From a virus: a DNA stretch of 37,240 nt. Below are positions 1 through 37,240 of this stretch, one piece after another. Position 1 is the first letter of the stretch. Each line of letters begins with the position of its first letter. The translations under genes and the position numbers were made by a program. The notes under the pieces are model-generated. The model had not been told where the DNA came from, made no database searches, and was given only the letters and a program-made list of their open reading frames with translations. The stretch is from positions 1-37,240 of the IMG/VR virus record IMGVR_UViG_3300042430_000602; one strand, written 5' to 3'.

Positions 1-3
1 GTG

Positions 4-174
4 TTAGATGTTGTCAACGTATTCAACAAGGCGATCCCATGCCGCTTCGACTTCGTCGAATTGAGCGGAAACCATGTCGAACCATGCGTTGGCTTCGATG
101 ATTTCTTCGAAGCTCAGGGTGGTCATGCTGCTCATGTTGCTCTCGGCGTTGATGTTGGCGAAGTCGTTTGTCAT
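4..174 (-). CDS. Small acidic protein of unknown function (56 aa)
   Basis: Read on the minus strand, this is a 56-residue open frame from an ATG at 174-172 to a TAA at 6-4. The product is acidic and contains the segment SFEEIIEANAWFDMV followed by a C-terminal helix-like stretch ending DRLVEYVDNI. An AAGG sits about 9 nt before the ATG and could be a weak ribosome-binding site. No known domain is recognised. It is the second of two leftward small genes in a patch that is clearly more GC-rich than the rest of the window, so it may belong to a different module, for example early accessory genes. The rightward frame across this stretch looks like its shadow, because it runs straight through the A/T-rich leaders between the two minus-strand genes. 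Confidence 0.55.
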   Translation of the reverse strand: MTNDFANINAESNMSSMTTLSFEEIIEANAWFDMVSAQFDEVEAAWDRLVEYVDNI

Positions 175-197
175 GGTGTTACCTTAGTCGAGTTGGC

Positions 198-228
198 GTT
201 TTCTGTCTACTTTTTTTTCACTTTTTTT
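198..228 (-). repeat. A-tract leader motif, copy 1
   Basis: Read on the minus strand, two runs of eight A separated by GTG (AAAAAAAAGTGAAAAAAAAG) follow directly after the stop of the gene at 229-465. They lie about 30-50 nt before the ATG at 174. A near copy lies at about 507-531. The placement before a start codon suggests a leader or promoter-associated element. It is an imperfect low-complexity match, so its function is uncertain. Confidence 0.4.
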
Positions 229-465
229 TCAGACCTCGACCATCATGCCTCGGTTGTTTCGGAAGCTTGTTCCGCTATCGCTCCGTTTTGCAAGCGGGGC
301 GAAGTCAAGGACTTTCGTCGTCTCGGTTGTCATGTTCGCCATTGCTTCGCTTTCGGTCTTGCCAGAAGCCACACGGACTTCACCGTTCGCCAATCGGTAC
401 GTCACCGAGACCAGAACCACGCTCTTGAACTTGCTGATCTTCAGGACCGTCATTTCGTTTTTCAT
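229..465 (-). CDS. Small basic protein of unknown function (about 78 aa)
   Basis: This is a leftward frame beginning MKNEMTVLKISKF and ending in TGA at 231-229. The ATG at 465-463 is chosen because an upstream GTG (480-478) adds only a few residues. A further ATG at 453-451 is also possible, and no Shine-Dalgarno decides between them. The N-terminal half reads like a small beta-sheet protein (SVVLVSVTYRLANGEVRV). The middle is Thr/Glu/Met-rich and the end is basic and glycine-containing. No family is recognised. It lies upstream of the other minus-strand small gene, and each is preceded by a similar A-tract leader, so both are likely short independently led genes. Its GC content is well above that of the genes from 2067 onward. 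Confidence 0.5.
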   Translation of the reverse strand: MKNEMTVLKISKFKSVVLVSVTYRLANGEVRVASGKTESEAMANMTTETTKVLDFAPLAKRSDSGTSFRNNRGMMVEV

Positions 466-506
466 GTACATACAATGCACGAAATTTTGCAGGTCGTCAA
501 TTTTTA

Positions 507-531
507 TCTGCTTTTTTTCTCACTTTTTTTT
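507..531 (-). repeat. A-tract leader motif, copy 2
   Basis: On the minus strand this reads as an A-run, then GTGAG, then a second A-run ending in GCAGA. It matches the motif at 198-228 and lies about 45-65 nt upstream of the start of the gene at 229-465. Two copies in equivalent positions before two consecutive leftward genes argue for a shared 5' leader or an UP-like promoter element rather than chance, but poly-A tracts are common in AT-rich DNA. Confidence 0.4.
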
Positions 532-780
532 GATGGCCTGGCCGCAGTAGGTTGGCACGCGTTATGCTCCCAGCATTTGCCATGCCAACCCCCCCCGTTT
601 TTTTAAAAAAAAAGTTCTTGACTTTTGTGTGATATAGGCGGGGGGAGGTTATTCTCAATCTCTCAAACCCCAAATTCTTAAACATTATAATCCTTAACAT
701 AGTTAACCATCATATTATATCTATCTATTATATCTCCTTCTTCTTATCTCAACAACAACACAATCCATACCCTCCCCCCT

Positions 781-908
781 TTTCCTATAAAAAAAACATA
801 AAAACGCTATATTTCTATAAACAAAAAACAAAAAAAATACGAACCCATATTTTCTATAAACAAAAAATAAAAAAACCCATGTTTTCTACGTATGATATAA
901 TATAATAA
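781..908 (+). repeat. Short degenerate direct repeats before the 909 start codon
   Basis: Three to four imperfect units of about 32-38 bp follow one another. Each begins TTTTCTATAAACA or a close variant, continues with A-rich sequence, and ends near CCCATA/G. The clearest pair is 812-849 and 850-881. The last, truncated unit (882-908) starts TTTTCTA and runs into TATAATATAATAA just before the ATG. They could be a regulatory array or replication slippage in an A-rich leader. No known iteron or operator is recognised. Confidence 0.45.
896..906 (+). promoter_or_regulatory. TATAAT-like box abutting the 909 start codon
   Basis: Two overlapping TATAAT hexamers (896-901 and 901-906) end 2-7 nt before the ATG at 909. 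No -35-like hexamer at a good distance and no Shine-Dalgarno is visible. If used as a -10 box, transcription would begin at or next to the start codon. AT-richness alone could produce this match. Confidence 0.3.
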
Positions 909-1265
909 ATGTCTATCAAGATCTGCCGAAACTGTAAGAAAGAAAAAGATATAATTGAGTTCCCCTTTTTCTCTACGAACGATGCTGGCCGCAAAAACAC
1001 ATGCAGATCGTGTAATAACGAACTCAGTTCCTTGCGCCGAAACCTCCGCGCCCAGAACCGCCCACCTATTGCTGGGCCATGTCCCATCTGCAAAAATCAC
1101 ACAACGGTTTGGATATTAGATCATTGTCATTTTGACGATACATTTCGCGGGTATATATGCAACAGTTGTAATTTAGGCATTGGGCGATTCAATGATGATA
1201 TATCTATTCTCTATAACGCTATAGAATACCTGAACACGCAAAATAATATACAATACTATATATGA
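909..1265 (+). CDS. HNH / recombination endonuclease VII-like protein
   Basis: This 118-residue protein has two zinc-binding halves. Near the N-terminus are C6-x2-C9 and C32-x2-C35, a small ribbon often found before phage HNH domains. Residues 58-97 match the endonuclease VII family: C58-x2-C61, then LDHCH (70-74), then RGYICNSCN (80-88), then GIGRFNDD. T4 endonuclease VII resolves branched DNA, and related small HNH proteins also act as homing or nicking enzymes. At 118 residues it is shorter than T4 gp49, lacking most of that enzyme's dimerisation region, so resolvase function is not assured. It overlaps the epimerase gene by 4 bp (ATGA-type junction), so they are translationally coupled. 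Its GC content is higher than that of the genes after 2067. Confidence 0.8.
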   Translation: MSIKICRNCKKEKDIIEFPFFSTNDAGRKNTCRSCNNELSSLRRNLRAQNRPPIAGPCPICKNHTTVWILDHCHFDDTFRGYICNSCNLGIGRFNDDISILYNAIEYLNTQNNIQYYI

Positions 1266-2077
1266 GAATATTGATTACTGGTGGCAGCGGCTTTATTGGC
1301 ACCCATTTAATAAAAAAACTATCTAATGACGGACATGACATTTATAATCTGGACAAAATTAGCAGCCCCGCACTGCCGCCCGACAAACAAAAGATAATAG
1401 ATATACTAGATATCGACGTTAACGATATCTTTTTCGATAATATAGACACTATCATTCATCTAGCTGGTATGGTGAGTGTACCGAAATCATTTGAAGATCC
1501 AATAAATAGCTTTGGCAATAATACGTTCTGTACTATAAAATTATTATCAGCCGCCCACCTTCATAAGATTAAGAAATTCGTCTTCGCTTCTAGCGCAGCG
1601 GTATATGGCAGCAAAGAAGGTACGGTGAGTGAAACTGATGCCGCCGAACCTAACAGTCCATACGGATTAGATAAGTTAGCCTCCGAAAAATACATACAAA
1701 TGTATTGCCAACAATGGGGTATTGATTATTTAATATTTCGCTTCTTCAATGTGTATGGTGAAGGACAGAATCCGCAATACGCTGGAGTCATAACGGCATT
1801 TAATGTCGCCGCTCAGAAAAAAGAGCCGCTGATCGTTTATGGAGATGGTGAACAGACTAGGGATTTCGTCAGTGTTAGCGATGTGTGTAATTACGTTTCT
1901 AGATTAATAATCACTGTAGTAAAGAATGAGATATTTAATATAGGGATCGGCAAATCTATTTCTATAAACTCGCTTGCAAAACAATTCGGTAGTCATATAA
2001 TATACAAGGAAGCGAAGAAAGAAGTGCGCCACTCATGCGCCGATATCAGCAAAATAAAAAACGTCTATGAAAAATAG
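1262..2077 (+). CDS. NAD-dependent nucleotide-sugar epimerase/dehydratase, short C-terminus
   Basis: This is an extended short-chain dehydrogenase. It has the Rossmann motif GGSGFIG (residues 7-13), a SSAAVYG segment (110-116) carrying the catalytic Ser, and the active-site pair Y134-x3-K138 in PYGLDK. It also has RFFNVYG and a GDGEQTRDFVSVSDV segment typical of UDP-sugar 4-epimerases. Such enzymes interconvert or dehydrate nucleotide sugars that feed glycosyltransferases. At 271 residues it is roughly 30-50 residues shorter than usual. It ends at ADISKIKNVYEK, just where family members normally continue into the last C-terminal helices, so it may be a trimmed but active form or a decaying copy. 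It overlaps the next gene by 11 bp. Substrate specificity cannot be read from the sequence. Confidence 0.85.
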   Translation: MRILITGGSGFIGTHLIKKLSNDGHDIYNLDKISSPALPPDKQKIIDILDIDVNDIFFDNIDTIIHLAGMVSVPKSFEDPINSFGNNTFCTIKLLSAAHLHKIKKFVFASSAAVYGSKEGTVSETDAAEPNSPYGLDKLASEKYIQMYCQQWGIDYLIFRFFNVYGEGQNPQYAGVITAFNVAAQKKEPLIVYGDGEQTRDFVSVSDVCNYVSRLIITVVKNEIFNIGIGKSISINSLAKQFGSHIIYKEAKKEVRHSCADISKIKNVYEK

Positions 2078-2672
2078 AATAGAATTAATAAACCTTTTCC
2101 AATCTAAATATAAATTAGGTAGAGCAGTAGAAATCGGTACTTATGAAGGCGAATACGCGTCAGAAATATTAAAAACATGGAAAGGAGATTTGTATTTAAT
2201 AGATATATGGCGCAAAGTTAATAACGCCGAATACTCTGACTCATGCAACAGACAAGACTATATAAATGTTATGTATAAATGTTGTAAAAACATTTCTGGT
2301 CATGAAGACAGATGCCACATGATAAGAACTAACAGTGAAAACGCAGTTAAACTATTTAACGATGAATCTCTTGACTTTATTTATTTAGACGCTAACCATA
2401 AATATGAATTTGTGAAAGCTGACATTAAACTATGGTTTTCTAAATTAAGAAAAGGTGGTATTTTTGCTGGACATGATTTTATAAAAATGGATTGGTTTGC
2501 TGATAAAAATTTCGCAGAAGATGGAATTAATAAACATATATACTTTAACAATGGTAATTATGCTGGACAGTTTGGAGTTAACCCCGCTGTTCAAGAATTT
2601 TGTAAAGAAAATAATTATAAGTTTCATATTACTGAAGACGAATGGTTTGGAAGCTGGTTTTTAATAAAATAA
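2067..2672 (+). CDS. Class I SAM-dependent methyltransferase
   Basis: This 201-residue protein has the SAM-binding loop VEIGTYEGEYASEIL (motif I, about residues 21-35). A later DFIYLDANHKYEFVKADIKLW segment and the following GGIFAGHD are typical of the Methyltransf_24-like group found in sugar-modification clusters. The start at 2067 lies inside the epimerase end and gives a compact N-terminus just before motif I. The stop is one base before the next ATG, so the genes are read as one transcript. It likely methylates a sugar or a glycan intermediate made by its neighbours, but the acceptor is unknown. From here onward the DNA is markedly more AT-rich than the two genes upstream. Confidence 0.8.
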   Translation: MKNRIELINLFQSKYKLGRAVEIGTYEGEYASEILKTWKGDLYLIDIWRKVNNAEYSDSCNRQDYINVMYKCCKNISGHEDRCHMIRTNSENAVKLFNDESLDFIYLDANHKYEFVKADIKLWFSKLRKGGIFAGHDFIKMDWFADKNFAEDGINKHIYFNNGNYAGQFGVNPAVQEFCKENNYKFHITEDEWFGSWFLIK

Positions 2673-2673
2673 A

Positions 2674-4563
2674 ATGAATTATTATTTCACTTATTCAGAT
2701 AAAAATTATACACACATTGCCGAAAGACTATTTAAGACTTTACAAGAGTACTCTTCTTATAAAATCATTTATTATACAATAAATTTTGATTACGAAAATA
2801 AATTTGATAATGTAATTCCTATTAGATACGATTTTGATCATACTCGTTTTTTGCCGTATGACTTAAACGATGATGAAATGCAACATTGGACAAAAAAATA
2901 CATGTTGTATTTGAAAGCTAATTTATGTCTAGAGATTTTAAATACGAAAGAGAACAATAATTATTGTTGCATAGATTCTGACATGATGCTTATCAAGAAT
3001 GCGGATTTTCTATTTAACAAGATTAACGATAATATAAATCATCCTATTTTGCCGTTAAATTGTTATGAATATATGTTAATGGATGGTCATGGTAATCCAT
3101 ATGACGAAAATAATAATTTAAATGTAAATAAATGTTTAGAAGCTGATTTGATGAGGTTTCTAAATGTTTCGATACAAAAACGTGATAGCTTTTATAAACA
3201 ATGTAATTTATTACTTTTTAATAAAAATAGCTTGGATCTTTTTAAGGAGTGGTATAATATTTGTTATCGCCCAGAAATAATAAAAAATAAATACTTGGCG
3301 GCAATGAATGAAGAAAGCGTCTTAAATTGTTTGTTGTGGAAATACGATTATAATGCTAATTTTGATCACATACATATTAATATACCATTAGACGAAGTAA
3401 ATACATTGGTTTCCGCATTTAATAACCCTTCCGATAACTCTTTCTTTCTTAAAGATTTTTGTAGAATACCAGAGAAGCAAAAAATTCAAAATATTATCTT
3501 TTTGCATGGACGCCCGAATCCAACCAATTATAAAATCCTAGAAACAGAAATTATTTACAAAAATAAACAGAACAATCCTATTAATATTTACTCGTCTGAT
3601 CGAAAGATATTATTAATAATTAACGCTGTTGGTATGGGCGATGCTTTAACAAGTACGCCAGCCATAAAAAAACTGTCTAACATTTATTCTTCAAAAATAT
3701 CTATCATTTCTAATCACTACGACTTATTCAAAAATAATCCATACATAGAAAATAATTTTAAATTGAACGAAACAGTAGATAAGTCTCAATACGAAGTTTT
3801 TAGTATTTTTGAACGACACTCAACTCATAAATTAAACGAAACAGAATCTTTAAGAAAACATCATGCGTGTTGCACAGAAAGAAGTTGTGCATATGATTTA
3901 GGTTTTGATTTAACGAGCGATGAGTTACAATTAGATTTTTTTCCAACAAATAATTGCATTTATGAAATTAAAAATTTTGGTAATTATATATGTTTGCACA
4001 CTACATCTAATTGGGAAAATAGAACGTGGAGCCAAGAAAATTGGCAAAAACTTTCCGACAATATATCTCACCTAGGTTTCAATGTGGTAGTTATTGGAAA
4101 AGATCATGAAGAAGTTAACTTTGATAAATCTATTTGTTATAAAAAATGTTTTGTACCGTTGGGGCAAAACGTAATAGACATAAGCAATGATGGCAGTTCT
4201 ATAAATGATCTTTGGCATATTATTAATAATGCAAAAGCTATTGTTACTTTAGATTCTGGACCATTGCATTTAGCTGGAACGACAGATACTTGGATTGTTC
4301 AAATAGGTTCCGCAAGACATCCAGAATTTAACACTCCTTATAGAAAAGGCTCTCAAAAATATAAACATATATTTGTTAACGGTGAATGTTCTTTGTTTTG
4401 CGCTAGTAATCTTAAATATTCTGTTAGAGAATGGAACAGTATAAATGCTGTTCATTATTTACCAAGATGTCAAGAAAACTACGAAACGATGCGTTGTCAA
4501 CCAAATTCAGACGAAGTATTAAAACAAATAAAATCAATAATAAATGAAAATTTTAATAGTTAA
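2674..4563 (+). CDS. Two-domain glycosyltransferase: GT-A domain plus GT9 (heptosyltransferase-like)
   Basis: Residues 1 to about 290 form a GT-A-type domain with a metal-binding DSD at 101-103 (CIDSDMMLI) and conserved aromatic and acidic residues after it. Residues about 310-600 are a GT9 domain. It opens with LLIINAVGMGDALTSTPAI, has TWSQENWQKL (451-460) and VVVIGKD, and then LDSGPLHLAG (526-535), the nucleotide-sugar-binding signature of heptosyltransferases of the WaaC/WaaF group. A cysteine-containing tail follows. The protein probably adds two sugars in succession, in the cytoplasm. It overlaps the start of the next gene by 20 bp, suggesting coupled translation. Donor and acceptor cannot be predicted. 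Confidence 0.8.
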   Translation: MNYYFTYSDKNYTHIAERLFKTLQEYSSYKIIYYTINFDYENKFDNVIPIRYDFDHTRFLPYDLNDDEMQHWTKKYMLYLKANLCLEILNTKENNNYCCIDSDMMLIKNADFLFNKINDNINHPILPLNCYEYMLMDGHGNPYDENNNLNVNKCLEADLMRFLNVSIQKRDSFYKQCNLLLFNKNSLDLFKEWYNICYRPEIIKNKYLAAMNEESVLNCLLWKYDYNANFDHIHINIPLDEVNTLVSAFNNPSDNSFFLKDFCRIPEKQKIQNIIFLHGRPNPTNYKILETEIIYKNKQNNPINIYSSDRKILLIINAVGMGDALTSTPAIKKLSNIYSSKISIISNHYDLFKNNPYIENNFKLNETVDKSQYEVFSIFERHSTHKLNETESLRKHHACCTERSCAYDLGFDLTSDELQLDFFPTNNCIYEIKNFGNYICLHTTSNWENRTWSQENWQKLSDNISHLGFNVVVIGKDHEEVNFDKSICYKKCFVPLGQNVIDISNDGSSINDLWHIINNAKAIVTLDSGPLHLAGTTDTWIVQIGSARHPEFNTPYRKGSQKYKHIFVNGECSLFCASNLKYSVREWNSINAVHYLPRCQENYETMRCQPNSDEVLKQIKSIINENFNS

Positions 4564-7500
4564 TCCACATCTATCTACAGGTGGTTGTCCTGAATATTTA
4601 TATCAGTTCATATTAAATAATAAAAATAAATACGAGGCCATAAAAGTAATTGAGTTTTCCAATTTCTCTAATGACTATGTAATTCAAAAAAACAAAATTA
4701 AAAATTTAATCGGTGAAGAAAATGTTATTTGTTTAGGCGACTTTTGGGAAGATGACTTCACATTTCAATTTAAAAAATTTAAATTATTAAATATTATTCA
4801 AGAATACAATCCTGATGTTGTTTGGTTTAATGAGTTTCCTGAATGTTTTGAATATAAATCACCTCCAGAAGAATTAATAAAAAAAATTTATAGCCCGAAT
4901 AGAGCTTATAAAATAATAGAAACAACACACAATAACAGTTTTGATTTTGATAAAAAGATATTTATCCCAGATGAATTTATGTTTTGTTCTGAATTGCATT
5001 TAGAAAAATCAAAAAATATTAACATCATAAAATCTATTTGGGAAGTGCCTATTTCAAATAATGTAAGACCAAATAGAGAAAATACTTTAGAACTTCTTGG
5101 TCTAGATCCAAGCTATCTGCATGTTTTAAACGTGGGAATTTTTAATCAAAATAAAAATCAAAAATATATTTTCGATTTAGCGGAAAAATTAAAATACTAT
5201 AAAATACAATTTCATTTTATTGGTAATTCATGTTTTTTAAATGAATGTGACATACCTCAAGACCAATTGTTATTGCATAATTGCAAAGTTTGGGGAGAGA
5301 GGTCTGATGTGGATTTGTTTATGTCATGCATGGATATGTTTTTATTTCCATCTAATAAAGAATTGAATCCATTAAGTGTAAAAGAAGCGCTGTCTTGGAA
5401 TATGGAGGTCGTATGCAAAAAATGTACAAATTATACAGATAAATATTTAGAAAAAAATAATTTTTATTTGATAGACGATATAAATACATCTGAATTTATT
5501 TTGCAAAAATTAAAAAATTTAAATACAAAGCCGTTAAACGAAAATAATGAAATAAAATTCGCTTTGTACACTTCTTTTTATAATAGCGCTAAATATGTGA
5601 ACGCTATTTTTGATAACATTTTAAATTTAAAATATAATAATTTTACATGGTTTATAACTGATGATTTTAGCGCTGACAACACTAAAGATTTAATATTAGA
5701 TAAATTAAAAACCTTAAAAACAGATAAAATAAAATATGTTGAACAGCAGTTTAAAAAACAAATGTATTGGCAACCAAATGCTTTTATGGATAAAAGTTTT
5801 GAATATATTGTTGCGATAGATGCTGACGATTTTTTTGATTTGAATTTTTTATGTATATATAACAAATTTTTATCTAATGATAAATCAATATGTCTCATGA
5901 CTTGTGATTTCAAAAAAATAGAAGAATCAAATGGAAACTTACATTCATTAGGTTTATTGAATAATAATGAAGTTTTAAAATCAAAAATAAATAAATTTCA
6001 TCCGTCTGTTGATTATTTAAATAATTTAAATTATTATTCCCTTGGGTATTTAAGATGTTTTAAAAACATTAAAGATTTAGAATTTTTAATTAAAGATTTC
6101 AACGCGTGTGCAAATGATTCTTATCATATAATGTATGTAAATTCATATGGTAAGTGGTTACACATACCAAGAAATTTATACACATGGATGTACAGGCCAG
6201 ATTCGGAATCTCATTCTCCGATCTCAAAAGGTTTTAATAATAATTTTGATATAGCTTATAAAAAACTAATAAATTCAGAATCATTAGTAGACACTACATT
6301 TATTTCATTATATAAAGAAACTTGCGCTTTAAATTATCTTGATTTAAACTTCAATGAAAGCGTGTCTATTTTCACTAAAAATCAAAACGCTAAATTATTA
6401 AACGATTTGTTTTTTGATAAAAATTTAACAATAAATAATAATTTTTTTCATGATGTGTATGTGATCGTGCTTAACTATTACGACACAAGCGAAATAAAAA
6501 ATATAATTTCAAGTCTTAAAAATAAAAATGCTCGTATAATTTTTTACAAACTTTATGACGATAAATACATTTCTAACGAAGAGAGAGATACTAACGTCTC
6601 AAATGGGATGAATGATTTAAAAAATAATTTATCTTCATTTGTTAATATTAATAATTGGTTTTCTTATATTAGGCATTTTTATATTGTCGGAAATGTAAAT
6701 AAAAATATTAATTTAGATTCTCAAGAAATAAATATTTGTAATGAATCTGGAAGTTTGGGAGATGCTATAGCTTGGGTTCCAATTGTAAATGAATTCGCAT
6801 TGCAAAAAAGAAAAAAAGTAAATTATTATACTCCACATAAAGAATTATTTATTAATGAATATCCCATGATTAATTTTTATGATTATTGTGAAAAACCTTC
6901 TGATGATGAGAAAGGCGTTTATAAAATAGGTTGTTTTAATGAAAGCGATTGGAAACCCTACTCTTTACAAGAAGTTGCTAGTAATATTTTAGGAATTAAA
7001 CATGAAGAAAAAAAATGCAAATTAAATTTTGATAAAACAAAAAAATCTAATTTTAATAAAAAATACGTTTGTATAGCGACTCAATCTACCGCCCAGTGCA
7101 AATACTGGAACAATAAAGAAGGATGGACTAAAGTTGTAAGCTATTTAAATTCACTTGGTTACGATGTGGTATGCATCGATAAGCATTATGGTTATGGGGC
7201 GAAAGACGTAATGAATATTATTCCTAAAAATGTTATAGATAAAACTGGAGATTTGCCGCTGGAAGACAGGATAAATGATTTATATCATTGTGAATTTTTT
7301 ATAGGTTTAGGATCTGGCTTGTCATGGTTAGCATGGGCTTGCGAAAAATCTGTCGTAATGATTTCTGGGTTTTCAGACCCTAAGTCTGAATTTTACACAC
7401 CATATCGAGTTCATAATAAAAACGTTTGTAACAGTTGTTGGAGCGATGTGAATTGTACGTTCGATAGATCAAATTGGCTTTGGTGTCCTAGAGATAAAGA

Positions 7501-8248
7501 TTTCGAATGTTCTCGCGAAATTACATTTGATATGGTAAAAGAAAAAATAGATAAATGCATTTTAGATTTAGAAAATAAAAATAATGATTTTGAATGGTTA
7601 AAAATTGATGATTCTTTTGAGGATTCGGTTAAGAAAGAAATTTTTGAAAACAAAATATATGAAAAAGTTAACGAAGTATCTGAAGGGGATATCGTTGTTG
7701 ATTTAGGAGCTAGTGTTGGTCCGTTTGTGATGAGTGTTTTAAATAAAAATCCTAAACACGTTTATGCTGTAGAGTCATCACTTGAAATGTTTTCAACATT
7801 AAAAAGTAATATGAAAAACTATAAAAACGTAACATGTTTGAACTACGCAATAGATAATAATGGTGCGGATTTTTGTGAAAATGATTTCAGTTACATTTTC
7901 CATGATAAGTCATACGAATGCAAAGCTATTACTTTCAAAACCCTTTTAAACAAATTAAATATAAATAAAATAGATTTTCTAAAAATAGATATAGAAGGCA
8001 GTGAATATGGTTTATTTAGCGAGGACTGTTTAAACATTTTGAAATCAAATGTAAAATTTTTAGTTGCTGAATTTCATTTGGGTAATAATGATTTTAAAAA
8101 TAAATTTCGTGATTTTAGAGATACCGCTATTAATAAATTTAAAAATTATAGTATTTATTCATTAGATGGCGCAGATATAAAATGGGATCTTTATAATGAT
8201 CATTTTTTACAATATTATACTGAAGTAATTATACATATTGAATTATAA
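4544..8248 (+). CDS. Four-domain glycan enzyme: GT4 + GT2 + autotransporter-type O-heptosyltransferase + FkbM methyltransferase
   Basis: This 1234-residue protein reads as four enzymes in series. Residues 1 to about 310 are GT4-like (NPHLSTGGCPEYLY, then LNVGIFNQNKNQKYIF, then LFPSNKELNPLSVKEALSW). Residues about 337-600 are GT2-like (ALYTSFYNSAKYV, ITDDFSADNT, and AIDADDFFD carrying the DxD). Residues about 726-1010 resemble the Aah/TibC autotransporter O-heptosyltransferases. They have SGSLGDAIAWVP, GLGSGLSWLAWA, SGFSDPKSEFYTPYRV and a cysteine finger C962-x2-C965, C981 and C989 in the CNSCW...WLWCPR...FEC pattern that binds iron in TibC. Residues about 1030-1234 are an FkbM methyltransferase (VVDLGASVGPFVMSVL, FLKIDIEGSEYGLF). 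Very AT-rich. It follows the GT-A/GT9 gene with overlap. Targets could be host glycans or phage fibres. Confidence 0.8.
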   Translation: MKILIVNPHLSTGGCPEYLYQFILNNKNKYEAIKVIEFSNFSNDYVIQKNKIKNLIGEENVICLGDFWEDDFTFQFKKFKLLNIIQEYNPDVVWFNEFPECFEYKSPPEELIKKIYSPNRAYKIIETTHNNSFDFDKKIFIPDEFMFCSELHLEKSKNINIIKSIWEVPISNNVRPNRENTLELLGLDPSYLHVLNVGIFNQNKNQKYIFDLAEKLKYYKIQFHFIGNSCFLNECDIPQDQLLLHNCKVWGERSDVDLFMSCMDMFLFPSNKELNPLSVKEALSWNMEVVCKKCTNYTDKYLEKNNFYLIDDINTSEFILQKLKNLNTKPLNENNEIKFALYTSFYNSAKYVNAIFDNILNLKYNNFTWFITDDFSADNTKDLILDKLKTLKTDKIKYVEQQFKKQMYWQPNAFMDKSFEYIVAIDADDFFDLNFLCIYNKFLSNDKSICLMTCDFKKIEESNGNLHSLGLLNNNEVLKSKINKFHPSVDYLNNLNYYSLGYLRCFKNIKDLEFLIKDFNACANDSYHIMYVNSYGKWLHIPRNLYTWMYRPDSESHSPISKGFNNNFDIAYKKLINSESLVDTTFISLYKETCALNYLDLNFNESVSIFTKNQNAKLLNDLFFDKNLTINNNFFHDVYVIVLNYYDTSEIKNIISSLKNKNARIIFYKLYDDKYISNEERDTNVSNGMNDLKNNLSSFVNINNWFSYIRHFYIVGNVNKNINLDSQEINICNESGSLGDAIAWVPIVNEFALQKRKKVNYYTPHKELFINEYPMINFYDYCEKPSDDEKGVYKIGCFNESDWKPYSLQEVASNILGIKHEEKKCKLNFDKTKKSNFNKKYVCIATQSTAQCKYWNNKEGWTKVVSYLNSLGYDVVCIDKHYGYGAKDVMNIIPKNVIDKTGDLPLEDRINDLYHCEFFIGLGSGLSWLAWACEKSVVMISGFSDPKSEFYTPYRVHNKNVCNSCWSDVNCTFDRSNWLWCPRDKDFECSREITFDMVKEKIDKCILDLENKNNDFEWLKIDDSFEDSVKKEIFENKIYEKVNEVSEGDIVVDLGASVGPFVMSVLNKNPKHVYAVESSLEMFSTLKSNMKNYKNVTCLNYAIDNNGADFCENDFSYIFHDKSYECKAITFKTLLNKLNINKIDFLKIDIEGSEYGLFSEDCLNILKSNVKFLVAEFHLGNNDFKNKFRDFRDTAINKFKNYSIYSLDGADIKWDLYNDHFLQYYTEVIIHIEL

Positions 8249-8250
8249 AA

Positions 8251-8628
8251 ATGATAACTTTATTAGTAGATGAAGCGTACGCATTTGATTATCTTAGTAT
8301 CTTAGAGGTTAAAAAACAAAAATCTTCTATATCTAATAATGCTTGGATCAAATGTTATGTGTATTTACAAAATCAATTTGATAACGAAAAATGGTCGCAC
8401 ATGATGCATTCAAAAGAATACGAAAGTATGATTAAAGCTAATGAATTAACATTTGATGCGGTTAATAAAGCTAAAAATAATGAAGTAACCGCACAACACG
8501 TTGATTATTGTAATTATCAAAGACATATGGCAAAACAAAATTTTCAAAAGAAATTTTTTACATCTGACTTATCTGAGTTAAAGATAGGTTACGAAAAATA
8601 TATTCATAATAATCACACTGATGTTTAA
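8251..8628 (+). CDS. Small protein of unknown function (125 aa)
   Basis: The frame opens MITLLVDEAYAFDYLSILEVKK and starts two bases after the preceding stop, so it is probably co-translated with the large glycan enzyme. It is rich in Lys, Asn, Tyr and Gln and looks mostly alpha-helical, with no signal peptide or membrane segment. No domain is recognised. Its last 71 bp overlap, in the opposite direction, the end of the minus-strand glycosyltransferase gene. It could be a small accessory or regulatory subunit of the cassette, but nothing in the sequence shows this. Confidence 0.65.
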   Translation: MITLLVDEAYAFDYLSILEVKKQKSSISNNAWIKCYVYLQNQFDNEKWSHMMHSKEYESMIKANELTFDAVNKAKNNEVTAQHVDYCNYQRHMAKQNFQKKFFTSDLSELKIGYEKYIHNNHTDV

Positions 8629-9622
8629 TTGTAAATCTTGAGTTAGCGTTTTTATAACAATTTTCAGGATTGATAAGTTTATCTATGTTTTGAGTGGCGT
8701 AAATCATATCATTAGTAGTAGAACATCTTAATCCTGTATCTCCTTGTAATACCGTTTCGGTAAAGCCGCCGAAATTTGTTGTAATAGTGGGCGTTCCTGA
8801 AAATTGAGCTTCAATAACTGTCCAATTGCATGGCTCCATAAACAACGAAGGAGCAAATAAAAATTTCGCATCGCTTAGTAAATTCATTCGTTCAATAGGA
8901 CCAACGAATCCTGCAAATTTACAATGTTTAGTCTCTTTAAGATTCAGTATGTTTGGCCCTGCAAATATAATATCTTGTCCGACATGATTGCAGATATCAT
9001 AAGCAAGCTGTGCGCCTTTTTCTTCTATAATCCTGCCTAAAAATAATGCTGTATTTGATTTTTCTTTTTTGTATATGAAGTCGTCAGGATCAAAGCCGGG
9101 ATAAACAATATGTTCGCATCCTAATTCAACATGTGTTTTAGAATGACCATGCATTTTATGCATTTGACTATATGTTTCAAATATCTTAATTGGCGCGAAC
9201 ATGCTATCATAACCTATGCTTGGTTCTACTACTATAGTTTTATCATAAAAGTGTTTAACACATGGTTCATGCGCGAACCCAAACCAGCATAATATAAATT
9301 CATTACTTGATTTTATTCTTTTTTTTAACTCTGTAACACAATTGTCATTAAACGCATTAACCGCTTTTGTATTAACGTTTTGATCAAAACCTTTGATCTT
9401 CCAATCATTTAAGTTGCCATAGCTATTAATTAATATATCATTATTAGTAACATTAATATGTTCTGTGCAATTAACAATAGAGTTTTCATGACCATAATGA
9501 TAAACAGTATGACCCCTTTTAGTCATTTCGTCGCAAAACTTATAAACCTTTTGCACAAAAGCACATAATGAAACATCTTTTCTAGTAGGCGAGTAAGGAA
9601 CGCTCAAACAGTGAAAAACCAT
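8558..9622 (-). CDS. GT4-family glycosyltransferase
   Basis: This 354-residue leftward gene has the usual GT4 layout. The N-terminal Rossmann-like half opens with HCLSVPYSPTRKD. The C-terminal donor-binding half includes NTALFLGRIIEEKGAQLAYD, DIIFAGPNIL, SDAKFLFAPSLFMEPC, NWTVIEAQFSGTPTITTNFGG and ETVLQGDTG. The acidic residues around FMEPCNWTVIE correspond to the family's E-x7-E site. It is the only clear minus-strand gene in the body of the window and its 3' end overlaps the plus-strand gene before it by 71 bp. It starts 27 bp from the divergent PhoH gene. The orientation suggests it was acquired separately from the rest of the glycan cassette. Confidence 0.85.
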   Translation of the reverse strand: MVFHCLSVPYSPTRKDVSLCAFVQKVYKFCDEMTKRGHTVYHYGHENSIVNCTEHINVTNNDILINSYGNLNDWKIKGFDQNVNTKAVNAFNDNCVTELKKRIKSSNEFILCWFGFAHEPCVKHFYDKTIVVEPSIGYDSMFAPIKIFETYSQMHKMHGHSKTHVELGCEHIVYPGFDPDDFIYKKEKSNTALFLGRIIEEKGAQLAYDICNHVGQDIIFAGPNILNLKETKHCKFAGFVGPIERMNLLSDAKFLFAPSLFMEPCNWTVIEAQFSGTPTITTNFGGFTETVLQGDTGLRCSTTNDMIYATQNIDKLINPENCYKNANSRFTIKHQCDYYEYIFRNLSLTQISQM

Positions 9623-9649
9623 ATATAATAGTGTAAATTTATTTATAGT
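9623..9649. promoter_or_regulatory. Very short divergent promoter region with GTGTAA element
   Basis: Only 27 bp separate the start of the leftward glycosyltransferase gene from the rightward PhoH gene. The spacer carries TATAATA (from 9624) and, at 9631-9636, GTGTAA followed by TTTATTTATAGT up to the ATG. The GTGTAA-plus-AT-rich pattern recurs before several head and fibre genes. Two full promoters can hardly fit unless they overlap. Confidence 0.35.
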
Positions 9650-10399
9650 ATGTCAATCAAAAAGAAAAAAATTCAAAAAGAAAAACACGATCTGAACGAC
9701 ATTATCTCAAATAATAGTTTTAAATCGACTAAATTAACAATTAAGAATTTTAATTTAACGGATAAGCAAAAAAGTTTTACTCAAATAGCTTTTGATAAAA
9801 ATACTAAAATTGTTTTTATTAATGGACCTGCCGGAAGTTCTAAAACATTTTTGGCTGTTTATTGTGCATTGCATATGTTAAATATGAATTCAAAGTACGA
9901 GATCAAATACATTAGAACAATCGTCGAGTCTGGAGAAAGAGGCTTAGGTTCTTTGCCTGGAACTGTAGATGAAAAGTTTAATCCTTTTATGATACCACTG
10001 TATGATAAGTTGGATGAACTTATTCCCATGTCTCAATCAAAATATCTTGAAACTAGTGGTATTATAGAGGCTTTGCCTGTGAACTTCTTAAGAGGTGCTA
10101 CATGGAACGAGAAGATCATTATTGCAGACGAATCTCAGAACTATAGCAGCAAGGAGTTGATTACTCTTCTCACTCGTATTGGCGAGAATACTAAAATGTT
10201 TATCTGCGGAGACGCTATGCAATCAGACATCGGAAACAAATCTGGTTTTATGAAAATTTATGATTTGTTTAATAATAAAGACAGCGAAGAAAGAGGTATT
10301 TATTGTTTTGAATTCAATGAAGAAGATATCATGCGTAGTGAAATTCTTAAATACATCGTTCATTCTCTTAAGAGATTAGATAAAACAAACATTCATTGA
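9650..10399 (+). CDS. phoH: PhoH-like ATPase
   Basis: This 249-residue protein has a P-loop NTPase core. It has Walker A GPAGSSKT at residues 59-66, Walker B IIIADESQN at about 157-164, and the ERGLGSLPGTVDEKFNPF segment characteristic of PhoH proteins. The ending includes FNEEDIMRSEILKYIV. A lysine-rich N-terminal extension of about 40 residues precedes it. PhoH proteins are frequent in marine and freshwater phages. Their role is unsettled, with suggestions ranging from RNA metabolism to phosphate-stress-related functions. It opens a rightward series of genes leading into packaging, and the next gene starts 10 bp after its stop. Confidence 0.92.
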   Translation: MSIKKKKIQKEKHDLNDIISNNSFKSTKLTIKNFNLTDKQKSFTQIAFDKNTKIVFINGPAGSSKTFLAVYCALHMLNMNSKYEIKYIRTIVESGERGLGSLPGTVDEKFNPFMIPLYDKLDELIPMSQSKYLETSGIIEALPVNFLRGATWNEKIIIADESQNYSSKELITLLTRIGENTKMFICGDAMQSDIGNKSGFMKIYDLFNNKDSEERGIYCFEFNEEDIMRSEILKYIVHSLKRLDKTNIH

Positions 10400-10405
10400 T
10401 ATAAT
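10400..10405 (+). promoter_or_regulatory. TATAAT hexamer four bases before a start codon
   Basis: A perfect TATAAT lies between the PhoH stop and the ATG at 10410. Used as a -10 box it would give an essentially leaderless message for the zinc-ribbon gene. There is no Shine-Dalgarno. No matching -35 hexamer is evident. Confidence 0.25.
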
Positions 10406-10409
10406 AACC

Positions 10410-10814
10410 ATGAGTAATATTTACTGTTCAAGTTGCGGAACAAAACATGCCCAAGGCTCTAAATTCTGTACTAACTGTGGGGTTTCTTTGGGAGGATTTG
10501 CAAACATCAGTAAACCGACTTTACAAAATTCACTACAATCGAGATCTACCTCTCGCAAACAAAATACAGAAGTCGATGAAGATGGTATTCCCACTGTATT
10601 CGTTAGACCATCGAAGCTTTCATACGAAATAGAAAAACCAGCAGGTAATAAATATTTAGGAAAAGATTTATTTAACGCTCCCCCAGTCGATCCAAGTGAA
10701 AGAATTAATTCAAGACCGAATTCCAATTATAGAAAACTAAGTAAAGAAGAATTTTTAAGTCAGTCGTTGAAGGAGTGTAGTTCGCGCCCAATACAAGACA
10801 TAGATGAATCGTAA
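10410..10814 (+). CDS. Zinc-ribbon protein, otherwise unknown
   Basis: The first 27 residues form a zinc ribbon: YCSSCG (C6-x2-C9) and FCTNCG thirteen residues later. The remaining roughly 105 residues are polar, Ser/Arg/Lys-rich and probably disordered (for example FVRPSKLSYEIEKP). Zinc ribbons of this type mediate nucleic-acid or protein contacts. The gene lies between phoH and the sigma-like gene and overlaps the latter by 11 bp, so a role in phage transcription is plausible but is inferred from position only. Confidence 0.75.
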   Translation: MSNIYCSSCGTKHAQGSKFCTNCGVSLGGFANISKPTLQNSLQSRSTSRKQNTEVDEDGIPTVFVRPSKLSYEIEKPAGNKYLGKDLFNAPPVDPSERINSRPNSNYRKLSKEEFLSQSLKECSSRPIQDIDES

Positions 10815-11517
10815 AAAGAAAAATTTTGAAGACATGTATGAGATTATTAACCAAGTAATCAAAAAGCGCAGAAATAAATGGAAGTTAAAAGCGATTACTT
10901 GGTTTGATTTTGAAGATATAGAGCAAGTCATCAAACTTCATATATATAAAAAATGGCATCTGTGGGATCAATCGCGAGCGATTGAACCTTGGGTGAATCG
11001 TATAGTCACGAATCAAATTAGAAATATAATAAGAAATAATTATACAAGTTTTGCGCGTCCTTGTTTATCTTGTCCATTTAATCAAAATAAAGAAGGTGAT
11101 TCTGGAATAGAAATGTCATGTGGTTTTACAACCAGCGGCAAACAATGTAATGAATGCCCATTATACGCTAAGTGGGAGAAAGTAAAAAAATCCGCTTACG
11201 ATGTCAAGATGACTGTAAGCTTAGAGAATCATAAAAATTATTTTATGAATTGTGAATCAAGTATAAGTTACGATTATAAAAATGCTGAAAGTAAACTTCA
11301 CGGTTTAATGAAAAGCAATTTAGGAGATAAGCATTTCTTTATTTATAAAATGTTTTTTATAGACAATCTTAGCGATGATCAAGTAGCCCAAGTTTTAAAG
11401 TTTAAAACAAGCGAAAAAGGAAGAAAAGCTGGTTACAAACAAATAAAAAATTTAAAAAAAATGTTGTATGTGAAAGCTCAATTGTTATTAAAAGAAAACG
11501 ATATATTCTCATCTTAA
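10804..11517 (+). CDS. RNA polymerase sigma factor-like protein with cysteine-rich insert
   Basis: Residues about 30-80 resemble sigma region 2 of small phage and ECF-type factors: FDFEDIEQVIKLHIYKKWHL, then IEPWVNRIVTNQIRNIIRN. Residues about 180-230 resemble region 4 (FIYKMFFIDNLSDDQVAQVL, then GYKQIKNLKKML). Between them is a cysteine-rich loop, C87-x2-C90, C106 and C115-x2-C118, which probably binds a metal. This layout is consistent with a phage-encoded late sigma factor in the manner of T4 gp55. It lies directly before the packaging and head genes, and candidate promoter-like elements recur before those genes. The region 2 match is by pattern only. Confidence 0.7.
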   Translation: MNRKKKNFEDMYEIINQVIKKRRNKWKLKAITWFDFEDIEQVIKLHIYKKWHLWDQSRAIEPWVNRIVTNQIRNIIRNNYTSFARPCLSCPFNQNKEGDSGIEMSCGFTTSGKQCNECPLYAKWEKVKKSAYDVKMTVSLENHKNYFMNCESSISYDYKNAESKLHGLMKSNLGDKHFFIYKMFFIDNLSDDQVAQVLKFKTSEKGRKAGYKQIKNLKKMLYVKAQLLLKENDIFSS

Positions 11518-11518
11518 T

Positions 11519-12589
11519 ATGTTAACAGACGAAAATAAAGCATTTATATTAAAGAAGATTAACGAAGGAATTCAAGATTACGTCGTCCTCGCTAATCTAC
11601 TTTATAATCGTGAAGATTTAACGGGTAGATCTAAAGAGGCAAAACTGGTTAGAGACTTTCTTTTAACAACTGGATTTGTTAAAAAACAAGAAAAGCCAAA
11701 GCCCACACAAACAATAGAAATACTATCAAAAGAAAATTGTGAATTTATTGAACAAAACATTAAAACAAGAATAACTCCTAGGCAAGTAACAGAGTTAATA
11801 TTCCATGAAAAATTTCTGGGCCTTGAAAACTTTAATATTTTTATTACACCTGAGTATAGAGCCGTTCAAAAATACATAAAAGAAAAATATCCTGATTATC
11901 TTGTAGATAACGAATCTGGAGTTGGCGACAAATACTCTGTTCCGCGATCAATCAGAACGGTAATCAATAAAGCAAATAAATGGTGCGGCCAAAACATTTC
12001 TGAAGAAAAATTATCTTTGCAACATAGAAAATGGATGGAAAAATTATTAAATTATTTATCAAGTCCAAGATTCGTTGGGAATTATGACTCATACAACAGC
12101 TCTATAGATAAAGAATTATTTGAAGCAGAATTCGTGCGCTCTGTTTGGGATAAGCCTGACTTGACTGTTGATGAAATTAATTTGTATATTAATGTTTGCA
12201 TGGACTATATCAATCTAAGACAGATCGATATTAAGAAAAATAAGATAAATGATATGTTCAATGAGACGCAAGATCAGAAAGACTTCACAATGCGTCTAAC
12301 TGAGGTTCTTAAGACGATCTCTGAAGAATACAATCAGTGCGCTGGGCGTATAGACAAGAGTATTCAAAAGCTCAATGGCGAACGGTCCAAGAGAGTAGAG
12401 CAAACGCATCAGAAGAACGCTTCTATACTTAACCTTGTAGAGCTTTTTCAAGACGAGCAAGAACGCAAAATGATGATTCAAATTGCCGATATGCAAAAGC
12501 GCACTATTAAGGAGGAAGCTGATCGTTTAGAGAATATGTCTTCATGGAAAGCTAGAATTTTAGGAATTTCTAAAGAAGATGCTATATGA
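11519..12589 (+). CDS. Unknown protein with two helical DNA-binding-like repeats and coiled coil; possible small terminase
   Basis: This is a 356-residue mostly helical protein. Two related N-terminal segments (LTDENKAFILKKINEGIQDY and LSKENCEFIEQNIKTRITPR) look like repeated helix-turn-helix-type units. The middle contains SVPRSIRTVINKANKWCG. The C-terminal 130 residues are charged and probably coiled coil (for example KDFTMRLTEVLKTISEEYNQ). The position two genes before the terminase large subunit, plus a DNA-binding N-terminus and an oligomerising C-terminus, would suit a small terminase subunit, but no family match is recognised. It overlaps the next gene by 4 bp (ATGA). Confidence 0.6.
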   Translation: MLTDENKAFILKKINEGIQDYVVLANLLYNREDLTGRSKEAKLVRDFLLTTGFVKKQEKPKPTQTIEILSKENCEFIEQNIKTRITPRQVTELIFHEKFLGLENFNIFITPEYRAVQKYIKEKYPDYLVDNESGVGDKYSVPRSIRTVINKANKWCGQNISEEKLSLQHRKWMEKLLNYLSSPRFVGNYDSYNSSIDKELFEAEFVRSVWDKPDLTVDEINLYINVCMDYINLRQIDIKKNKINDMFNETQDQKDFTMRLTEVLKTISEEYNQCAGRIDKSIQKLNGERSKRVEQTHQKNASILNLVELFQDEQERKMMIQIADMQKRTIKEEADRLENMSSWKARILGISKEDAI

Positions 12590-13545
12590 TTCAGTGTAAA
12601 ATCTGTAGCGAATCTTTTAATAACGATAAGTCTTTTCATGCCCATTTAAAAAAGCATAACCTTTATCAAGCGGAGTATTATTGCACGTATTATCCGAGAA
12701 ACTCTCTTTATTATCGCCAACAAATACCTTTTAAAAATAAAAAACAATATTTTGAAACCGAGTTTCTTGATTATACAGAGTTTCTGAAGTGGGAAGCTGC
12801 ATCTAACGAAGAAACAGTTAAAACAAAATGCATTGAACTGCTAAAAAAGAGGGTAGATGAAAAACAATATCATTTTGCGCCGTTTCATAATGAAGTGATA
12901 ACTCTTGATTTGCCGAGTTTAAATATTTATAAGAAGTATTTTAGTTCTTATACCAACGCATGTAAGCTATTAAATATTGAACCTTTATATAACAAAAATT
13001 TACCAGAAGCTTTTAATAAAATTGATGCATCTCATTTGCCGATACTGATTGATACCAGAGAACAAGATGCGTTGGAATTTCCTAAGTCTAAAATAGAAAA
13101 AATATTTGTAGGAGATTATCTAATAGCTGATAAAAAATATTTTACCAATACATTTGTTGATAGAAAAAGCGAATCTGATTTTCTAGGTACTATGGCTTCT
13201 GGAATAGAAAGATTTGAGAAAGAAGTGGTGAAAGCGGTTGAATTGAATTGTTATTTGTTTGTGGTTATTGAAAGCAGTATAAGTAGCATATTAATAAATC
13301 AGCGTAAATACAATAGAAAAACAAATTTAGAATACGTTTTTCATAATATGCGTTCTTTATGTCATAAATATCCAAGGCATATACAATTTATATTCACTGG
13401 TAGTCGAAACAAATCTTTAGATATTATACCAAAATTATTATATCATGGTAAGTCAGTATGGCAGGTAGATATACAGTATTTTTTAGATAATGAGCTGGGA
13501 AATTGGCAACCAAGTACCAAGGAAATCGCAGTTAATTTCCAATGA
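12586..13545 (+). CDS. C2H2 zinc finger fused to ERCC4-type nuclease
   Basis: The N-terminus is a classical zinc finger, C4-x2-C7-x12-H20-x3-H24. After a linker rich in aromatic and charged residues comes an ERCC4/XPF-type nuclease core: LIDTREQDALEF with D156, VGDYLIADK with D177, and VDRKSESDF with D192, R193, K194 and D198. These match the GD-x(n)-ERK-x3-D catalytic signature, with D instead of E before RK. Such enzymes cut branched or flap DNA. Its last 56 bp overlap the start of the terminase gene, so it may act in DNA processing linked to packaging, for instance debranching concatemers. At 319 residues it lacks any helicase domain. Confidence 0.8.
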   Translation: MIQCKICSESFNNDKSFHAHLKKHNLYQAEYYCTYYPRNSLYYRQQIPFKNKKQYFETEFLDYTEFLKWEAASNEETVKTKCIELLKKRVDEKQYHFAPFHNEVITLDLPSLNIYKKYFSSYTNACKLLNIEPLYNKNLPEAFNKIDASHLPILIDTREQDALEFPKSKIEKIFVGDYLIADKKYFTNTFVDRKSESDFLGTMASGIERFEKEVVKAVELNCYLFVVIESSISSILINQRKYNRKTNLEYVFHNMRSLCHKYPRHIQFIFTGSRNKSLDIIPKLLYHGKSVWQVDIQYFLDNELGNWQPSTKEIAVNFQ

Positions 13546-15355
13546 GGAATTAGCGAAGATACCTGGATATATAGAAGAACGAGAAGCGAAGTTATTGTTT
13601 TATCAATTTCTTCGCAACAATACTACTTTTGCTACTGATTTAATAACTGGTGTCAAACTGTTTCCTTTTCAACACATGGCTATTAAAGGCATGTTGGAAA
13701 GTGATTATTTTTTAGGCGTGTGGTCGCGTGGTATGAGTAAATCTTATACTACTGGTATTTATGCCGTACTTGATGCTATATTAAATCAAGGAGTTGAAAC
13801 AGGTATATTATCCCGATCATTTCGTCAGTCAAAAATGATATTTAAAAAGATAGAAGACATCGCTGCTAAACCTGAAGCTTATCTTTTAAAACAATGTATT
13901 ACAAAAATATCCAAGTCTAACGATGAATGGGTAATGGAGATTGGTAAAAGCCGCATTCGTGCATTGCCATTAGGTGATGGCGAAAAGCTTCGTGGTTTTC
14001 GTTTTCATCGTATTATTATTGATGAGTTTTTATTGATGCCTGAACGTATTTATAACGAAGTCATTATTCCCTTCTTATCCGTCGTTCAAAACCCGACTCA
14101 AAGAGAAGAGCTTTATAATCTTGAAACCCAATTGATTAATAAAGGAGAAATGACTGAAGAAGATAGGTATATCTGGCCTAACAATAAATTAATAGCATTA
14201 TCTTCAGCGTCTTTTAAATTTGAATACTTGTATAAATTATACGAGCAGTATGAAAATCTAATATCTAACCCTAAAAACAAAGAAAAGACTAAGCGTTGTA
14301 TTATGCAGTTCTCTTATGACTGCGCTCCAGTTCAGTTGTACGATCAAAATCTAATTAATCAAGCAAAATCGACAATGAGTGAGTCGCAGTTTTTGCGAGA
14401 GTTCGGCGCACAGTTTAGTGATGATAGTTCTGGCTATTTTAAAATATCTAAGATGGCGTTATGCACTGTTCCTGATGGTGAGCTTCCTGCTGTTGAGGTA
14501 GTTGGCAATCCAGAAGATGAATATATATTGGCGGTAGATCCTTCTTGGTCAGAAACTGAATCATCAGATGATTTTGCAATTCAAGTCTTAAAAATAGATA
14601 AAGAAAAGCAAATTAATACTTTAATTCATTCTTACGCTCTCTCTGGATCTTCTTTAAAAGATCATATTAAATATTTCTTATATCTATTGCAGAACTTTAA
14701 TATTATAGCGATCTGCATGGACTATAACGGCGGCGTTCAGTTCATGAATTCTTGCAATGAAAGCGAATTGTTTAAGGATGCTAAAATAAATTTGAAATCA
14801 ATGGTAACAGAGTTTGAAAGACCCGAAGAATATGCTCAAAATTTATATTCTGCAAAAACCGAATACAACAGATCAGATTATAAATACGTTTTCTTGAGAA
14901 AACCAACTTCAGGTTGGATACGATTAGCGAATGAAATGTTACAAGCGAATTTTGATCATCGCCGTACATATTTTGCTAGTAGAGCTATTGATGATAATTT
15001 CAGAAGTCAAACTAAAAAGCGTATTGGTATTACAGATTTAAAATTCTCTAACGCTTTAGACACTGAAAAAGAAAATGAAGAAGCTAAAATGATTGATTTT
15101 GTAGAACATTTAACTGATATGATATTGTTAACTAAAACAGAATGCGCTCTCATACAAATAACAACATCTGCTCAAGGTATGCAGAACTTTGATCTTCCAG
15201 CGAACCTTAAACGTAAGTCTGGACCAGATAAACCTAGAAAAGATAGTTACTCAGCATTAGTATTAGGTAATTGGTTGTGTAAGATTTATTTCGACATGAA
15301 TAATACTCAAGTTGAAGATATGACTGAAACTTTTGAACCTATGTTCATAGCTTAA
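13490..15355 (+). CDS. terL: Terminase large subunit
   Basis: This 621-residue packaging motor has an N-terminal ATPase. Its P-loop-like VWSRGMSKSYTTG (about 77-89) is a variant Walker A with S in place of the usual G before K. Walker B is IIIDEF (175-180). The C-terminal RNase H-like nuclease has acidic residues at ILAVDPS (D350) and ICMDYNGG (D411), with further acidic residues downstream. The protein translocates DNA into the prohead and cuts the concatemer. The ATG at 13490 lies 56 bp inside the preceding nuclease gene. No in-frame ATG follows before the conserved KIPGYIEEREAKLLF segment, so this early start is kept. The portal gene follows after 47 bp. Confidence 0.9.
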   Translation: MSWEIGNQVPRKSQLISNEELAKIPGYIEEREAKLLFYQFLRNNTTFATDLITGVKLFPFQHMAIKGMLESDYFLGVWSRGMSKSYTTGIYAVLDAILNQGVETGILSRSFRQSKMIFKKIEDIAAKPEAYLLKQCITKISKSNDEWVMEIGKSRIRALPLGDGEKLRGFRFHRIIIDEFLLMPERIYNEVIIPFLSVVQNPTQREELYNLETQLINKGEMTEEDRYIWPNNKLIALSSASFKFEYLYKLYEQYENLISNPKNKEKTKRCIMQFSYDCAPVQLYDQNLINQAKSTMSESQFLREFGAQFSDDSSGYFKISKMALCTVPDGELPAVEVVGNPEDEYILAVDPSWSETESSDDFAIQVLKIDKEKQINTLIHSYALSGSSLKDHIKYFLYLLQNFNIIAICMDYNGGVQFMNSCNESELFKDAKINLKSMVTEFERPEEYAQNLYSAKTEYNRSDYKYVFLRKPTSGWIRLANEMLQANFDHRRTYFASRAIDDNFRSQTKKRIGITDLKFSNALDTEKENEEAKMIDFVEHLTDMILLTKTECALIQITTSAQGMQNFDLPANLKRKSGPDKPRKDSYSALVLGNWLCKIYFDMNNTQVEDMTETFEPMFIA

Positions 15356-15365
15356 AAGCTAAAAA

Positions 15366-15382
15366 GTCACTTTTAAAGTGAC
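15366..15382. promoter_or_regulatory. Perfect 8-bp palindrome between terminase and portal
   Basis: GTCACTTT-T-AAAGTGAC is a perfect dyad with a one-base centre, ten bases after the terminase stop and four bases before a GTGTAA element. No T-run follows, so a simple terminator is unlikely. As DNA it could be an operator, and as RNA a small processing or stabilising hairpin. Confidence 0.4.
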
Positions 15383-15385
15383 AAT

Positions 15386-15402
15386 GTGTAACTATTATTA
15401 AC
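15386..15402 (+). promoter_or_regulatory. GTGTAA-type AT-rich element before the portal gene
   Basis: GTGTAACTATTATTAAC runs up to the portal ATG, with the GTGTAA starting 17 nt before it. Comparable elements start 17, 14, 16 and 20 nt before the genes at 17451, 21013, 21742 and 23683. It is proposed as a late promoter or leader motif, and the match is short. Confidence 0.35.
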
Positions 15403-17439
15403 ATGAGTCGCAAATATAATAAAAGATCAGATTATTGGGGCAAATTCTCTAAAGCTCAAGAGGGGCAGTCTGAGCCGCTTGACGCTATGTTAAGAGATAA
15501 TGCTTCTGAACCTTCTTTAGTTGGTGATCCATTCTATCAACAAGAGGCTAAAGCTTCTAGTTATGAAAGAAGTGGAGGAGGCGAGTCTACTAATTTACGT
15601 AGAAATTTGGCTTATGTAGGACCAAAGATTTATAAATACGGAAACATTAGAGAAGGAATGTTGCCATTCGAAACTTCTATTAACGGATATAATATTCGTG
15701 ACGCTATAGAATTATGCCAGAAAGCTTATGCAAATATAGCTATTTTTAGAAATGCTGTTGATATTATGTCTGAATTTGCTAATGCTGAAATATATTTAGA
15801 AGGTGGAAGTCAAAAATCAAAAGACTTTTTCTCAAAATGGATGAAGTATACAAGGATGTGGAATGTTAAAGATCAATACTTCCGCGAGTATTATCGCAGT
15901 GGTAATGTTTTCTTTTACAAGATAAATGCTAAATTTAATATCGACGATTTTCAAAAAATTCTAGAAACATACGCTTCATATGATGGAGCGTCTTATAATA
16001 CAGATATTAAATTGTATAATTATCCTACGCCATACGACGTAAAGAATTTAATTCCAGTTCAATACACACTGCTCAATCCATATTATTTAACAACAAATCA
16101 CACAAGTTCTTGGCATCAAATTGTTTATCAAAAAATACTTTCTGAATACGAATTAGAAAGACTTAGATCGCCTAAAAACGATCACGATAAAGTTGTATTC
16201 GATAGTTTAGACAACGATACAAAAGAAAAAATCAGATTGGGTCAATGGGCAAGAGATGGGCTTAAAATTCAATTGAATCCTACAGATATTATTTATTCTT
16301 TTTATAAGAAGCAAGATTACGAACCTTTTGCTATACCTTTTGGTTTCGCCGTTCTTGATGATATCAATTTCAAGATGGAAATGAAAAAGATTGATCAAGC
16401 TATTTGCCGCACAATTGAGAATGTTATTCTATTGATAACTATGGGTAGCGAACCAGCTAAAGGAGGTATTAATCACAAGAATATAAAAGCGATGCAAAAT
16501 CTTTTGAGCAATCAATCTGTTGGTCGCGTTCTTGTTGCAGATTATACAACAAAAGCTGAGTTCATTATCCCAGATATGAATAAAGTTTTAGGATATGAAA
16601 AGTATAAAGTCGTTAATGAGGACATTAAAGAAGGATTGCAGAACATTCTTATCGGTTCAGAAAAGTTTGCGAATACAACTGTCAAAGCTCAAGTATTTTT
16701 TGAAAGATTAAAAGAAGCTAGAAAAGCTTTCTTGAATGATTTTCTACAGCCTGAAATGGAATTGATTTTTCGCAACTTGGGATTTAAAGGTAAATGCCCT
16801 ATCGCTAAGTTTGAAGAGGTGTCTATTAAAGACGAGACTCAATTTAATCGCGTGGTCACGCGCATGATGGAACTAGGAATACTGCCTCCAGAAGAAGGGT
16901 TGAGAGTAATTGAAACTGGTATTTATCCAACTAAAGAAGAGTTAGGCACTGCTCAAGCTAAGTTTGTAGAAGAAAGAAAGAAGGGATATTATAACCCAAT
17001 TGTTGGCGGCGTTCCTGTTATCGCTCCTCCAACGCCTGAAGTTTCAGGAATTAAATCCGCAATCAAAAAGACAACAACTCCAACTGAAAAAGGTCGTCCT
17101 GTCGGATCTAACGCTTCTGTTTATGCAAAAGAGGCAATCGCTAAAGTCATGGACAAAACAAAAGATTTGTATTCTATTGTAGAATTAGGTTTGAAAAAGA
17201 AATATTCTAAAAAATCTTTAAACGCTGAACAGAATAAATTAGCACAAGGCATTTCTGAAGCAATCATATTAGGATCTCAATGTGAATCTTGGACTTCTTT
17301 AGCTACAGAAGTTCTAAACGATCCAAATAAATTAGACAAGCTAAACATATTAAGTGAGATACAAACTACTGCTGGCGAACATGATTTAGACACATATGCA
17401 GCAGCACTTTTATATCACAGTACTAAGTATTCCGTGTAA
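15403..17439 (+). CDS. Portal protein
   Basis: This 678-residue protein lies between terminase and prohead protease, the usual place of the portal. Segments such as YKYGNIREGMLPFETSINGY, IELCQKAYANIAIFRNAVDI and REYYRSGNVFFYKI match portal organisation: a clip or wing region with repeated beta elements, then a helical crown. A helix-rich part (VNEDIKEGLQNILIGSEKFA and the charged stretch after it) probably forms the stem and crown. The C-terminal approximately 130 residues (from about GRPVGSNASVY) are helical and may be a crown extension. The portal forms the dodecameric vertex ring through which DNA enters. No sign of cleavage or fusion is visible. Confidence 0.85.
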   Translation: MSRKYNKRSDYWGKFSKAQEGQSEPLDAMLRDNASEPSLVGDPFYQQEAKASSYERSGGGESTNLRRNLAYVGPKIYKYGNIREGMLPFETSINGYNIRDAIELCQKAYANIAIFRNAVDIMSEFANAEIYLEGGSQKSKDFFSKWMKYTRMWNVKDQYFREYYRSGNVFFYKINAKFNIDDFQKILETYASYDGASYNTDIKLYNYPTPYDVKNLIPVQYTLLNPYYLTTNHTSSWHQIVYQKILSEYELERLRSPKNDHDKVVFDSLDNDTKEKIRLGQWARDGLKIQLNPTDIIYSFYKKQDYEPFAIPFGFAVLDDINFKMEMKKIDQAICRTIENVILLITMGSEPAKGGINHKNIKAMQNLLSNQSVGRVLVADYTTKAEFIIPDMNKVLGYEKYKVVNEDIKEGLQNILIGSEKFANTTVKAQVFFERLKEARKAFLNDFLQPEMELIFRNLGFKGKCPIAKFEEVSIKDETQFNRVVTRMMELGILPPEEGLRVIETGIYPTKEELGTAQAKFVEERKKGYYNPIVGGVPVIAPPTPEVSGIKSAIKKTTTPTEKGRPVGSNASVYAKEAIAKVMDKTKDLYSIVELGLKKKYSKKSLNAEQNKLAQGISEAIILGSQCESWTSLATEVLNDPNKLDKLNILSEIQTTAGEHDLDTYAAALLYHSTKYSV

Positions 17440-17450
17440 AATGTAAATAT
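17434..17450 (+). promoter_or_regulatory. GTGTAA-type element overlapping the portal stop
   Basis: GTGTAAAATGTAAATAT leads into the ATG at 17451 and includes the portal TAA. It has the same GTGTAA-to-ATG distance (17 nt) as the element before the portal gene. No Shine-Dalgarno is present. Confidence 0.3.
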
Positions 17451-19043
17451 ATGTTCCTTTATAGAACTAAATTTGACAACATAGTTACGGCTTCGTTAAA
17501 TTTCGATAGCAATGTTTTGTTGTCGCAAGCTTCATTGGAACCGCTTAAGTCAATTATACCTTCTTCAGTTAATTTAGAAAAGAATGTCGATTTAGTTGGG
17601 GCCGCATTTAATGCGGCTCTTGTAAATCGTTTTAATAAAAATGGTGATGGTATTGATACGAATACAGCTATTGCGTTTAAAAATTATTTCATTCATAAGC
17701 CAACAAATATTGAGCATAACAAAAAAAGAGTAGTTGGGCATATTGTTAATTCAGCGTTTTCTTCTTATGGAGAAAATAAAATATTATCTGACGAAGATGT
17801 AAGAGGAAGTCTTAGTCCATTTAATATTGCTTTGGCCGCTGTAATTTATAAAACAGTTGATCGCGATTTCGCAGACGCATTAATGGATTCTAACGATCCT
17901 GATTCCGCATTATATGAAAAAATTAGTGCAAGTTGGGAGATAGGATTTAATGAGTATTATATTGCAGTTGGAAGTTTAGATTTGAAGCAAGCGGAGATTA
18001 TCACTAAAAAAGAACAAATAGATGAATTCAAGAAATATTTAAAAGGCTTTGATGGATCTGGATATATGAACGATGGAACTCCAGTATATCGTTTGGTTAC
18101 TGGACGTATTTATCCTTTAGGTATCGGATTCACAAGCAATCCTGCTGCTGATGTTAAAGGCGTAGTAATTGATGATGGAACATCTGCTATAGAAATTGAA
18201 AACGAAAAACAAGAAATAGAAACAGAAGAAGCTGAGTTTTATGAAGTCGATTCTGTAGAATTATTAAACTTTAACAATAAAATATTTTCACAAAAACAAA
18301 AACAACCTGTAAATATTACCAAAACAAAAATTATGGATTTAGAACAAATACTATCTGCATTAAAAACAGTTCTCGCTGAAAAGCAAGATACTGCCAAGTT
18401 TAGTGATGAAGCCGTAGCTTCTATTTCAGCCAAGATCGCTGAGAGCATTAAACTAAAGAGTGACGAAATGAAGCAAGAGATGGAAAATGCTGAAGTCGCT
18501 AAGGCTGAAGCTATCGCTCAAGTTGAAAAATTCAAGAAAGATCTTGATGAGAACAACAACAAACTTTCTGAGACTCTCGCTAAATTAGCAGAACTCGAAA
18601 AAACAATTTCCGCTCAAGCTTCTCAAGAACTTTATAGTTCAAGAATGAGTTTCCTAGATACTGATTATGATCTTGATGAGATTGATCGTCAGTTTCTAGC
18701 TAAAGAAGTATCTGCTTTGGCAAACACAGAAGAGGCGTTTGCTTCTTATAAAGAAAAGCTCGCTGTTCTTTTTAGACACAAGAACAAAGCTTCAAAGCAA
18801 GATCAAGATAAATTTTTCCAAGAACGTCTGGAAGCCGAATTGGCAAAGAGAATGGGACAAGCAAAGACTCAACGAACTGAAGTTGTCGAAAAGACAGTTG
18901 AAGTTGAAACAGCTTTGGCTAACGCCAAACGCGAAGAGCCAGCTATACCCGCTCAGTCACTCGCTCCTTCAGAAGCAAAAGCTTCTTGGAAAGAAAGACT
19001 AGGTAAAGCTTTCAGCAAGGAAAACATAACAGTTAAATTTTAA
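17451..19043 (+). CDS. Prohead protease fused to scaffold
   Basis: Residues 1 to about 250 are a head maturation protease of the gp21/S78-like type. They contain NIEHNKKRVVGHIV with the likely catalytic H89, and ISASWEIGF with a Ser at 159 or 161. A later segment reads RIYPLGIGFTSNPAADVKGV. Residues about 295-460 are a long charged coiled coil (for example AVAKAEAIAQVEKF-like Ala/Glu/Lys sequence), the expected scaffold. The tail includes SWKERLGKAFSKENI. The protease would cut the scaffold and head proteins during maturation. An in-frame ATG at 18333 (residue 295), just after an AT-rich leader-like stretch, may start a separate scaffold protein as lambda C/Nu3 does. Confidence 0.85.
   Translation: MFLYRTKFDNIVTASLNFDSNVLLSQASLEPLKSIIPSSVNLEKNVDLVGAAFNAALVNRFNKNGDGIDTNTAIAFKNYFIHKPTNIEHNKKRVVGHIVNSAFSSYGENKILSDEDVRGSLSPFNIALAAVIYKTVDRDFADALMDSNDPDSALYEKISASWEIGFNEYYIAVGSLDLKQAEIITKKEQIDEFKKYLKGFDGSGYMNDGTPVYRLVTGRIYPLGIGFTSNPAADVKGVVIDDGTSAIEIENEKQEIETEEAEFYEVDSVELLNFNNKIFSQKQKQPVNITKTKIMDLEQILSALKTVLAEKQDTAKFSDEAVASISAKIAESIKLKSDEMKQEMENAEVAKAEAIAQVEKFKKDLDENNNKLSETLAKLAELEKTISAQASQELYSSRMSFLDTDYDLDEIDRQFLAKEVSALANTEEAFASYKEKLAVLFRHKNKASKQDQDKFFQERLEAELAKRMGQAKTQRTEVVEKTVEVETALANAKREEPAIPAQSLAPSEAKASWKERLGKAFSKENITVKF
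18333..19043 (+). CDS. Possible separately translated scaffold (in-frame internal start)
   Basis: The ATG at 18333 is in frame with the protease gene and begins MDLEQILSALKTVLAEKQD, exactly at the transition into the coiled coil. It is preceded by an A-rich stretch (AACAAAAATT) resembling the leaders of independent genes here. Codon use also shifts from AT-ending codons upstream to CTC, AAG and GCC-type codons downstream, as in the highly expressed capsid gene. Lambda Nu3 is the precedent for this arrangement. No direct evidence of initiation is available. Confidence 0.45.
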   Translation: MDLEQILSALKTVLAEKQDTAKFSDEAVASISAKIAESIKLKSDEMKQEMENAEVAKAEAIAQVEKFKKDLDENNNKLSETLAKLAELEKTISAQASQELYSSRMSFLDTDYDLDEIDRQFLAKEVSALANTEEAFASYKEKLAVLFRHKNKASKQDQDKFFQERLEAELAKRMGQAKTQRTEVVEKTVEVETALANAKREEPAIPAQSLAPSEAKASWKERLGKAFSKENITVKF

Positions 19044-19049
19044 AAATAT

Positions 19050-19727
19050 ATGTCACTAAGATTATATCCATTCAGACAGTATAGCGACGTTGATGTTATC
19101 AACATGTTCGCGAGCGACACTGTTGATGCCACACCATCTACAAATGGTAATGGTTCAGCAGGTGTTTTCGTCAAGGTATCTGCTGGTAATTTGGATCTCG
19201 ATCCAATTCAGTACACAGCTACCGATATCACAAATACACTTGGTAAATCAGATTACCCTTTCTTGGGTGCTGCTCAATACCCTGCTGTACCTTTGCAATT
19301 TACAGCCGCCACCGCTGGTGTTCCAGTTCTTGGCATGACTCTTAATCAGACTCTAGCCACTGATGAAAATGGTGAAAGACTTCTTTACAATCCAGTAAAG
19401 AGAGCAGAACTACAAGCCGTTCTCACTGGACAAGCTGTACCTGTAGTTAGTCGCGGTATCTTCACATTAGCTGATACAGCTATTGACTGGGTTGACGCTA
19501 ACATGGTTGTTAATAGCCATCTTATCATCTCAGCTAACGCTGGTAAGGTTTCTGGCCTATTGGCTAGCGCTGTATCTCCAATCACTGGAACCACAAGTAT
19601 CATTGGCCGTATTCTCGGCACTGGTCAACGTGTTTCTCAGAATGGTAAGAGTGACTATTTTGCTGGTACTACTACTGGTAAATACGCTCTTGTTCAATTC
19701 GATTGTAATTCCTCCTACGTTGTTTAA
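19050..19727 (+). CDS. Probable head decoration (cement) protein
   Basis: This is a 225-residue Ala/Thr/Gly/Val-rich beta protein lying between the protease/scaffold and the capsid gene. That position is common for decoration proteins. Segments such as GVFVKVSAGNLDLD, PVVSRGIFTLADTAIDWVDA and GKVSGLLASAVSP resemble the small beta-barrel cement proteins that trimerise on mature capsids. It has no signal peptide or membrane segment. Codon use is rich in C-ending and G-ending codons like that of the capsid gene, suggesting high expression. The assignment rests on position, composition and general pattern. Confidence 0.65.
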   Translation: MSLRLYPFRQYSDVDVINMFASDTVDATPSTNGNGSAGVFVKVSAGNLDLDPIQYTATDITNTLGKSDYPFLGAAQYPAVPLQFTAATAGVPVLGMTLNQTLATDENGERLLYNPVKRAELQAVLTGQAVPVVSRGIFTLADTAIDWVDANMVVNSHLIISANAGKVSGLLASAVSPITGTTSIIGRILGTGQRVSQNGKSDYFAGTTTGKYALVQFDCNSSYVV

Positions 19728-19748
19728 TCCATTTAACTAATAAATAAT

Positions 19749-20924
19749 ATGAAAATCGTTTTAAAGAGAACAGACGAACAAGTCGAGCTAATTAAAGCTC
19801 TAGCCTCAAAGAACCGTGAAGTAGCCTTCGATGCTCAAGTAGCTTTGGCTGAATTCATTGGACCAGTTTTGGCTGAAGTTATTAATAACGCCCCAACTAT
19901 TTCTAATTTGTTCACAAGTCTTCAATTCAATGCTGAAGATAATCCCTCAATTCCTCTAGACCTCTATTATGATATCTTCGATGAAGATTACATCAAGGTC
20001 TATAGTCAGAGTGTAGCTGGTGGTCTTCCTCAGAACGTAGTTCAACCTTTGGCTTCTGAGCTAAAGATTGCTACTTATCGTCTCGATAGCGCAATCGCTT
20101 TCGATAAGAAGTACGCTGCCAAGAGTCGTTTGGACGTAGTTAGTAAGTCTTTCACTCGCATAGCTCAAGAAGTTATGCTCAAGCAAGAAAGAACTTCTGC
20201 TAACCTCGTAATGACTGCTCTAGCTCAAGCTTCTACTGGTAATGATGCTACTGCCGCTAATAACTATCACACCTTCCGCGCTGCTGCTGCTGGACGTTTC
20301 GTTCTTAACGACTTGAACAAGTTGTTCACTAAGATCAAGCGTATTAATGCTTCATTCGTTGGTGGTACTCCTTCTGGCGCTCGTAGAGGTCTAACCGATC
20401 TTATCGTTTCTCCAGAAATCATCGAAGAAATTCGTGGTATGGCTTATAATCCAATCAATACCAAAGCTTCTATAGCTGGTACTGCCAGTACTTCTAATAG
20501 CGCTGGTAATGCTCCTATCACTGCTACCGATGAAATTCGTAACCAACTTTTCAATCAAGCTGGTCTACCTGAATTCTTCGGAGTTTCAATCATGGAAATT
20601 CTAGAGTTCGGTGTTGGTAAGAAGTTCACCACAATTTTCGATACAGTCGCTGGTTCTACAGCTTACGCTGACAACTATGCTGTAAATGCAAATAGTGGAA
20701 CTGCCCAGCAATTCCTCGCTACTGAACAGATCATAGTTGGTCTTGACAGAAGCCGTGATTCACTAATTCGCGCTGTAGCTGTTGATGCTGACAGCGGTTC
20801 TGAGTTCAATCTAGTCGCTGATGACCAATATACTCTTCGTCAGGGTAAGATTGGTTATTATGGTTCTCTTGAAGAGGGTCGTATGGTTCTCGACAACAGA
20901 GCGCTTGTGGGTCTTATAGTCTGA
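19749..20924 (+). CDS. Major capsid protein
   Basis: This 391-residue protein follows the protease/scaffold and decoration genes. An N-terminal helical stretch (TDEQVELIKALASKNREVAF, then FDAQVALAEFIGPVLAEVIN) is followed by HK97-fold-like alternating beta and helix segments, including QNVVQPLASELKIATYRLDS, LNKLFTKIKRINASFVGG, VSPEIIEEIRGMAYNP and LRQGKIGYYGSLEEGRMVLD. Codon use is the most biased of the window (many CTC, AAG and GCT codons), as expected of the most abundant virion protein. A strong terminator lies 26 bp after the stop, marking the end of the head operon. Confidence 0.88.
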   Translation: MKIVLKRTDEQVELIKALASKNREVAFDAQVALAEFIGPVLAEVINNAPTISNLFTSLQFNAEDNPSIPLDLYYDIFDEDYIKVYSQSVAGGLPQNVVQPLASELKIATYRLDSAIAFDKKYAAKSRLDVVSKSFTRIAQEVMLKQERTSANLVMTALAQASTGNDATAANNYHTFRAAAAGRFVLNDLNKLFTKIKRINASFVGGTPSGARRGLTDLIVSPEIIEEIRGMAYNPINTKASIAGTASTSNSAGNAPITATDEIRNQLFNQAGLPEFFGVSIMEILEFGVGKKFTTIFDTVAGSTAYADNYAVNANSGTAQQFLATEQIIVGLDRSRDSLIRAVAVDADSGSEFNLVADDQYTLRQGKIGYYGSLEEGRMVLDNRALVGLIV

Positions 20925-20949
20925 TATGTAGTAAGTCCGTCATAAATTA

Positions 20950-20980
20950 GGCGTTATCCGAAAGGGTAACGCCTTTTTTA
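20950..20980 (+). terminator. Rho-independent terminator after the capsid gene
   Basis: The 10-bp stem GGCGTTATCC / GGGTAACGCC (one T-G wobble) is closed by a GAAA tetraloop and followed by six T residues. It lies 26 bp beyond the capsid stop and should end the head operon transcript. It is one of two very similar GAAA-loop terminators in the window. Confidence 0.92.
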
Positions 20981-20998
20981 TTGAATAATATATATTTT

Positions 20999-21012
20999 GT
21001 GTAATATAGTAT
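20999..21012 (+). promoter_or_regulatory. GTGTAATATAG element after the capsid terminator
   Basis: TTTTGTGTAATATAG (20995-21009 region) lies between the terminator and the ATG at 21013, with TTGAAT about 15 nt before the TAATAT. A promoter is needed here, because transcription from the capsid gene should stop at the terminator. A near copy, TTTTGTGTGATATAG, lies at about 623-638. Confidence 0.45.
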
Positions 21013-21432
21013 ATGGCTAAAAAGTCAATTAAAAATATCCCAACAGATGCAAAAAAGCCTGAACCTAAGAAGTCAGACATAGATAATCTAACGCTTGCGG
21101 ATGGAAAAACTCATCTCGATCCAGACATTGAAAAAGTTAAAAAGCTAGAAGAAATTCTTGGCATTAGAAAGATGAATCCATTTGGCACATCTAATATTGA
21201 TGTTTTTAGAGAAAGACTAAATGAAATGGCTATTGTTGATTTGCAGCATATGTGCGAAAACATAGGCATATTTGCAAGCGGCTCACGAATGCAAATTAAA
21301 GAAAAACTATTGCGCGAATTTAAGTCTACAAATAAAGGCAGTATTTCTATGTTAATTAATAATCCAGCATTAATTTTAGACCCTAATAATCCAAAGCATC
21401 TAAAAACTTTAAAAATCCTTCGCGAGATATAA
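21013..21432 (+). CDS. Small protein with SAP/Rho-N-like domain
   Basis: This is a 139-residue basic protein. The first half is Lys/Pro-rich and probably flexible. Residues about 70-105 (LNEMAIVDLQHMCENIGI, then GSRMQIKEKLLREF) form a helix-extended loop-helix pattern like that of SAP and Rho N-terminal domains, which bind DNA or RNA. The C-terminus contains NPALILDPNNPKHLKTL. It follows the capsid terminator and so has its own start signal. A role in head completion or nucleic-acid binding is possible, but position is the only support. Confidence 0.65.
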   Translation: MAKKSIKNIPTDAKKPEPKKSDIDNLTLADGKTHLDPDIEKVKKLEEILGIRKMNPFGTSNIDVFRERLNEMAIVDLQHMCENIGIFASGSRMQIKEKLLREFKSTNKGSISMLINNPALILDPNNPKHLKTLKILREI

Positions 21433-21453
21433 TATATAGTACCTTAATTAATT

Positions 21454-21660
21454 ATGGAACAGAACAATCAGAATCAAGTTAACCTATCACAAGTAAGCGA
21501 CATTCAACTAAAAGCTTTCGCTTATGATGAACTCGGTAAGATCGAAATGGCGCAAGCCAATCTTCGTCTTATTAATCAAGAACTAACCACTCGCGCAAAG
21601 TCTGCTGCTGATGCATCAAGTAATGGTGTCGTCAATCCAGACTTGCCAGTGGTAAAGTAA
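21454..21660 (+). CDS. Small unknown protein (68 aa)
   Basis: This short Gln/Asn/Ala-rich helical protein opens MEQNNQNQVNLSQVSDIQLK and has a central helix (AYDELGKIEMAQANLRLINQ), followed by a flexible end. No family is recognised. The codon bias (CTC, AAG, GTC present) resembles the capsid gene more than the AT-rich glycan cassette, which hints at good expression and a virion role. A strong terminator follows 18 bp after the stop. Confidence 0.6.
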   Translation: MEQNNQNQVNLSQVSDIQLKAFAYDELGKIEMAQANLRLINQELTTRAKSAADASSNGVVNPDLPVVK

Positions 21661-21678
21661 GTTTACATAAACAACGCG

Positions 21679-21705
21679 AACCCAAGCGAAAGCTTGGGTT
21701 TTTTT
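21679..21705 (+). terminator. Rho-independent terminator
   Basis: The perfect 9-bp stem AACCCAAGC / GCTTGGGTT with a GAAA tetraloop is followed by a run of T. It closes the two-gene unit 21013-21660 and isolates it from the fibre genes downstream. Confidence 0.93.
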
Positions 21706-21725
21706 GTCTCCAGATTTAATATAAC

Positions 21726-21741
21726 GTGTAATAAATAACAA
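21726..21741 (+). promoter_or_regulatory. GTGTAA element before the fibre module
   Basis: GTGTAATAAATAACAA runs to the ATG at 21742. Located just after a strong terminator, it is a good candidate for the promoter or leader that starts fibre-gene transcription. Confidence 0.4.
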
Positions 21742-22071
21742 ATGGCGACACAGTTATCAATAATAAGAGGAGACACATTTCCCACGCAAACAATAACTGT
21801 TACTTCCGCTAATTTAGATTTCGCGAATATAACTTGCACAGGACAATTGCGTCCACATCCTGACGGTAATTTATTATATCAATTTGTGCCAACAACGGTA
21901 TCAGGTGTAAACGGAACAGGCGTTGTGCAATTTAGCTTTCCGTCTTCAGTTACTAAAGGGTTTCCTCCTATTAATTTGTATGGTGATTTACATTTTTATT
22001 CTACTGGGATACTAGATTGTACTCTTTTTGAATTTAGATTAAACGTATTAGCTGATGTAACACAATTATAA
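21742..22071 (+). CDS. Small beta-rich virion-like protein of unknown function
   Basis: This 109-residue protein opens MATQLSIIRGDTFPTQTITV. Alternating hydrophobic and Thr/Asn-rich segments (ITCTGQLRPHPDG, then LFEFRLNVLADVTQL) suggest an Ig-like or beta-sandwich fold. The IRGDT opening is seen in small phage structural proteins that accompany fibres or baseplates. It directly precedes the collagen-like gene (1 bp gap), so it may be a fibre base or attachment subunit. No catalytic motif is visible. Confidence 0.6.
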   Translation: MATQLSIIRGDTFPTQTITVTSANLDFANITCTGQLRPHPDGNLLYQFVPTTVSGVNGTGVVQFSFPSSVTKGFPPINLYGDLHFYSTGILDCTLFEFRLNVLADVTQL

Positions 22072-22072
22072 A

Positions 22073-23626
22073 ATGTCAAATATAGATGTCAACGTTTCCT
22101 CTAATAATAATCAAATAAATGTAACTGTTGGAGGCGGATCTAATTCTACTGTTGTTGAAAGTAGTAATAAGAATACTATTTTAGTAGAGTCAGTTGCGCC
22201 AGCAGGATCAACTAGTAATATTGTTGAAAGAGGACCGGCTGGCACTTCAGGAACTAGCGGTTCATCTGGAACGTCTGGAACATCAGGTAGTAGTGGAACG
22301 AGTGGAACGTCAGGTAGTTCAGGAACATCAGGCACTTCAGGAAGCTCAGGAACCAGTGGAACAAGCGGTTCTTCTGGTACAAGTGGAAGTTCAGGCATTA
22401 ACGGTACTTCTGGATCTTCTGGCGTAAATGGAACTTCAGGATCTAGCGGAACATCAGGCACTTCAGGAAGCTCAGGAACCAGTGGAACAAGCGGTTCTTC
22501 TGGCACAAGTGGAAGTTCAGGCATTAACGGTACTTCTGGATCTTCTGGCGTAAATGGAACTTCAGGATCTAGCGGAATAAATGGAACTTCAGGATCTAGT
22601 GGAACATCAGGCATTTCGGGAAGTTCAGGAACCAGTGGAACAAGCGGTTCTTCTGGCACAAGTGGAAGTTCAGGCATTAACGGTACTTCTGGATCTTCTG
22701 GCGTAAATGGAACTTCAGGATCTAGCGGAACATCAGGCACTTCAGGAAGCTCAGGAACCAGTGGAACAAGCGGTTCTTCTGGTACAAGTGGAAGTTCAGG
22801 CATTAACGGTACTTCTGGATCTTCTGGCGTAAATGGAACTTCAGGATCTAGCGGAACATCAGGCACTTCAGGAAGCTCAGGAACCAGTGGAACAAGCGGT
22901 TCTTCTGGCACAAGTGGAAGTTCAGGCATTAACGGTACTTCTGGATCTTCTGGCGTAAATGGAACTTCAGGATCTAGCGGAATAAATGGAACTTCAGGAT
23001 CTAGTGGAACATCAGGCACTTCGGGAAGTTCAGGAACCAGTGGAACAAGCGGTTCTTCTGGCACAAGTGGAAGTTCAGGCATTAACGGTACTTCTGGATC
23101 TTCTGGCGTAAATGGAACTTCAGGATCTAGCGGAACATCAGGTACTTCAGGATCTAGTGGAACGTCAGGTACTTCAGGAAGTTCAGGAACCAGCGGAACA
23201 AGCGGTTCAAGTGGAACATCAGGATCTACTGGGACTTCAGGTTCGTCTGGCACAAGTGGTATGGGTAGTTCATATTCATTATATGAAACTTATACTCAAG
23301 TATCACATGGATTTATATTAGGAGACGTTGTTAGATTTGATGCGGGAACATGGTATAAAGCATTGGCAGATTCGGCGCAAAATGCAGAGGTATTTGGTAT
23401 AGTTCAATTAGTAAATGGTGATTCTTTTGATATTGTATTTGAAGGGAAAGTTACTGGTTTAAGTGGTTTGACAATTGGTGTCGTTTATTTTCTATCTCCA
23501 ACGGTACTTGGAGCAATAACTGTAACTGAACCATCTACTATTACTCAGATATCAAAACCAATATTAATAGCCACATCATCTACTACTGGAAATATACTAA
23601 GATACAGAGGTATAATAATTAGTTAA
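22073..23626 (+). CDS. Collagen-like fibre protein
   Basis: Residues 1-53 are an Asn/Ser/Val-rich N-terminal segment. Residues 54-395 are 114 uninterrupted Gly-X-Y triplets, mostly GTS and GSS with periodic GIN and GVN and almost no proline. The C-terminal approximately 120 residues form a compact domain with FILGDVVRFDAGTWYKA, EVFGIVQLVNGDSFDIVFEG and VTGLSGLTIGVVYFLSPTV. This resembles the beta domain ending many phage fibres. Collagen-like phage fibres are trimeric rods, with the C-terminal domain setting trimer register or contacting the receptor. A giant fibre-like gene follows after 56 bp. Confidence 0.85.
   Translation: MSNIDVNVSSNNNQINVTVGGGSNSTVVESSNKNTILVESVAPAGSTSNIVERGPAGTSGTSGSSGTSGTSGSSGTSGTSGSSGTSGTSGSSGTSGTSGSSGTSGSSGINGTSGSSGVNGTSGSSGTSGTSGSSGTSGTSGSSGTSGSSGINGTSGSSGVNGTSGSSGINGTSGSSGTSGISGSSGTSGTSGSSGTSGSSGINGTSGSSGVNGTSGSSGTSGTSGSSGTSGTSGSSGTSGSSGINGTSGSSGVNGTSGSSGTSGTSGSSGTSGTSGSSGTSGSSGINGTSGSSGVNGTSGSSGINGTSGSSGTSGTSGSSGTSGTSGSSGTSGSSGINGTSGSSGVNGTSGSSGTSGTSGSSGTSGTSGSSGTSGTSGSSGTSGSTGTSGSSGTSGMGSSYSLYETYTQVSHGFILGDVVRFDAGTWYKALADSAQNAEVFGIVQLVNGDSFDIVFEGKVTGLSGLTIGVVYFLSPTVLGAITVTEPSTITQISKPILIATSSTTGNILRYRGIIIS
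22232..23257 (+). repeat. Gly-X-Y coding array with 126/153-bp blocks
   Basis: The 114 triplets are built of near-identical DNA blocks. The marker GCATTAACGG recurs at 22395, 22521, 22674, 22800, 22926 and 23079, giving spacings of 126, 153, 126, 126 and 153 bp. The pattern repeats every 405 bp, indicating segmental duplication of a three-block unit. Confidence 0.85.
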
Positions 23627-23662
23627 ATAAACATTTGTTAAGTCACGATCATAACAATAAAA

Positions 23663-23682
23663 GTGTAAAATAAATATATAAT
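23663..23682 (+). promoter_or_regulatory. GTGTAA element before the giant gene
   Basis: GTGTAAAATAAATATATAAT leads directly into the ATG at 23683. It is the longest spacing (20 nt) of the recurring GTGTAA element. The 56-bp gap before it contains no terminator, so read-through from the collagen-like gene is also likely. Confidence 0.35.
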
Positions 23683-26600
23683 ATGAGCAGCTATACAGCA
23701 TTCCAAGTAAGAAATGGCACATCTGGTACAAGTGGTTCTTCAGGCGTTAATGGAACGTCAGGCTTTGCTGGCACAAGTGGGACAAGCGGAAGCAGCGGTA
23801 CAAGCGGTTCAAGCGGTTCTAGTGGAACAAGCGGTTCTAGTGGAACAAGCGGTTCTAGCGGAACAAGTGGTTCTTCAGGTATTGATGGTACTAGCGGCTC
23901 TTCTGGCACAAGTGGTTCGTCTGGTACAAGTGGTTCGTCTGGTACAAGTGGTTCGTCTGGTACAAGCGGTTCGTCTGGTACAAGTGGTTCTTCTGGCACA
24001 TCTGGAACAAGCGGTTCGTCTGGCACAAGCGGTTCTTCTGGCACATCTGGAACAAGTGGCTCTTCTGGAACATCTGGGACGAGTGGTTCTTCTGGAACAT
24101 CTGGCACAAGCGGTTCTTCTGGGACGTCTGGAACAAGTGGTTCTTCTGGCACAAGCGGTTCTTCTGGCACATCTGGGACAAGTGGTTCTTCTGGTACAAG
24201 CGGTTCTTCTGGAACATCTGGCACAAGCGGTTCTTCTGGGACATCTGGAACAAGTGGTTCTTCTGGAACAAGTGGGACGAGTGGTTCGTCTGGCACAAGC
24301 GGTTCTTCTGGCACATCTGGGACAAGTGGTTCTTCTGGCACAAGCGGTTCTTCTGGGACATCTGGAACAAGTGGTTCTTCTGGAACAAGTGGGACGAGTG
24401 GTTCGTCTGGCACAAGCGGTTCTTCTGGCACATCTGGGACAAGTGGTTCTTCTGGTACAAGCGGTTCTTCTGGAACATCTGGCACAAGCGGTTCTTCTGG
24501 GACATCTGGAACAAGTGGTTCTTCTGGAACAAGTGGGACGAGTGGTTCTTCTGGAACAAGTGGAACGAGTGGTTCGTCTGGTACAAGCGGTTCTTCTGGT
24601 ACATCTGGGACGAGTGGTTCGTCTGGCACAAGCGGTTCGTCTGGAACAAGCGCCAACGCTTCAGGCACAACAAATACAATAGCCAAATTTACTTCTGCAT
24701 CAGCGCTTGGAGATAGTAATACTACAGATGTTGTACATAGTTTGTCTATTAATAGTGTTATTGTTGGAAGAGGTACTGGTAATGTTGCTAGTAATACTGC
24801 TGTTGGAAATACTGCATTAAATGCAAATACGACAGGTGTTAATAATACCGCTGTTGGTTATTATTCATTAGCAAATAATACAATTGGTAATTTTAATAAT
24901 GCATTCGGCAGCTATGCTTTATATAGCAATACTACAGGTAGTAGAAATAACGCTTTTGGTTATAGATCATTGAGATCTAATACAATAGGTATTGATAATA
25001 ATGCATTTGGTTATTATGCTTTAAGAGCTAATACTACTGGTAATTATAACGTAGCTATAGGTAATAGATCTTTGAGATTCAATACGTTTGGTTATAGTAA
25101 TACTGCGGTTGGTAAAGATACTTTATATAGCAACACTACTGGTAAGAATAACAGTGCATTTGGTCACAATTCATTGCTTTATAATACGATTGGTGCTTCA
25201 AATAGTGCATTTGGTTATAGTGCATTAAACAATAATACCACAAACAATAATAGTGCATTTGGTTTTCAAGCATTAAAAGCAAATACAACAGGTTTTAGAA
25301 ATAACGCATTTGGTTATAATGCTTTGAGAAATAATACAAGTGGTGCTTATAATACAGCATTTGGTTATAGATCATTATTCAGTAATGTACTTGGTAGTCA
25401 CAATGTTGCTATTGGTTCTGATGCTTTATATTCTAATACCACAAATTATAATGTTGCTATAGGCACTAACGCTTTATCAAGTAATACTATTGGCACATAC
25501 AATGTTGCTGTAGGATTTTATTCATTACTATCAAATACAACTGGTAGTTCTAATAATGCATTTGGATTTTATTCACTAAGAAACAATACAATCGGTGCTA
25601 ATAATAGTGCATTTGGTTACGCTTCTTTAAGATTTAATACAACTGGTAACTATAATAGTGCATTTGGTTTTGAATCTTTAAAGACAAATACAATAGGAAC
25701 AGCAAATATAGCTATTGGTTATTCTTCTTTATTTTCTAACACAACTGGTATAAATAACACATCAGTTGGTGCTAATTCTTTATATTCCAACACAATTGGT
25801 ACAAATAATACTGCTGTTGGTTATGGTTCTTTACAAAATAACATTACAAGCGGTAACAACGCATTTGGTTACAAAGCATTATTTGCAAATACAACAGGTT
25901 ATAGAAATGCAGCATTTGGTTTTGCCGCTTTACAAAATAACACAATAGGCACAAACAATGCTGCTTTTGGTTATCAAACATTACAAACTAATACTACTGG
26001 TAGCAATAATACTGCTGTTGGATTAAATAGTTTATTTTCAAATACAATAGGGGCAAGAAATAGCGCATTTGGTTCTCAGGCTTTATTTGCTAATACAACA
26101 GGTGTAGACAATAGTGCATTTGGTTATGTAGCTTTAAACTCTAATACAACTGGTACTCAAAATACTGCTGTTGGTGCATATGCTTTAGCTAATAATACTG
26201 TAGGTATATCTAATACAGCCGTTGGCAGAAGTTCATTACAAATTAATACATTAGGAGTTTCAAATAGCGCATTCGGTCATTATTCTTTACTTTATAATAC
26301 TACTGGAGCAAATAATAGCGCATTTGGTGATGCCGCTTTACAAACTAATACAATTGGCGTAAATAGTACAGCTATGGGTAGAAGCGCATTAAAAAATAGC
26401 ACAGCAAGTAATAATAATGCATTTGGCGCTTATGCTCTTTTAAATAATACAACTGGTACTAACAACAGTGCTTTTGGATTGAATTCAATGAGATTCAATA
26501 CAATCGGATTAAATAATACTGCATTTGGTGGAGTTTCTTTATACTCAAATACTACTGGTAATTATAATGTCGCAGTTGGTGTTAGCGCTTTAGTAAATAA

Positions 26601-29600
26601 TACAATAGGTTCTAATAATACAGCAGTAGGATATACAGCTTTACAAAATAACACTACAAATAACAATACCGCAGTTGGTTATGCAGCTTTAGCAGCTAAC
26701 ACAACAGGAGCTTCAAATGTTGCTGTAGGTTTAGACTCATTAGCAAATAATACAATCGCTTCTAACAATACCGCTGTAGGATTTAGATCATTATTTACTA
26801 ATACTACAGGCGCAAATAATACCGCTGTTGGTAATCAGGCTTTACGTTTAAATGTTATTGGATCAAGTAATGCGGCATTTGGAATATACGCTTTATACAA
26901 CAATACCACAAACAATAACAACGCATTTGGTTATAAAGCATTATTAAATAATACAACTGGCACAGGAAACACTGCTATAGGAAATGGTTCTTTACAGAAC
27001 AATACAATTGGCAATTACAATAGCGCATTTGGTGAAACTGCATTAAGATACAATACTACCGGCGTTAAAAATACAGCCGTAGGTGTTAATGCTTTGTTTA
27101 ATAATACAATTGGTGCCAACAATGTTTCTGTTGGTTTCCAATCAATGTTCTATAATACAACTGGAGGAAATAATAGCGCTTTTGGATATAGAGCTTTATT
27201 TGTTAATACGATTGGTAGTTTTAATAGTGCATTTGGTTATAAGTCACTTTATAATAATACAACTGGTATTAGTAACAGTGGATTTGGTTTTTATAGTTTA
27301 TTCAGTAATACCACAGGTATAAATAATTCTGCATTCGGTTTATACGCTTTGAGAGGTAATACAGTTGGTTCTAGTAATACCGCTGTGGGTAGAGACGCAT
27401 TGCGATTAACCACTAGTGGTAGTAATAATACTGCGGTGGGTTACCATGCTTTAAGAAATAATACAATTGGTCAACAAAATTCCGCATTTGGCATATACAC
27501 TTTAAGAGAAAATACATCAGGTGCCGCAAACGTCGCATTTGGTAATTATTCTTTGAGATCTAATAGCATTGGTGCTGCTAATACTGCTGTAGGTTATCAA
27601 TCATTATTTAGTAATGTAAGTGGTTCTAATAATAGTGCATTTGGTTATACATCTTTATATGCTAACACAATTGGTGTGGAAAATACCGCAATAGGAAGAT
27701 CATCACTTCGTAATAATACAACAGGCGGTTATAACACTGCGGTTGGAAGAGGGTCTTTATTTACAAATATTGTTGGTTCTGCTAATGTTGCTGTAGGCGT
27801 AAATGCGTTATTTTATGCCGTTGGTAATAATAATACCGCTGTAGGCACAAACGCATTATTTAATAACACAGCAAACAGTAATAGTGCTTTTGGCTATACA
27901 TCTTTATTTGCAAATACAACAGGCGCTAGTAATAGTGCATTTGGTATGCAAGCGTTGCGATATAATACTATAGGTAATAGCAATTCCGCATTTGGTGTTT
28001 ATAGTTTATATTATAATACTACAGGTAGTAATAATACAGCTGTTGGTAGACAAACATTATACTCTAATACGACTGGCGTTAATAACAGTGCAATTGGTGC
28101 GTATGCTTTAAGTCAAAATACAATAGGTTCAGCTAATACTGCTGTAGGTTATCAATCTGGTAACTCAAATACAACTGGTGAAAGAAATTCTTATTTTGGT
28201 TACCAAGCATGTAATGTTGGTAACGCAAGTGATACAGTTGGTATAGGTTGGAGATCATTGTATAGTAATACTGCAAATTATATAGTAGCCGTTGGTCGTA
28301 GTGCATTGGAAAGCAACAAAACAGGTGCTAGTAACGTAGCTGTTGGTTATCAAGCATTAATATTAAATACAAGTGGATCATCAAATGTTGCAATGGGTAC
28401 GCAAGCATTGTATACAAATCTCATAGGCAATAACAATACAGCAATTGGGCATCTAGCTTTGTACGCTAACACTACAAATAATAATAGCGCTTTCGGATAT
28501 AAAGCATTATTTGCTAATACAACTGGTACAAACAATGTAGCTGTTGGTTTAAGCTCGTTATCGGCTAATACAATTGGCGTAAGTAATACTGCATTTGGTA
28601 CATACGCTTTACTGAGCAATACATCTGGTATTTACAATATTGCAATTGGTACTAATAGTTTAAGAACAAGCACATTTGGTTATAGCAATATTGCAATAGG
28701 ATTAAACGCTTTGTATTACAATACAACTGGTGGATCAAATATAGCAATTGGTCAACAATCGCTTGTATTAAATAGCACTGGTCAAAAAAATATAGCAATT
28801 GGTTATCAAAGTTTACATTCCGTTACTAGTGCTAGTAATAACGTTAGTGTAGGTTATCAATCATTATATAATAATACGACTGATAATAATACTGCGGTGG
28901 GTCATAATGCTTTATATTCTAATACAATTGGTACTGCTAATACCGCTACTGGTTTAGGTACTTTACAAAGCAATACTACAGGTAGTAATAATAGTGCGTT
29001 TGGTATGCAAGCATTAAGATACAATACTACAGGTAGTGGAAATACATCGGTTGGTAGAGCTGCTTTATTTAGTAATACGATTGGTACAAATAATACCACT
29101 GTTGGTCATAACGCTTTGTATTATAATACTACAGGAGTAAATAATAGTGCCTTTGGTAGATATGCTTTAATAAATAATATTACAGGTGCATCTAATGTTG
29201 CTGTTGGTGTAAATGCTTTATTATCTAATACAGGCGGTGTTAATAATACTGCTGTAGGTCAACAAGCACTTAATTCTAATACAACTGGTGGTAAAAATAC
29301 TGCTGTAGGTTTACAATCATTATATGTAAATACAGTAGGAAGTAATAATAGCGCTTTCGGTAATTATGCTTTATATACCAATACCACAAACAATAATACC
29401 GCTTTCGGTTATAGCGCTTTAAGATATAATACAATTGGCGTAAACAACGTTGCTGTTGGTATGCAAGCTTTATTGTATAATACCACAGGTAATGGAAACA
29501 CAGCAGTTGGATTGAATAGTTTGCTTAGTAATACTATAGGTAAAAATAATACCGCTGTTGGTCAACAAGCATTAACTAATAATACCACGGGTATAGCAAA

Positions 29601-32600
29601 TAGTGCTTTTGGTTATCAATCATTATCAAGTAATACTGTAGGTGTAAATAATACCTCGTTTGGTTATAAATCACTAACAGCTAACACAATAGGTTATAAT
29701 AATTCAGCATTCGGTTACAAATCATTATTTGCCAATACCACTGGTACTTATAATACCGCTATTGGTTTCGGCACTTTACAAACAAATACAACAGGCAGTT
29801 TTAACAGCGCATTTGGTCACGCAGCTTTAATACTTAATGTAGGTGGCAGTAATAATAGTGCATTTGGTTATTTTGCTTTGTTTAATAATACCGTAAGTAA
29901 CAATAGCGCGTTTGGATTTAACGCTTTAAGAGAAAATACAACTGGTGTTAGTAATACTGCCGTTGGTTTTCAATCATTAAGATATAATACAGTTGGTGTT
30001 AATAACGTCGCGATTGGTACAAACGCTTTAGCAAACAATATATCAGGTGCAAGAAATAATGCAGTAGGCGTTAATTCGTTAGTAAACAATACAGGAGGAA
30101 GCGATAATAATGCTTTTGGTTATTACGCTCTAAAAGCCAACACAACAGGTTATAATAATTCTGCCTTCGGAAAAACATCATTAACCTCAAATACAGTCGG
30201 AGCAAATAATACTGCATTTGGTCGCAATGCAATTGCATTAAATGTTAATGGAAATAATAATAGTGCATTTGGCGCTTATGCATTAGTGTCTAATACTACA
30301 AGCAGTAACAGTGCGTTTGGTTATAAAGCGTTATTCGCTAACACAACTGGTTATTCAAGCGTAGCTGTAGGTACTGCTGCATTACAAAATAATACAATAG
30401 GTTCATTAAATACGGCTGTAGGATACGGTTCATTAACCGCTAATACAACCGGAAGTAATAATTCAGCATTTGGTACATACGCATTAAATTCTAATACAAT
30501 TGGTATTTACAATACAGCACTTGGTCGTAGCGCATTATCAGTTAATATAATAGGTAGTGCAAATACTGCCGTTGGTTTTCAAGCTTTAGAGGCTAACACA
30601 ACAAGCAATAACAGTGCATTTGGTTATAAAGCATTGGCCGTTAATACTACGGGACATAGAAATGCAGCGTTTGGTTTTAAATCGTTGATTACAAATACAA
30701 GTGGTAATTATAACGTTGCAATGGGTCATCAAACTTTGTTCAGCAATACTATAGGTCAATTTAATATCGCTATTGGTGATGAAGCGCTATATAAGAATAC
30801 TACAGGTAGTAGAAATACAGCGGTTGGTAGAGCTGCTTTATATAATAATACAATTGGCGCAGATAATAGTGCTTTTGGTATGTATGCTTTATTGACAAAT
30901 ACAACTGGTGTTTATAATAGTGCTTTTGGCCGCGCCGCTTTACAAAGCAACTCATCAGGTAGTAATAATAGTGCATTTGGTCGTCAAGCATTAAATTATA
31001 ATACAGTCGGAGGTAACAACACAGCGGTTGGTTTTAACTGTATGCTAGCAAATGTAAGTGGTAATAATAATGCGGCATTTGGTTATAACGCTCTTTATTT
31101 TAATACAACAAACAATAACAGCGCTTTTGGATCTAACGCATTAACTGCTAATACAACAGGTTATGGAAATAGTGCATTTGGTAGAGACTCTTTAAAAGGT
31201 AATACCATAGGTACAAGTAACAGTTCATTTGGTAATTACGCTTTAAAGTATAACACTACTGGTATAAACAATACCGCAATGGGTAGAAGTGCTTTGGGTA
31301 CAAATACAAGAGGATCTAATAATAGTGCGTTTGGTATATACTCATTATTGTTAAATACTACAGGTATTTCTAACACTGCTGTTGGCGCTTACTCTTTATA
31401 TTATAATACCGTTGGCACTAGAAACACAGCAGTTGGATATGCAGCGTTATACGCTAACAATAGCGGTGGTGCTAATAGTGCATTTGGTTTAGAATCATTA
31501 TACTCTAATACCAGTGGACAATTTAATACTGCGGTTGGATTCGAAAGTTTAAGACAAAATGCAACTGGTGGAAATAATAGTGCTTTTGGTTCATATGCAT
31601 TGAGAAATAATATAGCTGGTGGTGGAAATGTTGCAATAGGAATGGGTTCTTTACAAACTGCAAATGCAAATAATAACACATCAGTTGGATATTCCGCTTT
31701 AAATGCTAATACGGCAAGCGCCAATAGCGCTTTTGGATATAAATCTTTGTTTGCTAACACAACAGGTACATTAAATAGTGCATTTGGATATAAATCTTTA
31801 CTCGCAAATACAATTGGTCAAAGAAATAGTGCATTTGGTTGGGGATCATTATTAAATAATACAATCGGTGGATTTAACAGTGCGTTTGGTTATTACGCTT
31901 TAAAATCAAATACAACAGGTAGTTATAATACCGCATTTGGTAATCAAGCTTTAGCTGTTAATACAATAGGTGCAAATAATGTTGCTGTAGGTTATCAGTC
32001 TTTACTTAGTAATACTATAGGTCAAAGTAATACTGCTGTAGGAACAAGCGCATTGCAAAGCAATACTATAGGTAACAACAATACAGCAGTTGGTCTAAGC
32101 GCTTTATTAAGTAATACAACAGGAATAAATAATTCGGCATTTGGAAAAGGCGCATTGCAAAACAATACAATAGGCACAGGTAATACAGCCGTTGGTGTCG
32201 CTAGTTTATTTTATAATACTATTGGTGGAAATAATAGCGCATTTGGTTATAGTAGTTTAGTAAGTAATACAATAGGTGTTAATAATGTAGCAGTAGGTTT
32301 TAATTCATTATATTATAATACAACTGGTAGCAATAATACAGCCGTCGGCAATGGAACATTACAAGCAAATACTATAGGCGAAGGTAATAGCGCCTTTGGT
32401 ACAAATGCTTTATTAAATAATACCACGGGTAATTTTAACAGTGCATTTGGGTTTTATGCTTTAAAATCAAATACGGTTGGTATAAGAAATGTTGCAGTCG
32501 GTAATAGAGCTTTAGTTAATAATACAGCTGGTCAATTTAATTGTGCGGTTGGATATGAAAGTTTAGCTCAGAACACAGTTGGTAATAATAACACTTCGTT

Positions 32601-35145
32601 TGGTTATACAACTTTATATAATAATGTTTCTGGAAATAGTAATACCGCTATAGGATATAATTCATTATTCGCTAATACTACTGGTAGTAATAATACCGTT
32701 GTTGGTTTTCAAGCTTTGCTTAATAATACTGTAAGTAATAACAGTGCGTTTGGTTACAAAGCATTAAATGCTAATACAATTGGTGAATTTAACAGTGCAT
32801 TTGGTAAAGAAGCTTTAAGAAATAACACAATAGGTACTAGGAACAGTGCATTTGGTCTTCAAGCGTTGATGTATACTACAACAGCTAGTAGTAATAGTGC
32901 GTTTGGTTATGGCTCTTTAAAAACAAATACAATAGGTAATGGTAATAGTGCTTTTGGTCGTGGTTCATTACAAAACAATACAACTGGTTCAAATAATACA
33001 GCATTTGGTATGTATGCACTTATAAATAATACAACGGGTATTAGTAATAGTGCGTTTGGTCGTTCATCGTTATTATTTAATACTTTTGGTAATTATAATA
33101 CAGCTTTTGGACAACAATCATTACAAGCAAATACAACAGGCAGTAATAATACCGCAATTGGTACATATTCATTATACGCTAATACAACTGGTATATACAA
33201 TACCGCTGTAGGTTTTTCATCTTTATTATCTAATACAATTGGTTTATATAATACCGCAGTTGGTTATCAAGCACTAAATCTTAATACCACAGGTAATGGT
33301 AATAGCGCATTTGGCACTAGCGCTTTAGAAAGAAATACAATTGGCGCAAATAATAATGCATTTGGTTTTCAAGCTTTAATATTTAATACAACAGGCGTTA
33401 ATAATAGTGCGTTTGGTAAATACGCTTTAAGAACTAATACTACAGGTAGTAACAATAGTGCATTTGGCACATATGCAATGTCTGCTAATACAACTGGTGA
33501 TTTAAATACAGCAGTTGGACGTAGTGCTTTAACAAACAATACATTTGGTAGATATAATACCGCAGTTGGACATGCGTCTTTATTAAATAACACAACAGGC
33601 GTAAGTAATAGTGCGTTTGGTTTATACGCTTTGAGAAATAACACAGGCGGTGTTCGCAATAACGCATTTGGTGTAGACTCTTTAAAGGCTAATACAATTG
33701 GTAATGACAATAATGCGTTTGGTTCTGCTGCTTTATTTGCTAATACGACAGGTAATAGAAACTGTGCATTTGGTAAATATGCTCTGGTAAATAACGTAGT
33801 TGGTAACAACAACAGTGCATTTGGTTATGCTGCTTTATCAGCTAATACAACAAACAATAACAGCGCTTTTGGTTATAAAGCATTAAATGCTAATACAACT
33901 GGTGTTTGTAATAGTGCATTCGGATATTATACATTAGCTAGAAATACAACGGGAAATTCAAACACTGCTGTTGGATTGCAAGCATTAAGGTGGAATACGA
34001 CTGGTATAAGAAATGTAGCAATGGGTCACAATGCAATGCCTTTTAACACAATTGGCAATTATAATTGTTCATTTGGTACATATGCATTATTTACAAATAC
34101 AACCGGATCGTCCAACACAGCAATTGGTCATAATTCGATGAATGCAAATTCAACAGGTACTAGTAATAGTGCGTTGGGTGATACTTCTGGATATGATATT
34201 ACAACAGGAACCGCAAACACAATAATTGGTTATAACACTGGTCGTGGTATTACCACAGGCAACTACAACACAATCTTAGGCGCAAACGTCACAGGATTAA
34301 GTGCCACAATTGCCAATAACATTATAATCTCTGACGGCCAAGGTAATAGAAGAATAAATGTTGATAGTAGTGGTAATGTTGGTATAGGTACAACAAGTCC
34401 GTCACTAAAGTTAGATGTTAGAGGAGCTTTTAATATTGGCGGGGGTAGTGAAGGAATTAGATTAGGAGATGTAGGAGATAATGCTTCTTACGATAACGTA
34501 AAATTATATTACACTGGATATAATTCTGGAAATCCTAGAATTTATTTAACTCCAAGGACTCAACCTGGAAGTGGAACAGTAAATACATATTTTCATTTAT
34601 TATCAAATACAGCAGGTGGTCCTGGCGCTAATACTATTGGGCTTCTTGTTGATGGTAATGTTGGTATAGGTACAACAAGTCCTTCACAAAAACTACACGT
34701 TGTCGGAACAGCTTATTCTGATACAGATTTTCGCGCTCCTATATTTTATGACAGTAACGACACTGCTTATTATGTTGATCCTGCTAGTACAAGTGTTTTA
34801 AATGCAGTAAGAACAAGAAACACATATGGCGAAAGAGTAACAGTAACAGCGGCATCATCTACAACAATTGATACTCAGTATAATTTAACAGAATTAACTC
34901 TCGCCGCAACAATAACAACATTGACTTTATCAAATATTCAAGCAAGCAGTATTGTTCATATGTGGACAATTGTAACAGTTGGTGGTGGCGTTGGTTATTC
35001 AATAACTTGGCCCGCCGCAATAAAATGGCCGGGAGGCACTGCGCCAACTCTTACAACTGCAAGTTCTAAGCGAGATATTTATCAATTTGTTACTTATGAT
35101 GGCGGTACTAATATTTATGCAATTATCGTAGGTCAAAATCTATAA
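23683..35145 (+). CDS. Giant fibre/adhesin-like protein (3820 aa) with collagen-like and YadA-head-like repeats
   Basis: A short N-terminus (MSSYTAFQVRN) leads into 104 Gly-X-Y triplets (residues 12-323) and a linker of about 47 residues. About 186 copies of a 17-residue repeat follow (residues about 371-3540), with consensus N-[TSV]-A-[VFI]-G-x-x-[SA]-L-x-x-N-T-[TI]-G-x-x. This resembles the left-handed beta-roll head repeats of trimeric autotransporter adhesins. The C-terminal 280 residues carry two NVGIGTTSPS motifs, a FYDSNDTAYYVDP motif and a last domain with SITWPAAIKWPGGTAPTL, all known from phage tail fibres. No S74 endosialidase-type chaperone, signal peptide or membrane anchor is present, so a virion fibre is likelier than a host surface protein. 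Trimerisation is inferred. Confidence 0.85.
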   Translation: MSSYTAFQVRNGTSGTSGSSGVNGTSGFAGTSGTSGSSGTSGSSGSSGTSGSSGTSGSSGTSGSSGIDGTSGSSGTSGSSGTSGSSGTSGSSGTSGSSGTSGSSGTSGTSGSSGTSGSSGTSGTSGSSGTSGTSGSSGTSGTSGSSGTSGTSGSSGTSGSSGTSGTSGSSGTSGSSGTSGTSGSSGTSGTSGSSGTSGTSGSSGTSGSSGTSGTSGSSGTSGSSGTSGTSGSSGTSGTSGSSGTSGSSGTSGTSGSSGTSGSSGTSGTSGSSGTSGTSGSSGTSGTSGSSGTSGTSGSSGTSGSSGTSGTSGSSGTSGSSGTSANASGTTNTIAKFTSASALGDSNTTDVVHSLSINSVIVGRGTGNVASNTAVGNTALNANTTGVNNTAVGYYSLANNTIGNFNNAFGSYALYSNTTGSRNNAFGYRSLRSNTIGIDNNAFGYYALRANTTGNYNVAIGNRSLRFNTFGYSNTAVGKDTLYSNTTGKNNSAFGHNSLLYNTIGASNSAFGYSALNNNTTNNNSAFGFQALKANTTGFRNNAFGYNALRNNTSGAYNTAFGYRSLFSNVLGSHNVAIGSDALYSNTTNYNVAIGTNALSSNTIGTYNVAVGFYSLLSNTTGSSNNAFGFYSLRNNTIGANNSAFGYASLRFNTTGNYNSAFGFESLKTNTIGTANIAIGYSSLFSNTTGINNTSVGANSLYSNTIGTNNTAVGYGSLQNNITSGNNAFGYKALFANTTGYRNAAFGFAALQNNTIGTNNAAFGYQTLQTNTTGSNNTAVGLNSLFSNTIGARNSAFGSQALFANTTGVDNSAFGYVALNSNTTGTQNTAVGAYALANNTVGISNTAVGRSSLQINTLGVSNSAFGHYSLLYNTTGANNSAFGDAALQTNTIGVNSTAMGRSALKNSTASNNNAFGAYALLNNTTGTNNSAFGLNSMRFNTIGLNNTAFGGVSLYSNTTGNYNVAVGVSALVNNTIGSNNTAVGYTALQNNTTNNNTAVGYAALAANTTGASNVAVGLDSLANNTIASNNTAVGFRSLFTNTTGANNTAVGNQALRLNVIGSSNAAFGIYALYNNTTNNNNAFGYKALLNNTTGTGNTAIGNGSLQNNTIGNYNSAFGETALRYNTTGVKNTAVGVNALFNNTIGANNVSVGFQSMFYNTTGGNNSAFGYRALFVNTIGSFNSAFGYKSLYNNTTGISNSGFGFYSLFSNTTGINNSAFGLYALRGNTVGSSNTAVGRDALRLTTSGSNNTAVGYHALRNNTIGQQNSAFGIYTLRENTSGAANVAFGNYSLRSNSIGAANTAVGYQSLFSNVSGSNNSAFGYTSLYANTIGVENTAIGRSSLRNNTTGGYNTAVGRGSLFTNIVGSANVAVGVNALFYAVGNNNTAVGTNALFNNTANSNSAFGYTSLFANTTGASNSAFGMQALRYNTIGNSNSAFGVYSLYYNTTGSNNTAVGRQTLYSNTTGVNNSAIGAYALSQNTIGSANTAVGYQSGNSNTTGERNSYFGYQACNVGNASDTVGIGWRSLYSNTANYIVAVGRSALESNKTGASNVAVGYQALILNTSGSSNVAMGTQALYTNLIGNNNTAIGHLALYANTTNNNSAFGYKALFANTTGTNNVAVGLSSLSANTIGVSNTAFGTYALLSNTSGIYNIAIGTNSLRTSTFGYSNIAIGLNALYYNTTGGSNIAIGQQSLVLNSTGQKNIAIGYQSLHSVTSASNNVSVGYQSLYNNTTDNNTAVGHNALYSNTIGTANTATGLGTLQSNTTGSNNSAFGMQALRYNTTGSGNTSVGRAALFSNTIGTNNTTVGHNALYYNTTGVNNSAFGRYALINNITGASNVAVGVNALLSNTGGVNNTAVGQQALNSNTTGGKNTAVGLQSLYVNTVGSNNSAFGNYALYTNTTNNNTAFGYSALRYNTIGVNNVAVGMQALLYNTTGNGNTAVGLNSLLSNTIGKNNTAVGQQALTNNTTGIANSAFGYQSLSSNTVGVNNTSFGYKSLTANTIGYNNSAFGYKSLFANTTGTYNTAIGFGTLQTNTTGSFNSAFGHAALILNVGGSNNSAFGYFALFNNTVSNNSAFGFNALRENTTGVSNTAVGFQSLRYNTVGVNNVAIGTNALANNISGARNNAVGVNSLVNNTGGSDNNAFGYYALKANTTGYNNSAFGKTSLTSNTVGANNTAFGRNAIALNVNGNNNSAFGAYALVSNTTSSNSAFGYKALFANTTGYSSVAVGTAALQNNTIGSLNTAVGYGSLTANTTGSNNSAFGTYALNSNTIGIYNTALGRSALSVNIIGSANTAVGFQALEANTTSNNSAFGYKALAVNTTGHRNAAFGFKSLITNTSGNYNVAMGHQTLFSNTIGQFNIAIGDEALYKNTTGSRNTAVGRAALYNNTIGADNSAFGMYALLTNTTGVYNSAFGRAALQSNSSGSNNSAFGRQALNYNTVGGNNTAVGFNCMLANVSGNNNAAFGYNALYFNTTNNNSAFGSNALTANTTGYGNSAFGRDSLKGNTIGTSNSSFGNYALKYNTTGINNTAMGRSALGTNTRGSNNSAFGIYSLLLNTTGISNTAVGAYSLYYNTVGTRNTAVGYAALYANNSGGANSAFGLESLYSNTSGQFNTAVGFESLRQNATGGNNSAFGSYALRNNIAGGGNVAIGMGSLQTANANNNTSVGYSALNANTASANSAFGYKSLFANTTGTLNSAFGYKSLLANTIGQRNSAFGWGSLLNNTIGGFNSAFGYYALKSNTTGSYNTAFGNQALAVNTIGANNVAVGYQSLLSNTIGQSNTAVGTSALQSNTIGNNNTAVGLSALLSNTTGINNSAFGKGALQNNTIGTGNTAVGVASLFYNTIGGNNSAFGYSSLVSNTIGVNNVAVGFNSLYYNTTGSNNTAVGNGTLQANTIGEGNSAFGTNALLNNTTGNFNSAFGFYALKSNTVGIRNVAVGNRALVNNTAGQFNCAVGYESLAQNTVGNNNTSFGYTTLYNNVSGNSNTAIGYNSLFANTTGSNNTVVGFQALLNNTVSNNSAFGYKALNANTIGEFNSAFGKEALRNNTIGTRNSAFGLQALMYTTTASSNSAFGYGSLKTNTIGNGNSAFGRGSLQNNTTGSNNTAFGMYALINNTTGISNSAFGRSSLLFNTFGNYNTAFGQQSLQANTTGSNNTAIGTYSLYANTTGIYNTAVGFSSLLSNTIGLYNTAVGYQALNLNTTGNGNSAFGTSALERNTIGANNNAFGFQALIFNTTGVNNSAFGKYALRTNTTGSNNSAFGTYAMSANTTGDLNTAVGRSALTNNTFGRYNTAVGHASLLNNTTGVSNSAFGLYALRNNTGGVRNNAFGVDSLKANTIGNDNNAFGSAALFANTTGNRNCAFGKYALVNNVVGNNNSAFGYAALSANTTNNNSAFGYKALNANTTGVCNSAFGYYTLARNTTGNSNTAVGLQALRWNTTGIRNVAMGHNAMPFNTIGNYNCSFGTYALFTNTTGSSNTAIGHNSMNANSTGTSNSALGDTSGYDITTGTANTIIGYNTGRGITTGNYNTILGANVTGLSATIANNIIISDGQGNRRINVDSSGNVGIGTTSPSLKLDVRGAFNIGGGSEGIRLGDVGDNASYDNVKLYYTGYNSGNPRIYLTPRTQPGSGTVNTYFHLLSNTAGGPGANTIGLLVDGNVGIGTTSPSQKLHVVGTAYSDTDFRAPIFYDSNDTAYYVDPASTSVLNAVRTRNTYGERVTVTAASSTTIDTQYNLTELTLAATITTLTLSNIQASSIVHMWTIVTVGGGVGYSITWPAAIKWPGGTAPTLTTASSKRDIYQFVTYDGGTNIYAIIVGQNL
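23716..24651 (+). repeat. Second Gly-X-Y coding array (104 triplets)
   Basis: This array has exactly 312 codons of GTS/GSS triplets, apart from a few GVN, GFA and GID units near the start. Here Ser is mainly TCT or AGC/AGT and the blocks read GGTTCTTCTGGCACA. The array at 22232-23257 uses mostly TCA and GGAACATCAGG. The two arrays therefore expanded separately. Confidence 0.85.
24793..34302 (+). repeat. About 186 tandem 51-bp units coding a 17-residue beta-roll repeat
   Basis: The protein period is 17 residues (51 bp). Alternate units end NTTG and NTIG, giving a 34-residue superperiod over most of the array. The copy number is estimated from length divided by period. DNA copies differ at many third positions while the protein pattern holds, so the array is old or under selection. 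About 18 units lack the G of NT[TI]G and are one residue shorter. Confidence 0.85.
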
Positions 35146-35146
35146 T
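35141..35146 (+). promoter_or_regulatory. TATAAT overlapping the stop of the giant gene
   Basis: A TATAAT spans the TAA stop and lies 6 nt before the ATG at 35152. If it is a -10 box it would give a nearly leaderless message for the kelch-like gene. It could equally be chance in AT-rich DNA. Confidence 0.2.
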
Positions 35147-35151
35147 AACAT

Positions 35152-36111
35152 ATGATTAAATTTCTTGGCCCCAATAAAACACAAGTCGCTCCGATTGCTG
35201 CTGGTACTCAAGTTACTGGTTTTGGATCTGCATATTTTTTATTTGGAGATGTGACAGGAGGACAGAGCAATGTCGGTTATAATAGAACAATATCTTTTAG
35301 TACAGATAGTGAGTCCACAAGAAATGCGAATACTGGTCCAAGAATATCTCAAGGAGCAGGAGGTTTTAGTTCTACGAATATTTATCACATAAATGGTTAT
35401 AATTCTGGAATTGTTACAGTTAAAAACAAAATACTTGCGTCCAGTGACGTTCAATCTACCGCCACTATTTCTTTTACTGTAGAAAGAAGAGGCTCGACAA
35501 TTAATTTACCAACCATAGTAGCGTCTCGTTTTTATTTTATGGGTGGCTATAGCGACTCTCTTGGTCAATATAGAAGTGATACTACTTATATAACAACAGC
35601 AAGCGATACAGCAACAAATACGACTGCTATACCCGCTGCTAGACACGTTTCTATGGGATTATATGAAAGTAATAATGCTTATGTAATAGGTGGATATAAT
35701 AGTAGCGGTGCTAATACTAATACTATATATAAATACGTTATGACAAGTGATACAGCGTCTACTTTATCCGCTACTGACAGTGTATCAAATTCTCAGGGAT
35801 ATGCTTTTTCTAATTCATTATGGGGTTATAGAGCTAATGGAGCAAATGTTACAAGCGCTAGTAATATTAAATTAACTTTTTCAACAGAAACAGTATCTAC
35901 TGGATCTAATAGCCCAGAAGGTAGTTTGCAGTTGTTTCAAGGCGTATGTAGCGCGACGGCAACTGTTGGATATGTTTGGACTGGTTATAGAAATTATACA
36001 TTAAATCGCGCATATCATAAATTAACTTTTTCAACAGAAACTTGGAGTAATAATAGTTACACTACGGGTGATACAAATTCAGGTTGGATAAATGGCAGTA
36101 GCGGGGCATAA
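35152..36111 (+). CDS. Kelch-like beta-propeller tail protein
   Basis: This 319-residue protein is built of repeated beta segments of about 50 residues. The blades share [TKS]-[IL]-[ST]-F-ST-[ED] cores: RTISFSTDSEST, IKLTFSTETVS and HKLTFSTETWS. Gly-Gly-Tyr and Gly-Tyr turns (FMGGYSDS, VIGGYNSSG, INGYNSG) occur as in kelch repeats. Such propellers occur in phage tail and receptor-binding proteins. It has no enzyme signature. It lies 6 bp after the giant gene and 5 bp before the next gene, so it is part of the fibre operon and may be a fibre-tip or carbohydrate-binding component. Confidence 0.7.
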   Translation: MIKFLGPNKTQVAPIAAGTQVTGFGSAYFLFGDVTGGQSNVGYNRTISFSTDSESTRNANTGPRISQGAGGFSSTNIYHINGYNSGIVTVKNKILASSDVQSTATISFTVERRGSTINLPTIVASRFYFMGGYSDSLGQYRSDTTYITTASDTATNTTAIPAARHVSMGLYESNNAYVIGGYNSSGANTNTIYKYVMTSDTASTLSATDSVSNSQGYAFSNSLWGYRANGANVTSASNIKLTFSTETVSTGSNSPEGSLQLFQGVCSATATVGYVWTGYRNYTLNRAYHKLTFSTETWSNNSYTTGDTNSGWINGSSGA

Positions 36112-36116
36112 TATAT

Positions 36117-36719
36117 ATGGATAATTTACTAGATAACAAATTAAAAGAGTTCTCAAATAAGTTTGATTTGGGCGCAATTGATTTTTCTAAATACACTGCT
36201 GGTCGCACTTCTTTTCAATTAGAAAGGTTTGTCATGCAAGAACACGATTTGCCAGAACGTAAGTTTCTGCAATTAATGATGGAACTTAAATCTATGCGTG
36301 ATGGCTTTATTGGCGATTGTTTTGACATAGAAAAATTAAAAATAGAAATCAAACGTTTACAATTAAAAAACGATGAAATTGACAATCTAGAAGCTTGTAA
36401 GAAACAATATATTTTGCGCCAACATGAAGAAAATATGATTTTTAGAGAACGCGAAATCAAAACTATTGTTAAACTAATAAATAGTTTGCCGAAAATTTAT
36501 ACATACGATGAAATTGAAGCCGCCGAATCTCGTTATTGGGAATGTCGTTTGACTCGTCAAGCTTTTGAAGATATGGCGAGCGCACAGACTGGTATAAACC
36601 AAGGTAACATTCGCGCTAACATACAAGCAGGAACAACAATGGCTGGTAACTTATTAGATTTTAAACAATCATTATTAAATAACTTTATCAATCCGCAAAT
36701 AACTTATACCTCTAAATAA
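36117..36719 (+). CDS. Unknown helical coiled-coil protein (200 aa)
   Basis: This is mostly alpha-helical with a charged central coiled coil of about 80 residues (for example DIEKLKIEIKRLQLKNDEID, then NLEACKKQYILRQHEENMIF). It ends in an Asn/Gln/Ala-rich part with IRANIQAGTTMAGNLL. No family is recognised. Its place within the fibre operon suggests a fibre chaperone, connector or minor structural protein. The stop is two bases before the next ATG. It has no signal peptide, zinc motif or nucleotide-binding motif. Confidence 0.65.
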   Translation: MDNLLDNKLKEFSNKFDLGAIDFSKYTAGRTSFQLERFVMQEHDLPERKFLQLMMELKSMRDGFIGDCFDIEKLKIEIKRLQLKNDEIDNLEACKKQYILRQHEENMIFREREIKTIVKLINSLPKIYTYDEIEAAESRYWECRLTRQAFEDMASAQTGINQGNIRANIQAGTTMAGNLLDFKQSLLNNFINPQITYTSK

Positions 36720-36721
36720 TT

Positions 36722-37240
36722 ATGGATAAAAATTACGTTTTAGTAGTAAATAATCGAATAGTTTCTTCGCCAGCGGCGTTACCAAACAATTACAAAAATA
36801 TATCTAATTTATTTGCACTATCTGATGAGCAATTGGCTGATTTATCATGGTCTGGAAACGACGAAGGGTTCTGGGTTGTAAACAGCGATCCGCTTCCAAC
36901 GATTAATATACAACAAAAAATCGAAACATCTTATTCTTTAAACATTGAGAATAAAACTTGTCATGAATCTTTTACTGTAGTCAATGTGACTCCGTCCGAA
37001 GAAGAGATAAGAAAAAACAGAATAGAGACTAGCATAAGAATGATTCGCGATCAGTATTTAGTTATCACTGATTTCACTCAATTGCCTGATTCGCCGATAT
37101 CTGATGCCGCAAAACTTGATTTTAAAAACTTCAGACAACAATTGCGTACAATGTTAGATATCCCAGATGTTACTCAAGCGGTGTGGCCCACCATTCCGAC
37201 ATCCGCTCCAAATATAAGTATTCCTCCATTTCCTCCAATG
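36722..37240 (+). CDS. Tail fibre assembly chaperone-like protein, cut by the window end
   Basis: An ATG at 36722 opens a frame with no stop through the last base, giving at least 173 residues, so the gene is partial at its 3' end. It begins MDKNYVLVVNNRIVSSPAAL. Residues about 105-160 read RMIRDQYLVITDFTQLPDSP, then ISDAAKLDFKNFRQQLRTML, and then VWPTIP. This is the pattern of phage tail-assembly-chaperone-type proteins (R-x-x-L-x-x-TDW-x-x-LPDSP, then YR-x-x-LR, then WP-x-x-P). These small proteins help fold or attach fibres. The Pro/Ile-rich end (ISIPPFPPM) may open a further domain. Confidence 0.65.
   Translation, partial: MDKNYVLVVNNRIVSSPAALPNNYKNISNLFALSDEQLADLSWSGNDEGFWVVNSDPLPTINIQQKIETSYSLNIENKTCHESFTVVNVTPSEEEIRKNRIETSIRMIRDQYLVITDFTQLPDSPISDAAKLDFKNFRQQLRTMLDIPDVTQAVWPTIPTSAPNISIPPFPPM

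Follow-up and report, generated by a model that had tools for sequence, protein, structure and literature searches.

A recombining phage gene cassette built around a TibC-type glycosyltransferase domain, and its probable role in glycosylation of Ser/Thr-rich collagen-like fibres

Why a phage should encode a 1234-aa protein in which three glycosyltransferase domains and a methyltransferase are joined, and which molecule such a protein would modify, are the questions raised by IMG/VR record IMGVR_UViG_3300042430_000602. The DNA analysed (positions 1 to 37,240 of the record, 37,240 nt) is referred to below as the window; all genes are on the + strand unless stated otherwise. The initial annotation, made from the sequence alone, had proposed an assembly line that builds a short, methyl-capped glycan in fixed order.

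The fusion gene (4544-8248) is a single open frame without internal stops. Its product consists of a GT4 domain (residues 1-330, 4544-5533; PF00534, E 8.5e-9), a GT2 module (residues 331-690, 5534-6613; PF00535, E 2.6e-10), a TibC/Aah-type O-heptosyltransferase domain (residues 716-1010, 6689-7573) and an FkbM methyltransferase domain (residues 1011-1234, 7574-8248; PF05050, E 1.1e-8). Matches above the Pfam gathering cut-off are Glycos_transf_1 (residues 189-313), Glycos_transf_2 (344-470), Glyco_transf_9 (816-966) and FkbM (1069-1193); the search of each segment, set beforehand as a test of the four domains originally named, thus failed for none. The FkbM domain passes the cut-offs of both Pfam (35.9 bits vs 22.7) and NCBIfam (TIGR01444, 53.1 bits vs 37.7); a methyl-capped glycan is likely. 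According to the AlphaFold model and Foldseek, the GT2 module comprises a GT-A fold and a small alpha/beta region immediately before the TibC-type domain. The preceding gene (2674-4563) does fuse two further transferases, as had been suggested. Its 629-aa product contains a GT-A-fold domain (residues ~1-300) with a DxD motif at D101/D103 and a GT9 domain (~331-619; PF01075). The N-terminal part was modelled by AlphaFold with a pLDDT of 82, and its best PDB matches are blood-group/alpha-1,3-galactosyltransferases and glycogenin.

The 1234-aa frame was recovered at 100% nucleotide identity, with no stops between the domains, in two other metagenome assemblies (L001/L088 and L002/L085). Related fused genes encoding 1003-1891 aa were found in dozens of contigs, and every domain compared among them is under purifying selection (dN/dS 0.08-0.34). 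An assembly artefact was rejected on the basis of the identical assemblies and this selection. No PHROGs family matches the fusion along its full length, in keeping with the earlier remark that it is unusual in a phage; within its own lineage, however, such fusions are the norm, and one is also carried by the cultured Microcystis phage Mel-JY01.

The domain first described as heptosyltransferase-like is specifically of the TibC/Aah type, that of protein O-heptosyltransferases. Residues 719-1004 match TIGR04414 with 300.6 bits against a curated NCBIfam equivalog cut-off of 200, whereas the LPS heptosyltransferase I profile gives the same domain only 24 bits. TibC (PDB 4rap) matches the 1234-aa protein at E 6e-64, and in the structure comparison the TibC crystal structure ranks first. 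The catalytic Asp110 of TibC and its donor-site residues Thr226, Lys230, Arg286 and Trp305 correspond to D740, T849, K853, R909 and W928 in the window, and the four-cysteine iron finger is present (C962, C965, C981 and C989); the roles of these residues in TibC are taken from PMC4358343. The catalytic Asp and the sugar-binding Thr and Trp do not vary across 76 distinct TibC-type segments from phages; position 230 is K or R, and the iron finger is present in all 76. The adenine-contacting Arg286 is kept in 48 and lost in 28. The hydrophobic beta-hairpin thumb tip is absent, TibC F265/V266 being D888/V889 in the window; the commonest residues at the first of these positions in phage segments are E, G, K, D, N and S. 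The TibC F265D mutant is an inactive dimer (PMC4358343). The N-terminal beta-barrel (TibC residues 1-97) is likewise absent, as the match begins at profile position 75 and the model has no barrel; the barrel region is covered in stand-alone phage homologues and in the Mel-JY01 fusion. Thumb tip and barrel are both TibC features needed for the dodecamer and for activity, and their absence from the window counts against the reading proposed below.

Synthesis of ADP-heptose by the phage itself was rejected because gmhA was found in 0 of the 38 records searched; ADP-heptose would therefore have to be supplied by the host, or the donor differs. Ordinary E. coli makes ADP-heptose. A heptose-1-phosphate adenylyltransferase-like gene exceeds the cut-off in one contig (G036), and a few cassettes contain a weak nucleotidyltransferase match. 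The 'cytidylyltransferase like' gene of Mel-JY01 has no NCBIfam match.

Conserved genes frame the locus, and the cassette between them recombines. On the left lie an endonuclease VII-like gene (909-1265; PF02945), with 94-97% amino acid identity to close relatives, and a gene for an NAD-dependent sugar-nucleotide epimerase/dehydratase of the SDR type (1262-2077; PF01370, E 7.5e-56), the final conserved gene on that side. Nucleotide identity falls beyond ~2043-2074 in L007, L005 and L010, which marks the left edge of the cassette. A small methyltransferase gene (2067-2672; Methyltransf_24, PF13578, E 3e-17) is variable and occurs in some cassettes only. Nucleotide comparison with relatives places the right edge at 8243-8251 or at 8594, around a 125-aa ORF of unassigned function (8251-8628) that is kept in many relatives. 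The right flank consists of a convergent GT4 glycosyltransferase gene (8558-9622, - strand; PF00534, E 4e-14; phrog_3408, E 1e-63) and a PhoH-like gene (9650-10399; PF02562, E 4e-48). In close relatives the flanks are 95-98% identical in nucleotide sequence, while the cassette between them is replaced. Single domains are also exchanged: in L007 an island of 91% nucleotide identity covers the TibC-type domain only, the rest of the gene being unrelated. At the protein level this domain is 93% identical and the GT4, GT2 and FkbM domains are 30-47% identical.

The 29 complete cassettes of the lineage show 13 domain orders, with the families fused variously or encoded as separate genes, and the TibC-type domain is present in all 29. 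The order of the fusion therefore does not encode the order of reaction, and the fixed-order assembly line was rejected.

Candidate acceptors are encoded downstream. A 517-aa collagen-like tail protein (22073-23626; PF01391) contains 114 Gly-X-Y triplets in runs, in which X and Y are ~86% Ser/Thr. After a Ser/Thr collagen-like region, the adjacent 3820-aa giant fibre (23683-35145) repeats the 23-24-aa motif NTTGxxNxAFGxxAL at least 109 times. Ser/Thr collagen genes, mostly with an S/T fraction of 0.84-0.98, occupy a comparable downstream position in almost all long contigs of the lineage.

The association was examined in viral contigs of 40 kb or more that had been selected solely by the Ser/Thr collagen pattern, in which TIGR04414 matches over the cut-off were scored. 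Such matches occur in 16 of the 31 Ser/Thr-collagen contigs among the matches listed, or in 16 of 32 when the TIGR04414-negative contig L324 is counted, which is a Ser/Thr-collagen contig by its sequence and was excluded from the control set. None was found in the controls, namely 25 contigs with Pro-type collagen and 24 random contigs. The difference (16/32 vs 0/49) has a p of about 1e-8 with controls that are not habitat-matched, and the association may partly reflect common habitat or gene exchange between aquatic phages. The TibC-type domains of the Ser/Thr-collagen contigs vary widely, with a median pairwise identity of 37%. Of 17 contigs with both genes, 11 have a Ser/Thr collagen gene within 10 kb of the TibC-type gene (5.2 expected; P about 0.002). 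GT4 by itself is not enriched in TibC-negative Ser/Thr-collagen contigs. About half of the Ser/Thr-collagen contigs are without a TibC-type domain, and many of these are fragments.

Taken as sequence evidence, this argues strongly for a putative glycosylation cassette, with the 1234-aa protein as the core of an exchangeable, phage-encoded system. It is probable that the cassette is a modular, recombining, TibC-derived one for O-glycosylation of virion proteins, with methyl capping, and that it acts on Ser/Thr collagen-like fibres. Glycosylation would start with the TibC-type domain, which would take heptose or a related sugar from an ADP-sugar and attach it to Ser/Thr hydroxyls in the proline-poor Gly-(S/T)-(S/T) regions of the phage's own collagen-like fibres (22073-23626 and, at its N-terminus, 23683-35145). 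This sugar would be extended by the fused GT4 and GT2 and by the neighbouring GT-A/GT9 protein, and FkbM would O-methylate it. Recombination between the conserved flanking genes exchanges whole cassettes and single domains and would so place different glycans on related phages. Such a coat may benefit the phage by fibre stability, by shielding against proteases or antiphage systems, or by altered recognition. The TibC/Aah identity of the GT9 domain, the recombining cassette and the probable Ser/Thr-rich collagen-like acceptor go beyond the initial annotation. A wider proposal is advanced tentatively, as somewhat doubtful: that diverse aquatic phages recruited a TibC-type iron-finger enzyme into domain-shuffling fusions with other glycosyltransferases and methyltransferases, and that dense glycosylation replaces proline/hydroxyproline in stabilising the triple helix of their proline-poor fibres, giving exchangeable coats that differ from phage to phage.

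Alteration of the host surface polysaccharide (O-antigen or capsule), blocking superinfection or changing receptors, is unlikely. Glycosyltransferases of phage variable islands are interpreted as host-modifying in PMC7029224 and PMC10202952, and GT4, GT2, GT9 and SDR enzymes are also typical of polysaccharide clusters. However, only the TibC type, a family of protein O-glycosyltransferases far from the LPS heptosyltransferase I profile, is universal to the complete cassettes, and it tracks Ser/Thr and not Pro-type collagen genes. As annotated, the cassette genes show no flippase, polymerase or membrane-bound Gtr. Glycosylation of another virion protein, such as the NTTG-repeat solenoid, the tail tube or the capsid, is rather unlikely. 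The Thr-rich repeats of the 3820-aa fibre recall the beta-helix repeats that are known TibC substrates (PMC4358343), and mycobacteriophage capsids and tail tubes are glycosylated according to work cited in PMC12619734. The NTTG repeat, however, was found in 1 of 20 relatives searched, and among the records checked in the window and G005 only, so that it was rejected as the general substrate; Ser/Thr collagen, by contrast, is found throughout the lineage and also in unrelated TibC-positive phages. Glycosylation of phage DNA as hypermodified bases, as a defence against restriction, is very improbable. It has a precedent in Pyle et al. 2024, as cited in PMC12619734, but TibC-family acceptors are proteins, and hydroxymethylated bases are supplied by genes of the thymidylate-synthase family. 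No sampled lineage record has such a gene, not even a 127-kb contig, and of the 29 records searched only 4 do; many of the records are fragments. That the fusions are decaying or chance products without special function, as differences in fusion state and domain order among relatives might suggest, is already largely refuted by the selection on each domain compared, the intact frames in dozens of contigs, and the invariant active-site and iron-finger residues.

Glycosylation of the collagen-like fibres would give a concrete acceptor to glycosyltransferases that the sources, as far as available, mostly interpret as modifying host O-antigen or phage DNA. If correct, TibC-type protein O-glycosylation reaches from bacterial autotransporters to phage fibres, and the stabilisation of almost proline-free collagen-like fibres might be explained. 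The locus would be a domain-swapping, glycan-diversifying one, with a layout like that of O-antigen gene clusters, which are likewise framed by conserved flanks. A literature search, mostly outside subscription journals, revealed no paper in which TibC-type enzymes are linked with phages or with collagen-like fibres.

The closest known enzymes are the bacterial BAHT (TibC/Aah, TIGR04414; PDB 4rap, 4rb4), of which E. coli TibC is a heptosyltransferase acting on a surface protein. Identity is ~40% over the catalytic domain, and the catalytic Asp, donor-site residues and iron finger are common to both; the window domain differs by its missing barrel and thumb tip. In bacterial genomes BAHT genes are single-domain and unfused (93 of 93), unlike the window version, and often directly adjoin a repeat-rich autotransporter-like gene; the autotransporter barrel PF03797 was found in 0 of the 29 phage records checked. 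To our knowledge, mycobacteriophage glycosylation involves neither collagen-like fibres nor a TibC-type fused modular cassette. Mycobacteriophage glycosyltransferases likewise modify the phage's own structural proteins, but at capsid and tail-tube C-termini (Freeman et al. 2023, as cited in PMC12619734 and PMC10568470). Chlorovirus PBCV-1 also encodes multidomain proteins, A064R and A111/114R; in A064R two glycosyltransferases and a methyltransferase build and methyl-cap a virion-protein glycan (available parts of PMC9614988 and PMC7826918), and the window fusion similarly unites several glycosyltransferase domains with a methyltransferase. PBCV-1 differs as an algal virus with capsid N-glycans and other enzyme families, and as described there it has no TibC-type domain or domain-shuffling cassette. 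The variable host-recognition islands of pelagimyophages and cyanophages, also aquatic, encode glycosyltransferases close to genes for fibres, some with collagen repeats, but the enzymes are mostly GT8 and interpreted as modifying the host O-chain, and neither a TibC-type core nor domain shuffling is part of the available description (PMC7029224). In Mimivirus, L230 modifies the virus's own collagen-like proteins, as is proposed for the window; it acts by lysine hydroxylation and glucosylation according to PMC9614988, whereas the window fibres have very little proline and offer Ser/Thr as candidate sites.

The gene at 4544-8248 (plus strand) of this 37-kb fragment is a single open frame of 1234 aa, in which GT4, GT2, GT9 and FkbM domains each exceed the curated Pfam cut-off. 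The sequence recurs with 100% nucleotide identity in two further metagenome assemblies. The ORF before it (2674-4563, plus strand, 629 aa) is likewise fused, joining a GT-A-fold domain to GT9. The fusion of four enzymes in one frame, and of two transferases in the preceding gene, as described in the initial annotation, is therefore confirmed.

Residues 719-1004 match the NCBIfam model TIGR04414 (autotransporter O-heptosyltransferases Aah/TibC) with 300.6 bits against a cut-off of 200; the LPS heptosyltransferase I model scored only 24 bits on the GT9 part of the fusion. The best sequence and fold matches of this domain are TibC crystal structures. TibC requires D110, T226, K230, R286, W305 and the iron-finger cysteines (PMC4358343), and alignment places D740, T849, K853, R909 and W928 at the former and C962, C965, C981 and C989 at all four of the latter. 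Across 76 distinct phage segments no substitution occurs at the Asp, Thr, Trp and four Cys positions; the position of the adenine-contacting Arg286 is altered in 28 of them, possibly reflecting different donor sugars. Because the hydrophobic thumb tip, which closes the TibC dodecamer ring, and the TibC N-terminal beta-barrel are both absent from the window domain, it is called TibC-derived here and not assigned to the BAHT family. The barrel region is retained in stand-alone phage homologues and in the fusion of the cultured Microcystis phage Mel-JY01. Several cassettes (relatives L106, L126, L130 and others) encode a second, shorter TibC-type paralogue after the first.

Relatives were retrieved with the fusion, the convergent GT4 gene (8558-9622, minus strand) and the PhoH-like gene (9650-10399, plus strand) as queries, and share endonuclease VII, SDR (1262-2077, plus strand), convergent GT4 and PhoH genes. 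The closest three (L005, L007, L010) are 95-98% identical in DNA until 2043-2074 and again from 8243-8594, the intervening genes being replaced. Among 29 complete cassettes, all with a TibC-type domain, 13 domain orders occur, and the same families appear either as separate genes or joined within a single protein that can reach 1891 aa. This variability argues against the fixed-order assembly line proposed initially. In L007, a tract of 91% nucleotide identity corresponds to window 6728-7569, nearly exactly the TibC-type domain; the GT2 part of the same gene is 32% identical to its window counterpart, and the GT4 and FkbM homologues of the cassette 30-47%. Such an island inside an otherwise diverged cassette amounts to domain-level shuffling. 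All domains compared are under purifying selection. In some relatives (L087, L090, L129; G009, G010, G011) a short gene resembling a nucleotidyltransferase, with a weak match to rfaE_dom_II, lies upstream of the convergent GT4 gene, between it and the cassette. Some (L084, L087, L106, L108) have an additional gene for an FkbM methyltransferase, inserted about 2.2 kb downstream from PhoH. A sigma-70 region 2-like ORF, with a match below cut-off, occupies 10804-11517, with a zinc-ribbon gene on one side and the terminase region on the other; it may encode a sigma factor for late transcription.

Both collagen-like proteins of the window (517 aa, 22073-23626; 3820 aa, 23683-35145; plus strand) carry Gly-(S/T)-(S/T) repeats nearly free of proline. 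A Ser/Thr-rich collagen-like gene is present in nearly all lineage contigs long enough to reach the region, and several contigs terminate within it. After its Ser/Thr collagen-like start the 3820-aa fibre runs on in a near-regular series of at least 109 repeats of 23-24 aa (NTTGxxNxAFGxxAL); a shorter NTTG-repeat fibre in the relative G005 is open for 1533 aa at the contig end.

Outside the lineage, IMG/VR was scanned for DNA encoding Gly-Thr-Ser/Gly-Ser-Ser repeats, a pattern independent of glycosyltransferases. TIGR04414 exceeded its cut-off in 16 of the 31 listed Ser/Thr-collagen contigs of at least 40 kb, in none of 25 Pro-type collagen contigs, and in none of 11 and then 13 further random contigs. 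L324, removed from the controls, is itself a Ser/Thr-collagen contig and lacks the domain; totals are thus 16/32 against 0/49 controls matched for size, not habitat (Fisher test on 16/31 vs 0/49, p 1.1e-8). The domain is missing from half of the Ser/Thr-collagen contigs; tblastn detected such a domain in only 4 of 50,697 phage records. The domains of the Ser/Thr set are diverse (median identity 37%). In 11 of 17 contigs no more than 10 kb separates the domain from a Ser/Thr collagen gene, a proximity assessed under a simple uniform-position model. GT4 alone was not enriched in Ser/Thr contigs without the domain (2/14 vs 4/36). Two short contigs from bacterial bins (L517, L595), phage-like in appearance, pair a TibC-type gene with an adjacent Ser/Thr collagen gene. 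In Synechococcus phage DSL-LC02 (L164, 1709-8153), FkbM and glycosyltransferase genes are flanked by a Gly-Thr-Gln/Gly-Thr-Thr collagen-like gene and tail-fibre genes, and one of the enclosed genes weakly matches radical-SAM models; a TibC-type domain was not reported there. All 93 TibC-type ORFs compared in bacterial genomes are unfused, and many adjoin a long Ser-Gly-Gly-Thr repeat gene, by appearance an autotransporter passenger; no autotransporter barrel was found in 29 phage records.

The Ser/Thr-rich collagen-like fibre is the probable acceptor. To judge from the families of the enzymes, the gene association and the composition of the fibre, the TibC-type domain would most likely add the first sugar to its Ser/Thr residues, the GT4, GT2, GT-A and GT9 domains would lengthen the glycan, and FkbM would methylate it. 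Since gmhA was not found in the 38 records searched, the donor would be host-supplied ADP-heptose or a related ADP-sugar. The sugars could stand in for proline or hydroxyproline and stabilise the triple helix; alternatively, glycosylation could shield or diversify the fibre.

A search of literature that included few subscription journals turned up no paper describing phage TibC-type enzymes or a tie between them and Ser/Thr collagen-like fibres. Variable glycosyltransferase islands of aquatic phages have been interpreted as modifying the host O-chain (PMC7029224). Among phages, mycobacteriophages are known to have glycosylated virions (cited in PMC12619734). The closest functional analogue of the fusion is chlorovirus A064R, a single viral protein with two glycosyltransferases and a methyltransferase that caps a virion glycan (PMC9614988).
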